Below, one piece after another: positions 1 to 64,000 of a stretch of 64,000 nucleotides of DNA. The translations under genes were made by a program, and so were the position numbers. Where the stretch lies: positions 1 through 64,000 of IMG/VR virus record IMGVR_UViG_3300031787_005083. One strand, given 5' to 3'. This DNA comes from a virus. Numbering within the stretch: position 1 is the first letter of the stretch; each line of letters opens with the position of its first letter. Below the pieces are notes generated by a model. That model was not told where the DNA came from, did not search any database, and saw only the letters and a list, made by a program, of their open reading frames with translations.

Positions 1-1242
1 CATATCCTTGGCGGAGTGTTCCCTACAAGTGCTCCGCAGATAGTTTTAGGCAATCCTTTAGTAAAACGTATAGGTATGCACGAAGGTGAAAATATTGTGC
101 TAGAAGCCATAAATTGCCTTAAAAATGGTGATAGTCTAGATACTGTTGCAGGCACATGGTGGAAGGATCGATTTGGACTTGTTCATAAGAACCCCTTGCC
201 TCAACTCTGCGACATTACTAAGGTAACACCTGACTTTACTTGTTTTGCTGATTATCGCTGGCAACGCCCTATGGGTGGAAAAATCTTCAAAAGAGCAGTA
301 TCAATGGAGACTTATAGAGGGTGTCCCTATAACTGCACATACTGCAATAGTCCTAACACAAGAAACTTTTCTAAGGCGGCTGGTACTGGCAACTTCATGC
401 GGCGCAAGTGTGTTAAGACCATTGAGAGAGATTTACTCTACTACAAAGAGCTTTATGAGCCTGACCTTATAATGTTCCAAGATGACAGCTTTTTGGCCAG
501 GCCGAAACGTGAAATCTTTGAATTTTGCGAGATGTGGAGCAAGTACAAAATACCATTTTGGTTCAACACTAGAATTGAGAACTGTGCTCCTGATGTACTG
601 GCTGCACTCAAAGAAGCGGGTGTGTATCGTATGACATTTGGTCTTGAGAGTGGTAATGAGGAATATCGATCAACAGTGCTAAAACGTGCAGTGACCAACA
701 AAAAGTACCTAGAATACTTTGATTATATCAATGAAAGCAACATACCATACAGCCTTAATGTAATCATAGGTATGCCGTTTGAAACTCGGAGCATGGTGCT
801 TGAAACTGCTGACATGATAAGAGCCAGCAAGGGGTATGACGGTTTAACCATTTCGATGTTTCAACCATACCATGGTACAGATTTGAGGGCCATGGCAGTA
901 GAAAATGGATTTTTACCTGAAAATTTCATCAATGGTCAAGACAGCTCTGAGATGGGTGGTGGCTACCTCGATTCGTGGGCTCTTCGGATGCCACAGCCTT
1001 ACCTTCAGCCTAATGAAGTGAAAGCACTCACTCGAACCTTTGCTCTTTATGCTCACTTTGGTCGCGAGCACTATGATGAAATTTACCGTGCAGAGACGGA
1101 TGATGAGGTGTATAAACGCCTAATGACCCAGTACCAACATGAATTCTTTGGGGATATTCAGCAAGGCGGCGCAGACCGGATTAACTCCAAGTACTGCGCC
1201 GTGCATGATGCATCAAGCACCTATAACTTTGTAACTGCTTAG
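1..1242 (+). CDS. Radical SAM protein, 5' end cut by the window edge
   Basis: The reading frame is open back to base 1, and the residues before the first possible start (GTG at 16) read HILGG, like the end of a B12-binding domain (GGVFPTSAP). I therefore treat it as partial rather than starting at 16. Numbered from base 16, the 4Fe-4S site CX3CX2C is C103, C107 and C110 (RGCPYNCTYC), which defines radical SAM enzymes. Downstream come TFGLESG and NVIIGMP, typical of the SAM barrel. The domain order resembles B12-dependent radical SAM enzymes such as the BchE-like methyltransferase/cyclase group. The substrate is not evident. It is convergent with uvsY, and the two stop codons overlap. The radical SAM call is firm; a more precise function would be a guess. 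Confidence 0.85.
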   Translation, partial: HILGGVFPTSAPQIVLGNPLVKRIGMHEGENIVLEAINCLKNGDSLDTVAGTWWKDRFGLVHKNPLPQLCDITKVTPDFTCFADYRWQRPMGGKIFKRAVSMETYRGCPYNCTYCNSPNTRNFSKAAGTGNFMRRKCVKTIERDLLYYKELYEPDLIMFQDDSFLARPKREIFEFCEMWSKYKIPFWFNTRIENCAPDVLAALKEAGVYRMTFGLESGNEEYRSTVLKRAVTNKKYLEYFDYINESNIPYSLNVIIGMPFETRSMVLETADMIRASKGYDGLTISMFQPYHGTDLRAMAVENGFLPENFINGQDSSEMGGGYLDSWALRMPQPYLQPNEVKALTRTFALYAHFGREHYDEIYRAETDDEVYKRLMTQYQHEFFGDIQQGGADRINSKYCAVHDASSTYNFVTA

Positions 1243-1694
1243 AGCGAAGCGTCTTCCATACCGGCAACTCTGAGCTTAACTACGTTGGTAATTTGCCATT
1301 GTTTCTGGTCTAATGCCTTCAAAACACCAAGCCATTTGTTACGAACAAGTGCAAACTCATTAATAATCTTTTCGTAGTCAACTACGTCACTTTCACCGTC
1401 AACATACTTCTCAACATCTCGACTGCTTAGTGCTCGTTGATAATTTTCTAGATATTTCTTAAAGTAAGAACTACGCAGTCTACGTAGTTCTATGTTCATA
1501 TACTCTAAAATTGCCTCAATTTCTTGAAGTTGGTTGAATCTTTGTTCAACAATGCCGGGCATCTCTGCTGCGGCACGTTCAACATTGCCTTTGAGCTTAA
1601 CTTCTTGTCGAGCCTGTACTAGTTCGTTTTCAAAATGCATAACTGCATCAGGAATCTTTGAAATATCACGAGATACTTCTGAATACCAACCCAT
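1239..1694 (-). CDS. uvsY: UvsY-like recombination mediator
   Basis: A small, charged, mostly helical protein of 151 aa (T4 UvsY is 137 aa). In T4, UvsY loads the recombinase UvsX onto single-stranded DNA coated with gp32. Assignment rests on a helical region with LRSSYFKKYLENYQRALSSR, a C-terminal KWLGVLKALDQKQWQI segment that lines up in character with the end of T4 UvsY, and its place in the same operon as uvsX and gp32. I chose the ATG at 1694 (MGWYSE), one base after the upstream stop and preceded by GGATTGGGA, over a start at 1733 that lies inside the previous gene. Similarity to T4 is remote, so the call depends partly on context. Confidence 0.8.
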   Translation of the reverse strand: MGWYSEVSRDISKIPDAVMHFENELVQARQEVKLKGNVERAAAEMPGIVEQRFNQLQEIEAILEYMNIELRRLRSSYFKKYLENYQRALSSRDVEKYVDGESDVVDYEKIINEFALVRNKWLGVLKALDQKQWQITNVVKLRVAGMEDASL

Positions 1695-1695
1695 A

Positions 1696-1926
1696 CTAGT
1701 CCCAATCCATTTCTTCGTCAAGCACTCCGTCACTGTCTAATTCTAGATAGTAATTAATTGCTTGATCGAGATAGGCACAACTGCCTATTGCCGAAGTTAA
1801 CGTTTCTTCTGGTACACCGTAATCAGCACAGAGGTCGATAAATCTTTCAGCGGCTGCTTCTAGATTTTTCTTTTCTATGTACTCTTTAAATGTACCCCAG
1901 ATATCAACGATTTGACTTTCATCCAT
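1696..1926 (-). CDS. Small acidic protein between uvsX and uvsY
   Basis: A 76-aa acidic helical protein I do not recognise. It lies in the uvsX-uvsY operon and its stop is one base from the uvsY start, so the two are probably translationally coupled. A GTG at 1935 would give three more residues, but GAGGAG, a strong ribosome binding site formed by the last codons of uvsX, stands 8 bases before the ATG at 1926. I therefore use 1926. Its sequence ends in an acidic EEMDWD tail. Position suggests a role in recombination, but nothing in the sequence shows one. Confidence 0.7.
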   Translation of the reverse strand: MDESQIVDIWGTFKEYIEKKNLEAAAERFIDLCADYGVPEETLTSAIGSCAYLDQAINYYLELDSDGVLDEEMDWD

Positions 1927-1931
1927 TAGTT

Positions 1932-3002
1932 TCACTCCTCAGTAAACTCTTCGTTACCTACTACAGCTTCTGAGTTATTTACCAATGTGACCATTTTTTC
2001 ATTGTACTCTGACATAATCAAATCAAGTTTAGGACCGTCCCACTGCTTGCGATAATCAATATGTTCTTTACCAGACATGTCAACATACTTAAGACGATTG
2101 CCTTGTTTAACTAACAAGCCCTTTTTCTCAAATAATTCAACTAGTCCACTGTAAGGATTCATTCCAGTCTCGTATGGAATTTTGACCTGCACCCCTTCAA
2201 AAGGTTTAGCATAACGAGTCTTCATTACTTTACAACCAGCACGAATGCCCATTACGTCTGAGATCTTATTGCCATCTTCATCTTCTTTAAGTTTAAGTTT
2301 TTTCATAGCAACTACAATACTTGAAGCATAAATGAAGCCTTGACCACCTGAAATTTTATCGTCGGGGTCAAACATGTCTTGACTTGCATACGTGTGATTA
2401 GTACAGACTAATCCAACGTTAGCATTACCTAGCATGTTAACAGTGTTACGAACTAATGAAGTTAGTGCCTTAGGCTTACGGCCCATGTCACCTTTCATGT
2501 CACCTGCTTCAAACTGGTTAACATCAGTAGGTGTTAACAACATACCTAGTGAATCAATTACAAACAATACTTTAGGTCGATCTGCTTCGTCCATTGCTTT
2601 ATAATCTTTCATGAACGTCGAAATAGTTTTTGCTACATCGTCGATCATTGCCATATTAAGTTTAAGCAACTTTTCTTCGCTGGTATCAACGCCAAGTGCG
2701 TGTAACCAACTTTCATCAAGAGCATTTTCTGAATCAATTAAAACTACAAAAATGCCCTGAGCTTGTGCATCTTTTACAATATTACCTGAACAGAAATATG
2801 ATTTTCCTGCACCGCTCTCACCTGCAAACACAGTTACCTTACCTAGCGGTACGCCTTTATGAAAGTCGCCGCTGATGAGGAAATTTAATGCGTATGATCC
2901 TGTTGAAATCCAATCAGTGGGATCATTAAATCCAGCACTCACGCCTGAGATACTTTTAGTTAAGTCCTTACGGAACTTACTAACATCAAAAGATTTAGCC
3001 AT
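1932..3002 (-). CDS. uvsX: UvsX/RecA-like recombinase
   Basis: A 356-aa RecA-family strand-exchange ATPase. It forms filaments on single-stranded DNA for homologous recombination, repair and recombination-dependent replication. The Walker A loop is GESGAGKS at residues 61-68 and the Walker B strand is VLFVID at 143-148. The segment GDMGRKPKAL and the later VCTNHTYAS correspond to the DNA-binding and ATP-sensing regions of the family. Length is close to T4 UvsX (about 390 aa). TAGGAG precedes the ATG. It is followed by a small gene and uvsY and preceded by gp32, so the three partners of T4 presynaptic filament assembly are adjacent. Confidence 0.97.
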   Translation of the reverse strand: MAKSFDVSKFRKDLTKSISGVSAGFNDPTDWISTGSYALNFLISGDFHKGVPLGKVTVFAGESGAGKSYFCSGNIVKDAQAQGIFVVLIDSENALDESWLHALGVDTSEEKLLKLNMAMIDDVAKTISTFMKDYKAMDEADRPKVLFVIDSLGMLLTPTDVNQFEAGDMKGDMGRKPKALTSLVRNTVNMLGNANVGLVCTNHTYASQDMFDPDDKISGGQGFIYASSIVVAMKKLKLKEDEDGNKISDVMGIRAGCKVMKTRYAKPFEGVQVKIPYETGMNPYSGLVELFEKKGLLVKQGNRLKYVDMSGKEHIDYRKQWDGPKLDLIMSEYNEKMVTLVNNSEAVVGNEEFTEE

Positions 3003-3026
3003 ATTTTTCTCCTATTAAGCCAAGAT

Positions 3027-3060
3027 GGTAAAGCATGTACTTGCGTACAGAGGCCTTACC
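3027..3060 (-). other. Stem-loop between gp32 and uvsX
   Basis: On the minus strand TGTAC-GCAA-GTACA forms a five-pair hairpin capped by a GNRA-type tetraloop (3036-3049). An outer stem GGTAAG/CTTTACC (3055-3060 with 3027-3033, one bulge) encloses it. No U-run follows, so it is not a standard terminator. It could be an mRNA processing or stability element, or a weak attenuator separating gp32 output from uvsX. Only the pairing is visible; the role is inferred. Confidence 0.45.
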
Positions 3061-3068
3061 TATTCTAA

Positions 3069-4037
3069 TTAACCGTTGTTTTGTCTTGAACGGATCATTG
3101 CTAGAATGTCCTGTGCGTTGCCGCCTGCGGCTTGTTTAGGTTCTGCTTTTGGAGCAGGAGTTGCCGTTTTTACAGGAGCACTAACTGGCTCGTCATCTGG
3201 GTCTGGAGTAACTGCTGATGGTGCAACAGGATCGCCAGTCTTAGAACTCATTCCGGCTGGGCGGAAGTATTGTCCCCAACGTTGCATGTCAAATGCTTCA
3301 CCATCTACTGATGCTTCAAACATTTCTTTCATGACCTTAAGCTCTACATCGCCTGGTTTCTTAGGCAAATAGTCGCTCATGTTAAACAACCCATTAGTAT
3401 TAACTGCTGACATTTCTGCGTCAGTTAACGGACGCTCACGACGTGCCCAACTTGAAGTTGAGTAGTCAGCGTAGCCACCTTTTGAAGTCTTGTTAAGACG
3501 GAAATCTACACCGTGTGTGAAGTCAGTTGGCAATTCTTCCATGTCTGGATCCATCAATGCTTGTTTGATGATCTGGAAGATCTGAGGACCAATGATAAAT
3601 CGTCGAATTGGATTCTCTGGTGTCTTGTCATCGGAGATTGGGTTGTCGACTACAAACCCTTGGAAGATGTAACTCTTTTTCTTCCAGTACTTACGACCCA
3701 TGTCTTCAAGAGTTGGATCTTTGAACCACGCACGAACCTCGTTAAGGATTGGACAGCTTTCACCATACATTTCCATACAAGGTACTTGTACTTGTACAGG
3801 ACGTGAATCTGTCTCGCCTTTAACTCCCGCGAACGGAAGTTTAATCATGAGACGCTCTGCCCAGAAAAATGTATTATTGGTGTTACCATCTGGAACGAAA
3901 CGAAGCGTTGCGCTTTGTCCTTCTTTCATGTTCCAAAACGGATAGATTGCGTTGTCGCCGCCTGAACTTTGATTGTTACCGCTTGCACGGCCTTCTTGCT
4001 CTTTGAGCTTTGCTCTAATTTCTGATAATGATGCCAT
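3069..4037 (-). CDS. 32: gp32-like single-stranded DNA-binding protein
   Basis: A 322-aa homologue of T4 gp32 (301 aa), which coats single-stranded DNA at replication forks and recruits replication and recombination proteins. The N-terminus (MASLSEIRAKLKEQEG) resembles the basic cooperativity region. The core has an OB-like stretch (ATLRFVPDG, FFWAERLMIKLPF) followed by CMEMYGESCPIL. Only C87 and C95 are seen there, so the four-ligand zinc site of T4 gp32 is not clearly intact. A Pro/Ala linker (about 270-305) leads to a short C-terminal peptide, DILAMIRSRQ, in place of the strongly acidic T4 tail. AGGAGG precedes the ATG and a sigma70-like promoter lies just upstream. Confidence 0.92.
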   Translation of the reverse strand: MASLSEIRAKLKEQEGRASGNNQSSGGDNAIYPFWNMKEGQSATLRFVPDGNTNNTFFWAERLMIKLPFAGVKGETDSRPVQVQVPCMEMYGESCPILNEVRAWFKDPTLEDMGRKYWKKKSYIFQGFVVDNPISDDKTPENPIRRFIIGPQIFQIIKQALMDPDMEELPTDFTHGVDFRLNKTSKGGYADYSTSSWARRERPLTDAEMSAVNTNGLFNMSDYLPKKPGDVELKVMKEMFEASVDGEAFDMQRWGQYFRPAGMSSKTGDPVAPSAVTPDPDDEPVSAPVKTATPAPKAEPKQAAGGNAQDILAMIRSRQNNG

Positions 4038-4097
4038 AGTATGTGCCTCCTATAAATTTGCCTATGTGCTTTGTGCCTTTAATGTAGCACTGTGTAT

Positions 4098-4127
4098 ATA
4101 ATAACACAATGTTACTTACCTTGTCAA
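4098..4127 (-). promoter_or_regulatory. Sigma70-like promoter for gp32-uvsX-uvsY
   Basis: On the minus strand TTGACA (4122-4127) and TATTAT (4098-4103) are separated by 18 bases, close to the bacterial housekeeping consensus. The predicted start lies about 50 bases before the gp32 ATG. No late-type box is seen in this 130-base gap, which fits early or middle expression of the recombination genes from host-type polymerase. Confidence 0.7.
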
Positions 4128-4167
4128 GTTATTTTCTTGAAAAAACCTGACTAAAAAATCATCTAGC

Positions 4168-6189
4168 TTATCTTAAGCCAGCCAATTCTTTCATTCGTTG
4201 AAATTCAGGATCGAACTGTTGCGGTGACTGTTCCATTTGAAATTGTTCAAATGTTTGATTAATCCGTTCTATAAACTGCTTGGCTGGTTCTATGAACGAC
4301 TCGCCATAATCTTTTTCGATAGCAGTAAGAACAGCAGTTTCACCTTTGGGGAACGTACCTGTGTTTCTGTCATATAAAGAGAGAACAAACTCTGTGACTG
4401 GCACTTTCTTCTCAAGGGTGATTTGGTCGTCACCATTAGGATGTGGAACCTTGTCGCCTTTCTTTTTGCCTTGCATTTTTGCTTGTTGTACAGCATGTGC
4501 GTATGCGTTGCCTTCTTTTTTAACAAGTCCTGCTTTTTCAAACGCTGCATCAGTCTCAGGACCTCCCATACTTGCTCCTGTTTTTCCATCTTTTATAGTG
4601 AGATACTTAGCCGGAGTTCTAGCTATAGCAGAACCGTTGTCTTGCTTGTTAAGTATGTAATGTGTCTTACTTTGTGTATCTAGTACTGCTTTTCTTGTAG
4701 CACCAAATGCTTCAATAGAAGTTAACATAAATCCATTGCCTAAATCTTGTTGTCCAGTATCTTCTTTGGTATCATCACCTGATGATAATGCGCCTGCTTC
4801 TAAATCTTCAGCCCATGATTCAAAATCTTGGAATGCACCTTTGATTCTTTCAAGAGTTGATTTAACATCGTTGCCTTTGCCTTTGTCATGATCAATGCTA
4901 TCTACTTGCATATTAGCAGTACCTTTAAGACCAAACTTCTTTGCAATCTGTTGTACTTCTGGAGTCTCTGGTAAGCGTTTTTCTTTAACGTAAGAATATA
5001 AACACTCTAGTTCATTGCCGTTACACGAAGCTAAAACTCTTCCAGCGGCTGTCTTGTCGCGTGTTTGAGTAACAATGTGTTTTGCTAATATGGTTTTAGC
5101 ATCTTCTTCTTCTTTACTACCAAATATTGCATCACCGATTGCGCCAGCTGCTTGTCCAACACCTGATTTAAATTTGTCCCAAGTTGGGCCTTCACCTAAT
5201 AAGTCATCTGGACCCAGTTCTTTTGCTTTCGTATGTTCGCTTACTAGTCTATAAATGTATGGAAATACATCTTTAAGTTCTTCATTAAATTGACGAATAG
5301 TTAATTGGTCAATCCAATTTTCTGCAACATCGCTAGGTACTTCTTCCATCACAGGCACTGTGAATCCAGCAACTGCTTCTTTATAATATGTTTCTCTTTG
5401 TAGTCCGTGTATGGCAGATTTTACTGTAACAATTCTTTCATTAACTGCATCTAGATAATCACTAAGACCTTCTGCCATTACACTTGAACGACCCATGTAT
5501 GTTTTAAATTTCTTTAGCTTAGATAGTTCTTCGGATAAACTTGTAATGTGTGATCCAAAGTCATCAAATGGCTTGCCACCTTCGCCTACATGACGAGCCA
5601 TTGCTCTTGCTCCGTTTAAGTGACGGTATGGATATTTGAATCTTTCACCTTCGGAGCTTTCAATATAGATGCTTTCAATGTGCTGTGTTCTACCAGCTGG
5701 CATCACTTGATTAATAGGTTGGCTATGTTTTATAGCTAGTCGAGCATTGCCGACATCTTGGTAACTAGTTCTACTAGTACCATACATTTTAGATTCTACC
5801 ATTGTATCTTCTCCGGTCCGGTTTGTTGCGAGAAATTTATAATCTCTTTTATCTAGATTTGATTTTGTAATATTGCGAGTATCAAAATTTAGCAAACGCT
5901 TTCTGCTAAATTGACGTAATTCTTTTAAAAATTCATACCAATGTTGACGTGTTGCTGTATCTTCGTTTTCAGCAAAATCATCACTGTACATTACTGATAT
6001 AGTTTTTTCGTCAAGACTAACACTTACTTTACCTAGGCTTCTATCACCTTCTTTATAATCAAAATCAAAGAAACGAGCCTCTTTTGGAACGTTAGTTACC
6101 TCACCGCTATCATTACCAATAGTGATGGTGGGGAATCTTCCTCTAATCTTGTTGAATAATTCGTCTGCTATAAAATCTAGATTTTTCAT
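4168..6189 (-). CDS. Conserved-looking phage protein of unknown function (673 aa)
   Basis: A large soluble protein with no transmembrane segment or catalytic motif that I recognise. The N-terminal 230 residues look globular (for example HQWYEFLKELRQFSRKRLLNFD-type helices and IESIYIESSEGERFKYP), the middle is helical, and the C-terminal third is rich in Asp, Lys and Gly. It lies between terminase gp17 and gp32, and proteins of this kind in that place are usually listed as hypothetical in marine T4-like phages. A late box overlaps the gp17 stop codon and lies 14 bases before the ATG. There is no Shine-Dalgarno sequence. A virion or packaging-related role is possible from the late promoter, but unproven. 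Confidence 0.85.
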   Translation of the reverse strand: MKNLDFIADELFNKIRGRFPTITIGNDSGEVTNVPKEARFFDFDYKEGDRSLGKVSVSLDEKTISVMYSDDFAENEDTATRQHWYEFLKELRQFSRKRLLNFDTRNITKSNLDKRDYKFLATNRTGEDTMVESKMYGTSRTSYQDVGNARLAIKHSQPINQVMPAGRTQHIESIYIESSEGERFKYPYRHLNGARAMARHVGEGGKPFDDFGSHITSLSEELSKLKKFKTYMGRSSVMAEGLSDYLDAVNERIVTVKSAIHGLQRETYYKEAVAGFTVPVMEEVPSDVAENWIDQLTIRQFNEELKDVFPYIYRLVSEHTKAKELGPDDLLGEGPTWDKFKSGVGQAAGAIGDAIFGSKEEEDAKTILAKHIVTQTRDKTAAGRVLASCNGNELECLYSYVKEKRLPETPEVQQIAKKFGLKGTANMQVDSIDHDKGKGNDVKSTLERIKGAFQDFESWAEDLEAGALSSGDDTKEDTGQQDLGNGFMLTSIEAFGATRKAVLDTQSKTHYILNKQDNGSAIARTPAKYLTIKDGKTGASMGGPETDAAFEKAGLVKKEGNAYAHAVQQAKMQGKKKGDKVPHPNGDDQITLEKKVPVTEFVLSLYDRNTGTFPKGETAVLTAIEKDYGESFIEPAKQFIERINQTFEQFQMEQSPQQFDPEFQRMKELAGLR

Positions 6190-6195
6190 ATGTTG

Positions 6196-6203
6196 TATTT
6201 ATC
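6196..6203 (-). promoter_or_regulatory. Late box before the 673-aa gene
   Basis: GATAAATA on the minus strand, overlapping the gp17 stop codon. Its first base is 14 bases before the ATG at 6189. With T4 late-promoter geometry the transcript would begin one base upstream of the start codon. Confidence 0.6.
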
Positions 6204-7782
6204 AATAGTTGGTGCTAATGAATATCGGCATCGGCGGCTCGTAATCTTCAAAATTGTCTGTTTGATTAAAGGTGTTATACACTCTAGGATCCCAATCTTT
6301 GAGCACATCTATCATACGTATGGACAATAACGTAGCACTAACCAAGTCATCGCTTTGTCCTAATTTAGCTTGGTAGGAACTACCTGTAGCAATAAAGTTC
6401 TTAAACTCAGAAATTAGAGGTTTAGAATTAACTTCTAATTTATCATTTTCAACCATTGTTTTTAATCTACTACAGGCTGTAATTTTTGCAGAATGTGTAG
6501 TATTAAATCCTTTACGGAATTTACGCACATGGCCTTTACGTATAGGTTCTGATACAAAAAGTCCTGGAATATTTTCTTCTCCAAAATCGTTAATTACAAT
6601 TAGTGCTGCTTCGCCTATTCCGTTGTTTTCTACACTCCAGTAAATACCTGTAGAATTTTTAGTTTCGGATTCGATATATTTGCATATGTCTGCTAAAATT
6701 CTTATCTGACCAGGGATAGCAGTAGTATTGTGTTGCCACTCAGCTACTTGCTTATATGTAGGTAATTCTATAACTTGTATAGCTGCATTATTTCCTCCGG
6801 TACCCATTGACGGGTCAAGTGCAACGCAATAGGTATTATCGCTTGTGGGCTTTTTATACCAACGAGTTTGGCCCATATTAAGAATAGGACTTTTACCGTC
6901 TAATGATGCAAGTTTAATACTGCTAATCAGTGTTTCATCAAATACTAAGAATTCACAGCCGTACTCTCGACGGAATCTTTCTTCACCAATTCTACCAATT
7001 TCTTCATCGCGCCATTTGTCGTCTCTATCAGGGTGTTCACTCCAGTGACATGTAAATGCGTGAAACCCGTTAATGCCCACGTCTGATTCATTGCCATATT
7101 CGTCAAACTTTTTATCAGCATCTTTCCAAATTGTAGCAAATGTATCTTCGTCTGAGTTTGGAGTTGAAGTAATAATTGCTCTACCACCAGTTGCAAGTGT
7201 TGGTGATATTGACGTCCAAAACTCGTCTGCAATGTTAGGAGCAACGAATGCAAACTCGTCGCAGTATAAGAGTGATATAGACATACCGCGACCGGTATTA
7301 CCTGTAGTAGTAGCACTTACAATACGACTACCGTTTTCAAATTCAATACTGCCTTTGTTATAATTGATAACACCTGCTCTAATGTGATCTGGACATAATT
7401 CGTACACATAGCGTATACGCTGCATAATTTCTTGAGCACCTGTATATTTGTGTGCTGCAATAAGAATTGTTTGATCAGGATGGAACATTGCGAACCACGC
7501 AAGATACACCGCGGCACAAGTAGTCTTTCCAGTCTGACGAGGTAACATGTTAACGTTGAATCTATAATTGTGATAAGATTCCATTAACCTTTCTTGATAT
7601 TCGTACGGATCAAATAATAATTTGCCTTTTACCGGGTGCTGAATATATGCAAAGTTTTTTGCAAAATAAAGATAGCCCGTATCGGAGTCCATACACTTTA
7701 ACAAATCTTCAATTTGATTTTCAGTATATGTTTCTTTTTTATTAGCTTTTTTGGTTAATACGCCGTCTAGTGATTTACTCAT
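6202..7782 (-). CDS. 17: Terminase large subunit, DNA-packaging motor
   Basis: A 526-aa homologue of T4 gp17 (610 aa). It is the ATPase and nuclease that pumps and cuts concatemeric DNA at the portal. The ATPase domain has Walker A RQTGKT (82-87), Walker B LLYCDE (171-176) with the catalytic Glu, and coupling motif TSTP (205-208). The nuclease domain begins with the metal-binding Asp323 in ALDPSMGTGG, and further acidic residues follow. The ATG at 7782 has no Shine-Dalgarno sequence. A late box sits exactly 13 bases before it, directly after an intrinsic terminator, so gp17 has its own insulated transcription start. Confidence 0.97.
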   Translation of the reverse strand: MSKSLDGVLTKKANKKETYTENQIEDLLKCMDSDTGYLYFAKNFAYIQHPVKGKLLFDPYEYQERLMESYHNYRFNVNMLPRQTGKTTCAAVYLAWFAMFHPDQTILIAAHKYTGAQEIMQRIRYVYELCPDHIRAGVINYNKGSIEFENGSRIVSATTTGNTGRGMSISLLYCDEFAFVAPNIADEFWTSISPTLATGGRAIITSTPNSDEDTFATIWKDADKKFDEYGNESDVGINGFHAFTCHWSEHPDRDDKWRDEEIGRIGEERFRREYGCEFLVFDETLISSIKLASLDGKSPILNMGQTRWYKKPTSDNTYCVALDPSMGTGGNNAAIQVIELPTYKQVAEWQHNTTAIPGQIRILADICKYIESETKNSTGIYWSVENNGIGEAALIVINDFGEENIPGLFVSEPIRKGHVRKFRKGFNTTHSAKITACSRLKTMVENDKLEVNSKPLISEFKNFIATGSSYQAKLGQSDDLVSATLLSIRMIDVLKDWDPRVYNTFNQTDNFEDYEPPMPIFISTNY

Positions 7783-7787
7783 GTGTT

Positions 7788-7795
7788 TATTTACT
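7788..7795 (-). promoter_or_regulatory. Late box before gp17
   Basis: AGTAAATA on the minus strand, first base 13 bases before the gp17 ATG. In T4 the late box spans about -13 to -6, so +1 would be the A of the ATG and the mRNA leaderless. It follows the T-run of the upstream terminator directly. Confidence 0.5.
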
Positions 7796-7796
7796 C

Positions 7797-7824
7797 AAAA
7801 AAATGGGCTCCGGAGAGCCCATTT
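7797..7824 (-). terminator. Intrinsic terminator upstream of gp17
   Basis: A perfect 10-base inverted repeat (7801-7810 with 7815-7824, stem AAATGGGCTC, four-base loop) followed on the minus strand by a run of T. It lies after the stop of the 290-aa gene and ends transcription arriving from the gp16 side. The plus strand has no comparable T-run. Confidence 0.88.
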
Positions 7825-7843
7825 GAGTGCTATCTATAATAGC

Positions 7844-8716
7844 TTATTTTTTGGTATTATCAAATTTCTTACCACCTTCAACACCCCAAGTTCCAGTCTT
7901 AGACTTTTTCTGCTCTGGAGCGCCTTTTTTCTCAGCAGCAGATCTAGACTTAGCATCTGATTTTGGTTCAGCATGTGGCTCATCACTGTAACGCTTTGGA
8001 TTTTCTGTATGCTTAGTAACGCCCTTCTTTGAACGATCAATCTCGCCACCTGTAGAAGATTTTTCTTCTTTTACTTTTTTAGCAAATGGATTAACACCCT
8101 TTTTAGGTGCAGCGCCTTTCTTATCAGATACAGCTTTTTTCATTGGCTCTTTTTTGTTGCCATCTTTGTCCATATCTAAGAAATCTGGTTTTGCTTTCTT
8201 TTCTTTGAGTGCAGCCCATAAACGTTCTTTGATACTTTCTACTGCCATTGGGTTATCTCCGCCTGCAGCCGGCTTAAACATTTTCTTTTGCCCGTTAATA
8301 CCGCCGCTAAGATCCTTAGTCATATATTTTGTATCACTATATTTTTCATCTGGGGCATTAGAAAATTCTTCTTCTTCCATTTCCGCATTATCCATAGCCA
8401 ATGCCATTGGCATAGTCTTTGCTGGCATTGGCATTGACATCGACGAGCTATCTAGTCCAGCACTTTTTAACAAACTCATTAGTTCGTCAACATTTTCTTT
8501 GCCGCTTGCATTTAAGCTAATGTTCATACTAACTGGAGTGCCTTCACGTTGCGGCATGCCGCCCATTGTGCCTGGCATAGTGCCGCATTCAGCTACTTGT
8601 ACTTTGTCAAAAGATTCAAGGATTTTTTTCATCGCGCCTGCTTCTTTTTGTGCGGTACCTTTAATAGTTCCTTTTTCAATGCCATTAAGAGTGGCGAGTA
8701 GTTTATTCATATCCAT
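7844..8716 (-). CDS. Lys-rich low-complexity protein of unknown function (290 aa)
   Basis: The N-terminal half carries a short helical start (MDMNKLLATLNGIEKG), a Met/Pro-rich stretch around residues 90-115 and an acidic patch. The C-terminal half is highly basic and low in complexity (repeated K, S, P, A), with the phrase PDFLDMDKDGNKKEPMKKA. Such a composition suggests a disordered, nucleic-acid-binding or scaffold-like region, but this is inference. AGGAAA lies 8 bases before the ATG. The start is two bases after the stop of the upstream gene, so the pair is probably coupled. The gene is followed by a strong terminator. I do not recognise the family. Confidence 0.8.
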   Translation of the reverse strand: MDMNKLLATLNGIEKGTIKGTAQKEAGAMKKILESFDKVQVAECGTMPGTMGGMPQREGTPVSMNISLNASGKENVDELMSLLKSAGLDSSSMSMPMPAKTMPMALAMDNAEMEEEEFSNAPDEKYSDTKYMTKDLSGGINGQKKMFKPAAGGDNPMAVESIKERLWAALKEKKAKPDFLDMDKDGNKKEPMKKAVSDKKGAAPKKGVNPFAKKVKEEKSSTGGEIDRSKKGVTKHTENPKRYSDEPHAEPKSDAKSRSAAEKKGAPEQKKSKTGTWGVEGGKKFDNTKK

Positions 8717-8718
8717 AA

Positions 8719-9276
8719 TTAGTTTCCTATGACGCTAGTTGCGTTTTCTTTAGTATCCATCTGTTTGCTCTTACCGCTAGTAACTGCACCCGCAGGTTCT
8801 ACGTTTCTTTCTTTACGAGCAATTTCTAATTCTTTTAATAGATCCATCACTCTATTTTGACCAACATTAGGTTGGGCACTTTCACCGCCCATATCTTGTT
8901 TAGTTAACAAAGGTTCGTAAGGTTCATTTTCTTTAATATTTTGTTGTCTTTCTAGAGGATCATTTTCACCTCTAATTACCCAGCGATTTTTTGCAATCAT
9001 GCAGTTGTCTGCTAGGTAGTGTTGTAACACGTGACTTGTTGTGGGATAGTTAACTTCGGCTTCAAACATATGAACTTCCATATTTTGCATCTGTGGAAAA
9101 TCTAATGGAGTTTCTTGAATAGGTGTACGTTTTGGTGCTGACAGTTTAACTAGTTCAAATTTTTCTAGGTTGCGCTTCATACTATCCGCAAATCCTTCGG
9201 GTAGATCACCTGCTACCTTAATTAGAAACTTGTAGGTCTTTTTAGACTCTGTTAAAAAATCTTTAAAATTCTTCAT
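8719..9276 (-). CDS. Phage protein of unknown function (185 aa)
   Basis: A soluble protein that begins MKNFKDFLTES, a start style common in T4-like virion proteins. A region around VKLSAPKRTPIQETPLDFPQ is followed by EVNYPTTSHVLQHYLAD, which I associate with hypothetical proteins beside gp16 in marine T4-like phages. The C-terminal third looks disordered. I chose the ATG at 9276, which has GGGA about 10 bases upstream. An in-frame ATG at 9291 would add five residues and would lie only about two bases from the predicted late start, so either may be used. Function unknown; the place between gp16 and gp17 suggests head or packaging. Confidence 0.75.
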   Translation of the reverse strand: MKNFKDFLTESKKTYKFLIKVAGDLPEGFADSMKRNLEKFELVKLSAPKRTPIQETPLDFPQMQNMEVHMFEAEVNYPTTSHVLQHYLADNCMIAKNRWVIRGENDPLERQQNIKENEPYEPLLTKQDMGGESAQPNVGQNRVMDLLKELEIARKERNVEPAGAVTSGKSKQMDTKENATSVIGN

Positions 9277-9297
9277 CGTGTGCAATCCCATTGTTTA

Positions 9298-9801
9298 TTA
9301 TTTATCATTACTCATGCCTTTGAGCCGTTCAATTAAGCTATTACGGTCAGTAACAACAAACCCTTTTCCGTCAATTATTCCGCTATCGTTGTTATCTTCT
9401 TTATCTAATTTTTCTTTTTTAAGCTGTAATTCAACCATTTTTAACTTCTTGTCAATCTTAGCTACTTTAGCGTCAAGACTGGTCTTAAGCATATTGCCTG
9501 CTACTTCAAATACCCTACCACTGTATCTTGCCTCTACATTCATACCTAGATCCATTAGATCTTCATAAGCGTCAAGAGCTCGTTGAGCAATATCATTTAG
9601 TTCAGTATCAGCCATGTCGCCTAACCCTTGAACCTGTGGTAATGCGCTGGCAATTTTGTCAAATTCAGCTATGTCGCGTTTAGTATTTTCTTGTTCAACT
9701 ACTGCTGCTTCTTTAACTCTCTTTTTTTCAGCAGACCGCACGTTATCTACTATTTCTTTAGATTCTGGCAAGTTTAATAATTCTTCTAATTTTTTAGTCA
9801 T
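9298..9801 (-). CDS. 16: Terminase small subunit (gp16-like)
   Basis: A 167-aa helical protein, the same size as T4 gp16 (164 aa). The small terminase forms a ring that regulates gp17 and recognises DNA for packaging. The central coiled segment (about residues 65-125, AQRALDAYEDLMDLGMNVEA, then a long helix of K and L) and a C-terminal short motif (VVTDRNSLIERLK) match the layout of T4 gp16, whose end reads FMGSPTELMDEI. The call rests on this pattern and on the nearby gp17; sequence identity with T4 is low. The final codons GAT AAA TAA double as the late box for the next gene. Confidence 0.72.
   Translation of the reverse strand: MTKKLEELLNLPESKEIVDNVRSAEKKRVKEAAVVEQENTKRDIAEFDKIASALPQVQGLGDMADTELNDIAQRALDAYEDLMDLGMNVEARYSGRVFEVAGNMLKTSLDAKVAKIDKKLKMVELQLKKEKLDKEDNNDSGIIDGKGFVVTDRNSLIERLKGMSNDK
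9299..9306 (-). promoter_or_regulatory. Late box overlapping the gp16 stop
   Basis: GATAAATA on the minus strand, made from the last two codons and stop of gp16. It lies 15 bases before an ATG at 9291 and 30 before the preferred start at 9276. Confidence 0.5.
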
Positions 9802-9830
9802 ACAAGATTTCCATTAAGTGCTACTATTAT

Positions 9831-9838
9831 TATTTAGC
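9831..9838 (-). promoter_or_regulatory. Possible late box before gp16
   Basis: GCTAAATA on the minus strand, 37 bases before the gp16 ATG. That leaves room for a leader of about 24 bases containing GGAAA. It differs from the commoner GATAAATA at two positions, so it is weaker evidence. Confidence 0.4.
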
Positions 9839-9846
9839 TTTAATTA

Positions 9847-10491
9847 TTAAAACGTATATTCAAAATTTTTAAAATCTTCTTGAAAAAAATCGTACACAAA
9901 ATCTTTAGTTTTTTGACTTTTGTAATAGTGTCGATAATCGTCCATCCTAGTAATGTTTATTTCTGGAAAATCTAATCTAGTATAAAACCAATCTTCCATT
10001 ATTTTAAAATCGTTTTCTAATGTTTCGTATTTAAAGATTGTAGTTACATATTTTGTATACTCAGTAAGACTGTTGTCTACTACCCAAAATTTTCTATGAT
10101 CTTCAATACACTCTAATAGCCATTGCTCAAACGTTAATGACGTAAAATAATCCTGGGCTCTAACTGCTTCAATTCTTTGTTTTTCCCATTGCAAAATTTC
10201 TTGGTCAGTAATTAACTCAATTCTTTTTTGATCAACTTGTCTAAGAGCGTTAGCTTGATAATAAGAAAATGTACTTACTACACGATCGTAAGGATTTCTA
10301 ATTATTGTAAATGTTTCGCCAAGCGGTATGTTTTGAGAAATTAAATCTGAGGCACTTGCATGCATATTAAACAATACTGTTTGCTTATCGTGATGACGTA
10401 TCCATTGGGTAAGACTTTGGCCTGCTGTCTTTGGTATATGTATGAATGTTTTTAGCGTATTATTTTTATCTCGAAACTGACAAGTTGACAT
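9847..10491 (-). CDS. Sulfotransferase-family protein
   Basis: A 214-aa protein with both PAPS-binding signatures of the sulfotransferase 2 family: the 5'-phosphosulfate loop FIHIPKTAGQS (residues 16-26) and the 3'-phosphate motif RNPYDRVVS (65-73). Such enzymes move a sulfate group from PAPS to a sugar or other hydroxyl or amine. The usual role is cell-surface glycan modification; the phage substrate is unknown. Its ATG shares one base with the gp4 stop codon (TAATG), so it is coupled to a head-completion gene and probably made late. It has no signal peptide. It is short, but both binding motifs are intact. Confidence 0.85.
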   Translation of the reverse strand: MSTCQFRDKNNTLKTFIHIPKTAGQSLTQWIRHHDKQTVLFNMHASASDLISQNIPLGETFTIIRNPYDRVVSTFSYYQANALRQVDQKRIELITDQEILQWEKQRIEAVRAQDYFTSLTFEQWLLECIEDHRKFWVVDNSLTEYTKYVTTIFKYETLENDFKIMEDWFYTRLDFPEINITRMDDYRHYYKSQKTKDFVYDFFQEDFKNFEYTF

Positions 10492-10928
10492 TATTTTTTT
10501 CTACCTTGATGAAACATATCTCCCTCGTTTATAATTCTAAACTTAATGCCCTGTTGTTTACACCAAGCATATGCCGCTTCCCATTTAGCCTGATTAACTA
10601 CCCATGCTGCTTGATTATGTCGACTTTTGCCAACCTTTTCTATTAGAGTTTGATTAGCTGGTTTAACTTCTATAAGTTCAACAAATTGTTTTCCTGATCT
10701 ATCTCCATACGAAATAAAAAAATCAGGTACATATATTGTGTATTTTCCAGTTAAAGGGTTTCGATAAGGAATCTGTACAGCTTCGCTGGCCCATTTTGTA
10801 ATTGAAGGATGCTCGTCGCACATTTTCATAAAAGCAAATTCCCAACTGCTTCTGTAAGTTGGGGTTCGCGTGCCTATATATTTTTCAGGGTTTTTTAGAG
10901 CAAATTTTCCCTGGGCAAACTTTGACAT
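10491..10928 (-). CDS. 4: Head completion protein gp4, TnsA-like nuclease fold
   Basis: A 145-aa homologue of T4 gp4 (150 aa), which joins the packaged head before the neck is added. The family has an endonuclease-like fold. Typical elements are YRSSWEFAFMKMCD near residue 25, TKWASEAVQIPYRNPLTGKY, PDFFI near 68 and FVELIEVKP near 82. The D...E-K pattern (PDF, then IEVK) is the metal site of TnsA-type nucleases. It follows the 124-aa gene with one base between stop and ATG, and overlaps the sulfotransferase start by one base. Confidence 0.9.
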   Translation of the reverse strand: MSKFAQGKFALKNPEKYIGTRTPTYRSSWEFAFMKMCDEHPSITKWASEAVQIPYRNPLTGKYTIYVPDFFISYGDRSGKQFVELIEVKPANQTLIEKVGKSRHNQAAWVVNQAKWEAAYAWCKQQGIKFRIINEGDMFHQGRKK

Positions 10929-10929
10929 A

Positions 10930-11304
10930 TTATATTAAAATATTTCTACGTTCTGCTTTATCGGCAACGATTTCGCGTTTAAAACCCAGTGTGCTGGTTC
11001 TTTTTCTATTATAGTTAAGTACTTCTGCTACTACTACACTTAGTTGTAGATCTTGAAGACCTTTAAGTGTTTCAATTAATCTAAAAACTTTAATATTATC
11101 TAATTTTGCTTGTTGTAGCAGAACTATTGCAACTGATGTTGCAGCACTGGTATCAAAATTTCGACTTTCAAAAAATGCAACTACAGTATCTAAATCGTTA
11201 GACGAAACATTAATTGGTTTTGTAAAGTATCTATCAAAATAAAGATTAACTTCTTTATCTGAACGTTTAGTTACTGGTTGAATTGGTAAATTTGAATTTG
11301 TCAT
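10930..11304 (-). CDS. Small helical phage protein of unknown function (124 aa)
   Basis: An all-helical soluble protein with no motif I recognise (phrases such as NLYFDRYFTKPINVSSNDLD and LSVVVAEVLNYNRKRTSTLG). Its ATG overlaps the stop of the 444-aa tube-like gene (ATGA), and gp4 follows one base after its own stop, so it is made with late virion proteins. I associate similar proteins with the same gene order in marine T4-like phages, where they are usually called hypothetical or structural. A minor virion or assembly role is the most that context allows. Confidence 0.75.
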   Translation of the reverse strand: MTNSNLPIQPVTKRSDKEVNLYFDRYFTKPINVSSNDLDTVVAFFESRNFDTSAATSVAIVLLQQAKLDNIKVFRLIETLKGLQDLQLSVVVAEVLNYNRKRTSTLGFKREIVADKAERRNILI

Positions 11305-12635
11305 TCTATTGCTTTGTCTTTATAAATTTGTTTACGAGCATCAGGTAATGTTTGCCACGACTGTATATAATTATTAACGCCACCCACTGCACCGCTAGTT
11401 AAATAGTCTCTTTTATATAGCTGAATTGCTGCCGCTTCTAATGCTAATGGATTTTCTAAAAGTTCTTGTCTTGAAAACTGAGTAACTACAATAGCACCTG
11501 AGGCTGTTGCTCCGGACCCTGTTGCATTAGTGCCAGTAGCCGGTGTAGATCCGCTGATTGACGAAGCTGTAGTAGTTTGATTACTGCCGCCTGATCCGTT
11601 ATTTTTAGGGAATGATGAATTAGCAACACCGCTTACATCTATACCTGCAATATCGCCAATAGCATCTTTAACTATGTTGTATCCTTCTTGTCTTAAACCT
11701 TCAGATGTTAGACCTTCAAGGCTTCTTATAAACTGAAACGCTGCTAGGCCTGCTTCTAATGGACTTTGAAATGTTGACTTGCCGGAAATAAAATCATAAA
11801 GGTCTGCGCCTGCTCCAAAAAGTCCGTCAATGCCTAATTTTCCGCCCCCTAGTAACGATATTGGAGAAGGTTGTCGATCGTAATGAGTTGGGCCGCCGAA
11901 GCCTGTTGGACTACCGTCGGCTCCAGCCTTAACTAATCCTCTAGTGTAATGCACAGCTTCGTATGCAACGCTTATAGAATTTTGCATAGTAGTGTTACCA
12001 TCTGCGCTGTCCACGCTGTCGTGTGACCATGTTGTAATTATTGGATTAACAATAGTATATGTTGTGTAAGATTTTCTAGAAAGTTGACTTATTTCTATAC
12101 TTTGAAAAAACGGTACTGAGATATCATTATCTAAACCATATTTGTATTGGTTAAATCCAGTGCCTCTGTAAGTATTATCGCCACTGCCTGCTTTATTATA
12201 TGCGCCAGGAATTCTTCCGTAGCTTGCATCAGCAAAATAATATCTATAATATGCTTCTAGTAGTGCAGTAGTTACACCGTAGTTGTCGTCGTGAAACGCG
12301 ATGTTAATAGGATCATAAGTTATAGAAGTATGTACGTTCTTTTTTCTATTATACTTGTTTTTAGTTTCAACATTAGCTGAAAATTTAGGTAAGTCTGCAC
12401 TTTTAACTAACATGCCTATTTCTAAATTGTGTTTGTCTGCTAATTCAGGCAATATAGTTCTTACAATTGGATCTAGCTTAAAATACACATGAAAAAGAAA
12501 CTTTTGTTTAGGTGCAAATTTTAATTTGCCGTCAATAAACAGGCGACTTGCATGTTGCCAAGAGGCCATATTTCCCTTGGGACCTAAAATCCCTGAAACT
12601 AAGTTGTCTAAAAATCCGTTAGATGTAGCTGGCAT
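11301..12635 (-). CDS. Tail-tube-fold structural protein, probably baseplate tube initiator or cap
   Basis: A 444-aa protein. Residues 35-235 resemble the tail-tube fold: a HVYFKLDP strand, FSANVETKNKYNRKK, IAFHDDNYGVTTALLEAYYRYYF, and a final strand NSISVAYEAVHY that parallels VTITLEIQYDN in gp19. In T4, gp48 and gp54 share this fold with gp19 and start the tube on the baseplate. The C-terminal 200 residues are Gly/Ser/Thr-rich. I favour a gp48/gp54-type role but cannot choose between them. The ATG has no Shine-Dalgarno sequence; a late box is exactly 13 bases upstream. The gene lies just downstream of the gp19 terminator. Confidence 0.65.
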   Translation of the reverse strand: MPATSNGFLDNLVSGILGPKGNMASWQHASRLFIDGKLKFAPKQKFLFHVYFKLDPIVRTILPELADKHNLEIGMLVKSADLPKFSANVETKNKYNRKKNVHTSITYDPINIAFHDDNYGVTTALLEAYYRYYFADASYGRIPGAYNKAGSGDNTYRGTGFNQYKYGLDNDISVPFFQSIEISQLSRKSYTTYTIVNPIITTWSHDSVDSADGNTTMQNSISVAYEAVHYTRGLVKAGADGSPTGFGGPTHYDRQPSPISLLGGGKLGIDGLFGAGADLYDFISGKSTFQSPLEAGLAAFQFIRSLEGLTSEGLRQEGYNIVKDAIGDIAGIDVSGVANSSFPKNNGSGGSNQTTTASSISGSTPATGTNATGSGATASGAIVVTQFSRQELLENPLALEAAAIQLYKRDYLTSGAVGGVNNYIQSWQTLPDARKQIYKDKAIE

Positions 12636-12640
12636 AATAA

Positions 12641-12648
12641 TATTTATC
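12641..12648 (-). promoter_or_regulatory. Late box before the tube-like gene
   Basis: GATAAATA on the minus strand, first base exactly 13 bases before the ATG at 12635. There is no purine-rich ribosome binding site, so the transcript is predicted to be leaderless. Confidence 0.65.
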
Positions 12649-12674
12649 TATTGTAATTAAGTGATCGGATAATA

Positions 12675-12698
12675 AAAAAGGAGCCGAAGCTCCTTTTT
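12675..12698. terminator. Intrinsic terminator after gp19, apparently bidirectional
   Basis: An inverted repeat AAAAAGGAGC (12675-12684) and its complement (12689-12698) around a CGAA loop. There is a T-run on each strand. It lies 22 bases after the gp19 stop on the minus strand and separates tail tube transcription from the following operon. Confidence 0.85.
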
Positions 12699-12720
12699 GT
12701 AGTTAAAATCATAACTAGAT

Positions 12721-13347
12721 TTAAGTGCCGCCGCCGGTAATTAATGTACCTAAACCGCGTCCTACAGCAGTGCCAATACCAGTACCCTGCGGTGTTTGGA
12801 TAGCATTGTCGTATTGTATTTCTAATGTAATTGTAACAGGTTCGTTGGTTGCATATGACAACGTATTGTAGTTAGCATTAGTAACAAAACAACCATACAA
12901 CTCAAAAGTTTCTAGCACGTTTGGTGTGTTAGCACCGTTACCACCGTCTAGAATTTCAATACGTGTTGTAAACTTATAATCTTGACCGCTTGCCGCACTA
13001 GATTGTTCGTAAAAGTCAAATTGTTTCTGTAACTGTTCGCCAACAAGTTTTTGAACTGCGTTATTAACATCTTCACGCAAGTTAAGTGTAATTGGCGCCC
13101 AAGTGTGTTTCCCAGCTAGATATGCTTTAGAGTTATATGCATGAATTTCCATTGGTTCAAATGAAACCGTTGGTCTAGTAATATCTACAACCTGCTTTGT
13201 TAATTCAGTTGTCGGCGTTGATACACCAAAGTTTTCCAGTGACACCCTGAAGCGGTACTGGAGCTTGGGCATCAACAGACCCTGTGTGCTAGCGGAGTCT
13301 CCGCTAGCAAGTGGCACAGTAATTTTTGATAGTGTTGAAATTGCCAT
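12721..13347 (-). CDS. 19: Tail tube protein gp19
   Basis: A 208-aa protein; T4 gp19 is 163 aa. It polymerises into the inner tube through which DNA is ejected. Features of the family are FRVSLENFG near residue 33, the segment ITRPTVSFEPMEIHAYNSKA, WAPITLNLRED, and the C-terminal strand NEPVTITLEIQYDNA. It follows the sheath gene gp18 with a leader of about 18 bases from a late box. AGGAG stands before the ATG, as expected for a protein made in many copies. A terminator follows it, so it can be expressed separately from the next operon. Confidence 0.95.
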   Translation of the reverse strand: MAISTLSKITVPLASGDSASTQGLLMPKLQYRFRVSLENFGVSTPTTELTKQVVDITRPTVSFEPMEIHAYNSKAYLAGKHTWAPITLNLREDVNNAVQKLVGEQLQKQFDFYEQSSAASGQDYKFTTRIEILDGGNGANTPNVLETFELYGCFVTNANYNTLSYATNEPVTITLEIQYDNAIQTPQGTGIGTAVGRGLGTLITGGGT

Positions 13348-13370
13348 TTAACTTGCTCCTAATTCGTTAG

Positions 13371-13378
13371 TATTTATC
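13371..13378 (-). promoter_or_regulatory. Late box before gp19
   Basis: GATAAATA on the minus strand between the gp18 stop and the gp19 ATG. The predicted leader of about 18 bases contains AGGAG. Confidence 0.65.
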
Positions 13379-13381
13379 ATA

Positions 13382-16300
13382 TTATAGGCCCGCTATTTCT
13401 CCGGTATTCTTTAAGCGCAATGGAATGTAGATAAACTCAATTGCCTTAACTGGCTCAATTGCGACATCAACATAAAGTTCATTGCGGTCAATTCTGTTTG
13501 GAGTATTATTAGATTCGTCACATACAACTAAGTAGTCGTAAATGGCTCTCTGACCAACTAGTTCAAGTAATAAGCTCTCAACTGCTCCTTTAATTTCGTC
13601 TCTTGTGATCTTATCGTTAGGTTCAAAAATGTATGGTTTAGCTAATAACGTTAATTGACTACGTAGGTATACTACTAAACGTGCTACGTTAATACGATCT
13701 AAAGCACTTGCATTTCTAGCGCGAGTTTTTTGACCAAAGTTTACCAAGCCAGCGCCAGCAATTGTAGTAATAGGATTAACAGCGTTAGTATACAGTGTAT
13801 CGCGCTGTCCTTCGTTTAGAGTTACGCTTACAAATTCACCTTCACTGTTAATATAACCAGTTGAACTTGCATTAGTAATTCCGCCACGTCTTGTACCAGC
13901 TGGTGCAAACCATGGATTAGACACATTGTCGCTTAGTGCAATAGTGCGTAACATCATGTGACTTGGTGGTACAACAATATTATTACCAAAGTTATCGCTA
14001 GTAAAGCCCCATGGATAGAACACTGCAAGATATTCATCTCTTGTTGCTAAACCTTCGTCGTTGTCTTCAGCTACTTGTTTTACGTTAGTTGCCCATTCGT
14101 TTAATGTTGTAGCATTAGATTGTAATCTTGCAGGTGGATCACCTAATACAAATCCTGATAATCCACGATCATAGTTAAGGCTAACTAATTCACCAATTAG
14201 CTCTGGATATCCAGGTGCTGAAAGTATGTTAAAGATTCTTGAATCGTCATCACGTATGTCATCGTTGTTATTGATAACAGCTTGCATAGCCTGTAATACA
14301 ACTTTACGTTGTGCCTTGCGACCAAAGCTACCAGAACCATCATTTTGATTACCACTTTCTGTTACCCAACGATGTGGATAATAGTTTCTCATGTCAGCAT
14401 CTGCTAAACGTGTATTTTTATCGCCTGTGTTAATGTAGTTGCGAACAAATTTCTTAACATTAAATCCTGAACGGCGTAGATTCCATAGCAACATACCTTT
14501 TGGATACAATGCAGGATCTGGACAATCTGGATCAATATAGGCACTGCCTAGTAAATCTACTATTTCTGCCTTTGCGCTTGATTCGCCAGTTAAACTGTAA
14601 CGTGCATCAGCAAATAATACACCGTTTTCTGTTGTTTGATCAGCTGAATCTAGTAACTCCCAGCGATCTGTTACTTCTCTATATTTGTAAACTGTAGGAT
14701 AATTTTCTAAATCACTAGTATCAATCCATAAATCGCCAGTAACTAGATCAGTACCGTCGCTCTGTTTAGTTGGCTGTGTTGCACTTATAATAGGACCGCC
14801 AGGACTTGTTTTTGCAGTGTCTAATACATTATAGTAAGGACTTGCATCAATACCAGCTGCACCGGCAAACTGATATCCTACCCAAGTAGTTCCGTTGTGT
14901 ACAAGAATGTCAACTTCATCGACAATAGAATTGTACCACAATGTACCATCTTCAGCTAATGTTGTAGGAGCATTTGATCCAGGTGTATAAGATAATGGTC
15001 TCCAGTTAGTTAGTCTATATTCTTGTGGACTAGTTGCGCCGTTAGTGCCAGACTCGTATACAACATTTGGTGTTCCGGTGTTAGCGTCAACAAATGGACT
15101 AATACCTAACTGTGTAAAAATTCCAGCATTAGTTGACTGTCCTTCTACTAGACGAATTTCGCCGCCACGACTGTGTTTAATTAAAATTCTATTTGTACTG
15201 TCTACTTCAGCGGTTACAAATGGAACACCTGCTGAAGTAATAGCTTGCGCAACTGCATTAGCATCAGATGGAGCATCTTCTATATTTGCGTTTGCAATTA
15301 AAATTGTTACAGGTGTTGAAAATGCTGAACTTCCAGGTTCTGTTGCAGAAATAGTTAGATTGTAGCCAGCACCAGCAGTGTCAGTTAATCCAGTAATGAT
15401 TCCTGATCTAATAGTAGTAGCACCAACCGCGTGTCTTCTATAAATTTTAAATGTTGCTAAAGGATTTGTATCTCCTGCCACGTTACTTTGAATAAACAAT
15501 GCACCAATTGAAAGATTCTGTCCACCACCAATTCTGTCAAGTTCAAATATTGCTTGTTCAGCAGTTGGATAAATTGGTGCTTCAATGCTTTCAAATAATC
15601 TTGTTTCAGTATTCCAAAGTTTCACTCTCCAGCGAGCACCTGCGTTTGGTTCAGTAGTCTTGATCCATACAGAGCCTGTAGGACGTGGATTAGTGTCAGT
15701 TTCTTTAAAAGCAGGAACTTGTGTATGTTTTGCAATGTGCAATGATGGAGGATAAAAAGTCTTAGTTGATTGACTTTCAGTTAAAATCCCCATAGATACT
15801 AGAGCAGCTCCAGAACCGCCTTTAGATAGAACTACAGCGCCGGACAATGTTGAATCAGGACCTGATACTGCGCCGTCACTGTAAATTACAAGTCTATTAT
15901 CTTCTACACCAGCAGTAATGCCATTAATATTAAGATTATTAATTGTAGTAGCTAGCCCGGTCATAGTCATACCGCCAGTTACAGTAACGATACTGTCATT
16001 AATTAAGAATGTACCGCCTGACAGTGTTGGATTTGCTACAGTAGCTTTAACTGTTGGCCAACTAGTTCTCCATTCATCGCTACCAACTTCGACCCAGGTG
16101 CCGCTCTTATTTCTGTACCAGAATGTATTTAAGTTAGAAACAGCAACAACTGCATAATCACCAATTTGACCAATTGAACCTAGTGGAGCGCCAGGATTAG
16201 ATAATGTGCCAGTAACTTGTACAACTTCTGTCAGTACCAAAGGAACCTTATTTGTAAAGCTCTGTCCACCAGTTACAGTTATAGGATTGCTATTCCACTC

Positions 16301-16741
16301 TTGAATACCAAATTGAGATGTTTGTGTATCTAACCAATAAGTTCCAGCAGCAGGATCTGCTGACGGTACTGAAGAACTTGGTCTTAGAAGATTTAAATCA
16401 ATAGGAGCTCTAACTACCCAAGCTCTGTTGCTTACTCCTAAGAATGAATAAGCTGCTTGCAGACCGTACTCATTTAGTTCACTACCGTGAATAGGATTAT
16501 TATTAGAATCAATTTGAAACAACGGATCACCGAACGTGTCAGCTAAATCACGCTGTGAGGTTAGCAGGAATGGTTTACCTGCATTTTGTGCTAGTGTGCC
16601 CTGAGCTACGCCTGATCCTGAAGCGTTAGTTTTGTTCTCAGCACTAGCAACGAATATAACTGGGGTTGTACCTGGTTCAGCTGGAGTGTAGAAACTTTCG
16701 TCTACAACGCTAACCTGTACGCCTGGTGATGTTAAAGCCAT
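13382..16741 (-). CDS. 18: Contractile tail sheath protein gp18
   Basis: A 1119-aa protein against 659 aa in T4. The sheath contracts to drive the tube through the envelope. The N-terminal SPGVQVSVVDESFYTP is typical of sheath subunits. The C-terminal quarter carries the conserved core (YPHRWVTESGNQNDG, APAGTRRGGITNA, ARNASALDRINVARLVVYLRSQ, and the final IEPVKAIEFIYIPLRLKNTGEI). The extra length lies in the middle, about residues 130-720, where several Gly/Thr/Ser-rich beta-type modules such as DGTLWYNSIVDEVDILVHNG look like surface domains. AGGAGA precedes the ATG and a late box lies 44 bases upstream. Confidence 0.95.
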   Translation of the reverse strand: MALTSPGVQVSVVDESFYTPAEPGTTPVIFVASAENKTNASGSGVAQGTLAQNAGKPFLLTSQRDLADTFGDPLFQIDSNNNPIHGSELNEYGLQAAYSFLGVSNRAWVVRAPIDLNLLRPSSSVPSADPAAGTYWLDTQTSQFGIQEWNSNPITVTGGQSFTNKVPLVLTEVVQVTGTLSNPGAPLGSIGQIGDYAVVAVSNLNTFWYRNKSGTWVEVGSDEWRTSWPTVKATVANPTLSGGTFLINDSIVTVTGGMTMTGLATTINNLNINGITAGVEDNRLVIYSDGAVSGPDSTLSGAVVLSKGGSGAALVSMGILTESQSTKTFYPPSLHIAKHTQVPAFKETDTNPRPTGSVWIKTTEPNAGARWRVKLWNTETRLFESIEAPIYPTAEQAIFELDRIGGGQNLSIGALFIQSNVAGDTNPLATFKIYRRHAVGATTIRSGIITGLTDTAGAGYNLTISATEPGSSAFSTPVTILIANANIEDAPSDANAVAQAITSAGVPFVTAEVDSTNRILIKHSRGGEIRLVEGQSTNAGIFTQLGISPFVDANTGTPNVVYESGTNGATSPQEYRLTNWRPLSYTPGSNAPTTLAEDGTLWYNSIVDEVDILVHNGTTWVGYQFAGAAGIDASPYYNVLDTAKTSPGGPIISATQPTKQSDGTDLVTGDLWIDTSDLENYPTVYKYREVTDRWELLDSADQTTENGVLFADARYSLTGESSAKAEIVDLLGSAYIDPDCPDPALYPKGMLLWNLRRSGFNVKKFVRNYINTGDKNTRLADADMRNYYPHRWVTESGNQNDGSGSFGRKAQRKVVLQAMQAVINNNDDIRDDDSRIFNILSAPGYPELIGELVSLNYDRGLSGFVLGDPPARLQSNATTLNEWATNVKQVAEDNDEGLATRDEYLAVFYPWGFTSDNFGNNIVVPPSHMMLRTIALSDNVSNPWFAPAGTRRGGITNASSTGYINSEGEFVSVTLNEGQRDTLYTNAVNPITTIAGAGLVNFGQKTRARNASALDRINVARLVVYLRSQLTLLAKPYIFEPNDKITRDEIKGAVESLLLELVGQRAIYDYLVVCDESNNTPNRIDRNELYVDVAIEPVKAIEFIYIPLRLKNTGEIAGL

Positions 16742-16777
16742 TCTGTATCTCCTGTTGGAATTGGTTTTTCTTGTATA

Positions 16778-16785
16778 TATTTACC
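16778..16785 (-). promoter_or_regulatory. Late box before gp18
   Basis: GGTAAATA on the minus strand, 44 bases before the gp18 ATG. The leader contains AGGAGA. The rest of this 110-base gap holds the plus-strand promoter region of the HNH-like gene. Confidence 0.55.
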
Positions 16786-16840
16786 ATAAAAGGTACAAAA
16801 CAGGCTTTATAACAGTTCAAAAAAGGGGTGAAAAAGGTGA

Positions 16841-16848
16841 GGTAAATA
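16841..16848 (+). promoter_or_regulatory. Possible late box before the HNH-like gene
   Basis: GGTAAATA on the plus strand, 12 bases before the ATG at 16853. It overlaps GGTGAGGT, which could act as a ribosome binding site if transcription starts further upstream. The two readings cannot both hold. Confidence 0.4.
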
Positions 16849-16852
16849 CACT

Positions 16853-17188
16853 ATGCGACCATTATGTCAATGCGGCCAACGACCCGCAGCAATAAATTAT
16901 AAAAAAGAAGGTAAAACCTTCTATAGAAAGAAATGCGAGGTATGTTTACGCCACGGAGTAAACCACGGTGTACCAAAATGGAAACAGTCGGGCTATGAGA
17001 AAAAAAATTATTGTGAAAAATGCGGATTTAAAAGCAAGCACCTAGAACAGTTTAATGTTTTTCATGTAGACGGAAAGTTAGAAAACTGTCGTCCTAGCAA
17101 TTTAAAAACAATATGTGCAAACTGTCAACGTGTGCTTCAAAAAGAAGGCGTTAAATGGAAGCAGGGCGACCTTCGACCAGACTTTTAG
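16853..17188 (+). CDS. Small HNH-like zinc-binding protein
   Basis: A 111-aa protein rich in paired Cys: C5-x-C7, C28-x2-C31, C54-x2-C57 and C88-x2-C91. The C-terminal half reads FHVDG near residue 70, then NL at 83-84 and ICANC at 87-91. This follows the HNH endonuclease pattern (His-x-Asp, Asn-Leu, Cys-x2-Cys), although the last His is replaced. It may be a nuclease, a DNA-binding zinc protein or an inactive relative. It is a lone plus-strand gene between gp18 and gp1, and its last 38 bases overlap the end of gp1 tail to tail. I associate very similar small proteins with marine T4-like phages, so it is unlikely to be a recent homing insertion. Confidence 0.8.
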   Translation: MRPLCQCGQRPAAINYKKEGKTFYRKKCEVCLRHGVNHGVPKWKQSGYEKKNYCEKCGFKSKHLEQFNVFHVDGKLENCRPSNLKTICANCQRVLQKEGVKWKQGDLRPDF

Positions 17189-17783
17189 TCCTAGCAAACA
17201 ATTGCTCTATTGTTCCGTTGTTGTCTAATTCGTAATCAAATTCAGTTCCTACCCATGCAGTTTCGCTAGCATGTATTTTTAAATGTTTTAATTCTTGTGC
17301 AGCCAAATTATGCCCTTGATTAGCAGATACAGCTAGGTTATACCAAGCAGGTAACTCTCCTCTTTTAACCAAAACAATTTTTCCGCCAGAGTCTTTGATA
17401 CTTTTGATTTCGTTTGGGAACCGACAGTCGCTTATAACCACATTATCTTTGCTATTGCGCAGTTTGTTCTCTAACGATGCAATCCATATATCATCGTGAA
17501 AGCTTCTTCGACAAACTTCTGTGCCCCAATATTGCAGAACCCAGCGAGGAGTTAGTGTAGGTATTGCTAATCGTTCTGCCCACCACGGATCTACCTGTTC
17601 GCGCCACTCGCGAGCCTCTTTAGTTCGACCTTCAAGCATGGTACGATCCCAGCCAAACACTGCGGCGACCGCATCCTTTAGAGTTGATGCAAAACTTTCT
17701 CTTCTAAATTCATGAAAATTAACTAGATAGTCTGCAACAGTATCTTTGCCCGACCCAATAAAACCGCAAATACCAATAATCAT
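17151..17783 (-). CDS. 1: Deoxynucleoside monophosphate kinase gp1
   Basis: A 210-aa P-loop kinase. T4 gp1 (241 aa) phosphorylates dTMP, dGMP and hydroxymethyl-dCMP to supply DNA precursors. The P-loop is GFIGSGKDT (residues 7-15). Other features are FASTLKDAVAAVFGW, an LQYWGTEVCR segment, and VVISDCRFPNEI, which matches the DVRFPNE-type motif of the family. GGAGG stands before the ATG, and a sigma70-like promoter lies in the gap to gp13. Early or middle expression fits nucleotide synthesis, while both neighbours are late genes. Confidence 0.92.
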   Translation of the reverse strand: MIIGICGFIGSGKDTVADYLVNFHEFRRESFASTLKDAVAAVFGWDRTMLEGRTKEAREWREQVDPWWAERLAIPTLTPRWVLQYWGTEVCRRSFHDDIWIASLENKLRNSKDNVVISDCRFPNEIKSIKDSGGKIVLVKRGELPAWYNLAVSANQGHNLAAQELKHLKIHASETAWVGTEFDYELDNNGTIEQLFARTKSLVEGRPASI

Positions 17784-17803
17784 ATAGCCTCCGTAGATGC
17801 TAT

Positions 17804-17832
17804 ATGTTACTTTATTTTTACAGTAAAGTCAA
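17804..17832 (-). promoter_or_regulatory. Sigma70-like promoter for gp1
   Basis: On the minus strand TTGACT (17827-17832) and TAACAT (17804-17809) are 17 bases apart, just after the gp13 stop. No late box lies in this gap. Confidence 0.5.
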
Positions 17833-17839
17833 ATGATAA

Positions 17840-18598
17840 TTAACCAATTATAAAGCCGTAGCCGTTACCACCTGATACTGCGGTTGCTACTTCTGTCTCT
17901 AATTTTTCCATTTCGGCTTGTGCTTCTGACTTGAGAGTGTCACCGTTGAGTTGACTGCCGCCCTGTGGTCCAGAAATAGTTGCAAATTTAGACCTTGCTT
18001 CACCTAGCATGTACTTGCAGGCTGCAAGCGTGTAGTCTTTAAGCCATTGTTTGGCCATATAGTCTTCGAGCAGTTGACTATCTGGACGATAATTGTGTAC
18101 ATACAACATTAGTGTTTCGTCTGCTCGTGGACGTTGTAAAATAACTAATTTTTTAGTCACTGCGTTCCATCTAAATTCAATAAAACTACCAAACATACGT
18201 CCTACTAGTTCTTGGTACTGACTAAAAAAATCATATGTGGCTAATCCGCCCATGTTCGATGAACTTAGCAGGTATGTATTTGTATAAGCTAAGTTAAATG
18301 GTTCAAAAATTGTGCCGCCATCGCCGCTGCCTGACCTACTGCCTACGCTTCTACGGAAAATTTGTCTAACTTCCATAACTTCGTTGGGTAGTGTGTACTC
18401 GTTCTGATCAATCACAGTATTCATAAAGATATAACTATCCTCAACTGAGCCATCACTACGTTGGCGATAACGGGTGAGTGCTTTTGTCAGCCCTGTTTCG
18501 TAATGTACTGGGTCTAGTTCGACATCAACCATCCCACCGCCAAGCATAGCGTAGACATAGTCAAAAACTTCTTGTTTTTGTGTTTTTAAATCAGCCAT
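17840..18598 (-). CDS. 13: Neck protein gp13
   Basis: A 252-aa homologue of T4 gp13 (309 aa). With gp14 it forms the neck that closes the filled head and joins the tail. The start (LKTQKQEVFDYVYAMLGG, VDVELDPVHYETGLTKAL) parallels T4 LKDVILRRLGAP and NVELTPDQIYDCIQRAL. The end (KQWLKDYTLAACKYMLGEAR, LNGDTLKSEAQAEMEKLE, GYGFIIG) parallels T4 RWVKDYATALAKELNGQIL and PFGILVG. An in-frame ATG at 18640 would add 14 residues but lies upstream of the predicted late start. GGAG stands 6 bases before the ATG at 18598, which I use. In T4 genes 13, 14 and 15 are co-directional; here gp13 diverges from gp14. Confidence 0.9.
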   Translation of the reverse strand: MADLKTQKQEVFDYVYAMLGGGMVDVELDPVHYETGLTKALTRYRQRSDGSVEDSYIFMNTVIDQNEYTLPNEVMEVRQIFRRSVGSRSGSGDGGTIFEPFNLAYTNTYLLSSSNMGGLATYDFFSQYQELVGRMFGSFIEFRWNAVTKKLVILQRPRADETLMLYVHNYRPDSQLLEDYMAKQWLKDYTLAACKYMLGEARSKFATISGPQGGSQLNGDTLKSEAQAEMEKLETEVATAVSGGNGYGFIIG

Positions 18599-18614
18599 AT
18601 AGTTCTCCGTACAG

Positions 18615-18622
18615 TATTTATC
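18615..18622 (-). promoter_or_regulatory. Late box for gp13, half of a divergent pair
   Basis: GATAAATA on the minus strand, 24 bases before the gp13 ATG. The predicted leader of about 11 bases begins at the GGAG. It forms a perfect inverted repeat with the gp14 box, nine bases each side of a TAG centre (18615-18635). Confidence 0.7.
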
Positions 18623-18627
18623 GTAGC

Positions 18628-18635
18628 GATAAATA
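18628..18635 (+). promoter_or_regulatory. Late box for gp14, half of a divergent pair
   Basis: GATAAATA on the plus strand, first base exactly 13 bases before the gp14 ATG at 18641. No ribosome binding site lies between box and ATG. Confidence 0.7.
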
Positions 18636-18640
18636 TACAC

Positions 18641-19741
18641 ATGCCAAGATTATCCTTATACAAGCCTGAAAAAGGCAAAGATTACGAGTTTCTAGATAGA
18701 CAAATTCTAGAAATGTTTACCGTTGGCGGTACTGATATCCTAATACACAAGTATATAGGTACAGATGACGGTACTACTGTAAAAGATGAAACACAGATTC
18801 AAGATGTTATGTTTGGTGAAAACCGTGATAGACGTTATGACCCTGATATTTACACCCATAGAGCAATCTATAACGTACAAGATTTAGATTTTAACCTAAG
18901 TCAGTTTGGGTTATTTTTAAGTAACGACACACTGTTTATGACTATACATATTCGCAGTAGTGTAAAAACACTAGGGCGCAAAATTATGTCTGGTGACGTG
19001 ATTGAATTACCTCATTTAAAAGATGAATATGCTCTTAACGATTATTCAATGGCGCTAAAAAGATTTTATGTTGTTGAAGAAGTCACAAGAGCAGCCGAAG
19101 GTTTTAGTCAAACTTGGTATCCACACTTGTATAGACTAAAACTTAAACAAATTTACGACGGGCAAGAATATAAAGACATCCTTGATTTACCTGCAGACGA
19201 AGAAGCACCCGGTGGACCTAATCTAAGAGATTTTCTTAGTACATATGAAAGAGAAATGCAGATCAACGATGCTATTCTTGAAGAAGCTATTAGTGAAACA
19301 CAACAAAGCGGTTACGACACTAGTCATTTTTTTACACTACAAGCAGATAGCACTGGTAAAACTGAATTAACACAAGTTCAAAATCCCGAAGGGTTTAGCG
19401 AAATGGCTAAGCCTGATCGACCGGGCTATCAAGGTTATCTTATTGGTACACTTGCTCCTAACGGAGAAGTATTTGGACATGGTATTGCATTTCCTAGTAC
19501 ACCGCAAGATGGTGATTATTTTTTAAGAACAGATTTTTTACCTAACAGGTTGTTCAAATATAAAAACAGTCGTTGGAATAAGGTGCAGGACCTACGCCGT
19601 GCAGATATGATTAGTGCGGACACTGCAAATAATCAGAAGGGTGATTTTATTAACAACAGTTCTACATCAACAGTGGCAGGAGAAACGTTTGATCAACGAC
19701 AATCTCTGTCAAAAGCACTTAGACCCAAGGCAGATAATTAA
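18641..19741 (+). CDS. 14: Neck protein gp14
   Basis: A 366-aa protein; T4 gp14 is 256 aa. It completes the neck with gp13. Family features are VMFGENRDRRY (T4 DLIFGED), the stretch LSQFGLFLSNDTLFMTIHI (T4 NFGMQVQDEVTLSI), MSGDVIELP (T4 KEGDLIYFP) and HLYRLKLKQI. The C-terminal third after about residue 245 has no counterpart in T4. MPRLSLYKPEKG is the expected N-terminus in marine relatives, so the start at 18641 is well supported although there is no Shine-Dalgarno sequence. Its stop overlaps the gp15 ATG by one base (TAATG). Confidence 0.9.
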   Translation: MPRLSLYKPEKGKDYEFLDRQILEMFTVGGTDILIHKYIGTDDGTTVKDETQIQDVMFGENRDRRYDPDIYTHRAIYNVQDLDFNLSQFGLFLSNDTLFMTIHIRSSVKTLGRKIMSGDVIELPHLKDEYALNDYSMALKRFYVVEEVTRAAEGFSQTWYPHLYRLKLKQIYDGQEYKDILDLPADEEAPGGPNLRDFLSTYEREMQINDAILEEAISETQQSGYDTSHFFTLQADSTGKTELTQVQNPEGFSEMAKPDRPGYQGYLIGTLAPNGEVFGHGIAFPSTPQDGDYFLRTDFLPNRLFKYKNSRWNKVQDLRRADMISADTANNQKGDFINNSSTSTVAGETFDQRQSLSKALRPKADN

Positions 19742-21387
19742 TGCAACATTTTTACGATGCTCAGATAAGACGTTATCTAACACAAATTGTTAGAATGATG
19801 AGTAACTTTAGTTATAAAGACGGCAAAGGTCGTTTAGTTCGTATTCCTGTAATGTACGGCGATTTAACTAGACAGGCTGCAAGTGTTATAAGTCAAAATT
19901 CAGAAAATAAAATTCCTAGTGCTCCAAGAATGGCTGTGTATATTACAGGACTAGAGATGGATAGAACTAGGACCGGTGATAGTAGTTATGTTAACAAAGT
20001 TAATATTAGAGAGCGAGCGTTTGATAACTCAGGTAACGAATATTTAAAAACTGAAGGTAAAAATTACACAGTTGAAAGGTTAATGCCAACGCCTTATATA
20101 TTAACTGTCAATGTTGACATATGGTCAACAAATACTGATCAAAAATTACAGATCATGGAACAGATATTAATGCTGTTTAATCCTAGTTTAGAAATACAGA
20201 CCACTGACAATTATATTGACTGGACCAGCCTCAGTGTTGTAAATTTAGAAAGTATTACTTTCAGTAGTAGAACTATTCCCGCAGGTACAGAAAGTGAAAT
20301 TGATATTGCTACATTAAATTTTACAACTCCTATATGGCTTACACCTCCAGCTAAAGTTAAGAAGCTCGGTGTCATTACAAATATTATCACAGCTATATTT
20401 GCAGACAATGGTTTAGAAATTAACATGGACGACAGTGTATTTGCTGAAAGCCTTGTTAAGGAAGCAGTTATTGTAGACGAGGACGGTGAGTTGACAACTA
20501 CTACACGCAACGGAACCAGAGAAGGCATGACTTTTGAAACAGGCATTGTAGCATCAAGTCACAGAAACTACGACCTTGTGTTTTTAAATGGAGTTGCAAA
20601 ACTTCTAGGAAGAGGTACAATTGGTGCAGAAACTTGGACAGGTTATTTAAAAGCTATTCCTGAAGTATTTGAGTCAGGCATAACTGAATTAAGATTACAA
20701 CGTCGAGATAATTACGGTGACATTGTTGGTACTGTAAGTATTAATCCTCTCAATGAACGTGAACTGATAGTTAATCTAGATCCAGACACACTGCCTACTG
20801 ATACTACAATTAACGGGCCTAATGGTGCAAGAAGTAAAATTGATTATATTATAGATCCGTTGAAGTTTGACCCTAGAGGAATACTAACAGAAAGTCCAAG
20901 AATATTGTTATTAGGCAATGTTGGTCATACTTACAAACAACGTATTGTAACCACTACCAAAACTATGTTAATAGACACAGGTGTGCCGTTTGAAGATGTT
21001 AGAGGTATTCGAGTATTAGTAAACGGCAACGAAGTGAATACTACAACTGAAACATGGAGTGATTCATCCAATGACTCAGAAACTTATAAAATTAAATTTC
21101 CTGCACTGTTGAACATTGGTGCAATAATTGATTACGAAATATATCTAGACGAAGACGGTCCTGATGCTTGGAAGAATCTAGATGGATCTGACTTTGCTGC
21201 GTTTGCAAATGATATAGTAGAGTGGGACGGTTCTCGTTGGCACATAGTATTTGATGCTTCTGCAACATCAACTGTTACTTATACAACCAATTTAAACACA
21301 GGTACTCAATATAAATGGCAAGACAAAGAATGGGTGTTGTCATTTGAAGGAGAATATCCAGACGGTACTTGGAGATTAGCATACTAA
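19741..21387 (+). CDS. 15: Tail completion and sheath stabiliser gp15, long form
   Basis: A 548-aa protein, about twice T4 gp15 (272 aa). T4 gp15 caps the finished tail and connects to the neck. Residues 1-230 match its layout: HFYDAQIRRYLTQIVRMMSN (T4 YFYNSSFRRYATLMGDLFSN), VRIPVMYGD, LMPTPYILTVNVDIWS (T4 PSPIKMIYELSIFT), MEQILMLFNPS and LNFTTPIWLTPP (T4 LTFEVNGWMYPP). Residues from about 250 to the end are an extra beta-rich region, including WKNLDGSDF and YKWQDKEWVLSF. It is coupled to gp14 by a one-base overlap. Confidence 0.88.
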   Translation: MQHFYDAQIRRYLTQIVRMMSNFSYKDGKGRLVRIPVMYGDLTRQAASVISQNSENKIPSAPRMAVYITGLEMDRTRTGDSSYVNKVNIRERAFDNSGNEYLKTEGKNYTVERLMPTPYILTVNVDIWSTNTDQKLQIMEQILMLFNPSLEIQTTDNYIDWTSLSVVNLESITFSSRTIPAGTESEIDIATLNFTTPIWLTPPAKVKKLGVITNIITAIFADNGLEINMDDSVFAESLVKEAVIVDEDGELTTTTRNGTREGMTFETGIVASSHRNYDLVFLNGVAKLLGRGTIGAETWTGYLKAIPEVFESGITELRLQRRDNYGDIVGTVSINPLNERELIVNLDPDTLPTDTTINGPNGARSKIDYIIDPLKFDPRGILTESPRILLLGNVGHTYKQRIVTTTKTMLIDTGVPFEDVRGIRVLVNGNEVNTTTETWSDSSNDSETYKIKFPALLNIGAIIDYEIYLDEDGPDAWKNLDGSDFAAFANDIVEWDGSRWHIVFDASATSTVTYTTNLNTGTQYKWQDKEWVLSFEGEYPDGTWRLAY

Positions 21388-21400
21388 GATAATTATTAGT

Positions 21401-21832
21401 ATGAGTGATATAGTTTGTAGTGGTGCATTATTCTATGCACTAAATTCTAAACGTTTTTTGTTCTTACATAGAGCCCGAGGAAAACAGGGCAATATGTGGG
21501 GCCTTGTAGGCGGCACTAACGAAGGTGCAGAAACTCCCTGGGAAGGTCTTAAGCGAGAAATTGTTGAAGAAATTGGTTCTGTAGAGATTAAGAAAACAAT
21601 ACCTTTAGAAACATTTATTTCTAACGATAATAAATTTAGTTTTCACACATACTTGTGCGTTGTAAAAGAAGATTTTATCCCTAAACTAAATGAAGAACAT
21701 GACGGGTATGCTTGGGTATCATTTTCTCAATGGCCAAAACCTCTGCATCATGGGTTGCGAAACACTCTTCAGAATAAAACAAATCTAGCTAAACTACAAA
21801 CTGTATTTCAAGTCATTGATTTAATTAATTAA
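21401..21832 (+). CDS. Nudix hydrolase
   Basis: A 143-aa protein with a complete Nudix box GX5EX7REUXEEXGU at residues 38-60 (G38, E44, R52-E53, E56-E57, G59), the metal and diphosphate site of the family. Nudix enzymes split nucleoside diphosphates linked to another group; targets include oxidised nucleotides, NADH, ADP-ribose or mRNA caps. Sequence alone does not reveal the substrate here. The ATG is 13 bases after the gp15 stop, with no good ribosome binding site, so expression with gp14-gp15 is likely. The next gene starts one base after its stop. Confidence 0.93.
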   Translation: MSDIVCSGALFYALNSKRFLFLHRARGKQGNMWGLVGGTNEGAETPWEGLKREIVEEIGSVEIKKTIPLETFISNDNKFSFHTYLCVVKEDFIPKLNEEHDGYAWVSFSQWPKPLHHGLRNTLQNKTNLAKLQTVFQVIDLIN

Positions 21833-21833
21833 T

Positions 21834-22100
21834 ATGCTATCACTTAAAGATTCAGAAAGTTTTCAACGCGAATATTTGTTGTATAAAGCAGCTATAGAAA
21901 ATATTGAAGTAGAATCTGCTCGAGAACGGGGTTTTTCTTTATTGGCCAAATTACGTGACTATTGCAATCTAATTGACGAAGGCCATAACTCGCGTAACAA
22001 CGGAAATATAGATCCTAGGGCACTGCGAGATAATATTTTAGAACTAGTTGAGATTAGAAAAGAACTAACACAACTAGCAAAAGATTCTAAAATTAAATAG
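21834..22100 (+). CDS. Small helical protein of unknown function (88 aa)
   Basis: A charged, all-helical protein with no motif I recognise (SFQREYLLYKAAIENIEVE, DPRALRDNILELVEIRKEL). It starts one base after the Nudix stop, so it is the last gene of the gp14-gp15-Nudix operon. Its final eight bases overlap the end of the convergent minus-strand gene. It could be a coiled-coil assembly factor; this is only inferred from composition. Confidence 0.65.
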   Translation: MLSLKDSESFQREYLLYKAAIENIEVESARERGFSLLAKLRDYCNLIDEGHNSRNNGNIDPRALRDNILELVEIRKELTQLAKDSKIK

Positions 22101-22935
22101 TTGACAATCTCTTAACTGTTATTGCACCAACCATCGGTGTAAAGCTAGGACACTGATACCTATAATTTCCAGAAATTGTTTCTGGTACTCTCCAATACAA
22201 TGTACCACTGTCTTTATTTTGAGCAGCACTGCCTGTGGATACAGTTCCGTCTATAGCTACATGAACGAGTCCAGTGTTATAAGCTACTCCAGTAGGATCT
22301 TGTATTTGAAAAGGCAAACTAGGTATTGCAGCTAAATGAAATGCTATAGTAGCTCCCGCCAAGGCATATATTGTAGGATTGTTACCTGAGTAATGACTGT
22401 TGAATGTGTATGCTGTAGTACCTACATTATCAACACGCAACGTTGCCATTGCTGGTTCGTAGACTTGATCAATTGTTATATTTGCTGTATCTACGTCTGC
22501 TAGATTAGCAAACGATGTGGACTCTGCAAAAGAATTACTAATTGTTATATTTCCATCTGCATCTGTTGCTGTTTCAATACCAGCGCCGCCTATAAACTGT
22601 ACTGTTTCTCCTTGGCTAATAGGTATTTGTGCAGAATCGTCAGCAGCAATACTGAACACATTTGATAAATTTAAATTTGCATTAAATGTAATTGAATCAG
22701 TAACAGGATTTGTAGTTATAGAGATATTATTCCCTGCAATTAAATCTAACACATGTGATGTAGAGTCTGCAATAATACTTGGTTGACCATTAGTTGATAT
22801 AATTCCAAATGCATTATTAGCCTGTGACAGTGTAGAGAAACTTACATTCCATGCAGTGCCGTCATAGACCCAAGTAGAGTTACCAGATGTGTATACTGCG
22901 TTAGTTTGTGGATTGCTTGGAAAATTTAATGCCAT
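22093..22935 (-). CDS. Virion-type protein with cupredoxin-like C-terminus (280 aa)
   Basis: I chose the ATG at 22935 (MALNFPSNPQ), with AGGA 8 bases upstream; a start at 22983 would run into the previous gene. The N-terminus (PQTNAVYTSGNSTWVYDGTAWN) is a short repeat common in marine phage fibre proteins. The middle is beta-rich and Ser/Asn/Thr-rich. The last 90 residues run from IYALAGATIAFHLA to LYWRVPETISGNYRYQC and MVGAITV. This resembles a cupredoxin ending in C-x5-M, but the usual His between Cys and Met is absent. Copper binding is therefore doubtful. A fibre or appendage role is likely from composition and the upstream gene. Confidence 0.75.
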   Translation of the reverse strand: MALNFPSNPQTNAVYTSGNSTWVYDGTAWNVSFSTLSQANNAFGIISTNGQPSIIADSTSHVLDLIAGNNISITTNPVTDSITFNANLNLSNVFSIAADDSAQIPISQGETVQFIGGAGIETATDADGNITISNSFAESTSFANLADVDTANITIDQVYEPAMATLRVDNVGTTAYTFNSHYSGNNPTIYALAGATIAFHLAAIPSLPFQIQDPTGVAYNTGLVHVAIDGTVSTGSAAQNKDSGTLYWRVPETISGNYRYQCPSFTPMVGAITVKRLSTI

Positions 22936-22946
22936 TTGATATCCTA

Positions 22947-24050
22947 TTATGCGTAAGTAGTTAAACTGCCTAGTACAGTCCAAGCAGAATCAGCTCTAAT
23001 CAAAGTAAAACTAACTACATCAATTTGATTTGCTGTTCCAGCGGGCACTGTGCCGCCTTGATATTTTATTGTTTGCGTAACACCGTTAATTTGTATTGTA
23101 GAAGGAACTCTTGGAGTAGCTCCTTGAACTAAAATTAATACAGCAGAATTTGTTCTGTTGTTTGTTGTTGGAACATTTGTAAAATTAGCAGTAAAATTTG
23201 CATCTATACTTGTATGATAGAATATAGCACCTGTAGAATAATCATGTTCTACAACTCCGGTCGCGTCTACTTTTGAATTAAAAACTTCGCTAGTTTGTTG
23301 AATGATTGTTAAACCAGACAACGTAGTATCTGTAAAAGTAGAATCAGTTAAGATGTTACTTATTGATGTGTCAACATATGTTTTGACTGCCCCTTCAGTT
23401 GGAACCGCTGAATTACTAGCGTCAACTAATCCCGAGTCTATAGAAAATTCATCAATAGCTACTCCTAGGGTAAATCCTAGAGCTCCTATTTGTGTGAGTG
23501 TTATTTCCGCAGTAACACTTAACGTGCCGTCTGGGCTTACTGATAGACCTACACCAGGTTTTACAATTCCAGCTACTTGACTAGTTGCAATTCCTGGTAT
23601 TGTTGGCTTATTTGATAAGTCACTGTAATTTCCAGACAACGCCACTACAGATAATGTAGGAAGTGTGACTGGCGGAACAGCTGGCTGGATCCATTGCGAA
23701 CTAGTTCCATCATTAACATATACGTATAGATAACCGTTAGTAGTATTTAACCATAAATTACCGTTGCCGGGGGTGGCGGGTACTGTTGTGCTTACAGAAA
23801 TTGATGTTCCGCCGCCACTGCCACCGCCTACACCAGCTGAAGCTGCTTTGGCAGCAAATACACTATTAGATATATTGGATAAATCTGTCTTAGCAATTTC
23901 AAAGCCACCACGATCTCGCCCACTAAATACTCGCAAGCTGTTAGTAGCACGATTAAAGAAAACTTCGCCGCTAGACCCCACATTTCGATCTAAAAAATCG
24001 TCTGCTCTAGGTATAATACGGATCCTATCTACTACAGGTGTTGTTGACAT
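22947..24050 (-). CDS. Fibre-like virion protein (367 aa)
   Basis: Structural-type composition: Ser, Thr, Asn, Gly and Val-rich, without catalytic motifs. The N-terminus (RIRIIPRADDFLDRNVGSSG, VFFNRATNSLRVFSG) resembles virion-attachment segments of marine phage fibres. Then come a Gly/Ser linker near residue 75, a repeat LWLNTTNGYLYVYV, the fibre motif SGNYSDLSNKPTIP (about 140-155), and an ending of beta strands. The phrase NSAVPTEGAVKTYVD recalls the TQRAVKAYIE ending of the giant fibres further right. AGGAC precedes the ATG and a late box lies 26 bases upstream. It is co-transcribed with the cupredoxin-like gene 12 bases downstream. Confidence 0.8.
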   Translation of the reverse strand: MSTTPVVDRIRIIPRADDFLDRNVGSSGEVFFNRATNSLRVFSGRDRGGFEIAKTDLSNISNSVFAAKAASAGVGGGSGGGTSISVSTTVPATPGNGNLWLNTTNGYLYVYVNDGTSSQWIQPAVPPVTLPTLSVVALSGNYSDLSNKPTIPGIATSQVAGIVKPGVGLSVSPDGTLSVTAEITLTQIGALGFTLGVAIDEFSIDSGLVDASNSAVPTEGAVKTYVDTSISNILTDSTFTDTTLSGLTIIQQTSEVFNSKVDATGVVEHDYSTGAIFYHTSIDANFTANFTNVPTTNNRTNSAVLILVQGATPRVPSTIQINGVTQTIKYQGGTVPAGTANQIDVVSFTLIRADSAWTVLGSLTTYA

Positions 24051-24068
24051 GTTTAGTCCTCTATGTAG

Positions 24069-24076
24069 TATTTATT
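24069..24076 (-). promoter_or_regulatory. Late box before the 367-aa fibre-like gene
   Basis: AATAAATA on the minus strand, 26 bases before the ATG, leaving a leader with AGGAC. It stands back to back with the plus-strand GroEL promoter. Confidence 0.5.
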
Positions 24077-24093
24077 TCGGACTGAGATCGTTT

Positions 24094-25748
<1,655 letters not shown>

Positions 25749-26321
25749 TTAGGGTACCCAATTAAAGTTAATAACTAGTCTATGGTCGTGTGCAATTGGG
25801 CTTGTACTAGAGTGATAAGTTAAGCCGTCAAAAATAACTAATCTATCTGCCTTAGGTGATACTGTTTGATCAACAGTAAATTTTTTATTTTTGCTCCACT
25901 CGTAACTTGACACACTTAAACTTTGATCTCGTTTTTCTTTATAAAATATTGTATCACCGTCACTGTCGTTTACATAGTAAAGAGCTGTCATGTGGCCGTC
26001 GTCCCAATCTACATGAGGTTCATGAATAATTGGATATGGAGTTCTTGTAGTAAAGCCTGCTCTGATTCTAATTAATTTACTGAGCGACATTTGACTTTCG
26101 TACAGTGCCTTAATTAATATCGATTGTGCTAGAGACATTAACGGATTCATAATCTCATTATTATTGTACATCATCAGCACCCATGACGGGTCATAAGGTT
26201 GTATTCTGTTGTCAAATTGATTATATGCAGTATTTCTTAAATAGAACCAAGGTTGGTCAAGCATTAAATTTTCTAAATAGGATGCATTTGCTGGTGAAGT
26301 TACGTTGTCTATAACTTTCAT
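25749..26321 (-). CDS. 2OG-Fe(II) oxygenase-like protein, type A
   Basis: A 190-aa double-stranded beta-helix oxygenase. Iron ligands are H103-x-D105 (HVDWDDG) and H170 (LTYHSS); R181 is placed to bind 2-oxoglutarate. The signature LYYVNDSDGDTIF and the ending RLVINFNW are shared with the genes at 30359 and 33078, so the three are paralogues (type A). Such enzymes hydroxylate or otherwise oxidise proteins or small molecules using 2-oxoglutarate and oxygen. It is the only oxygenase on the minus strand. Its stop abuts the GroEL stop, AAAGGA precedes the ATG, and a TATAAATA box lies 40 bases upstream. The substrate is not evident. Confidence 0.88.
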   Translation of the reverse strand: MKVIDNVTSPANASYLENLMLDQPWFYLRNTAYNQFDNRIQPYDPSWVLMMYNNNEIMNPLMSLAQSILIKALYESQMSLSKLIRIRAGFTTRTPYPIIHEPHVDWDDGHMTALYYVNDSDGDTIFYKEKRDQSLSVSSYEWSKNKKFTVDQTVSPKADRLVIFDGLTYHSSTSPIAHDHRLVINFNWVP

Positions 26322-26347
26322 ATCGTGTCCTTTACGTCAAACAAGCT

Positions 26348-26355
26348 GGTAAATA
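26348..26355 (+). promoter_or_regulatory. Late box for the plus-strand halogenase operon
   Basis: GGTAAATA, first base exactly 13 bases before the ATG at 26361. There is no ribosome binding site between. It overlaps the opposing minus-strand box by two bases. Confidence 0.55.
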
Positions 26356-26361
26356 TTTATA
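26354..26361 (-). promoter_or_regulatory. Late box for the minus-strand oxygenase
   Basis: TATAAATA on the minus strand, identical to the T4 late consensus. The predicted leader is about 27 bases and contains AAAGGA. It overlaps the first base of the plus-strand ATG at 26361. Confidence 0.65.
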
Positions 26362-27110
26362 TGATATTCAATAGCCCCGAAATAAAAATTAAATTTAAAA
26401 CTTTTGATCCATTTGTTTTAAAAAATCTAGCACCACTATCTGCTCAAAAAAAATATCCTTCATGGTTTAAAGATACACCACCATTTAGCGGCGGTGGCGC
26501 CATATCAACAAACTTTGAGCCTATTCTAGCTCCAACTATTCGACGATGTCCAGCAATAAATGATTATTTTTCAACTGGTGTAACTATACCTAACTGGACC
26601 GATTTAGAATTTTTTATTGACGGACCTAAAAAGTCAATGGAATGGCGTTACTCAAATAATTACACTTCTATGGAATTAGTACAGCCGCACGATTCTAGTC
26701 AGTTTCCGCAATTAGCAAACAAGTACCTTCATGCAAAAATTGTAAGTCCGTGGATAGCTGAATGTAATTCTGACATAAAATGGTTTTTAACTAAGCCTAG
26801 TTATTTTTCTGAGTTTGATGATCAGGATGTGTTGTTCTGTGACGGAGTTGTTCAATTTTACAACAACTTTGTAACTAATGTAAACTTATTTTTTCCTATT
26901 AGAGATCAATCCTATACTGTGAAATTTTCAGCAGGTGAGCCTTTTCAGAAGTATATTCCGCTTACAGAAAAGACGGTAAATATTACTACTGAATATTGTA
27001 CCCAAGAGTATTATGACCTCGCAGCACTAAAAGGAAGAAAAATTTCCTACCATCTGGGAAAACTATACAATATTTTTAAAAGAAATAACCGCAAGGAGAG
27101 AGAAAAATGA
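26361..27110 (+). CDS. Unknown protein opening the halogenase operon (249 aa)
   Basis: I use the ATG at 26361 (MIFNSPEIK), 13 bases after a late box, rather than 26325, which lies upstream of that box. The protein is soluble and Trp/Phe/Pro-rich. It has KYPSWFKDTPPF, IRRCPAINDYFSTGVTIPNW, a WRYSNN stretch, and near the C-terminus AGEPFQKYIPL. The last phrase recalls uncharacterised DUF6065-type proteins, but I hold this lightly. The C-terminus is basic. It is first in the operon and its stop overlaps the next ATG (ATGA), so a role linked with the halogenases and oxygenases is likely by position only. Confidence 0.75.
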   Translation: MIFNSPEIKIKFKTFDPFVLKNLAPLSAQKKYPSWFKDTPPFSGGGAISTNFEPILAPTIRRCPAINDYFSTGVTIPNWTDLEFFIDGPKKSMEWRYSNNYTSMELVQPHDSSQFPQLANKYLHAKIVSPWIAECNSDIKWFLTKPSYFSEFDDQDVLFCDGVVQFYNNFVTNVNLFFPIRDQSYTVKFSAGEPFQKYIPLTEKTVNITTEYCTQEYYDLAALKGRKISYHLGKLYNIFKRNNRKEREK

Positions 27111-27478
27111 GTACCACAAGAATAGTCAACGGCGTAGAATACACAATACCGCCAGGAACAGAACATATATGGACTGTGCCAGAAGAAGTAGTAGTAACTG
27201 CTCCTAGAGATGAAGTAACTGTAATTGATGCAATCAACGGTCTAAGAGTGCAGGCTATAGTTCGAAATCAAAATGAAGCAAGAATACTTGCGTTAACAGA
27301 TCAATTAGCTAGTATTTGGCAAAACTTTGTAGACACTACAATTACCAAAGCTGAATTAACAACACAGGTTGGTAATTTTAGAAACACTGAACTAGAAAAT
27401 ACAGAAGGTGTTGATAATATAACTGTTCAATTTTTTGAAACAGTAATTCTTAAAATGTTAAGCGAAAGCAATCCATGA
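27107..27478 (+). CDS. Small unknown protein coupled to halogenase 1 (123 aa)
   Basis: An acidic protein with AAGGAG 8 bases before its ATG, the best ribosome binding site in the operon. It overlaps both neighbours by four bases (ATGA each time), so it is translated with halogenase 1. The N-terminus (RIVNGVEYTIPPGTEHIWTV, then EEVVVTAPRDE) looks beta-like, and the rest is helical (LTDQLASIWQNFVDTTI). Two Trp lie in exposed-looking segments. I recognise no family. It might be a partner, carrier or substrate of the halogenase; the evidence is only coupling and size. Confidence 0.75.
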   Translation: MSTTRIVNGVEYTIPPGTEHIWTVPEEVVVTAPRDEVTVIDAINGLRVQAIVRNQNEARILALTDQLASIWQNFVDTTITKAELTTQVGNFRNTELENTEGVDNITVQFFETVILKMLSESNP

Positions 27479-29073
27479 TAAAGCCAGTTAAAAAAATTAT
27501 AATAGTAGGCGGCGGCAGCGCAGGTTGGATGAGTGCCGCTGCATTAATAAAAGCATATCCTGAAAAAGAGATTGTTGTAATTGAAAGTCCAAATGTTCCA
27601 ATCGTAGGCGTAGGAGAAAGCACACTTGGCGGAATTAATGACTATTGTAAATTTTTAGAAATTGACGAAAAAGATTTCATGACATTTACTGATGCAAGTT
27701 ATAAAATGAGCATCAAGTTTACTGACTTTTACGAAAAAGATGCAGGTGGATTTCATTATCCGTTTGGAAGACCATTAACACAAGGTACTATTAACGGAAT
27801 GAATGATTGGCTCGTTAAAAAAGCACTATATCCAGATACTCCAATCGGTGATTATGTAAACTGCTTTTTTCCGGCCGCTGCTCTATGGGATCATAACAAG
27901 TTTGCGTTAAACAACTACGGACTTTTTGATAACTACGAACCAGACAATGATGTAGCATATCATTTTGATGCAACAAAATTTGGTGCTTGGCTTAGAGAAA
28001 GATATTGCAAGCCTAGAGGTGTAAAACACATACCTACTACTGTAATAGATATTAAAGTAAACGAAAATGGTGTAGAAAAACTTGTACTTGAGTCAGGCGA
28101 TGAAATTTCTGCTGATTTATATGTTGACTGTACTGGCTTCAAAAGTATTCTGTTAGCAGGCGCTCTAAAAGAAGAGTTTGTATCATATAGTAATATGTTG
28201 CCAAACAATAAAGCTATAGCAACTCGAATTCCATATAAAGATAAAGAAAAAGAATTAGAACCATTTACTAATAGTACAGCTATTGGCAATGGATGGGTAT
28301 GGAATATTCCTAGTTGGGAACGCTTAGGTACAGGATATGTATATAGTGATAAATTTATTACTCCAAAAGATGCTAGAGAAGAATTTAAACAACATCTAAT
28401 GAGCGATAAAATGGTAGTGCCTAGAACTAGAGAAGAAGTTGATGCTCTCGAGTTTAACGATATTAGTATGCGTGTTGGAATTCACAAAAGAACTTTTGTA
28501 AAAAATGTTGTTGCTATTGGATTATCTGCAGGATTTATTGAACCACTAGAATCAAATGGCTTGTATACTGTACACGAGTTTTTATTTAAATTAATTAAAA
28601 CACTTGAGCGTCCAGCAATTACCCAATGGGATAAAGATGTATACAATGCAGCAACATTTGGTATGTGGAGAAATTTTGCACAATTTGTTGCAATGCACTA
28701 CGCATTAAGTATCAGGGACGATACAGAATATTGGAAGGCTAATGCTAATCGAGTTTATTCTCCAGGCATGCCGTCATTAGAGCCAGAAACTGCTATAGGA
28801 TTTTATAAACTTCAAGGCGCAAAAATGTTTGAGTACGGTCATGATTCAGACATAGCAGGAATTAATTGGATTAGTGTAGGAATGAATTATTTTGTTTCTG
28901 ATAAGACAACTGTAACTCTTAGACAAAATTTAAGAAGAGAAAATTTTAGAATTACTTACGACCCTATTTTTAGAATGTGGGAAGAAAGAAAAGCTCGCTG
29001 GAATGAAAGTGCAAAAAATTACGGAAGTCTTTATCAATATTTAAAAGACAACATTCATAAAGGACAAGAATAA
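27475..29073 (+). CDS. Flavin-dependent tryptophan-type halogenase 1
   Basis: A 532-aa member of the family of PrnA, RebH and the cyanophage enzyme VirX1. These use FADH2, oxygen and a halide to halogenate an aromatic or other substrate through a lysine-bound hypohalous species. The FAD loop GGGSAG is at 12-17. The lysine corresponding to PrnA K79 is K77 (ASYKMSIKF). W274-x-W276-x-I-P279 is the halogenase signature that suppresses oxygenase activity. FIEPLES with E356 corresponds to the PrnA active-site glutamate. All key residues are intact, so it is probably active. Flavin reductase is not encoded here and may come from the host. It overlaps the upstream gene by four bases. The substrate is unknown. 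Confidence 0.95.
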   Translation: MIKPVKKIIIVGGGSAGWMSAAALIKAYPEKEIVVIESPNVPIVGVGESTLGGINDYCKFLEIDEKDFMTFTDASYKMSIKFTDFYEKDAGGFHYPFGRPLTQGTINGMNDWLVKKALYPDTPIGDYVNCFFPAAALWDHNKFALNNYGLFDNYEPDNDVAYHFDATKFGAWLRERYCKPRGVKHIPTTVIDIKVNENGVEKLVLESGDEISADLYVDCTGFKSILLAGALKEEFVSYSNMLPNNKAIATRIPYKDKEKELEPFTNSTAIGNGWVWNIPSWERLGTGYVYSDKFITPKDAREEFKQHLMSDKMVVPRTREEVDALEFNDISMRVGIHKRTFVKNVVAIGLSAGFIEPLESNGLYTVHEFLFKLIKTLERPAITQWDKDVYNAATFGMWRNFAQFVAMHYALSIRDDTEYWKANANRVYSPGMPSLEPETAIGFYKLQGAKMFEYGHDSDIAGINWISVGMNYFVSDKTTVTLRQNLRRENFRITYDPIFRMWEERKARWNESAKNYGSLYQYLKDNIHKGQE

Positions 29074-29074
29074 T

Positions 29075-29707
29075 ATGTTGGTTAACAATATTTTTGCTGG
29101 AAGGCTTGAACCGTCAGCTACTGTAGGCGGGTGCATAGATATTTTTGAAAATGCTTGGCCTGAGCCAGAGTTAACTATTGCAAGGATTGAACAAGAGTGT
29201 TCAAATATTAATTCAGGTGTTGGTTGGAGTAGAGCAGGAACCGTAGGTCAAGGGCATCGACAACAAGCTCGTACTAATTTAGGGTTAGGTATTACCTTAG
29301 GCGGCGAATCTGTTGATAGTCAAACTATGAAAGACATACACAATCAAATGTATTTTCTTTTATTAGCATCTACAATTCCGTATACTGAACGATATGAAAT
29401 GAATGAATACTTGTATCATGAACCGTACCAAGCATTAAAATATAGAGACGGTGAAGAATATAAAGCACATTACGACGGTGGAACTCAATCAGGTAGATGT
29501 ATTAGTGCAGTCGTATATCTCAACGACGAATACGAAGGTGGACACATTGAGTTTCCTAATTTTAAAATTAAGATAAAACCTCAAAAAGGTATGTTGATTT
29601 TATTTCCATCTAATTTTGCGTATAAACATGTTGCACATCCTGTAACACAAGGAACAAAATATAGTCTAGTTACTTGGATTCACGATCGTCCAATTCAAGG
29701 AATGTAA
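29075..29707 (+). CDS. 2OG-Fe(II) oxygenase, prolyl-hydroxylase-like, type B
   Basis: A 210-aa protein. The C-terminal half has the prolyl 4-hydroxylase pattern: YKAHYDGG with H132-x-D134, VVYLND, EGGHIEFP, H185 followed by PV at 189-190, and K195 in TQGTKYSLVTW for 2-oxoglutarate. The N-terminal 110 residues begin with a short IFAGRLEPSA segment and are otherwise helical. It starts one base after halogenase 1, with AAAGGA upstream, and is followed closely by another oxygenase. The nearest relative in the window is the protein at 30919. Family members hydroxylate Pro or Lys in proteins, but the substrate is not visible. Confidence 0.93.
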   Translation: MLVNNIFAGRLEPSATVGGCIDIFENAWPEPELTIARIEQECSNINSGVGWSRAGTVGQGHRQQARTNLGLGITLGGESVDSQTMKDIHNQMYFLLLASTIPYTERYEMNEYLYHEPYQALKYRDGEEYKAHYDGGTQSGRCISAVVYLNDEYEGGHIEFPNFKIKIKPQKGMLILFPSNFAYKHVAHPVTQGTKYSLVTWIHDRPIQGM

Positions 29708-29709
29708 CA

Positions 29710-30357
29710 ATGACTAATGCGGATCTTTTTCAAAAAAATAAGTATGTGCAAGTTAATAATGTATTGTCGCCCGAGCTGATCAATATAGCAACTACCTATG
29801 CGTTATTAGATGAAAGAAATGATCTATCATTAGAGGAAGGCGACTCTCCACAAATTCATAATTCGCATAGCAAGTATGCTGATACGTTAATAGAAGCTTT
29901 TTTATTGTATCTGCATCCTATGATGGAAGAAAATACAGGTCTTAAGTTACATCCAACCTATTCGTATTATAGAGTTTACAAACCTGGCGCTGATTTAGTA
30001 AAACACATCGATCGTCCTAGTTGCGAAATTTCTACTACAGTTACCTTAGGTTTTGATTATAAGGGTGCTGATTACGAATGGCCTATATTTGTTGGCGATG
30101 CTAGATGTGCTATGCAGCCAGGTGATCTTGTAATTTATAGAGGCTGTGAAGTAGAACATTGGCGCGAAGTATTTGATGCTCCGACTAATTCGTTTCATGT
30201 GCAATTTTTCTGTCATTATGTTGATGCTAACGGACCGTATGCAGATTTTAAGTTTGATAAAAGACCGTTTATTGGATATGATAAAGAAGGTAAATTAAAC
30301 AAAACTGTTTCCAAACATTATTTTCCAAACAAAAAATATTTGACATTTACAGGATAG
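29710..30357 (+). CDS. 2OG-Fe(II) oxygenase-like protein, type C
   Basis: A 215-aa protein starting at the ATG at 29710, two bases after the previous stop and with AAGGA 8 bases upstream. A start at 29674 would lie within the previous gene. Iron ligands are H99-x-D101 (VKHIDRPS) and H150 (VEHWRE). YYRVYKPG and QPGDLVIYRG are the strands that usually frame the site. The expected 2-oxoglutarate-binding basic residue is less clear; SFHVQFFCHYVD occupies its place. It differs from types A and B, so it adds a third subfamily to the cluster. It probably acts as a hydroxylase; the substrate is unknown. Confidence 0.87.
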   Translation: MTNADLFQKNKYVQVNNVLSPELINIATTYALLDERNDLSLEEGDSPQIHNSHSKYADTLIEAFLLYLHPMMEENTGLKLHPTYSYYRVYKPGADLVKHIDRPSCEISTTVTLGFDYKGADYEWPIFVGDARCAMQPGDLVIYRGCEVEHWREVFDAPTNSFHVQFFCHYVDANGPYADFKFDKRPFIGYDKEGKLNKTVSKHYFPNKKYLTFTG

Positions 30358-30358
30358 T

Positions 30359-30922
30359 ATGATAGAAGTATTTGATAATATTCTATCCGCCGAAGAGTGT
30401 GATCACATAGAGCAGTTTTTAAGAGATCCAAAATTTCCTTGGTTTTTATCTATAGGACACAATCATTGTACAACAGATTTTGATAATATTAAAAAAAATT
30501 CAAACTCTTGGTCTGGTGAAGCACTGTTACTTACACATGTATTTTATCTTGATAAATTAAAAAATTCTGATAATTATCTATTGTCAGATTTTATATTAAA
30601 TAGATTCTTAGATCGTTCTAAAATTCAATTTACAGAACTATTTAGATCTAAAGCAAATCTACAACCAGCATCGCATAATGCTAATCAAATATATACAACT
30701 CCACACATTGATGGTAATAGTGACCATAAAGTCCTAATATATTATGCCAACAACTGCGACGGAGATACGTTTATTTTTAATGATCATGCTACAGGATCTA
30801 TACTAAAACAAGTTACTCCTAAAAAGGGAAGATTTTTATTATTTGATGGAAATCTATATCACGCTGCTGGCTTTCCAAGCGAATCAAATTTTAGACTTAA
30901 TGTAAATTTTAATTTAATATGA
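30359..30922 (+). CDS. 2OG-Fe(II) oxygenase-like protein, type A
   Basis: A 187-aa paralogue of the proteins at 25749 and 33078. Ligands are H116-x-D118 (TPHIDGNSDH), H168 (LYHAAG) and R179 near the end (FRLNVNFN). The family phrase LIYYANNCDGDTFIFN is conserved. It starts one base after the previous stop and overlaps the next ATG (ATGA). All residues needed for iron and 2-oxoglutarate are present. Sequence divergence from the other two type A copies suggests separate substrates or sites rather than recent duplication. Confidence 0.9.
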   Translation: MIEVFDNILSAEECDHIEQFLRDPKFPWFLSIGHNHCTTDFDNIKKNSNSWSGEALLLTHVFYLDKLKNSDNYLLSDFILNRFLDRSKIQFTELFRSKANLQPASHNANQIYTTPHIDGNSDHKVLIYYANNCDGDTFIFNDHATGSILKQVTPKKGRFLLFDGNLYHAAGFPSESNFRLNVNFNLI

Positions 30923-31509
30923 TACACGGTAAAATAGAAGATTTTATTGGCATTTACGAAAATGCTGTTAGTGCAGAACATTGCAATGCTATGATCAACT
31001 ACTTTGAAAGTCTTAGAGACTATAATCTTGTTATTGATCAAGATCAATATACTACACAAGCTACTGTAAGAAAAGACGAATCAGTATTTTTATGCCACCC
31101 TGATGTAATAACATTGCCTAAAGGTTCACCTATTATTTTTCCGTTTGCAGACGCATTATGGAAATGCTACGAAGATTATACTAAAGAGTTTGAAATGCTA
31201 AGAACTGCTGCCAAACACGGTTTTTATATGTTGCGTATACAGCGAACTGATAAAGGCGGAGGCTTTCATAATTGGCATTTTGAAAATACTGGAAATGAAA
31301 CATCAAATAGATTAGTCACATTTATGATGTATCTTAACGATGTAGAAGAAGGAGGTGAAACAGAATTCCTTTATCTCCATAAAAGAATAAAACCTAAAGC
31401 AGGTACTATGCTAATATGGCCGTCTACCTATACACACACGCATCGAGGAAATCCTCCGCTAAGTGGAACAAAGTATATTATAACAGGATGGTTAACATAC
31501 TTTGAATAA
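30919..31509 (+). CDS. 2OG-Fe(II) oxygenase, prolyl-hydroxylase-like, with HxE ligand
   Basis: A 196-aa type B relative. The iron site reads H120-x-E122 (HNWHFENTG), with Glu in place of the usual Asp. The third His is H173 or H175 (THTHRGNPP) and K185 in SGTKYIITGW binds 2-oxoglutarate. MMYLNDVEEGGETEF and IKPKAGTMLIWPS match the prolyl-hydroxylase strands. I associate the WHxE variant with a subgroup of phage and bacterial relatives, so it may be active. It is coupled by a four-base overlap to the gene before it; halogenase 2 begins six bases after its stop. Confidence 0.9.
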   Translation: MIHGKIEDFIGIYENAVSAEHCNAMINYFESLRDYNLVIDQDQYTTQATVRKDESVFLCHPDVITLPKGSPIIFPFADALWKCYEDYTKEFEMLRTAAKHGFYMLRIQRTDKGGGFHNWHFENTGNETSNRLVTFMMYLNDVEEGGETEFLYLHKRIKPKAGTMLIWPSTYTHTHRGNPPLSGTKYIITGWLTYFE

Positions 31510-31515
31510 GTTAAT

Positions 31516-33078
31516 ATGATTCATATAGATAAAAATTTTAAATTTGTAATTGTAGGCGGAGGTAGTGCTGGATGGATTTCTGCACTATTTGTTCGTGCAA
31601 ACTTTCCTGATAGTCAGATCACTGTTATACAAAGTAGCGAAATAGGAATACTTGGAGCAGGTGAAGGTACTACTCCTCATATTATAGATTTTTTAGATGA
31701 AATTGATGTTCCTGTAAGCAGACTAATCAAGGATGCAAAAGCAGTTTTAAAAAGCGGTATTAAATTTTCTAATTGGAACGGTGATAGAAAATACTACTAC
31801 CATTCGTTTATGGATAACCCAGAGTTGGATCATACTATATTCAGCGAATTAAAGCACACAAAGTTACCATTATTAGATCTCGAAGTGATTGCTAACGGAG
31901 GATCATTAGATGACATAGGTTTTAATTCAGCAGCGTCTGATAGAAATTGTGTGAGATTTATTCCTAATCCATCTGCTACTAACAAAGATTTAGATCCTAT
32001 ACTACACTTTACTAGATTAGGAAGAACTGCGCTTCATTTTGATGCTAACTTACTAGCATCGTGTCTTGAAAATATAGGCAGGTCAAGAGGCATTAATGTC
32101 ATAGACGGCATTGTTACAAACTTTACTACTACAGACAGTGGACATATTACATCAGTTAATATTGATTCAAAAAAGATTGAATGCGATTTTGTGTTTGATT
32201 GTTCGGGCTTTAAGAGATTAGCCATTGGTAATTTGTATAAAACGCCATGGAAAAGTTACAAAGAGTATTTGCCTGCAAAGCGAGCAATGCCATTCTTTAT
32301 TCCAAATAACTCACAAATAATTCCTCCTTACACAGATTCAACCGCTATGAAATGGGGATGGATGTGGAAAATTCCAGTTCAAGGCAGATTTGGTTGCGGA
32401 TATGTTTATGATAGCGATAGAGTTTCTGATGAAGATGCCAAAGCAGAACTAGATCAAGAAATAGGTATTGAGGTTGAAGTGCCTAGGATATTAAACTTTG
32501 AACCAGGTAGATTTGAAAAAATATATGAAAAGAATTGTTTAGCTATTGGACTAAGTTCGGGCTTTATAGAACCGTTAGAGGCTACCTCTATATGGACGTC
32601 ATTGATGATGCTGAATGCATGGATAGAAAATCCGGCGGCCATAACACATAACGATCAGACTGCTAGAGATAAAGTTAATCAACGGCATTGTGACATGAAC
32701 GATAACACTCTAGGATTTGTTTATTTTCATTATATCACAAAAAGGGATGACACTACGTTTTGGAGTAATTTCACTAAAGACAATAAGATTCCAGCATCGT
32801 TGCATAAGTTATTAGAAGAATCAAAACACACAATACCTAGTTATGATATGTTTTCTAACATAGGTCTAGACTGGGCTGCAAAGAGCTTTTTAGCATGCGG
32901 TAATGGACAAAAGTTTTTTAATCCTGATCATGCTAAAAAAATATTTGATGCTTACTATAATGGTAAAAGAAAAGACGATTATGATCTATTAAAGTATCAG
33001 TACTTTAGAAATATTAATTTAAATTTAACAACATTAATAGATCACTATTCTTTTATAGAATATATGAGAAATAATTAA
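31516..33078 (+). CDS. Flavin-dependent tryptophan-type halogenase 2
   Basis: A 520-aa protein. The FAD loop GGGSAG is at 14-19, the catalytic lysine is K79 (LKSGIKFSNW), the signature W282-x-W284-x-I-P287 is intact, and FIEPLEA with E352 matches the glutamate position. RGCGYVYDS-like sequence follows the WxWxIP motif, as in the third halogenase, whereas halogenase 1 has GTGYVYSD. Halogenases 2 and 3 are therefore closer to each other than to halogenase 1. It overlaps the next oxygenase ATG by one base (TAATG). Activity is likely; substrate and halide preference cannot be read. VirX1 from a cyanophage is known to prefer iodide. Confidence 0.95.
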   Translation: MIHIDKNFKFVIVGGGSAGWISALFVRANFPDSQITVIQSSEIGILGAGEGTTPHIIDFLDEIDVPVSRLIKDAKAVLKSGIKFSNWNGDRKYYYHSFMDNPELDHTIFSELKHTKLPLLDLEVIANGGSLDDIGFNSAASDRNCVRFIPNPSATNKDLDPILHFTRLGRTALHFDANLLASCLENIGRSRGINVIDGIVTNFTTTDSGHITSVNIDSKKIECDFVFDCSGFKRLAIGNLYKTPWKSYKEYLPAKRAMPFFIPNNSQIIPPYTDSTAMKWGWMWKIPVQGRFGCGYVYDSDRVSDEDAKAELDQEIGIEVEVPRILNFEPGRFEKIYEKNCLAIGLSSGFIEPLEATSIWTSLMMLNAWIENPAAITHNDQTARDKVNQRHCDMNDNTLGFVYFHYITKRDDTTFWSNFTKDNKIPASLHKLLEESKHTIPSYDMFSNIGLDWAAKSFLACGNGQKFFNPDHAKKIFDAYYNGKRKDDYDLLKYQYFRNINLNLTTLIDHYSFIEYMRNN

Positions 33079-33665
33079 TGATTGTAAATAACGTTCTTTC
33101 TACTAACGATTATAACAACTTATACAATCTAGTATCGGGCGTAAACTTCCCGTGGTATTATCAACCTGATATAGCATTTAGAGGGTTTGATGAGCCTGTG
33201 CAAGATCCACGTATGTTTCCTAGTCATGGTTTTACTCATGTAGTATGGGATTGTGATCAAGGAAAAGTATCAGATGTTTTGCAATTTGTAGCACCAATTA
33301 TTGAAAGTTTTCAAAAACAACTTGGTGTTAAAATTAATAATTTTTTAAGAATAAAAATAAATTTACAAACACCAATTATTGGATATACTAACGATCACTA
33401 TAATGGCCCGCATATTGATAGATTTGATCCGCACAAAACACTCATCTATTATCTTAATGACAGTGACGGTGATACTTTCATTTTTAATAAAGAATACAAT
33501 CCTAACGATAAATCAACTTGGCATCCAGTTAGTCCGGATATTAAAGAAAGAGTTACTCCAATTGCAAATTCTTTATATTTTTTAGAAAACGGATTCACTT
33601 ATCATTCAGGAAGCAATCCAGTTAATAGTCCAAGAAGAATCACAATTAATATCAATTACAACTAA
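33078..33665 (+). CDS. 2OG-Fe(II) oxygenase-like protein, type A
   Basis: A 195-aa paralogue of 25749 and 30359. Ligands are H112-x-D114 (GPHIDRFDPHK), H176 (FTYHSG) and R187 (PRRITININ). The family phrase LIYYLNDSDGDTFIFN is intact. It is joined to halogenase 2 by a one-base stop/start overlap and to the next gene in the same way. The direct coupling of a type A oxygenase to a halogenase suggests that the two act in one pathway or on one substrate; this is inference. Confidence 0.92.
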   Translation: MIVNNVLSTNDYNNLYNLVSGVNFPWYYQPDIAFRGFDEPVQDPRMFPSHGFTHVVWDCDQGKVSDVLQFVAPIIESFQKQLGVKINNFLRIKINLQTPIIGYTNDHYNGPHIDRFDPHKTLIYYLNDSDGDTFIFNKEYNPNDKSTWHPVSPDIKERVTPIANSLYFLENGFTYHSGSNPVNSPRRITININYN

Positions 33666-34255
33666 TGGCAAATTTAATAATAGATAGATGGTTTTCAAAT
33701 CCGGTATGGGAAACTGATCTAAATTTAAACAATGACGAACTTATAGCATATGCTTACGAGCTAAAATCAAAGAAAGACGGAATACATAAATCTAATAGAG
33801 AAGGGTGGCAATGTTCTGATATTGAAAATCCACCTAACTCTTATTTAAATTTAATAGAATCAATAAACAACACGCTGGTCGATGTGCATCGATCAATGGG
33901 ATTAAAAATAGAATATCCATCATATGTTAAAGGCAGTTGGATTAATATTAATCCATATGGCAGTTACAATCTTAGACACCTGCATCCAAGAAGTTTATTC
34001 AGTGGAGTATATTATCCTAAAGTTCCAGAAGGCGAATGTGGTGATTTAATTTTTTATAGAGATCATGTAATGCTCAGTTACTTACCAAATCATATTGTAG
34101 AAAATTGGAATGATATGACTAGTGGAACAACTGTATATAAAGCAAGGACAGGAATGCTTTTAATTTTTCCTAGTTGGTTAGAACATTCTGTTACTACTAA
34201 CCTTACTAGTGAAGATAGGATTTCAATAAGTTTTAATACTAACTACGACTATTAA
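33665..34255 (+). CDS. Putative 2OG-Fe(II) oxygenase, Oxy_5-like
   Basis: A 196-aa protein resembling the 2OG-FeII_Oxy_5 group (TIGR02466-like). It has the motif N-x2-H105-x-H107-P followed by SLFSGVYYPKVP, then GDLIFYRD, GMLLIFPSWLEH (H174) and RISISFN (R185). The group is common in marine phages and is annotated as oxygenase, but its chemistry is not established as far as I know. It is last in the plus-strand operon; its stop overlaps the convergent 134-aa gene by four bases. Confidence 0.85.
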   Translation: MANLIIDRWFSNPVWETDLNLNNDELIAYAYELKSKKDGIHKSNREGWQCSDIENPPNSYLNLIESINNTLVDVHRSMGLKIEYPSYVKGSWININPYGSYNLRHLHPRSLFSGVYYPKVPEGECGDLIFYRDHVMLSYLPNHIVENWNDMTSGTTVYKARTGMLLIFPSWLEHSVTTNLTSEDRISISFNTNYDY

Positions 34256-34656
34256 ATAGACGTTTTTCCTCTAGTCAGCACACCGTAGTTTTTATCGTTA
34301 AATTTGTCCATAAATCTAAAGTGTGCATCTTTAGAATATGGAATTTTTAATTCGTCTATTCTTTCTAATACTTGAGGTTGTACGAATCTTCCATAGAACG
34401 CTTCTAGATCTTCACCCCAGTTATGTCGTATGATATAATATTCTGCATAAGGGCACCAAGCTGCATATACTGCTGTGCCGCCGCCTCGTTCTATGATAAC
34501 TTCCCATATTTCAACATCTTCGATTTCCATAATCCTGTCGTAGCTCCAATCAGGACTAGGTGGTAAAACTATTTTATCTGAGTCCATGTTATTATCATTC
34601 CACACTTCGTCATTAAAATCTTCAAAAATATTCTTAGTTGTCTTAAACTGAGGCAT
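34252..34656 (-). CDS. Unknown acidic protein (134 aa)
   Basis: An acidic soluble protein with WSYDRIMEIEDVEIWEVIIE, the beta-like stretch TAVYAAWCPYAEYYIIRHNW and a C-terminal LTRGKTSI. I recognise no family. It overlaps the 69-aa gene upstream by 14 bases, and the pair follows halogenase 3 on the minus strand. It is convergent with the plus-strand operon. Confidence 0.7.
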   Translation of the reverse strand: MPQFKTTKNIFEDFNDEVWNDNNMDSDKIVLPPSPDWSYDRIMEIEDVEIWEVIIERGGGTAVYAAWCPYAEYYIIRHNWGEDLEAFYGRFVQPQVLERIDELKIPYSKDAHFRFMDKFNDKNYGVLTRGKTSI

Positions 34657-34852
34657 TATCTGTTAGATCCTTTATCGATAAATTAAGTTTTTTCCAGCTA
34701 TGTTTTCCTTCGGTAGCATGCCCAGTATAAAGTTCTCCAGTTTCTTGATCAATTAAGATCCATTTCTCTGGACACTTAGTTACTACTGTAAGTGTTATTG
34801 CAGATTCTAATTCTGCAACTTTTTTACTGTTTTTTAATTTTCTTACCTTCAT
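34643..34852 (-). CDS. Small unknown protein downstream of halogenase 3 (69 aa)
   Basis: A basic small protein. The segment KWILIDQETGELYTGHATEGKHSW-type (about residues 30-53) suggests a short beta sheet. I do not recognise it. It starts nine bases after the halogenase 3 stop and overlaps the 134-aa gene, so the three minus-strand genes form one unit. Confidence 0.6.
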   Translation of the reverse strand: MKVRKLKNSKKVAELESAITLTVVTKCPEKWILIDQETGELYTGHATEGKHSWKKLNLSIKDLTDNASV

Positions 34853-34861
34853 TACAGATAC

Positions 34862-36289
34862 CTATTGATAATTTGTAGTAATATGTTTTAGAAAGTCTGT
34901 TTCAGCAATGTGATACATGTTAGATTCTATTAGATCTTTGTGCGCCGATTCAGGATTAAGTAAGTCAAGTCCTGCCATACTCCAATTCCATAAGCCAATT
35001 GCAGGTGCACCAAAATTATTAGCTATTTCAAAATAACTTACTAACTTATTTTTTGATCGAGTAATAATATTATCAGCGAACGGACTAACAATATTGTTTT
35101 CTTTTATATGGCGCCAGAATGGAGTATCTGCTCTAGTGCCTTGGTAGTGCATAGAAACAAAGTCTAGATTAAGATCATAAAAATGTGCAGTTCGCGTGTT
35201 ATATGAATCTTGATTTTCTATTAGGTTTGTAGTTTTAAGATCACTTGATAAGAAGTCATTAATAAACAATAGTAGTTGAGCAATAGTAGTATGGATACTT
35301 GTAGCTTGTAGCGGTTCAACAAAACAACTTGCTAGTCCTAAGGACAATACATTTTTTTCCCAGAACTTTTCTGATCTGCCTGGGTCAAAATTTATTATCT
35401 TAATAGGAGTAATTTCTCTTCCAAGTAACTGCTCCACTTCAAGTTTAGCATCTTCTGCTGATATAAAATTATTGTTGTAAACATAACCGCATCCTCGTCG
35501 AGTTTGTAAAGGTATGTCCCACATCCAACCAGATGACAGTGCCGTAGCATCAGTCCAAGGTTTTATTTTATCATTTTGAGTATAGTCTAAAAGAAATGGC
35601 ATTGCAGTATTGCAGGGCAAATACTTACTGTAGGACTTCCATCCTACATTTAATTTTTTCATTAGAATTTTATTAAAGCCGCTGCAATCAATAAAAAATT
35701 CTGATTCAATTTTTCTACCATCATCTAGAACTACTGATTGTATATGTCCGTTTTGAGGATCAAGCACACAGTCTTTAACTATAGCGTCAATGTGTGTGAT
35801 GTTATCTTTTATGCAGCGTTCTTTAAAAAACTTTCCAACTTTGTGTGCATTAAAATGAAACGCATTAAACACATTGTAGTTTCTTTCTACTTCGTAGTCT
35901 AGACCTATTTTAGAAGCGATATGAGCTTTGTCTTTACCAAACTTGTGCAGTACATATTTAAACACATGATCATTCATTCTACCAGCTGAAGGACTGCCGT
36001 CTAGGGGTGTAAAAAATGAAGTATTATCACCTAACCAATTATTAAATTTAATACCAATTTTGTTAGTTGCATCACAGTAGTCTACAAACTCTTGTAGATT
36101 AATGTCAGTTTTGAAATATCTTCCAGCTAAGAGATCAGTGAAGAATCCTGTAGATCCTTCTCCGGCACCAATAATGCCAATTTCACTTGATTCAATTACT
36201 GTAATTTTGTGTATGTTTGGCTGCGACTTACTTATACAATAAGCCGCTAGCCAACCGGCTGTGCCGCCGCCAACGATTGTTATATTCAT
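34862..36289 (-). CDS. Flavin-dependent tryptophan-type halogenase 3
   Basis: A 475-aa protein, the shortest of the three. The FAD loop GGGTAG is at 7-12, the catalytic lysine is K77 (NKIGIKFNNW), W255-x-W257-x-I-P260 is intact, and FVEPLQA with E325 takes the glutamate position. RRGCGYVYNN follows the signature, as in halogenase 2. It faces the plus-strand cluster from the other side, on the strand of the fibre genes and directly downstream of a Gly-rich fibre gene. It may thus be transcribed with fibres. There is no strong ribosome binding site before the ATG. Probably an active enzyme; substrate unknown. Confidence 0.95.
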   Translation of the reverse strand: MNITIVGGGTAGWLAAYCISKSQPNIHKITVIESSEIGIIGAGEGSTGFFTDLLAGRYFKTDINLQEFVDYCDATNKIGIKFNNWLGDNTSFFTPLDGSPSAGRMNDHVFKYVLHKFGKDKAHIASKIGLDYEVERNYNVFNAFHFNAHKVGKFFKERCIKDNITHIDAIVKDCVLDPQNGHIQSVVLDDGRKIESEFFIDCSGFNKILMKKLNVGWKSYSKYLPCNTAMPFLLDYTQNDKIKPWTDATALSSGWMWDIPLQTRRGCGYVYNNNFISAEDAKLEVEQLLGREITPIKIINFDPGRSEKFWEKNVLSLGLASCFVEPLQATSIHTTIAQLLLFINDFLSSDLKTTNLIENQDSYNTRTAHFYDLNLDFVSMHYQGTRADTPFWRHIKENNIVSPFADNIITRSKNKLVSYFEIANNFGAPAIGLWNWSMAGLDLLNPESAHKDLIESNMYHIAETDFLKHITTNYQ

Positions 36290-36307
36290 ACTTTAATTTA
36301 TGCTGCA

Positions 36308-36326
36308 TGTTAGATCAAATCTAACA
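36308..36326. repeat. Perfect 8-base inverted repeat between Gly-rich gene and halogenase 3
   Basis: TGTTAGAT, a three-base loop and its exact complement. Neither strand has a long T-run after it, so it is at best a weak terminator. It may be an mRNA processing or 3' end element between the fibre gene and halogenase 3. Confidence 0.5.
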
Positions 36327-36334
36327 AAAGTGAA

Positions 36335-37531
36335 TTAAGTATTTCTGTATCGAATTACAACGACTCCAGGGCCGCCGTCACCACTTTGTGTGTTACTCCA
36401 ATATCCGCCACCACCGCCTGCACCTGAATTTGTAGCGCCTGATTGTCCTGCAACTGAGCCTGTTCCGCCCTCACCTCCACCAAACGCATTTAAACTTCCA
36501 CCGTGAGCGCCTGCAAGTCCGTAATGACCGTAGTTACCTGGGGCGTGTGTACCTGCGCCACCACCGCCAGCATATCGAGTAAGAGTTCCTGTTACTTGAC
36601 TTGCTAGGCCAGCACCACCTGTGCCCATTTCGTTACCACTGCTTGTTGGTTTACCAGACGATCCAGCACCGCCTCCACCACCACCGCAGTGAATGGTAGT
36701 AGAACCTGCTGCCCAGCCAAAGCCGCCACCGTGAGCACCAAAGCCGCCAGGGTGACCTTGACCTGCTATACCGCTGCCATATCCATTGCCTTCCATGGAA
36801 ATATGATCGTTATTGTTTCCTGTAGGCGTACCTTGAAGTGTAGCATTTGGCATTCCTGCTAACCAAGGATGGTTAGTTCCTTGATTTCCGTGACCGCCGG
36901 GCGCTTGTGGCCACCAACCGCCCTCACCTCCTGCTCCTGGTGTGTGTCCGCCAGGGCCACCGCCACCACTACCACCGTTATTCAATCGTATTACTGAATG
37001 TCCAGAAGTATATGAACTACCTCTACCGCCGCCGATAGCATTGTACTGCTGAGGTATTCCTGCTCCTACTACACTAGAAGGATTTCCTGGGTTTTGATTG
37101 TTAGCATTATGCTGTGTTTCTCTTGAGCCGCCTGCGCCTACGTTAATGGTATAGTTGCCTGCGGGCAAACTGGCCTGCGATTCATATATCATTCCGCCTG
37201 CGCCACCACCACCACCAATTTGTGCACCACCACCACCACCGGCAACCATTAGTACTTCTACCTGTCCTGGATATGTCATAGTAAAGGTTGTAGATCCACT
37301 GGTAAATGTGTGTATTCTATATCCACCTGTGGTACTAAGTGTACCGCCAGAACCTAGTGCAGATCCTTCGAGGGTTACCCAAACAGTTCCGTTGTATACT
37401 TCATTTCTTGCGTTATCGGTATTGTATCGAATCATTCCAGCACTTGGAGTGACTGGACGTTGTGCAGTTGTTCCACTAGGAAGTTGAATAAATCCACTAT
37501 CGTTTACTGTTACATTTTTTAACGTTGCCAT
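36335..37531 (-). CDS. Gly-rich fibre or adhesin protein 1 (398 aa)
   Basis: The N-terminus (MATLKNVTVNDSGFIQLPSG, then RPVTPSAGMIRYNT) is a fibre-type attachment segment shared with the next two genes and the giant proteins. From about residue 90 the protein is dominated by Gly runs, often with Ala, His, Pro and Asn, ending GGPGVVVIRYRN. Such Gly-rich blocks recall the receptor-binding loops of T-even gp38 adhesins and polyglycine-helix folds, so receptor binding is likely but inferred. It is the last of three tandem paralogues. Confidence 0.85.
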   Translation of the reverse strand: MATLKNVTVNDSGFIQLPSGTTAQRPVTPSAGMIRYNTDNARNEVYNGTVWVTLEGSALGSGGTLSTTGGYRIHTFTSGSTTFTMTYPGQVEVLMVAGGGGGAQIGGGGGAGGMIYESQASLPAGNYTINVGAGGSRETQHNANNQNPGNPSSVVGAGIPQQYNAIGGGRGSSYTSGHSVIRLNNGGSGGGGPGGHTPGAGGEGGWWPQAPGGHGNQGTNHPWLAGMPNATLQGTPTGNNNDHISMEGNGYGSGIAGQGHPGGFGAHGGGFGWAAGSTTIHCGGGGGGAGSSGKPTSSGNEMGTGGAGLASQVTGTLTRYAGGGGAGTHAPGNYGHYGLAGAHGGSLNAFGGGEGGTGSVAGQSGATNSGAGGGGGYWSNTQSGDGGPGVVVIRYRNT

Positions 37532-37534
37532 TTA

Positions 37535-38623
37535 TTATATCCTATATTTCACAATAACCACACCCGGGCCGCCCAAGCCTGCTGGATTTTCGCCGCCTGG
37601 GTGAGCACCACCTCCACCTCCACCACCTCGGTTAGTTCCACCAGCTGTAGCTACTGCGCCGCCGTGTGTACCTGAATTTCCTGTGCCGTCGCCGGCACCA
37701 CCTGGATCTGGACTATGGCCGTAGGCAGGATTAACGTGTGTTCCGCCAGCACCGCCAGCTGCATAAATTACTGCTGAGCCGCCTATTGCATTTGTAATTC
37801 CCTGTCCGCCGTGACAGCGAACCCAATTAGAATATCTGCTTATTCCTCGTGATCCTGCGCCACCACCTGATCCTCCAGCATGTGTTGCTCCAGAACCTTG
37901 AGTACCCGGATTTGGATATCCTGGGCCAGTGCCGTGGTGACCGTATCCGCCTGGATGTCCTTGTCCTATTACGCCTGTACCGCCTGGATGTTCACCGGGA
38001 TAGCTGGTATATACTGTACCTGGAGTTCCGTTTCCGCCTGGACCGCCGCCACCTGAACCACCGCTCATTGCAGGAATTGTACTGCCTGCACTATATTGGC
38101 CACCTTTGCCGCCGCCCACTGCTTCGATGTTTGCATTTGGTCCAACAAAACTTGATGGACCGCCGGATGTTCCTTCATCTGAATAGTGATGGAATCCGCC
38201 TGCGCCACCGCCACCTCTATTAATTGTATAATTCTGTCCACCTATGACCGATACTGCTGATTCATAAACGTATCCGCCTGCACCGCCTCCGCCGCCGATT
38301 GGAGCGCCACCACCGCCACCACCTACTACCAATACTTCTGCTCTACCTGTATAAGGAGCACTAAAAGTACCACTGCTAGTAAATGTATGAATTCTATAGC
38401 CGCCTGCTGTTGTAATAGTACCGCCGGTTGCTATTGTGGTTCCTGAACCTGCACTTATTGACCCGTCTGCTGTTTTCCAAACTCCGTTAACATACTGTTC
38501 AACTTCGTTAGTAGTAGTGTTAAATCTAAAATCACCGTTGGTATTGGTTCTTGCAGCAGTATTACCTACGGCTGCTTGTATAAATCCAGTGTCGTTTACT
38601 GTTAAATTCTTTAGCGTTGCCAT
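37535..38623 (-). CDS. Gly-rich fibre or adhesin protein 2 (362 aa)
   Basis: Paralogue of its two neighbours: start MATLKNLTVNDTGFIQ, a short linker segment NTTTNEVEQYVNGVWK, then TFSAPYTGRAEVLVVGGGG leading into a Gly-rich body and the ending GGPGVVIVKYR. It differs mainly in the Gly-rich loops, as expected for adhesins under receptor-driven change. Three bases separate it from gene 1 and two from gene 3, so all are translated from one message. Confidence 0.85.
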   Translation of the reverse strand: MATLKNLTVNDTGFIQAAVGNTAARTNTNGDFRFNTTTNEVEQYVNGVWKTADGSISAGSGTTIATGGTITTAGGYRIHTFTSSGTFSAPYTGRAEVLVVGGGGGGAPIGGGGGAGGYVYESAVSVIGGQNYTINRGGGGAGGFHHYSDEGTSGGPSSFVGPNANIEAVGGGKGGQYSAGSTIPAMSGGSGGGGPGGNGTPGTVYTSYPGEHPGGTGVIGQGHPGGYGHHGTGPGYPNPGTQGSGATHAGGSGGGAGSRGISRYSNWVRCHGGQGITNAIGGSAVIYAAGGAGGTHVNPAYGHSPDPGGAGDGTGNSGTHGGAVATAGGTNRGGGGGGGAHPGGENPAGLGGPGVVIVKYRI

Positions 38624-38625
38624 TC

Positions 38626-39651
38626 TTAACCTCGATATCTTACAATAACCACGCCTGGACCACCTGGGCCGCCGCCTTGTGGTTCTGGTGAATATGGACC
38701 ACCACCACCACCACCACCTAAGTTAGTGCCGCCAGCTTGACCGTTTTGACCCGGAAGTGTATTTCCTAAACTGCCTCTACCTGCAAGAGTTGATACTCCG
38801 TGACCTGGGCTGTGATAGCCGCCGCCACCACCGCCTGCTCTCCAAACTACACCGCCGCCAATGTTTGATGCCATGCCTTCACCGCCACGACCTTGTTGAT
38901 TACGATTTGAGCGTCCGTAGCCCATTGAGCCTGCGCCACCGCCTCCACCACCACCATAGTGTGTACCTGTAGGAGTTCCGTTATAATGAGCACCTACGCC
39001 ACCTGGGTGTCCTTGTCCTGCTGTTCCAGCTGCTCCAGCATGTATAGTTTCTGGACCACCATTCCATCCTGGGCCACCACCACCTGATCCACCGCCACTA
39101 GTTGGTTGACTACCTGGGGGATAATGACATCCTCGGCCACCGCCTGTTGCTACAATTGATACTGGAGTACCGCCGCCAAATGTGCTAGGATTACCTGAAG
39201 TACCATCATTTGCACTATGACTTGAACAGCCATTGCCACCTGTTCCAACAACTGCGGGATACGCAGTTCCAGCAACTACAGGAACTCCGCTAACATAGAT
39301 ATAGCCGCCTGCGCCGCCTCCACCTGAAATACTGTGGCCTCCGCCACCGCCTGCAATTGTTAGTACTTCTACAACACCGTCTTTGGTTGGTGTAAATTGT
39401 TGTGTTCCAGAAGTAAATGTGTGAATTCTATATCCTGCTGCGGTAGTGATTGCTCCGCCTGTACTAGCATTACCTACTGTTGACTCTTCTACACGTACCC
39501 AAGCACTACCATTCCAATATTCATTAGATGCAATATCTGTATTGTATCTTATCATACCAACCGTTGGACTACCTGGTCGCTGTGCGTTTGTTCCGCTAGG
39601 AAGTCTGATAAACCCAGTATCGTTTACAGTAAGATTTTTTAATGTTGCCAT
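38626..39651 (-). CDS. Gly-rich fibre or adhesin protein 3 (341 aa)
   Basis: First of the three in transcription order. Start MATLKNLTVNDTGFIRLPSG with RPGSPTVGMIRYNTD, then a Gly-rich body and the ending GGPGVVIVRYRG. Its first residue codon overlaps the stop of the S74 chaperone gene by one base. The closeness of an S74 gene suggests that fibre trimerisation and the adhesins are linked. Confidence 0.85.
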   Translation of the reverse strand: MATLKNLTVNDTGFIRLPSGTNAQRPGSPTVGMIRYNTDIASNEYWNGSAWVRVEESTVGNASTGGAITTAAGYRIHTFTSGTQQFTPTKDGVVEVLTIAGGGGGHSISGGGGAGGYIYVSGVPVVAGTAYPAVVGTGGNGCSSHSANDGTSGNPSTFGGGTPVSIVATGGGRGCHYPPGSQPTSGGGSGGGGPGWNGGPETIHAGAAGTAGQGHPGGVGAHYNGTPTGTHYGGGGGGGAGSMGYGRSNRNQQGRGGEGMASNIGGGVVWRAGGGGGGYHSPGHGVSTLAGRGSLGNTLPGQNGQAGGTNLGGGGGGGPYSPEPQGGGPGGPGVVIVRYRG

Positions 39652-40505
39652 TACTTAGCTGCCCTTAATTCATTAATTTCTTGTTTTAAAGTTTTAATAG
39701 ATTCAATTAGATAAGCTGTTAATTTAGTATATTTAATACCTATAGTGTTACCTAGGTCATCTTTAGTAACTAAGTCTGGTAACACTTCATCTGTCCATTC
39801 AGCAATCAACCCTGCTTCGTGTTCTTTATTATCAATACGATCGTAAGTTACGCCACTTAGTTTTAAAATGCTGTCTAGTGCATTCTCAATTGGCAAAATA
39901 TTTTCTTTTAATGTTATACTAGAAGTTTCAACAATGCCTGCCGCAGTTAATTGACCACCAACACCTACTCCACCTGTAACTACTAATGCTCCGTTTGTAA
40001 CAGCATTTGATACTGTACTTGCTGTTACACGCATCTCTGTTGAACTCAATACTCCTGTACTTGGCACAAAAGTTAGTTTAGTACTGCTTACAGATACTGT
40101 TGACACTGTTCCTGTAGTAGCAGTAGTAATTGCTGGATAATATACTGCTGTGTCAGCTGCTTGGTTAGCCACACTAACGAATGGAGCAACCCAACTCAAA
40201 TCTCCGCTTGCGTTACTTCTTAATACTGTATTATCAACGGCTGCGGCTGGAAACGTATAAGTTACGTTAGCACTAACAGTTGCGGGTGCCCTAAGTGCTA
40301 CAAAATTGCTAGAGTCAGCATCGGCTAATCTTAAACTATTTTGAGCATTAATCTGCATAGAACTAACAGACTGCACAATGCCAGAGCCATTTGGTTCTAA
40401 CAATACATTAGCATTAGACACTACAGATTGAATACTATTATTAACGGTAGTTAGGCTACCTAGCACTGCTCGACCTACTTTACCTGATGTGATTTTTCTA
40501 GACAT
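39651..40505 (-). CDS. Fibre protein with S74 intramolecular chaperone domain
   Basis: A 284-aa protein. The N-terminal 190 residues are a beta-rich fibre part (NVLLEPNGSGIVQSVSSM, then TVSNAVTNGALVVTGGVGVG). The last 90 residues are a Peptidase S74 domain: S195 and K200 in SSITLKENI form the self-cleaving Ser-Lys dyad, followed by ENALDSILKLSGVTYD, AGLIAEWTDEVLP and a C-terminal coiled coil. S74 domains trimerise the fibre and then cut themselves off. It lies directly upstream of the Gly-rich genes and downstream of the 106-aa gene. Confidence 0.92.
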   Translation of the reverse strand: MSRKITSGKVGRAVLGSLTTVNNSIQSVVSNANVLLEPNGSGIVQSVSSMQINAQNSLRLADADSSNFVALRAPATVSANVTYTFPAAAVDNTVLRSNASGDLSWVAPFVSVANQAADTAVYYPAITTATTGTVSTVSVSSTKLTFVPSTGVLSSTEMRVTASTVSNAVTNGALVVTGGVGVGGQLTAAGIVETSSITLKENILPIENALDSILKLSGVTYDRIDNKEHEAGLIAEWTDEVLPDLVTKDDLGNTIGIKYTKLTAYLIESIKTLKQEINELRAAK

Positions 40506-40524
40506 AATCTATTTCCTTGGATTT

Positions 40525-40845
40525 TTATACTGTTGATGTTTCTATTCCGTAGACAACAACATCAGTGTTTGCTTGCGTTGAATAGGCATAAATTGTCCTA
40601 CCATTTTGTATTACAACACCGCCACGTTCTAATACTCCACCTGGTAAAACTTCTGCATTATATTCAATGTAGTTACCTGGTGCTGGTATATTAGGATTAA
40701 CTGCTAATGCTATTCGCACATTAATTGCTGTTGCATTTTTATTACAAATGCTTATAGTTACCACACTAAATGTATCTGCGGGCGGGCCGTATATACTTGT
40801 GTAGGTTGTTGCTGCCAGGGCAGCATTTGCTAAAATTCCGTTCAT
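40525..40845 (-). CDS. Small beta-rich virion protein (106 aa)
   Basis: A beta-sandwich-like protein with no catalytic motif (FSVVTISICNKNATAINVRIAL, YIEYNAEVLPGGVLERGG, DVVVYGIE). Its layout parallels the 109-aa protein at 53940 (LSFTNLTETFVYVNVLVED, DSILPAGSSLRAVSTG, DVIVSYVE), and both lie next to giant fibre genes. They may be paired accessory subunits of the fibres. GGAGAA precedes the ATG. Confidence 0.75.
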   Translation of the reverse strand: MNGILANAALAATTYTSIYGPPADTFSVVTISICNKNATAINVRIALAVNPNIPAPGNYIEYNAEVLPGGVLERGGVVIQNGRTIYAYSTQANTDVVVYGIETSTV

Positions 40846-40861
40846 GTTATTTGTTCTCCAA

Positions 40862-43800
40862 TTATCTTAAGAAATAGTTATATGCTAGAGGTAATCCTAA
40901 AACTGTGCCGTTAAACACTACATTACCTTTTATATTTATCGGAGCGCCGCTTACAGTTGTAATTGTATTGGCACCAACAAATATGTCACCTGCTGTTACT
41001 GAGTTTACATTCAATGAAGCGCCGCCGCCACCGATCTGTGCTTCAATGTACGCTTTAACAGCTCGTTGAGTTGGCACAATATTATCTGAGTTAGCAGTAA
41101 AGAATGGATCTGTACTAAATTCAGTAATACTTGCTGAGTTACCACCTAGTGTAACTTCACCTAAACTTAACTCTTGTAGTCCTGCAATATTAAATGCATC
41201 AGCATTAAGTGTTGCAACACCTGTACTCTGCTCAATACTAAACAAATCGCCAACTCGGAAATTACCGTCTTGGTCAGTAGCTGTGAAGAATACTCGTCCA
41301 CCATTTGAATCAACTGTTTCGTTAGCTTGAATAGGTTGTTGTAAAGGAGTGTTTGGATAATTTGTAGTATTAAATCCGCCAGTACCAATATCTAAGAAAT
41401 CGTGACCAGTTAATCGAACTTGCGAGAATCTAATACGTAGTTCTACTGCTTCGTTGTTAGCTAATCGAGTACCTACTGGAATAGCAGGACTTACTTGTAA
41501 AAATCCTGTGTACGATCCTGGACTAGTTCCTAAGAAACTAACAGTATTAACTAATTTAAAGAACTGTCCAGGTAAACTATCAAACACTATGTTTGATCCT
41601 GATACTGGCTGCTGTGTTAGTCTCTTCACAGCAATAAATGTACCGTCCTGTATAAAGTCTGCACTACCGTTAGAATTTTGACTATCAATTTCTGCACTTG
41701 CAGTAATGAACCCAGTTCCTCTGTTAACAAATGTAGGATTAGCTATTGCTCCGCTATTTAATCTTGCTTCTACTACTACATCGTCAATATTGTTAGGATC
41801 AGTGACTGTAATAGTTGGTGCACCGCTGGTATAGCCAGAGCCTGGTTCAATTAGTCGTATTTCAAATATCTGTTCGTTACTAACGCCAGCTCTACCTCGA
41901 GCTCTAGCTCCAATTCTTGCATCAAGGCCTGCTGTTGTAGTACCTGAACCAATTAGTACAAATTTGCCCGTTCTAGCTGGATTACCAAATGCTACAGCAA
42001 AATATCCTGTGTTTGGTAAGCTGGTAACTGCTGTCCATACAATTCCATCTTCTGAATGGTATAATGCTGTTGTTGTAGTTGTTACAACAAATACACCTTG
42101 TCCGTATGCAATGTTGTTTGTAGTTATGCTTCCTGCAATAGTTACAGCACTACTCCAAGTAATACCATCTAAACTGTATGAGCAAGTGCCGTCACTAGCT
42201 AGAGCAACAAATCTACCATTACCCCAAGTAATATCATTCCAAGTTTTGTTTGGTAGTCCTGAACCTGCTGTCCAAGCAATGCCGTCAGTGCTATATACAC
42301 TATTAGTAGTACCGCTCTTAATAGCTACAAACAATCCCTTTCCGTATGCAATAGGAAGATATCCAAGTGCTGGTAGAGCATTTGTTGTTAATGACCAGGT
42401 TGCGCCGCCGTTGTCTGAATATGCTACATCTCTGTAACCTTCTGCGATTACAACAAATCTACCAATGTTGCTTGTAACTTGTCCAAATGCAACATTTGTT
42501 TGATAGCCAGCACCCGTTGGTATTGTACTAGTGCTCCATACATCACCGTCATTTGAATATGCTGCTGTTGTACCTGCTGTAACAATCACAACACTTTGTT
42601 TAAATGTACTTGATCCATCGTTAATTAGTCCGCTAGCAATATTTTTGTATGAACTAGCACTAGCAGGTAATACCTCTGCACTCCAAGTTACACCATCTAT
42701 ACTCTTTTGAGCACCAGTACCGCTGTTAGGTATTGCAAGGAATAAACCTTTTCGTGCAAGACCTGTAAAGTCGTAGTTGACTACTGCTCCTGTTACACTA
42801 TTGATACTAGTAATAATTACTGTAATATCGTTGGCAGGGCTTGCGCCACCAACAGATGTGCCTGCAATAGTAATTGTATTACCTCTAACATAATTAGATC
42901 CTGCACTGTTAGTTGTTAGGTAGTATCTTTCGCCGTTACGTGTAATGTTGAAAGTTAATCCTGTACCGGCGCCGCCTGTAGTTGTAACGGCTGTATATTG
43001 TGCAGAAGTTTCAAAATAATGCGCATTTGCATAATTACTACTGCTAATAGTTGTAGCTGTTGTTGTCTTAGGAGGAGCTGTAAAAGAAATAGCTGGTTCA
43101 ATCAAATAAGTTGACGAACTGTTAGGTGCTACAATGGTTGTGCCTGGAATAACATGATCCCATCCAGCTGCACCGTTACTTTCTCTTATTACCTCTGCTT
43201 CTTTAGAACCAGCATCGTAAGTGCTTATTATACCATAGTTACCAATACCTGCGCCGCCTATGATATACACTTTCATTCCAACATAAGCTGTACTTAAAGC
43301 ACCATCAGTTGCTGATAAAAATACACTAGTTGTTGTTCCGCTCTGTGCAACGTTACTTACTCGAACATAGCCACTTCCACCTAGCGGTGCAGGTGTAGCT
43401 GGCGGAATAACTGTTTCTAAATCAACTTTAACATTTATAACAGCATTGTCGCGGAACTCGTCAGCTACAACTACATCCCCAGTTCCAGCACCAAAAATAT
43501 CAATTACAGCTTCAGTATAATCGTTACCTGCATGGTTAAATTCAAATCCTAGTAGCTGATTGTTATCAGTGAATACATTGCTAATTGTAGCACTATATTG
43601 GGTTTGATTATCAACTACTGCTGTTACAGGAGTTTCGTCAGGGTCAACACCTTCTGCTACAGATCCAAAGTCACCGTAGGAGTTGTTGCCGTTGGTTGCA
43701 CGAATTCTGCCACCAGTTTCTGCTAGGTAGCCAATATGAGAGTAGTATGTAAATACAGATACAAGTTCTGCTCTACCGTTATTAGTAATCCATGCACCAA

Positions 43801-46800
43801 TACCGTCTGAAATAACCTGAGTAAAGTCGTTGGATGTTATAGAATCGTTGCCGCCGTTATGCAGATTACCGTCAACTTTTTGTCCGATAGCCGCATTACC
43901 AAATGTTGTTAGACCCTGTACATACGGTGATCGTGTTATGATCCATGTAGTAAAGTCGTCTGGTCCCCAGCCTGGATCTAAGCTAGCGTAAGCACCAGCT
44001 GTCACCCGACTTGTACCAAATTCGTTTGGTGGTGTTAAATCTCCATTTAATCCGTTTAATGTACAATCTCTTAAGCCAGTTGCATCGCGTAAGTAGAACA
44101 TGTCTTCTTCTCTACTGCCTCGTACTGCGTTAGCATAATAACGAGATACATAGCGAGATTTGTAGTTGCCTGGATATTTTAGATCATACTTTAGTGCATC
44201 AATGTATAGTCCAACATCGCGTAAGCACAACTCTACATCATATGTATATCCTGGATAAGTTTGTGCTACATATGCTGCAACTTCTGCTACAATAAAGTTT
44301 CTATTACGCTCAAGCTGTAGTCTTGCGTATTCTCTATTTTGATTTTCAGTTTGACATACACTACCTTCGCTAGATCCGCCAAATATGATTTGATCTACAA
44401 TTCTGTAGCTTTCTGTTAATCTTGCCTCAGCTGTAGCATTACTCATTAATCCTAATGCTGTGTTTCTAGCTACTGTTAAACTGTTACGAGTAGCTTCTTT
44501 GATTCTATCATCTCTATCAAATAATTCTGAAGATGTTAATCTTAAGTATGCGTGTGCTGCTTTTAATGTTTGATAATTGCTATTAAACATAAAGTCAAAA
44601 GCTACTGCCTTAGCAACGATTGCCGCGTCTCTACGAGCCTTTGTAACACTGTAATCAACATCTGAATAATTTGTAGCTAGGTATGCTTCTACAGCATCTT
44701 GTATAGCGTCAAACCCGCTGGCACTGATTGCAGTATAGTCACTAATTAGTGCTGTTGTAGTATTAACGCCATTTGCTGGTGTAGGATCAACTAGTGTTAC
44801 AGTTGTACCTACTGCACTTGGTCCAACATCTAATATTTCTATAATGTCTTCAACATTATTAGCAATCTGTGTTATACTTCCAACATTACCTGTAAGCGTT
44901 TGTGTTACTAACGTTTGTCTAGGACTAACAACAGTAGTATTGCCTGCTATGCTTTGTAACGTAGTTTTTAAAAAATTTAAAGAATTAATAGTTGCAGTTT
45001 TAATACTTGCTGGAATTTGAGGCTGTGTATTATCATCACCGTCCCAATAAGCTAATCCTGCTGCAACACTTAATGCATTTCCGCCATAGGTCAAATCATA
45101 GACTAATGCATCAATTATATATCGTGCATCTCTGCGAGTTTTAGTTTTGCCGTAACGTAGCGCAGGATATTCTTCTGCTAGGTATGCAATAACTTCTGCT
45201 ATTGCAAAATCTATATTAGTGCGAATATTTTGTCTTGCATTTAACAAACTAGTACTATAACCAGTTGGGTTTGTTAAGTATGCGCTGTGCATAGTATCTA
45301 ACAGATAATCTGCACGATACTTCATTACTTTAACTAAGTCGTATACAGCATCGCTTTCGGCTTGAATCGCCAACGGCCATTCTTGACTTTGTAATTCGTT
45401 GTTACCTACGGTAGGTGTTACTGTGACACCTTTGACTACGTTAGACACTACATCGGCAATTCTATCAAATGTAGCGATTGTATATACTGAATCACCTGCT
45501 GGTACTGTAGATCCTTGAGCAATAATTTGTGTAGAACGAAGTTCGTCACCTTGTACACAAGTATAAGCTGGCACAATTATTGGTAGAGTTTCAAAATGCT
45601 TACCAGTAGATACTTTTATTAGACTAAAAGAAACTTCTCTAGCTGGTATTGAATTCACATTGCCTGTGCTTATTGCTGTAATAATAATATTAGCTAATTC
45701 TGTTATTCTAGTAAGTGCGCCTTGTTCAATGCGTAAGTTAACATTGAAATATTGATCTACGATAGCTACTGAATCATCTACAACATTTTGATAAATTACA
45801 GTTGGTGCTTCATTTGCAAGTACGGCTTGTATTAATACTAGCATGCGGTTGTATGCAGCCACGCTTTGTAGTCTTTCGCTTGCTAAATCTCCGTACGGGC
45901 CAGTTCCGTTATTTTCTGCGGCTGTTGAGAACGGACCGTCTGCAAGTGCATTAAGGAATGTTTGTGCAGCGGCTCTAGTTTTTAAATTGCCACCGTGGCC
46001 TAGATCATGTAAAATTTTATCAAGAACAATTCCAACATCGCGTTCGCATTTTAAAGTATCGTACTCAAAATTTTCCCAGATGCTACCTATTGTAGCACTT
46101 GCAACTTGATCTCTAATCCAAGCAGTTATTTCTTTCTGTATAAACACTCGGTTTGAGTCAAGCATAAATTGTGCTCGTTGATTCTTAATTCCCTGTTCAA
46201 CTTGTTCACATGCATAGCGAATAGTTTTAAATGGTCTATCAACACTTCCACCGTAGATAGGATACTCTCCGTCTACACCGTGTTCAGCAACATAGTACAC
46301 ATCTTCAACACTGCTTAAAAATTCCCAGTTAGGTAAATTATTTGCACTAACTGTTAGTACTTGTCCATTTTCACCAATTGGTAATCTTGCTGGTGCTGAA
46401 CCTGTAAAATAAACTAAGTCGCCAATTTCTGCTAGTACACTTTGTTCAGTGCCAACTGCTATAATATTCCAATATTGACTACTGTTTACTAGATCTGGTC
46501 TACTACCTGGATCACCGCCAAAAGTAGATCCGTCGTCGCCTTCTGATATATGTCCTTGTATACAAATGTATGAGTTATCACCAAATCGAACAACGTCACC
46601 TTCGTAGTACTCTTGGTCGTCTAACCATACATTGCGCCATCTAAATCCGCTGTTAATCTGTTTCCAATATTCTGCATCAGGTGGTTGTTGTGCAGTTGTA
46701 TGATCTTTAACGCACACATAAGTGAATCCGCCAAGACGAATAACTTCGCCTACTTTATAATGTTGGTTAGCACTGTCTTCGTTCCAGTCGCCAATGAAAC

Positions 46801-47632
46801 GAAACCCTTCAGTGAACAAGTCCCAGTCGTCATTGACGCTGGTTGGAATGACTGCTAAATTAGTTGATCTGCTTATGTACTGATTTCCGCCGTAGCGAAT
46901 AACATCACCGTCTTGATATTTTACAAATGGGCTCCAATCATTTTCATATTGGAAGCCTTCTACAAATTTAGACCAATTAGCGTTATCAGTACCAAAGTCT
47001 GCAGATGCAGTATGTGCTACTGTACTAATCCAAACTCCTGCACCGTAACGAACTAAATCGTTAACTTTGTATCGGATTCCTGAAGTCCAAGTTCCTTTAA
47101 ACTCAATTCCTTGATTAAAATAATCCCACTTGTCTTGATTAGCTTCTAATCCCAAAGAAGCTGTAGCGGCAGACGTATGCAATTCATTACACACATAAGT
47201 AGTTCCGCCGTATTTAACAAAATCATTTACACGATAACGAGTGCTTGGAGTCCAAGCACCTTTCCAGTCTAGTCCTTCAGCAAAAGCATCCCAGTTAGCA
47301 ATATCGGCTTCGAGACCGGCATTAACATCAGCTGTAGATGTATGAACAGTATTTGCAATGTATAGTCTAGCACCATATTTAACTATGTCATCAAACACAT
47401 AACTTGTGCTAGTAGTCCAATCGCCTTTCCATATTTGGCCATCGCTGAGCAAGTTCCATTTTGGTGGAACAAGATTAAAGTCTGAGAAAAAGTTGGGTTG
47501 ACTAGTGTGTCCAATAACGCAAATATATATTTTTCCACCAAATGCAATTACGTCATCTTGGTAATACACCGTAGATGGTGTCCACACGTTTTTCCAAACA
47601 AATCTGATTCTACCTAGTTTAAATTCTGCCAT
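40862..47632 (-). CDS. Giant fibre or baseplate-appendage protein A (2256 aa)
   Basis: The N-terminal 380 residues hold about eight repeats of the form W-x-Y-x-G-D-V-x-Y-G-G-x-Y-x-C with H-T-S, similar to small carbohydrate-binding modules. A beta-helix-type start (VYYVAEHGVDG, RPFKTIRYACE) follows near 465. A long helical region (about 500-1090) repeats RRDAxxIxxAxxxDxxY. A conserved block near 1100-1250 contains TGLRD, SLDPGWGP and NNGRAELVSVFTYY. About six YSxDGxxW repeats (1590-1830) resemble a BNR/Ycf48-type propeller. The end (DQDGNFRVGDLF, IVPTQRAVKAYIE) is shared with protein B. CGGAG and a late box precede it. A receptor- or surface-binding appendage is likely. Confidence 0.88.
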   Translation of the reverse strand: MAEFKLGRIRFVWKNVWTPSTVYYQDDVIAFGGKIYICVIGHTSQPNFFSDFNLVPPKWNLLSDGQIWKGDWTTSTSYVFDDIVKYGARLYIANTVHTSTADVNAGLEADIANWDAFAEGLDWKGAWTPSTRYRVNDFVKYGGTTYVCNELHTSAATASLGLEANQDKWDYFNQGIEFKGTWTSGIRYKVNDLVRYGAGVWISTVAHTASADFGTDNANWSKFVEGFQYENDWSPFVKYQDGDVIRYGGNQYISRSTNLAVIPTSVNDDWDLFTEGFRFIGDWNEDSANQHYKVGEVIRLGGFTYVCVKDHTTAQQPPDAEYWKQINSGFRWRNVWLDDQEYYEGDVVRFGDNSYICIQGHISEGDDGSTFGGDPGSRPDLVNSSQYWNIIAVGTEQSVLAEIGDLVYFTGSAPARLPIGENGQVLTVSANNLPNWEFLSSVEDVYYVAEHGVDGEYPIYGGSVDRPFKTIRYACEQVEQGIKNQRAQFMLDSNRVFIQKEITAWIRDQVASATIGSIWENFEYDTLKCERDVGIVLDKILHDLGHGGNLKTRAAAQTFLNALADGPFSTAAENNGTGPYGDLASERLQSVAAYNRMLVLIQAVLANEAPTVIYQNVVDDSVAIVDQYFNVNLRIEQGALTRITELANIIITAISTGNVNSIPAREVSFSLIKVSTGKHFETLPIIVPAYTCVQGDELRSTQIIAQGSTVPAGDSVYTIATFDRIADVVSNVVKGVTVTPTVGNNELQSQEWPLAIQAESDAVYDLVKVMKYRADYLLDTMHSAYLTNPTGYSTSLLNARQNIRTNIDFAIAEVIAYLAEEYPALRYGKTKTRRDARYIIDALVYDLTYGGNALSVAAGLAYWDGDDNTQPQIPASIKTATINSLNFLKTTLQSIAGNTTVVSPRQTLVTQTLTGNVGSITQIANNVEDIIEILDVGPSAVGTTVTLVDPTPANGVNTTTALISDYTAISASGFDAIQDAVEAYLATNYSDVDYSVTKARRDAAIVAKAVAFDFMFNSNYQTLKAAHAYLRLTSSELFDRDDRIKEATRNSLTVARNTALGLMSNATAEARLTESYRIVDQIIFGGSSEGSVCQTENQNREYARLQLERNRNFIVAEVAAYVAQTYPGYTYDVELCLRDVGLYIDALKYDLKYPGNYKSRYVSRYYANAVRGSREEDMFYLRDATGLRDCTLNGLNGDLTPPNEFGTSRVTAGAYASLDPGWGPDDFTTWIITRSPYVQGLTTFGNAAIGQKVDGNLHNGGNDSITSNDFTQVISDGIGAWITNNGRAELVSVFTYYSHIGYLAETGGRIRATNGNNSYGDFGSVAEGVDPDETPVTAVVDNQTQYSATISNVFTDNNQLLGFEFNHAGNDYTEAVIDIFGAGTGDVVVADEFRDNAVINVKVDLETVIPPATPAPLGGSGYVRVSNVAQSGTTTSVFLSATDGALSTAYVGMKVYIIGGAGIGNYGIISTYDAGSKEAEVIRESNGAAGWDHVIPGTTIVAPNSSSTYLIEPAISFTAPPKTTTATTISSSNYANAHYFETSAQYTAVTTTGGAGTGLTFNITRNGERYYLTTNSAGSNYVRGNTITIAGTSVGGASPANDITVIITSINSVTGAVVNYDFTGLARKGLFLAIPNSGTGAQKSIDGVTWSAEVLPASASSYKNIASGLINDGSSTFKQSVVIVTAGTTAAYSNDGDVWSTSTIPTGAGYQTNVAFGQVTSNIGRFVVIAEGYRDVAYSDNGGATWSLTTNALPALGYLPIAYGKGLFVAIKSGTTNSVYSTDGIAWTAGSGLPNKTWNDITWGNGRFVALASDGTCSYSLDGITWSSAVTIAGSITTNNIAYGQGVFVVTTTTTALYHSEDGIVWTAVTSLPNTGYFAVAFGNPARTGKFVLIGSGTTTAGLDARIGARARGRAGVSNEQIFEIRLIEPGSGYTSGAPTITVTDPNNIDDVVVEARLNSGAIANPTFVNRGTGFITASAEIDSQNSNGSADFIQDGTFIAVKRLTQQPVSGSNIVFDSLPGQFFKLVNTVSFLGTSPGSYTGFLQVSPAIPVGTRLANNEAVELRIRFSQVRLTGHDFLDIGTGGFNTTNYPNTPLQQPIQANETVDSNGGRVFFTATDQDGNFRVGDLFSIEQSTGVATLNADAFNIAGLQELSLGEVTLGGNSASITEFSTDPFFTANSDNIVPTQRAVKAYIEAQIGGGGASLNVNSVTAGDIFVGANTITTVSGAPINIKGNVVFNGTVLGLPLAYNYFLR
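43681..43889 (-). repeat. Dispersed direct repeat, copy 1 (in protein A)
   Basis: This 209-base stretch is closely similar to 50921-51129, same strand and same frame, 7240 bases apart. It encodes the NNGRAELVSVFTYY and GGxIRATNGNNSYG block. It shows that proteins A and B arose by duplication, and it is a likely site of recombination between them. Confidence 0.8.
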
Positions 47633-47650
47633 TTTTTAACTCCGCTCGTA

Positions 47651-47658
47651 TATTTATC
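47651..47658 (-). promoter_or_regulatory. Late box before giant protein A
   Basis: GATAAATA on the minus strand in the 43-base gap after protein B. The leader of about 13 bases contains CGGAG. Confidence 0.65.
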
Positions 47659-47675
47659 ATAAGATGTATCATTAA

Positions 47676-50600
47676 TTATTGCATCCCTTCGTCGGGCTGT
47701 CTTAAGAACAATATCTGACTCACTATAGTTCCTGATATATTAGTTTGGCGTACAATATCAGGCCCAGTTAGTTGTGGTTCTAAGTATGTTCCGTCAAACG
47801 TTACAGGTACTGGTATAACTAGATACTGCTGTAATACATTTTCTATTTCACTCTCGCTGCCGCCAAGACCAACCCTACCTGCTACTATTCTGTTAACTTC
47901 AAGATTTTCACCACCTACGCTAAGTCTGTTAGCAACAAATGTTGCAATAGCTCGTTGTGTAGGTATGATGTTATTAGAATCCGCTGTAAATGTAGGATCT
48001 GTTGAAAATTCGTTTACTACAGTGCCAGAGCCGCCTAATCTAACACCGCCTAATGCTAATTCTGAAAGACCGTCTAATTCAAAGAATTCTGCACTAATTG
48101 TAACAATACCTGTACTTTGTTGAACAGCAAATAATTCGCCAGTTCTAAAGTTACCGTCTTGGTCAGTTGAAACATAAAATACTCGACCACCGTTTTGTTC
48201 AAGTACTTCGTTTTCAGGTGATGCTGTAAAGAAGTTGCCGCCGGCGTAGATTTCTGGATAATTTGTTTGTTCAAAGTTTCCAGTGCCTATATCTAAGAAA
48301 TCATGACCTGTAATACGACATTGGCCGTATCTTTCTCTAAGCGACACTGATGTGCCGTGTTCTAGATCATATTCGTTGCGTAATCTTGGAGACACTGTAA
48401 GTCTAACAAGTCTAGTTCCATTACCACTACCGTCATCGCCTAAGTCTGTAACAATTGCTCCTGTAAATACTCGTAAATCAGTTAAGTTTTCAGTTAGTGG
48501 ATCTAATATACCAGATATTCGAATTTGTACTCCTGATCCTGGTACTGTAAGAACTCCTGCAATAATTAACTCGCTATCTTGTGGGATAATGTCCGCATAG
48601 CCGTTTCCAGTAATAGTAATTACCGAAGTAGTTGTTCTATATCCAGATCCTCTGTTAACAAAATCTGGTTGGCTTAATACTCCATTTCCTATTCTTCCGT
48701 CTATCTCAACCGCAGTTGTAAAATTAGGGTCAGTAACAGTAAAAATTAAAGGTGTATTTTCATCGTACCCACTACCTGGCTCCCAAATTTTCACAGCTCT
48801 AAATGATCCTTGTAATACGTCTGCTCTAACTTTTGCGCGAGCACCAACACGTACATGATTGATACCTCCAGTGCTAGAATTACTTGCTAACACTACCCAC
48901 TTAGATACTCCGTCTACTTTACCATTGGTTACTGCTGCCCACCTTTGAGAACTTGATAACGTTCTAGAAGTCCACAGTATTCCGTCTTGAGTAGTTGCAC
49001 ACAACGTAGTTGGATTAACTCCTTCTAATCCTGTAGCAAAAAATACTCCTTGACTATATTTTAAATTTGTCCAAGTTGTTAAACTAGATAGGCCTGTAAG
49101 ATCTACTAAAGTAGTCCAGTTAATTCCGTCAAGGCTAAACGCTGCATATCCAGCTTCATGTAACACAATAAATCGATTATTGCCGTATTCTATTGCTGCT
49201 ACATTCCAAAGTAACGATCCTAATCCTACAGTTATTTCAGGAAGTGCTAGTTCATACCTAGTCCAAGTTGTACCGTTTGTAGATACTGCTACACTCCTGT
49301 CGTTGCCTGATACTGCAACAAATTTTCCAGCACCGTATGTTACGTGTGTCCATTGACTTACTGTACTATCACCAATTGTATCAGTGTCAGGAATGGTTGC
49401 TGTTGTAAATGTTGAACCGTTTGTACTTACTAGAACTGTGTTAGTATTATCACCTACAATTATAAATTTACCAGCACCGTATGTTATATCTCTCCAACTA
49501 CCTAGTTGAGGTAAATTTACAGTTGTCCAAGTTTGTCCCGTTAGTGACACACTTACACGATTTTCGTTATTAGCTAGTGCAATAAATCTATTGTTACCTG
49601 ATGCAAGTTTTCTATAATCGCCTATAAAACTTAAATTAACTTCAGTCCAACTAGTAGCATTGTCACTCCATCTAGCATACTGACTATTTGTCAATGCTAC
49701 AAATCTATTAGATTTAGCACGCCCAGAACTAGTAAATGTTTGAATACTATTTGAACTATCATCTGTTACATCAGTTATAGTTACTATTAGATCATTTTCT
49801 GGTGTAGTGCCGCCAAATAGTGTACCTGGAAAGGTAATATTATCACCTACACTATACCCTGCTCCAGGATTAACTAGTGTGGGGGAATAACTATCGCCTG
49901 CCTTTATTACATTAAATGCAGCAGCTATTGCAGGACCGTCAAATGTTTCACCTGATCCAGCTTCGTATACTAAACTTAATTGTTCGCCTTGAACAAAACT
50001 TGTAGGATCTCCTATACCATCTACTTCAATATACGATGTAGCGTTTGCACTAACATTAGTTACTTCAAACTCAGTACCACTTAATTTACCTCTAATCGTA
50101 AATGGTACCGCAGGGTTAGTTAAAAATATACCAGTAAATTGAACTGCTACACTAGATATAACATCCTTAATAGTTACAGAATTATTTTCATTATCTGTCC
50201 ACAATGCATTACTAGGACCTGTAACATTAGTATATGACTGTGTTGTTCCGCCGTACGCTGCATCCACATAAATTCTATTTGTAATTAGATCAAAACTTGT
50301 ACTTGAAAAATTTGGCGAGTTAACTGTAACCCTTGGTTCAATTCTATATCGTGTTGTTAAATCTAAACTAGGTTCTATCGCTGTTCCTGGAATAATGTGT
50401 TCCCATCCTAATAATCCAGTACTTTCTTGTCTAACTGTAACTGTTTTACCTACAAATTCAAATCCACTAATATATCCGTACTGACCAGCGCCAGTGCCGC
50501 TGGTAATTATGATTCTCATTCCTTCTATTTCTGAAAGAAACTGCGTAACATCATTTGCTGATAATCTAACTGAACTTGAAGCATCTATTGTTTCTTGTGC

Positions 50601-53549
50601 AGAACCTTGTCTTATTAAATATCCAGCACCGCCTTCACTTCCTGAATCTTGACTATTAACTAACCTAGCTTCAAACAATGCACCATCTCTAAAATCTGTA
50701 TATTCAACTGCGGCCGCTGCACCAGCACCAACTATCGTTGCATTAGCTTGTGAGTATTGTTCACCGGCATTAGAATATTCAAAAGCAAAAATAGTATCAC
50801 TTACTCCACCAGCAAATGCACTACTTACTTGTGCTTCGTTATTTCTGTTAAACACAGTTACCTGCTGAGGAATTTCGGTGGCGTCTGCACCGTCAGCTAC
50901 TGCACCGTATCTGCCATAGCTATTATTGCCGTTGGTTGCACGAATTATTCCGCCATTTTCTGCAAAATAACCTATTTGACAATAGTATGTGAATACAGAT
51001 ACAAGTTCTGCTCTACCATTATTAGTAATCCATGCACCAATACCATCTGACAATACTTGAGTAAAGTCATTAGATGTCATTGACCTATTGCCGCCATTGT
51101 GTAAAGACCCGTCAACTTTTTGTCCGATACATCCTGTACCTATATTTGTAACTCCCTGGATATATGGTGAACGATTTATAATCCATACTCGCTCGTCTGC
51201 TGGCCCCCAACCTGGATCTAAACTTACACATGCACCGCCCGTTGGCTTTTGATATAAATCAAATACTCCAGGAGGATTTAATACTCCTTGCAGTCCTTGC
51301 GTTGTCAAGTCTCTTAGGCCTGTAGTATCTCGCATAAAAAACATACTGTCAAATTGAGAACCTGTAACAGCATTTGCATATCGTCTACCTGCTAATAAAG
51401 TTCTGTGATTGCCACTAAATTCTAAATCTTTAGCAATACCTCTTAGAAGGGCTCGTACATCATTTTTAACTCTAGTATCGCTAAATGTTACTGTAGGGTA
51501 TTCAAGTTTAACATAGGCTAGTAGTTCGCTTTCGACAAAACGTTTATTAATTAGTAATGCGCGACCTGCGTTTGCAATTATTTGTGTTGCATTTGGAACA
51601 TTTGATCCTACATTCACAGGATCTACTTCACCGTTTGCTGTTCTAAATAAAATATATGCTTTGTAATCTTCTATTAGATCAACTACCGCAGATGCTCCTG
51701 CTACATTTGAATACGGAAAACTATTTACTAATATTGGTTCACCTGTGATTGGATCAAGCTCTGGAAGTCCTGTTCCTGGATTAATCTGAGGTGTTACTAA
51801 AGTGGTAATTTGATCTTCAGTATTACCTTGCGTTGGTGTGACAGGAACTCCTGTTATTAAATTTAATAATATTGTTATAAAATATTCTAAATAATCATCA
51901 ACATATTGAAAATCATCTTGATATTCTGCTATTGGTGAATTTGCAATGATAGTAGTACTTCTTAGTTCATCACCGTTAACTGCACAACCAGCAGGAACAC
52001 TTATTGGTGAAATTTCTTCAAATCTACCAGTAGATACTCTAATAACAACAGGTGTAAGAGGTGGAAAAGTATCTTCAACATAGTCAGCAGCATATCTTAC
52101 TGTACGAAATGGTTTTTCAAAAGTGCCTCGGCCGTCGTCATCAACTCCGTTAGTTGCTACAAATATTGTATCACTATCCCCTGCAACGGATCTCCAGTAC
52201 GCTTCGAGATCAGAAGCTATTGAAAGTACTTGACCTGTTTCTCCAATTGGAATTCTAGTATCGCCTAGAGTACTTGTGTCTAGACTACTACCGTCTAATG
52301 ACTCTCCTAAACCTACTGTAGGACGTGATAATCCGTATGTTAACAAATCACCAGCTGCTACAAATCCTCCAGGACGTCCAGCCTGTATTAAAATATCCCA
52401 GTAATTAAATATGTTTCCGTTGTCGCCTGGAAAATTTTGATATCCAGATTCGTGTTCAATATTACATACATATGTTGAGCCTAAATGATAAACTGTATCG
52501 CCTATGCTATATATTTGATCAGTCGTCCACAATCCTTGCCATTGTTTACCTGGTACTAATAGTTCCCATGTATCGTTTTCTAAATAGTCTAATGTGCTTC
52601 CATCAACTGATTGTCCTGCGCCAATATCTCTAAGTGCGTTATATAAATTTCCGCCTCTTAAAACAATATCACCTGTCTTATATGCAGCATCGGTATCCCA
52701 AGGACCTACAAAATTAGAACTTCTTGCTAACAGAATCCAGTCTGATGATCCGTTGTCAACATAAGGTCTAGAATTTTGATTATTATTAACAGCATAGTAC
52801 ATAAACCCACGATGGCGGACAACATCACCTACGTTATAATAAGTTAGATTAGACCAGTCATCGTTAAATTGTGCTCCAAAAATTTCAATTTGAAATTTTG
52901 TAGTGTCTAAATTTGAAGAGTTTGATGAATGTGTTTCTGTGCAACGAAATACTGTGCCGCCGTATTTTACTAGATCATTTTTTCTATATAATGTATTAGG
53001 TAGCCAGTTATTACGAACTTCAATGCCAACATGATATTCTTCCCAAGAAGCTATATTGTTTTCTAATCTAGTATTAGCTGCATGAGAAGTTATACATTTA
53101 TATGCTATACCATTGTAACGTACAATTGCTCCCGGAGTATATGAAGTTCCGTTAGTCCAATTACCTACATAACTAGAAGTTTGTGCAAACACTGTCCAGT
53201 TGTTAAAATTTACTGCAAACGAACTTGCAACATGATTTACAACGCAAGTCCATAATGACCCGTTGTATAAGACTATATCGCCTAGATTATATGTAGTTCC
53301 TTGCGCCCAATCTCCAACAAAACTACGACCGCTAGTCATTACGGTCCAGCGTGGTTGTATTTGTGGTGGTACAGAATTTGGAAGGATAGCTGTTAAATCA
53401 GTAGAAAATAAACTGCTAGAAGTATGTGCAACCAGACATACATAACTTTTACCGTTTAGTCGTACTACATCGTCTCGATTATATGCTTGTCCGGTATTCC
53501 AGGTGCCTCGCCAGTTATACTTAAATCGTTCTAGTTTAAATTCAGCCAT
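47676..53549 (-). CDS. Giant fibre or baseplate-appendage protein B (1957 aa)
   Basis: Paralogue of protein A with the same domain order: MAEFKLERFKYNWRGTWN and seven or eight N-terminal W/Y-G-D/H-T-S repeats (1-390), a beta-helix start (DSDTIFVATNGVDDDGRGT), a shorter helical region, the shared TGLRD/DPGWGP/NNGRAELVSVFTYY block (about 730-870), beta modules, WTxxxxxxxxxYGxGKFI repeats (about 1290-1560) and the ending DQDGNFRTGELFAVQQSTG with IIPTQRAIATFV. It is about 300 residues shorter, mainly because the helical part is smaller. AAGGAG precedes the ATG; no late box is seen, so it is probably read from the promoter before the 2108-aa gene. Confidence 0.88.
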   Translation of the reverse strand: MAEFKLERFKYNWRGTWNTGQAYNRDDVVRLNGKSYVCLVAHTSSSLFSTDLTAILPNSVPPQIQPRWTVMTSGRSFVGDWAQGTTYNLGDIVLYNGSLWTCVVNHVASSFAVNFNNWTVFAQTSSYVGNWTNGTSYTPGAIVRYNGIAYKCITSHAANTRLENNIASWEEYHVGIEVRNNWLPNTLYRKNDLVKYGGTVFRCTETHSSNSSNLDTTKFQIEIFGAQFNDDWSNLTYYNVGDVVRHRGFMYYAVNNNQNSRPYVDNGSSDWILLARSSNFVGPWDTDAAYKTGDIVLRGGNLYNALRDIGAGQSVDGSTLDYLENDTWELLVPGKQWQGLWTTDQIYSIGDTVYHLGSTYVCNIEHESGYQNFPGDNGNIFNYWDILIQAGRPGGFVAAGDLLTYGLSRPTVGLGESLDGSSLDTSTLGDTRIPIGETGQVLSIASDLEAYWRSVAGDSDTIFVATNGVDDDGRGTFEKPFRTVRYAADYVEDTFPPLTPVVIRVSTGRFEEISPISVPAGCAVNGDELRSTTIIANSPIAEYQDDFQYVDDYLEYFITILLNLITGVPVTPTQGNTEDQITTLVTPQINPGTGLPELDPITGEPILVNSFPYSNVAGASAVVDLIEDYKAYILFRTANGEVDPVNVGSNVPNATQIIANAGRALLINKRFVESELLAYVKLEYPTVTFSDTRVKNDVRALLRGIAKDLEFSGNHRTLLAGRRYANAVTGSQFDSMFFMRDTTGLRDLTTQGLQGVLNPPGVFDLYQKPTGGACVSLDPGWGPADERVWIINRSPYIQGVTNIGTGCIGQKVDGSLHNGGNRSMTSNDFTQVLSDGIGAWITNNGRAELVSVFTYYCQIGYFAENGGIIRATNGNNSYGRYGAVADGADATEIPQQVTVFNRNNEAQVSSAFAGGVSDTIFAFEYSNAGEQYSQANATIVGAGAAAAVEYTDFRDGALFEARLVNSQDSGSEGGAGYLIRQGSAQETIDASSSVRLSANDVTQFLSEIEGMRIIITSGTGAGQYGYISGFEFVGKTVTVRQESTGLLGWEHIIPGTAIEPSLDLTTRYRIEPRVTVNSPNFSSTSFDLITNRIYVDAAYGGTTQSYTNVTGPSNALWTDNENNSVTIKDVISSVAVQFTGIFLTNPAVPFTIRGKLSGTEFEVTNVSANATSYIEVDGIGDPTSFVQGEQLSLVYEAGSGETFDGPAIAAAFNVIKAGDSYSPTLVNPGAGYSVGDNITFPGTLFGGTTPENDLIVTITDVTDDSSNSIQTFTSSGRAKSNRFVALTNSQYARWSDNATSWTEVNLSFIGDYRKLASGNNRFIALANNENRVSVSLTGQTWTTVNLPQLGSWRDITYGAGKFIIVGDNTNTVLVSTNGSTFTTATIPDTDTIGDSTVSQWTHVTYGAGKFVAVSGNDRSVAVSTNGTTWTRYELALPEITVGLGSLLWNVAAIEYGNNRFIVLHEAGYAAFSLDGINWTTLVDLTGLSSLTTWTNLKYSQGVFFATGLEGVNPTTLCATTQDGILWTSRTLSSSQRWAAVTNGKVDGVSKWVVLASNSSTGGINHVRVGARAKVRADVLQGSFRAVKIWEPGSGYDENTPLIFTVTDPNFTTAVEIDGRIGNGVLSQPDFVNRGSGYRTTTSVITITGNGYADIIPQDSELIIAGVLTVPGSGVQIRISGILDPLTENLTDLRVFTGAIVTDLGDDGSGNGTRLVRLTVSPRLRNEYDLEHGTSVSLRERYGQCRITGHDFLDIGTGNFEQTNYPEIYAGGNFFTASPENEVLEQNGGRVFYVSTDQDGNFRTGELFAVQQSTGIVTISAEFFELDGLSELALGGVRLGGSGTVVNEFSTDPTFTADSNNIIPTQRAIATFVANRLSVGGENLEVNRIVAGRVGLGGSESEIENVLQQYLVIPVPVTFDGTYLEPQLTGPDIVRQTNISGTIVSQILFLRQPDEGMQ
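50921..51129 (-). repeat. Dispersed direct repeat, copy 2 (in protein B)
   Basis: Partner of 43681-43889, equal in length. Most differences are third-position changes, so the encoded block is under purifying selection. Confidence 0.8.
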
Positions 53550-53562
53550 TTATAATTGCTCC

Positions 53563-53940
53563 TTAATATCCTGGACCTGACACGTCTGGATACACATATG
53601 CTCTTCCTACTACTTGTACAAATTGTCCGTCAACCGGATCTACATAATATAACACACTTCTACCATCCCATCTTAGTTGCGGATAACGTAAGTTTGCGTA
53701 CACACGATCATGATCTGCATCAATACCTTCAAGAAAATCAATACCTTCTTCAAAGTCTAAAAAGTTTCCTTCTGCAACACCAATTTCGTTAATAACTACT
53801 TCTTGATCTGTTGAAGCGTTCAATTGATCAACTTTGATTAGAAATAATTCTCCGTCGTCATTTCTTCTAAGACCGTATAGATATCGTTTAGCAAAACCGC
53901 TTATAACGTCTTGCGGGGTAGTGCCTATATAGTAACTCAT
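53563..53940 (-). CDS. Virion-type accessory protein (125 aa)
   Basis: A beta-rich acidic protein (SYYIGTTPQDVISGFAKRYLYG at the start, then ELFLIKVDQLN, DFEEGIDFLEGID, LRWDGRSVLYYVDPVDGQF). I associate similar proteins with fibre clusters of marine T4-like phages, but know no function. Its ATG overlaps the stop of the 109-aa gene by one base, and protein B starts 13 bases later. It may link fibre subunits. Confidence 0.78.
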   Translation of the reverse strand: MSYYIGTTPQDVISGFAKRYLYGLRRNDDGELFLIKVDQLNASTDQEVVINEIGVAEGNFLDFEEGIDFLEGIDADHDRVYANLRYPQLRWDGRSVLYYVDPVDGQFVQVVGRAYVYPDVSGPGY

Positions 53941-54269
53941 TATGTAATCTCCACATAGCTTACAATAACATCAACTGAGTCATCTAAGTTTGACGATACT
54001 AGTAATCTATTATTAGGTGCTAATACTAATTTTTCACCTGTTGATACTGCTCGCAAACTAGATCCTGCAGGAAGTATTGAATCTTTTAAATAATAACCAG
54101 CCACACTTGTGTCATCTTCTACTAAAACATTTACATAAACAAATGTTTCTGTTAAATTAGTAAAACTTAATCCTAACACTGTAACTCTAGTTGTAGGCAG
54201 AGTTTCGTATATTAGTACTGGAACAATTCCAACGTTTTTAATTACAGTATTTTTAAGTATTGTTGCCAT
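53940..54269 (-). CDS. Small beta-rich virion protein (109 aa)
   Basis: Similar in layout to the 106-aa protein at 40525 (see the shared DSILPAGSS/EVLPGGV and DVIVSYVE/DVVVYGIE positions). It starts MATILKNTVIKNVGIVPVLI. It lies six bases after the 2108-aa gene and overlaps the 125-aa gene by one base, so it belongs to the fibre operon. Accessory subunit is an inference. Confidence 0.75.
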   Translation of the reverse strand: MATILKNTVIKNVGIVPVLIYETLPTTRVTVLGLSFTNLTETFVYVNVLVEDDTSVAGYYLKDSILPAGSSLRAVSTGEKLVLAPNNRLLVSSNLDDSVDVIVSYVEIT

Positions 54270-54275
54270 TTGTCT

Positions 54276-57200
54276 TTATCCAAAAATTAAAACTTTTTCA
54301 ATTGCTATACCTTCTGCATCCGCAAAGCTGATACCACCGCTTGCGCCTGCTACTGATACCCAAGTTGTTCCATCGTATAATTCAACTCGTTTATCAGAAG
54401 TATTATATCTAACCATTCCTGTTACACCTGATGGACGAGTACTGTTATCTCCAACTGGCAGCACTACTCCGTACGGATCTGTAAATTCAAAATATCCTGT
54501 ACCAGTAGTTTGTAAAATTGTATTGCTGCCAGAAACTGTATTTGTTATTCTGTTGTCTTGGAATGCAAAATTTTCAAATCTAACTCTACCGGTACCATTT
54601 GCAGAAAGTACTAAATCTGTATTTGGTGTAATAGTACTTATCACATTTCCATCTACCTGGATAGCATCTACGACTACTTGAGGTGCATTAAGTCTAATGG
54701 TGTTTATGTCTACTATGGTATTATTTTGAACAATGAATCTTATAGTGTTATCGTTAGCACCTTCTGTTAATTCTGCTGTGACTTTGGTATCGCCGTCAAC
54801 ATCTACTACACCATGTAACTGAATCCAATTTGTACCGTTATACCCTTCAAATCTTGCCAATTCACTGTTGAACCTAATTTGTCCGGCAACTGCTGCGGGG
54901 CGTTGTAATATTGTTCCAGCTGGCAATTTAATAGCACCTGTACTATCAATTATTACTGATCCACCTGCTGGAGCTATTGTAAAATTGCTTACAGAACTAA
55001 TAGTTGCATTGTTGATGCTAAAATCATCAATTACTATTGATCCAGTTCCGTTTGCACGTAACTCTAAATTTGAGTTAGATGTTGTAGTTGTGATAAAGTT
55101 ATCATCAATTAGTATATCGCCAGTAGTAAAATTATTAGCAGTAATAGTACCGGTGCTGGTAATGTTACCTGTAGTAATTGTTCCAATAACGGTTAGATCA
55201 TTTGATATAACAACATCATTATTTGGAATAGAAATTATACCAGTGCCGTTAGCACGTAGTTCTAAATTAGAATTACTATCAGTAGTAGTAATTACGTTTC
55301 CGCTAATTTGAATATTTTCAAACTGTGCGCTTGCACTAACTGTAACAGTTCCTGTGGTTGCAAAGTTGCCAGTTATATTGATATTACCTGTTTGTGTTAC
55401 TGCACCTGTGTGAGTAATTGTTCCTATTATGGTTATATCTTCTAGATCTGTGTTGCCATTAACTGTTAAATTCTGCTCAATGATAACATTGTTACTAGGT
55501 ACTACTACTTCGCCTGTTCCGTTAGCACGTAGTTCTAGATCTGAATTAGGTGTAGTAGTTATGATAAAATTATCATCAATTAGTATATCGCCTGTACTAA
55601 ATCTATTAGCAGTAATAGTGCCAGCACTATTGATATCCCCTACAGTAATTGTACCATCAACAAATAAGTCGTTTGATATAACAACATCATTGTTTGGAAC
55701 TATTACTTCGCCTGTACCTGCGGCTCTTAGTTCTAAGTCTGAATTACTATCAGTGGTAGTAATTACATTATTATTAATTTGAATATTTTCAAATTGCGCA
55801 GAAGCACTAATTGTTACTGTTCCAGAAATACTATAATCGCCAGTTAGTGAAATATTTCCAACCTGCGTTACATTACCAGTATGTACAAGTGTGCCTTGAA
55901 TTGTTGTGTCGTCTAAATCAGTATCGCCATTAACTGTTAAGTCTTGGCCTAATACAACATCGTTTGTAGGCATAACAACATTGCCTGTGCCATTAGCACG
56001 TAATTCTAGATCTGAATTAGAAAGTGTTGTTGTGATTATATTGTTATCAATTAATATATTACCAGTGCTGAACTGATTTGCTGTAATTGTTCCTGTTGTA
56101 GTTAAATTGTTTGCATTAATATCTGCTACAACAGTTAAATCATTTGTTATCTGAACATTGTTGTTAGGAACAAGAATTACACCTGTGCCATTAGCACGTA
56201 GTTCTAGATCAGTGTTGGAAGTAGTAGTTGTAATAAAATTATTATCAATTCTAATTTCTTCAAACTGTGCATATTCTGCAATAGATAACGAACCGTTTAT
56301 AGTAACATCACCAATTATGTCATAATTACCTGTTTGTGTTGTGTTACCATTAACTGTTAAAATGCCGGTTACGTCAACATCGCCTAGAGTAGATTCGCCA
56401 ATAACTGTAAGTTCGTTATTAATTAATACGTTGTTGTTAGGAACAAGAATTACACCTGTGCCATTAGCACGTAGTTCTAGATCTGTATTACTTACTGTCG
56501 TTGTGATATAGTTATTAGATATAGAAATATTATCTACTGTTACGTTATTAACAAAAATATTTGACCAACGTAGCGCGGCTGTACCTAAACTGTAAACACT
56601 GTCCTGAGCAGGTATAATATCAGAATCAATGCCTGCTATAAATTGAATTGTGTCAGTGGGTGCATCACCTATAGTAATGTTTCCGCCAATTGATACATTG
56701 CCAGTTACATCAAGGTTGCCTGTAATAGTTACATTATTGTTTAGATTGATTTCATTTGAAGCTGCAACAATGTTAACATTGCCAGAGAGACTTTCAACAG
56801 TGTTTCCACTAATGCGTAGATTGCCTGTGTCAATTCGTGTACCGTCAATAAAAGTTATATTAGAACCGTCTGTAAATGTTACTCCAGATTCCGATACGTT
56901 AAAATTTGAAACAGTCAGTTCAACTGTTCCTGTATCCTGATTAACATAAAACAAATCACCAACTCTAAAGTCACCTTTGTGGTCTACAGAATTGTAGCGT
57001 ATTTTAGCACCGTTAGTTTCTACTACTTCGTTGTCTTGTATTACAGTAATAGGATCATTAGTAACTTCTTTACCGTTGCCAATATATGCTAGATTTTGAC
57101 CTATAGCATACATTAAAACACCAGGGCCGTCACCAACTAATCCAAAGTTACCGTATACAGACGCTGATCCAATTAATCTAACTTCTGCTCCAAAGTCTGT

Positions 57201-60200
57201 AAAATCAGTTAGGGTAATATACTGTGCTGTGGCACCGCCTGAGAATCTAATGTCTTGTGCATAAACAACATCATCTTCAAATGTTGTCGAATTGTTTGCA
57301 CCGTCAAAGCGAGCCATTAAAACTGTGTCAGCGGTAACTAATGCACGAGTAGTTGGTGCTGTAAAAGTAGTTGTATAGAGACCAACTCCTTTAATAATTC
57401 TTAAATCGTCAATATATCCGCTAAAAGAAGTGAGCCCAACAAACGAGGCACCTAATACTAAGGGTTTTGTAGTTCCGTAATCAGTTGTATCAACATAAGT
57501 ATTAGTTGACACAACTCCATTAATAAAAAATCTAGTTACGCCACTAACACGAGAGATAGCAAGATGATTCCAAGCATTAAGTGTATGAGTATTGCTAGAT
57601 GTTAATACAAACACTCCGTTTACAAATAATCTTAAATTATTTGCGGAGTTAGACTGAACCATAATTGAATTCTGAGTCGACGTTGTTCTAGTATCAATTA
57701 AAATTTGCGAAAGTGAGGCTGTTTTATAGAACCATCCATCGATTGTGAAGTCTCCCGTGCCAAACCCAAAATCTATTGTACTTTGAATACTAGCATAATC
57801 TCCTGTGCCGTCTAGGGCAAGACTTGATGTACCAAACTTTTTAACTGCTGTACTTAGTTTAGCATCTCCGTTGGCTGCGATAGTTTTGCCGCCTCGTTCT
57901 GCGGCTGTTTCAAATCCTAACTGTTTGCCGTCAATGAATATTTTTCCGGTGCCATCAATACTAGCAATAGCTGCGCTTCCTAAAAGTGTAACACCATCAC
58001 TGTCGTAGTAACTGATAGTTTGTCCAGTAGTAATTGACCCTGCTAATCCGTCTACTCGTATTGCTGTTTCACCCTGGCCTTTAAGACCACTTACTCCATC
58101 TACTGCATATAATCCTCTGTTAGCAAAATATGTAAACGAATTTAACCACTCAACCCTAACGCCGTTGGTCATTACTATAGCGTCAACTCCAGGTGTTATA
58201 AATGTACAACTGTGAAATAAACATGCTGCTTCGTTGCTGAGAATGTTTGCTACTGCACCGTCTAGATATGCGCCTCTACCAGCATTACCTGCGTTAAATC
58301 CTCTCGGGTCTTCTAGTGTAGTTACGCTACCTTTGGTAATTACACTGATGTTTTTAATGTATGGACTGCGACTAGTTACTGTAAACCCAGGTGCATATTT
58401 AAATGCAAATCCGGTTTCTACTGCGCCTGTTAAATTATAAATGTATGTTTTACCTGATTCAGTACCGCCGGCATCATCCTCAAGATAGGCGCTAACTACG
58501 GCATAGTTACCTGATATTGCAACTGATGCAGCAAAGAAATCACCTGCACTTGTACCAAAAGCATTAGGGTTATTAATAGTTTGTATTAGCTGTCCGCTTA
58601 TAGTACTGAAAATATATGCTTTGCCTGAACCTCCGCCACCAGCATCATCTTCTCCGTATGCGCCAACTATAGCATAGTTACCTGATATTGCAACTGACCA
58701 GCCAAAGAAATCACTAGCACTTGTACCAAAAGCATTGGGGTTATTTAGGGTATGTACTAGGGCACCCGTGGTTACATTAAAGATATAGGCTTTGCCTGAA
58801 TCGCCGCCGGTGCCGCCTGCGTCATCCTCTTGATAGGCACCAACTATAGCATAGTTACCTGATATTGCAACATTCCGTCCAAACAAGTCACCAGCACTTG
58901 AACTAAAAGGATTTGGATTGTTTAATGTGAATAGTAATGCGCCGGTAGTTACATTGTAGATATAGGCTTTGCCTGAATTTCCACCATTGGCGTCATCTTC
59001 TAGCCAGGCGGTAACTATAGCATAGTTACCTGATATTCCTACTGCGATACCAAAGGCATCACTCGCACTTGTACTGTAGGCATTGGGGTTATCTAGGGTA
59101 TGTACTAGGGCACCCGTGGTTACATTAAAGATATAGGCTTTGCCTGAATCAGCGCCGCCAATTTGATCTTCTGCATAGGCACCAACTATGGCAAAATTAT
59201 CTGATATGCTAACTGAAAAACCAAAGCCATCACCTGCACTTGTACTGTAGGCATTGGGATTGTTTAATGTGTGTACTAGGGCGCCTGTAGCTACATTAAA
59301 GATATAGGCTTTGCCTGAACCTCCGCCACCGGCATCATCTTCTGCATTTGCCCCAACTATAGCATAGTTATTTGAGATTGCTACTGCGCCGCCAAAGGTG
59401 TCGGCGCCACTTGTACTGTAGGCATTAGGATTATTTAATGTATGTACTAAAGCCCCAGTTGTTGCATTAAAAATATAGGCTTTGCCTGATTCAGTGCCGC
59501 CTGCGTCATCTTCTTGCAAAGCGCCGACTATAACATAATTACCTGATACAGCAACTGGGTAACCAAAGAAATCATTAAGACTTGTACCAAAGGGAGTTGG
59601 ATTGTTAATTACACTAGATAACGTGATTTCTGCTGTTGAGCTACTATAAAAGTCAGCTATTGTTATATCTTCAACTGTTGTTTCGCCGTTTAGTAAAAAT
59701 GCATCATTAAATTGTGTACCTACAGTAGGAACAATTTTTACTGAACGTAGGCCTTGGCCTTTAACTGTTACACCTACTGGTATTGTTAAAGGAAATATTT
59801 CTGTGTATACACCAGGATAGATATGTACTGTGTCGCCTGTTGTAGCTACGCTAAGTGCATGCTTCACTGACGCAAAAGGCGCTTGAGGATGATCACCAGG
59901 TGATGCGTTGTTGCCGTTTTCTGCAACATAATAAATATTACCTTGGCGCAATACTAAATCAATTCCAGCAACTGACAGGTCTGTTGAATTAATAGTTGAT
60001 GCTACTAGATTATTAACATAAACATCTTGCCAGCGTTTGCTGGTAGTACCTAGGTCATATGTTACATTTACGTCTGGAATTATATCAGATGCAACTTCAG
60101 CATTAAATACTACATTGTCAGTGTCTGCATCACCGATCGTTACGGTTCCGTCTGCACTAATATTTCCAGTTGCATGAATATTTCCAGTAACATTCATGTT

Positions 60201-60602
60201 TGCATAAACATGTACTTCGCCGGTTCCGTTTGGACGTAATTCTAAGTTTGCGTTTGAGCTATTGGTGCTAATAACATTGCCTTCAATGTCGATTGAATCA
60301 ACACGAAGTTTGTTATTGTAAATGATGTTGTCAAATGTACCTAATCTTAGATACTGTTGATCAGTACTAATAGTATTGCCTTCAATATTGACATCTGCGA
60401 TGTCTGCTCTATTGTCAACTATTAGTGTTGTTGTTTTTGTTGTACCGTTTATTTGTAGTTCGTGCGTAGGAGCTACGGTTTTGATGCCGATGCGTTGATT
60501 AACAACATCAAGATATAGTAGATCTGTCTCAAAGGCAATATTAATCCCGTTTCTAACGAGATTTTCCTTTAAGAGTGGACCCGAAATACGACCAATCGCC
60601 AT
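54276..60602 (-). CDS. Giant fibre protein C with inserted FG-GAP propeller and LamG domain (2108 aa)
   Basis: Starts MAIGRISGPLLKENLVRNG. Residues 1-215 are repeats like those at the C-terminus. A beta-helix begins at 222 (NIYYVAENGNNASPGD, TVHIYPGVYTE). Residues 331-727 are seven FG-GAP-like repeats of about 57 aa (VAISGNYAIVGA, GKAYIFNVTTGALV), matching a seven-bladed propeller. The helix resumes (TVTSRSPYIKNI). A LamG/concanavalin-like domain lies at about 912-1105 (KKFGTSSLALDGTGDY, AWNHLAISR, YIDDLRI). After GSASVYGN and DHKGDFRVGDLF come many copies of the ITTTxSNSDLELRANGTG repeat (1200-1950), then RPSGVTGMVRYNT. The domains suggest sugar or receptor binding. A late promoter, a structured leader and AGGAGA precede it. 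Confidence 0.9.
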   Translation of the reverse strand: MAIGRISGPLLKENLVRNGINIAFETDLLYLDVVNQRIGIKTVAPTHELQINGTTKTTTLIVDNRADIADVNIEGNTISTDQQYLRLGTFDNIIYNNKLRVDSIDIEGNVISTNSSNANLELRPNGTGEVHVYANMNVTGNIHATGNISADGTVTIGDADTDNVVFNAEVASDIIPDVNVTYDLGTTSKRWQDVYVNNLVASTINSTDLSVAGIDLVLRQGNIYYVAENGNNASPGDHPQAPFASVKHALSVATTGDTVHIYPGVYTEIFPLTIPVGVTVKGQGLRSVKIVPTVGTQFNDAFLLNGETTVEDITIADFYSSSTAEITLSSVINNPTPFGTSLNDFFGYPVAVSGNYVIVGALQEDDAGGTESGKAYIFNATTGALVHTLNNPNAYSTSGADTFGGAVAISNNYAIVGANAEDDAGGGGSGKAYIFNVATGALVHTLNNPNAYSTSAGDGFGFSVSISDNFAIVGAYAEDQIGGADSGKAYIFNVTTGALVHTLDNPNAYSTSASDAFGIAVGISGNYAIVTAWLEDDANGGNSGKAYIYNVTTGALLFTLNNPNPFSSSAGDLFGRNVAISGNYAIVGAYQEDDAGGTGGDSGKAYIFNVTTGALVHTLNNPNAFGTSASDFFGWSVAISGNYAIVGAYGEDDAGGGGSGKAYIFSTISGQLIQTINNPNAFGTSAGDFFAASVAISGNYAVVSAYLEDDAGGTESGKTYIYNLTGAVETGFAFKYAPGFTVTSRSPYIKNISVITKGSVTTLEDPRGFNAGNAGRGAYLDGAVANILSNEAACLFHSCTFITPGVDAIVMTNGVRVEWLNSFTYFANRGLYAVDGVSGLKGQGETAIRVDGLAGSITTGQTISYYDSDGVTLLGSAAIASIDGTGKIFIDGKQLGFETAAERGGKTIAANGDAKLSTAVKKFGTSSLALDGTGDYASIQSTIDFGFGTGDFTIDGWFYKTASLSQILIDTRTTSTQNSIMVQSNSANNLRLFVNGVFVLTSSNTHTLNAWNHLAISRVSGVTRFFINGVVSTNTYVDTTDYGTTKPLVLGASFVGLTSFSGYIDDLRIIKGVGLYTTTFTAPTTRALVTADTVLMARFDGANNSTTFEDDVVYAQDIRFSGGATAQYITLTDFTDFGAEVRLIGSASVYGNFGLVGDGPGVLMYAIGQNLAYIGNGKEVTNDPITVIQDNEVVETNGAKIRYNSVDHKGDFRVGDLFYVNQDTGTVELTVSNFNVSESGVTFTDGSNITFIDGTRIDTGNLRISGNTVESLSGNVNIVAASNEINLNNNVTITGNLDVTGNVSIGGNITIGDAPTDTIQFIAGIDSDIIPAQDSVYSLGTAALRWSNIFVNNVTVDNISISNNYITTTVSNTDLELRANGTGVILVPNNNVLINNELTVIGESTLGDVDVTGILTVNGNTTQTGNYDIIGDVTINGSLSIAEYAQFEEIRIDNNFITTTTSNTDLELRANGTGVILVPNNNVQITNDLTVVADINANNLTTTGTITANQFSTGNILIDNNIITTTLSNSDLELRANGTGNVVMPTNDVVLGQDLTVNGDTDLDDTTIQGTLVHTGNVTQVGNISLTGDYSISGTVTISASAQFENIQINNNVITTTDSNSDLELRAAGTGEVIVPNNDVVISNDLFVDGTITVGDINSAGTITANRFSTGDILIDDNFIITTTPNSDLELRANGTGEVVVPSNNVIIEQNLTVNGNTDLEDITIIGTITHTGAVTQTGNINITGNFATTGTVTVSASAQFENIQISGNVITTTDSNSNLELRANGTGIISIPNNDVVISNDLTVIGTITTGNITSTGTITANNFTTGDILIDDNFITTTTSNSNLELRANGTGSIVIDDFSINNATISSVSNFTIAPAGGSVIIDSTGAIKLPAGTILQRPAAVAGQIRFNSELARFEGYNGTNWIQLHGVVDVDGDTKVTAELTEGANDNTIRFIVQNNTIVDINTIRLNAPQVVVDAIQVDGNVISTITPNTDLVLSANGTGRVRFENFAFQDNRITNTVSGSNTILQTTGTGYFEFTDPYGVVLPVGDNSTRPSGVTGMVRYNTSDKRVELYDGTTWVSVAGASGGISFADAEGIAIEKVLIFG
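58421..59612 (-). repeat. Seven tandem repeats coding the FG-GAP blades
   Basis: Seven imperfect units of about 170 bases, visible as recurring GGCTTTGCCTGA and CATAGTTACCTGATAT on the plus strand at regular spacing. They code for the blades in giant protein C. Units 1 to 3 and 5 to 6 are especially alike, so copy number could change by slippage or recombination. Confidence 0.85.
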
Positions 60603-60618
60603 CTCTTCTCCTCACACG

Positions 60619-60703
60619 GGGATCCTGTCCCTCTAGCCTAATTTACAGCTTGCGCTCTTTGCTGGCTAACCACAGTATATCCTGCAATGTGCGGTCTCAC
60701 ATT
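60619..60703 (-). other. Structured 5' leader of giant protein C
   Basis: The transcript predicted from the late box would start near 60708. It would carry a six-pair hairpin at its very 5' end (AATGTG/CACATT, 60686-60703), then a larger TAGCC/GGCTA stem (60634-60638 with 60664-60668) and a small GGGA/TCCC hairpin (60619-60631) just before AGGAGA. It is the longest leader in the window. It may protect the mRNA or tune translation; only the pairing is seen. Confidence 0.45.
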
Positions 60704-60713
60704 ACATTATCAA

Positions 60714-60721
60714 TATTTATC
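60714..60721 (-). promoter_or_regulatory. Late box before giant protein C
   Basis: GATAAATA on the minus strand in the 141-base gap between the two giant genes, about 120 bases before the ATG. Confidence 0.65.
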
Positions 60722-60743
60722 CGTTTAGTAAAATATATTGTTA

Positions 60744-63700
60744 TTAGCCGTATATTAGAGTTTGGATGAACGCTTCGTCTTCCATCTGAGCAACACTGAT
60801 AGAGTCAAACTGACCCGCACTAGATCGCCACTGATCACCTATCCAGGTTTCAAGTGTGTCTGAATCAATATTATGTCGTGTTTGCCCTAGAACCGGGCTT
60901 GCAGGTCTAGACCCAGTATCTCCAGAAGGAAATTTAACGGCTGTGTTCCCTTCAAACACTATCCACTGCTGTCCTGTTCCGCCTAGTCGAGAAGCAGAAT
61001 TAAGTGTAGTAGGAACAATAATATTGCTCTTAATAGTAAACGCTTCGACAAGTAATTCGCCTGAGCCGTCTGCTCGTAATTCTAAATCAGAATTCGATGC
61101 GTTTGTAAAAATTGCATTATTATCAAATACTATGTCGTCAACATCTAATCTATGAGTAATTAATCCGTTAACAGTTACTTGGGCCAGCTGTACTGTATTA
61201 ATTGTTAAATTTAAAGTATTATTAGTAGGATGTGCTACTAGGTTAGTTCTGCGATCGCTAGAGTAAACACCGTTAAATGTTATAGTGTTAGACAGACCGC
61301 GAGCTTCAAATACATTATTAGAAGTATCAAATCTTAAATCCCCTACGGTGTTTGATTGTTGTAGTGTAGTACCACTTGGTAACTTAACTGCTCCTGTAGA
61401 ATTAATTGTAATATTTTCTGTTGGTGCAAATGTTATATTTCCGCTTCTAGTTCCTAGTCTATCCGTATTTACAAATACATTTTCTAACAGTACATCACCT
61501 GCACTATTAGCACGTAATTCTAAGTTTGAGTTTGTATTAGTAGTAGTAATAACATTATCAAAAATTTGTATGTCGGTGCTACTTTCTAATGCTTCAAGAG
61601 CAAAAGTATTATTGATTGTTAAATTGCTAGTTACTATACTTTGAGCAGTTAGATCCTGTGCAATAAGCAGACTATCATCAAATACAATATCTCCAATGCC
61701 GCTGGCACTTAGTATTAAATTTTCGTTTATGTTAGTGGTTGCAATAAAGTTATCAACAAGTTTTATTGCTTCTAGTTGTACATCGCTTTGAGTTGAAAAC
61801 TGCCCAACTATTAAATTTCCTGTTTGAGAATAATTACCTGTTTGAGTTCTATTACCTGTGTGATTTACAGTCCCGTTAATAATAATATTTTTTAAATTAG
61901 TAGTGCCGTTAACTGTTAGATCTTGATCAAATATAACATCGTTGGTTGGCAATGCAACATCACCTGTTGCACGTAGTTCTAAATCTGAATTAGAAATTGT
62001 TGTTGTGATATAATTGTCGTTGATTTGTATGTTATTAGTTCTAACAATAATATCATCTAAGTCAATGTCTTGATCAATTATAATATCACCAGTAGTTATA
62101 GTTGCAGCAAATAAATTATTTGTTACTCTAACGTTATTATTAGGTACTAGTACTTTTCCAGTTCCACTCGCTCGTAAGTCTAAATCATTATTACCTACTG
62201 TAGGTGTAATAACATTGTCGTCTACTGATATGTCAGAAAATTGTACTGCACTGTTAACAAACATATTTCCGCTTTGTACTAAATTACCTGTTTGAGCGTA
62301 GTTTCCTAGTTGTGTTCTTAATCCTAACTGATCTAGTGTACCTATTACTGTGACATTTTGTAAACTTGTAATGCCGTCTACTGTTAAATCTTGTTCAAAA
62401 ATAACATCACTATTTGGCAATGTTATATCGCCCGAGACAATAATATATGTAAATTTAAAATTGGTAATTCCAGAATCAACTGTTGGGCCACCAAATGCCC
62501 AAGTACCGGTCATTCTATATACGCCACTGCCTTGACTTACCCAACCGCTAGTGGAAGTAAAATTTATTAAATTACCGTATCCAGCAGGGTCTAGCTGTAA
62601 TATTGAACCGCTAGAAACTGTTAGTAGATTATTAAATGCACTAGTGTTTGTCCATGCTGATAATGTTATTTCCAAATAGCTACCGGTAGCCCAGTAATAT
62701 ATTCCCCATGGATCGCCGCCAGTTGGAAATACTGCAAAATCAGTATTGAACCCTGAGCCATTTGCCCAATACGTAATACTACTACTGTTTATAGCACTAA
62801 TTACTAGGTCTAAGTTACCGTTGTTGGTTGTGATATAGTTTTGTGAAATATCAATGTTAGCTACGTCAGCTTTATTAAATTCTACAACATTGGTTATTGC
62901 TATGGTACTGGTATTATAGATATTATCAGCACTTAAACTATTACTTACTAGTACATCGCTAGTAGGAACTAAAATTATTCCAGTAGGTTCTGCACGTAAT
63001 TCTAAGTTTGCATTTGATGAAGTAGTTGTGATAACGTTGTCGTCAACTAAAATTTCTTCAAACTGTACTGCCTCAGTTACTGACAAAAATCCGTCTACTG
63101 TTTGAGACTGTACACTTACATCACCTACAATATTTACAACACCGTTTAAATTTAAATTTGCTACACTGACATTATTGTCTAAAGATGAATTACCTACAAC
63201 TGTTAAGTCATTACTAAATGATACATTGTTACTAGGAATTAAAATACGCCCAGATCCGTTTGCACGTAGTTCTAGATCTGAGTTAGAGTCTTGTGTTTGT
63301 ATTACATTGTCAAAAATTCTAATACTATTAATATTAGCTTCAGATAACCAAACATTTAACCATTGGTTGCTTATTGAACCTAAATTATATTGTGTATCTA
63401 TATTAGGATTAAAGTTTTGTTCAATGTCTATATTAAAATCTACAGTATCAGTATAAGCATTACCAAATAAATTTAATGAGCCGTCAAAATTAAAATTACC
63501 AGTCATTGCTAAATTTTTAGCAACATTTACATCAGAATTGAAATTAATATTTTCACTTGCACTGTCAATATTAAATTCTCCAGATAAACTTTCAACAGTG
63601 TTTCCAGAAATCCTAATGTTTCCTGTATCTATTTTGTCGTAAGTAATAAAAGTAAAATTAGGATCGGTTCCTATTTTCATTTGAGCAAGATTATCAAATG

Positions 63701-64000
63701 TTACAGAACTAGTGTCAATACTAGTAGTACCGTTTTCAAAATCTACATAAAATGTAGTTCCAACTCTAAAGTTACCTAGATGATCCGTAGAACTATAATA
63801 AATTCGACCTGAATTTAATTCAACTGCTTCGTTAGCTTGTATTGCTAGTGTCTTATCGTTTGAAGAATTTAAACCACTGCCAATATATCCAAAATTATGC
63901 TGTATTAGATACATCAATGTATCTGCACCGTCAGCTACTGCGCCATAGTTTCCATAGACTGATGCTGATCCAATGCTTCGAATTTCTGCTCCATAAATTA
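60744..64000 (-). CDS. Giant fibre protein D, 5' end beyond the window
   Basis: The frame is open through base 64000, and the residues before the first Met (GAEIRSIGSASVYGNYGAV) match the middle of protein C, so the gene is truncated by the window, not started at the TTG at 63917. It follows protein C from the GSASVYGN block onward: DHLGNFRVGTTFYV, many ITTTxSNSDLELRANGSG repeats, and an end RPASPVLGQTRHN with QTLIYG. Inside the repeat region about 120 residues of different sequence are inserted (bases about 62435-62800: YWANGSGFN, YWATGSYLEITLSAW, GVYRMTGTW). It has no catalytic motif. It is probably a long fibre subunit; C and D are paralogues. Confidence 0.88.
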   Translation of the reverse strand, partial: IYGAEIRSIGSASVYGNYGAVADGADTLMYLIQHNFGYIGSGLNSSNDKTLAIQANEAVELNSGRIYYSSTDHLGNFRVGTTFYVDFENGTTSIDTSSVTFDNLAQMKIGTDPNFTFITYDKIDTGNIRISGNTVESLSGEFNIDSASENINFNSDVNVAKNLAMTGNFNFDGSLNLFGNAYTDTVDFNIDIEQNFNPNIDTQYNLGSISNQWLNVWLSEANINSIRIFDNVIQTQDSNSDLELRANGSGRILIPSNNVSFSNDLTVVGNSSLDNNVSVANLNLNGVVNIVGDVSVQSQTVDGFLSVTEAVQFEEILVDDNVITTTSSNANLELRAEPTGIILVPTSDVLVSNSLSADNIYNTSTIAITNVVEFNKADVANIDISQNYITTNNGNLDLVISAINSSSITYWANGSGFNTDFAVFPTGGDPWGIYYWATGSYLEITLSAWTNTSAFNNLLTVSSGSILQLDPAGYGNLINFTSTSGWVSQGSGVYRMTGTWAFGGPTVDSGITNFKFTYIIVSGDITLPNSDVIFEQDLTVDGITSLQNVTVIGTLDQLGLRTQLGNYAQTGNLVQSGNMFVNSAVQFSDISVDDNVITPTVGNNDLDLRASGTGKVLVPNNNVRVTNNLFAATITTGDIIIDQDIDLDDIIVRTNNIQINDNYITTTISNSDLELRATGDVALPTNDVIFDQDLTVNGTTNLKNIIINGTVNHTGNRTQTGNYSQTGNLIVGQFSTQSDVQLEAIKLVDNFIATTNINENLILSASGIGDIVFDDSLLIAQDLTAQSIVTSNLTINNTFALEALESSTDIQIFDNVITTTNTNSNLELRANSAGDVLLENVFVNTDRLGTRSGNITFAPTENITINSTGAVKLPSGTTLQQSNTVGDLRFDTSNNVFEARGLSNTITFNGVYSSDRRTNLVAHPTNNTLNLTINTVQLAQVTVNGLITHRLDVDDIVFDNNAIFTNASNSDLELRADGSGELLVEAFTIKSNIIVPTTLNSASRLGGTGQQWIVFEGNTAVKFPSGDTGSRPASPVLGQTRHNIDSDTLETWIGDQWRSSAGQFDSISVAQMEDEAFIQTLIYG

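Follow-up and report, generated by a model that had tools for sequence, protein, structure and literature searches.

Phage flavin halogenases and 2OG-Fe(II) oxygenases inherited together with glycine-rich fibre-type proteins: a possible route to chemically decorated host-recognition proteins

What a phage gains from encoding three halogenases and seven oxygenases side by side, and on which molecules these enzymes act, are the questions raised by a block of about 10.5 kb (25749-36289) within the window analysed here, a 64,000-nucleotide stretch of viral DNA (positions 1 to 64,000 of IMG/VR record IMGVR_UViG_3300031787_005083, which has 185,762 bases). Work on phage halogenases has treated them as biocatalysts and we know of no natural substrate for them, and the 2OG oxygenase clusters of cyanophages have so far been ascribed to roles in metabolism or repair. 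The source of the block is a large bacterial virus and not a cyanophage, because its terminase is nearest to those of the PA5oct-like jumbo myoviruses; a near-identity DNA search of phage records returned no matches. The cluster is situated inside the structural gene block (Table 1), and elsewhere in the 186 kb record there are no halogenases and two oxygenases. Chance clustering can be rejected, as the expected number of such 14-gene runs is about 1e-9 to 1e-11, and the dN/dS values of 0.03-0.07 indicate strong purifying selection.

Table 1. Features of the enzyme cluster and the adjoining glycine-rich genes (r, correlation with hal1 across nine related contigs).
Feature	Position	Strand	Description	Remarks
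ox1	25749..26321	-	2OG-Fe(II) oxygenase, phrog_274	HVD103...H170; r=0.86
Late box	26354..26361	-	T4-late-type TATAAATA box	Faces ox1 only
DUF6065	26361..27110	+	DUF6065-family protein, first gene of plus-strand run	dUTPase-like beta fold predicted; r=0.96
Small protein	27107..27478	+	Small conserved protein	Stays upstream of hal1 in relatives
hal1	27475..29073	+	Flavin-dependent halogenase, all-phage VirX1 clade	PF04820; dN/dS about 0.06
ox2	29075..29707	+	Prolyl-4-hydroxylase/PKHD-like 2OG oxygenase	HYD132...H185/188
ox3	29710..30357 (alternative start 29674)	+	phrog_2954, prolyl-hydroxylase-like fold	Invariant HxDR...HWR
ox4	30359..30922	+	2OG oxygenase, phrog_274	
ox5	30919..31509	+	Prolyl-4-hydroxylase-like 2OG oxygenase	HFE120...H175
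hal2	31516..33078	+	Flavin-dependent halogenase, second phage clade	PF04820
ox6	33078..33665	+	2OG oxygenase, phrog_274	
ox7	33665..34255	+	PF13759/TIGR02466 oxygenase-type protein	HxH where HxD expected
134-aa protein	34252..34656	-	Conserved cassette member	r=0.86
69-aa protein	34643..34852	-	phrog_4098 C-terminal part	Not conserved in close relatives
hal3	34862..36289	-	Flavin-dependent halogenase, third clade	PF04820; downstream of Gly-rich genes, same strand
gly1	36335..37531	-	Gly-rich (28% G) fibre-type protein	PF21722; r=0.93
gly2	37535..38623	-	Gly-rich fibre-type protein	PF21722; r=0.93
gly3	38626..39651	-	Gly-rich fibre-type protein, cassette edge	phrog_2295/PF21722; r=0.57

The initial annotation described three tryptophan-type halogenases with intact lysine, glutamate and WxWxIP residues, and this holds. 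All three are complete, have full-length matches to PF04820 (E-values of 3e-100, 2e-94, and 4e-93 for hal1, hal2, and hal3, respectively; 313-337 bits, with the cut-off at 21) and are the only such proteins in the record. Each has GxGxxG, WxWxIP, the catalytic Lys79 and the Glu of EPL(E/Q), and an eight-sequence alignment shows no variation in the catalytic Lys, the EPL Glu or either Trp of WxWxIP. The closest solved structure to hal1 is that of the cyanophage halogenase VirX1 (PDB 6QGM; 338 bits, full length), with the same catalytic residues, and hal1 belongs to one all-phage clade together with the Syn9 homolog. Unlike VirX1, however, hal1 is one of three halogenases, which have 31-35% identity to one another; hal2 and hal3 are in separate clades, and hal3 was found in only some of the relatives. 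Recent capture of the halogenases from a host is unsupported, since the phage and bacterial proteins are largely separate (5 label changes versus 84 in shuffles). No PF01613 flavin reductase gene is present in the record and the predicted halogenating activity would, therefore, need a host reductase. Both hal1 and hal2 also weakly match QhpG and LodB, flavoproteins of the same superfamily that act on Trp residues within proteins and so offer a precedent for a protein substrate, but these matches are far below the curated cut-offs and those to PF04820 are far better.

Similarly, the proposal of seven oxygenase-like genes from at least four subfamilies was borne out (phrog_274, three members; PF13640/P4H-like, two; phrog_2954; TIGR02466/PF13759). 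Six of the seven match 2OG-Fe(II) Pfam models, and while three of these fall slightly under the Pfam cut-off, they match PHROG 2OG families at 1e-32 or better. The seventh, ox3, has no Pfam match and was assigned based on its HxD...H motif and its AlphaFold model (pLDDT 89), which has the double-stranded beta-helix fold and matches prolyl hydroxylases, the best match being a Pseudomonas putida P4H solved with EF-Tu. The HxD/E...H metal triad is present in all six of ox1-ox6. In ox7 the metal-binding position has HxH, a property we assign to the PF13759 family because ox7 and all 48 homologs in which the motif was found carry it. Along with ox3, ox2 and ox5 resemble protein prolyl hydroxylases, the latter two matching prolyl 4-hydroxylases in the PDB, and the nearest solved sequences or folds to the three are the collagen-type P4Hs (PDB 3ITQ/5HV0, 5C5T; P. 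putida P4H, 4J25/4IW3). Identity to these enzymes is low, and while theirs are protein substrates, those of the phage enzymes are candidates only. The PHROG labels "ferrochelatase" for ox3 and "DNA endonuclease V" for ox1, ox4, and ox6 are unsupported by Pfam, motifs or fold.

The genes are interleaved as first described, although coupling by overlaps of 1 to 4 bases applies to about half of the plus-strand junctions and the rest are gaps of 1-6 nt (in order, -4, -4, +1, +2, +1, -4, +6, -1, -1). The minus strand carries ox1 and also hal3, which lies in the transcription direction of the fibres. A late box at the head of the cluster had been read as a sign that the cluster acts late in infection; however, the TATAAATA box (26361, minus) faces away from the ten-gene plus-strand run and is rejected as its promoter because of this orientation. 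As judged from its position and direction, the box would drive only the divergent ox1.

The combination of enzymes is not unique to this phage. A halogenase, a DUF6065-type gene and several 2OG genes are contiguous in its structural region, as in cyanophage-type halogenase/2OG clusters, and clusters with multiple halogenases and oxygenases recur in dozens of viral contigs. Contrary to the initial suggestion that the combined set stands out from the single halogenases of other phages, such clusters are already present in the sequenced cyanophages Syn9, S-RIM44, and S-CREM1, in which a DUF6065-type gene, as many as ten oxygenases and either one or two halogenases follow one another close to fibre or collagen-like genes. 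These cyanophages differ from our phage in having a T4-like rather than a PA5oct-like jumbo backbone and in lacking a third halogenase encoded on the same strand as the fibres; a PF21722-type Gly-rich homolog was not found in them. The accessible literature remarks on individual genes, and none of it on the cluster as a unit. The conserved co-occurrence in related phages that had been proposed as a check was found to be strong: 39 of 108 loci have at least two halogenases and one is found in 15 of 50 loci anchored independently, on the neck gene, which rejects the idea that relatives carry halogenases only singly. The number and order of oxygenases differ among phages. In S-CREM1 a collagen-like gene is followed by a halogenase and then nine oxygenases, and in DSL-LC01 two collagen genes are located shortly ahead of a halogenase; no adjoining fibre gene was evident in the stretch examined for the halogenases of P-SSM2, CP21, and S-SCSM2R.

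What is new is the extent of the unit, as the enzymes and the Gly-rich fibre-type proteins are inherited together. The 186 kb record has three PF21722 genes, all of which adjoin hal3 and are downstream of the fibre genes. Their products have 28-30% Gly, which we compare with the polyglycine-II adhesin (S16 gp38-like), and 20-28 Pro-Gly dipeptides per 1000 residues versus 3.6 in the phage's own proteome (6-8-fold enriched); no PDB sequence match was found for a Gly-rich protein. Across nine related contigs, a small set for a Mantel test, hal1 identity correlates with that of gly1 and gly2 (r=0.93, p=2e-4), and the identities of the halogenases and oxygenases rise and fall together, in step with those of two or three of the Gly-rich proteins (36335-39651). 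For hal1 and other cassette genes r is 0.72-0.96, except for ox5 (0.31), whereas hal1 is uncorrelated with the neck/TSS (0.15), GroEL (0.15), or the neighboring S74 fibre (-0.54) in the same contigs. GroEL, a candidate member of the unit based on its proximity and high identity, was rejected because it tracks the backbone (TSS versus GroEL, r 0.91). In one pair of contigs (L010 and L011) the TSS stretch is identical, yet identity is 76% for hal1 and 51% for gly2.

The association was also seen from the reciprocal direction, with the fibre N-terminal domain as anchor: of the 50 loci that encode a Gly-rich protein, 24 have a halogenase no more than 10 kb away, versus 2 of the 26 loci lacking such a protein (12/30 versus 2/16, p=0.09, after near-duplicates were collapsed and the lineage of this phage was removed). 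Trios of Gly-rich genes are also found beside halogenase genes in other lineages (L329, L335, L342, L345, L354, and L364). At finer scale, fibre adjacency of single genes was not significant: Gly-rich genes were no nearer to clusters than chance inside a 10-20 kb locus (within-locus permutation, p=0.24), and annotated tail fibres were no more enriched among the genes directly flanking the clusters than among genes further out.

The gene content, catalytic residues, purifying selection, linkage and co-variation are matters of observation, and the explanation that we believe accounts for them best, with a likelihood approaching but not reaching even, is that the region of about 25749-39651 is a cassette, open to exchange, that encodes adhesin-like proteins together with the enzymes that modify them. 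Co-inheritance suggests, short of proof, a virus that chemically decorates its host-recognition proteins. In this mechanism, for which we infer the substrate, the timing, the benefit and the role of the Gly-rich proteins as virion adhesins, the oxygenases would add hydroxyl groups to the Gly-rich proteins, at Pro-Gly and at other residues, and the halogenases, which would draw on O2, halide, and FADH2 made by a host reductase, would halogenate Trp, Tyr, and His residues exposed on these proteins, either ahead of tail assembly or in the course of it, chemistry that may tune or protect the receptor-binding surface. Since co-inheritance points to specific candidate substrates, namely the cassette's own Gly-rich proteins, the long-standing substrate question is open to virion mass spectrometry, for which existing cyanophage proteome data are possibly usable. 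If the explanation is correct, phages diversify their host-recognition proteins chemically as well as by sequence. A broader proposal, that many phages have horizontally exchanged tail-fibre tailoring cassettes whose halogenases and protein hydroxylases give rise to halogenated, hydroxylated adhesins and hence a post-translationally matured receptor-binding surface, we put forward as a possibility that is on balance doubtful; a chemically diversified receptor-binding surface of this kind would be a first description in viruses.

Of the two targets initially offered, virion molecules or host-surface molecules, the former has the best support, in view of the co-variation between the enzymes and the Gly-rich fibre-type proteins. 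The main rival, which we consider unlikely, is that the enzymes modify a host-surface molecule (a glycan, a lipid or a protein of the outer membrane), for instance as a barrier to re-adsorption or superinfection, with the cassette pairing them with an adhesin that recognizes that surface. Co-inheritance fits this equally well, as the enzymes could act on the receptor rather than the adhesin. In addition, some cyanophage clusters, such as that of S-SSM7, include carbamoyltransferases, a heptose kinase and sugar enzymes; in relatives, the cluster is adjoined by carbamoyltransferase, GT9-like, and methyltransferase genes; and 49 of 80 loci of bacterial relatives are beside TonB-dependent outer-membrane receptors. 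The last resemble the phage cluster in that tandem PF04820 genes (BrvH-type, Proteobacteria) adjoin a surface-protein gene, but they form a separate clade, have SapC and Cupin_8 alongside, contain phage-type 2OG oxygenases in only 6 of 80 loci and have no DUF6065. Against a host-surface target, sugar and lipid genes are missing from the cluster of this phage, which lies among structural genes and in which three oxygenases resemble protein hydroxylases.

The characterized flavin halogenases of the PF04820 family, including VirX1, have small aromatics as substrates, which favors a small-molecule pathway whose halogenated, hydroxylated product (e.g., a modified indole) affects the host or competitors. 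Antibiotic-type roles have likewise been proposed for phage PrnA (PMC2984593, PMC9964418). We regard this as improbable, since it leaves the co-variation with Gly-rich proteins unexplained and the number and order of oxygenases vary among phages. The initial view of the multi-enzyme set as a pathway is, in the sense of sequential biosynthesis, unsupported: the cluster yielded no gene identifiable as encoding a scaffold enzyme, a carrier protein or a transporter.

We give slightly less credence still to the oxygenases acting on host proteins, such as EF-Tu, on which the P. putida P4H that is the best fold match of ox3 acts, or drawing down 2-oxoglutarate and so altering host regulation, a modulation proposed for cyanophages (PMC3037559). 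Either would leave the halogenases, their number and the link to fibre-type genes unexplained, and distinct subfamilies under strong selection argue for distinct substrates.

That the oxygenases and the DUF6065 protein help to modify or repair DNA or nucleotides is very improbable: the weak resemblance of ox2 and ox3 to Tet, the predicted dUTPase-like fold of the DUF6065 protein and the DNA repair proposed for cyanophage 2OG genes (as cited in PMC3037559) are outweighed by the better matches to prolyl hydroxylases, the location in the structural block and a cluster in which neither base-modification nor hydroxymethylase genes were seen. Trios of Gly-rich genes are also found beside halogenase genes in other lineages (L329, L335, L342, L345, L354, and L364).

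The three tryptophan-type halogenases that the initial annotation had described as intact were confirmed by translation and family searches, each scoring 313-337 bits against PF04820 and retaining the catalytic Lys, both Trp residues of WxWxIP and the Glu of EPL. The seven oxygenase-like genes claimed alongside them (ox1-ox7) were also borne out: six encode proteins that match 2OG-Fe(II) models of Pfam and/or PHROGs, and ox3, which has no match in Pfam, was assigned by motif and fold. The ox3 family has an invariant HxDR...HWR signature, and its AlphaFold model (mean pLDDT 89) has structural matches in prolyl 4-hydroxylase from P. putida and in human PHD2. At the expected position of the HxD metal motif, ox7 and its PF13759/TIGR02466 homologs have HxH. 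No halogenase other than hal1-hal3 was found in the whole 185,762-base record, in which our own profiles detected two oxygenases outside the cluster, both in the 140-151 kb region; a crude count puts the chance expectation for a run of this kind many orders of magnitude below one. A 343-aa 2OG oxygenase encoded at about 144276-145307 of the record (L129:4276-5307) has an N-terminus resembling a cold-shock domain (GIVTWFNDAKGFGFV). The PHROGs v4 families phrog_274, phrog_2954, phrog_2297 and phrog_3531 are of 2OG-oxygenase type, for which names such as "DNA endonuclease V" and "ferrochelatase" seem incorrect.

Features of the halogenase-oxygenase cassette and adjoining genes
Feature	Position	Strand	Description
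GroEL	24159-25748		adjoins cassette
ox1	25749-26321	-	oxygenase-type
DUF6065 protein	26361-27110	+	halogenase companion
u123	27107-27478	+	small conserved protein
hal1	27475-29073	+	tryptophan-type halogenase, full-length PF04820
ox3	29710-30357	+	oxygenase-type
hal2	31516-33078	+	tryptophan-type halogenase, full-length PF04820
ox7	33665-34255	+	oxygenase-type
134-aa protein	34252-34656	-
hal3	34862-36289	-	tryptophan-type halogenase, full-length PF04820
gly1	36335-37531	-	Gly-rich, fiber-type
gly2	37535-38623	-	Gly-rich, fiber-type
gly3	38626-39651	-	Gly-rich, fiber-type
2256-aa protein	40862-47632		fiber region; three CBM5/12 carbohydrate-binding modules

The ten plus-strand genes, initially described as coupled by 1- to 4-base overlaps, are tightly packed, although only some of their junctions (-4, -4, +1, +2, +1, -4, +6, -1, and -1) are overlaps. 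Divergent from this run is ox1, while hal3 has the same direction as the tail-fiber genes, with gly1-gly3 directly upstream. The late box placed at the head of the cluster, TATAAATA at 26361, proved to lie on the minus strand, oriented toward ox1; the plus-strand run has no box of comparable quality directed at it. ATAAATA boxes often precede ORFs in this record, with 27 of 37 lying no more than 120 nt 5' of a start on their own strand, which makes a late-type signal for ox1 plausible. Across the whole record, ATAAATA/TAAATA boxes are concentrated 5' of ORFs (e.g., 18629+, 12647-, 9305-, and 6202-), several just 10-14 nt from the start codon, so that leaders would be very short or absent.

The phage is not a cyanophage. 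Its terminase is nearest (55%) to those of Pseudomonas PA5oct-like jumbo phages, with Sinorhizobium Phosso and Agrobacterium Atu_ph07 next, and its sheath and neck genes are distant T4-type. Linkage of the enzymes in related phages, the check called for by the initial annotation, was found: in a set of 108 non-duplicate halogenase loci, 83 carry an oxygenase no more than 6 kb away, 57 at least three oxygenases, 39 at least two halogenases, and 37 both, and oxygenases are denser near halogenases than far from them (odds ratio 4.6, p = 2e-24). As these loci were fetched by halogenase content, we separately anchored loci of at least 7 kb on the neck (tail-sheath-stabilizer) gene, excluding the window's own copies; 15 of 50 carry a halogenase, several directly 3' of the neck gene. 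Syn9 carries, following its fiber genes, a tandem pair of halogenases, one DUF6065-type gene and some nine oxygenases; S-RIM44 has the same arrangement just before its neck genes; S-CREM1 has a collagen-like gene, a halogenase, a "triphosphate nucleotidohydrolase" and nine oxygenases in succession; and HTVC008M has the equivalent genes in two groups. The full cluster was not seen in P-SSM2, CP21, or S-SCSM2R. Three contigs (L035, L040, and L041) each hold, in about 13 kb, five halogenases along with five oxygenases and a pair of DUF6065 genes, and genes for a NolO-type carbamoyltransferase, a tail assembly chaperone and a methyltransferase recur beside other phages' clusters (L081:11052-12872, L035:16271-16831, and L020:4513-6228). 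Four earlier papers (PMC3037559, PMC2984593, PMC10452541, PMC9964418) list such genes, with speculation on roles in antibiotic protection, in repair or in balancing 2-oxoglutarate, and do not describe the cluster as a unit, the original Syn9 genome and VirX1 papers being outside this comparison.

Gene-by-gene protein identities across nine related contigs (Mantel test) indicate that the cassette is exchanged between phage backbones and that the Gly-rich genes move with the enzymes. In these contigs hal1 co-varies with ox1, DUF6065, u123, ox2, ox3, ox4, hal2, ox6, ox7, the 134-aa protein, gly1, and gly2 (r 0.72-0.96, p from 0.009 down to 0.0002). Its correlation with gly3 is weaker (r 0.57, p = 0.02), and that with ox5, a gene absent or replaced in some of the contigs, falls short of significance (r 0.31). 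No co-variation of hal1 is seen with the neck gene (0.15), a 366-aa virion protein (-0.02), GroEL (0.15) or the S74 fiber next to gly3 (-0.54), so that the left break point falls between GroEL and ox1 and the right one at gly3/S74. The neck gene, 366-aa protein and GroEL co-vary mutually (neck gene versus the other two, 0.91-0.94); although GroEL adjoins the cassette, its correlation with the neck gene (r = 0.91) places it with the backbone. Two contigs (L010 and L011) have an identical neck-protein stretch and different cassettes (hal1 76%, gly2 51%). As a rule, a phage's adhesin-type genes are its least conserved, whereas gly1 keeps 84-86% identity between phages with neck proteins that are 48-63% identical. 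Because synonymous sites are close to saturation, dS alone cannot separate recent exchange from strong constraint, and we base exchange on the decoupling of cassette from backbone.

The likeliest function, which we propose tentatively, is that the enzymes modify the Gly-rich proteins. The nearest relatives of ox2 and ox5 are collagen-type prolyl 4-hydroxylases, and ox3 is by predicted fold nearest to a protein prolyl hydroxylase. Each of gly1-gly3 has 8-10 Pro-Gly dipeptides (20-28 per 1000 residues versus 3.6 in the phage's own proteome), and the Gly-rich proteins have conserved GQGHPGG and WWPQ-type loops. Weak matches of hal1 and hal2 to QhpG and LodB, relatives that modify Trp within proteins, give a precedent in the superfamily for a protein substrate. 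Purifying selection on the halogenases is strong (dN/dS: hal1, 0.06; hal2, 0.03-0.06; hal3, 0.07; rough values, given saturation). Ranked second, and rather unlikely, is that the enzymes modify the host surface that the Gly-rich proteins would recognize; for both proposals we infer all steps from enzyme to product.

As an independent check on the link between Gly-rich genes and the enzymes, we anchored loci on the N-terminal domain of the Gly-rich proteins, comparing them with proteins having the same domain that are not Gly-rich (or unresolved). Where the protein is Gly-rich, 24 of 50 loci have a halogenase within 10 kb, versus 2 of 26 for the comparison proteins (p = 3e-4, raw), weakening to 12 of 30 versus 2 of 16 (p = 0.09) after duplicates were collapsed and the window's lineage dropped. 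Within-locus permutation placed Gly-rich genes and halogenase clusters no closer than the shared gene block explains, and scanning the flanking genes against PHROGs likewise revealed no closeness beyond that block. Thus, the association is well supported at module scale in the window's lineage and suggestive beyond it. In three loci of other lineages (L342, L345, and L364), three Gly-rich genes lead directly into halogenase and DUF6065 genes; in L354 one gene intervenes.

A 251-sequence tree (quick method, long branches) nearly separates phage from bacterial halogenases, with hal1 in an all-phage clade of 59 alongside the Syn9 and S-RIM44 enzymes and hal2 and hal3 in two further, mostly phage clades. 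Proteobacterial relatives form tandem arrays of 2-5 halogenases by TonB-dependent receptor genes, with SapC and Cupin_8 (L141-L215, genome_contigs); these share the halogenase-next-to-surface-protein layout but, unlike the phage cassette, almost lack oxygenases of phage type. A dUTPase-like beta fold is predicted for the DUF6065 protein, which regularly accompanies phage halogenases: its top PDB match, with partial coverage, is 2ZDC (E = 2e-4), and by sequence profile it matches a viral dUTPase (E = 0.002). The S-CREM1 gene at the DUF6065 position was independently annotated as a triphosphate nucleotidohydrolase.
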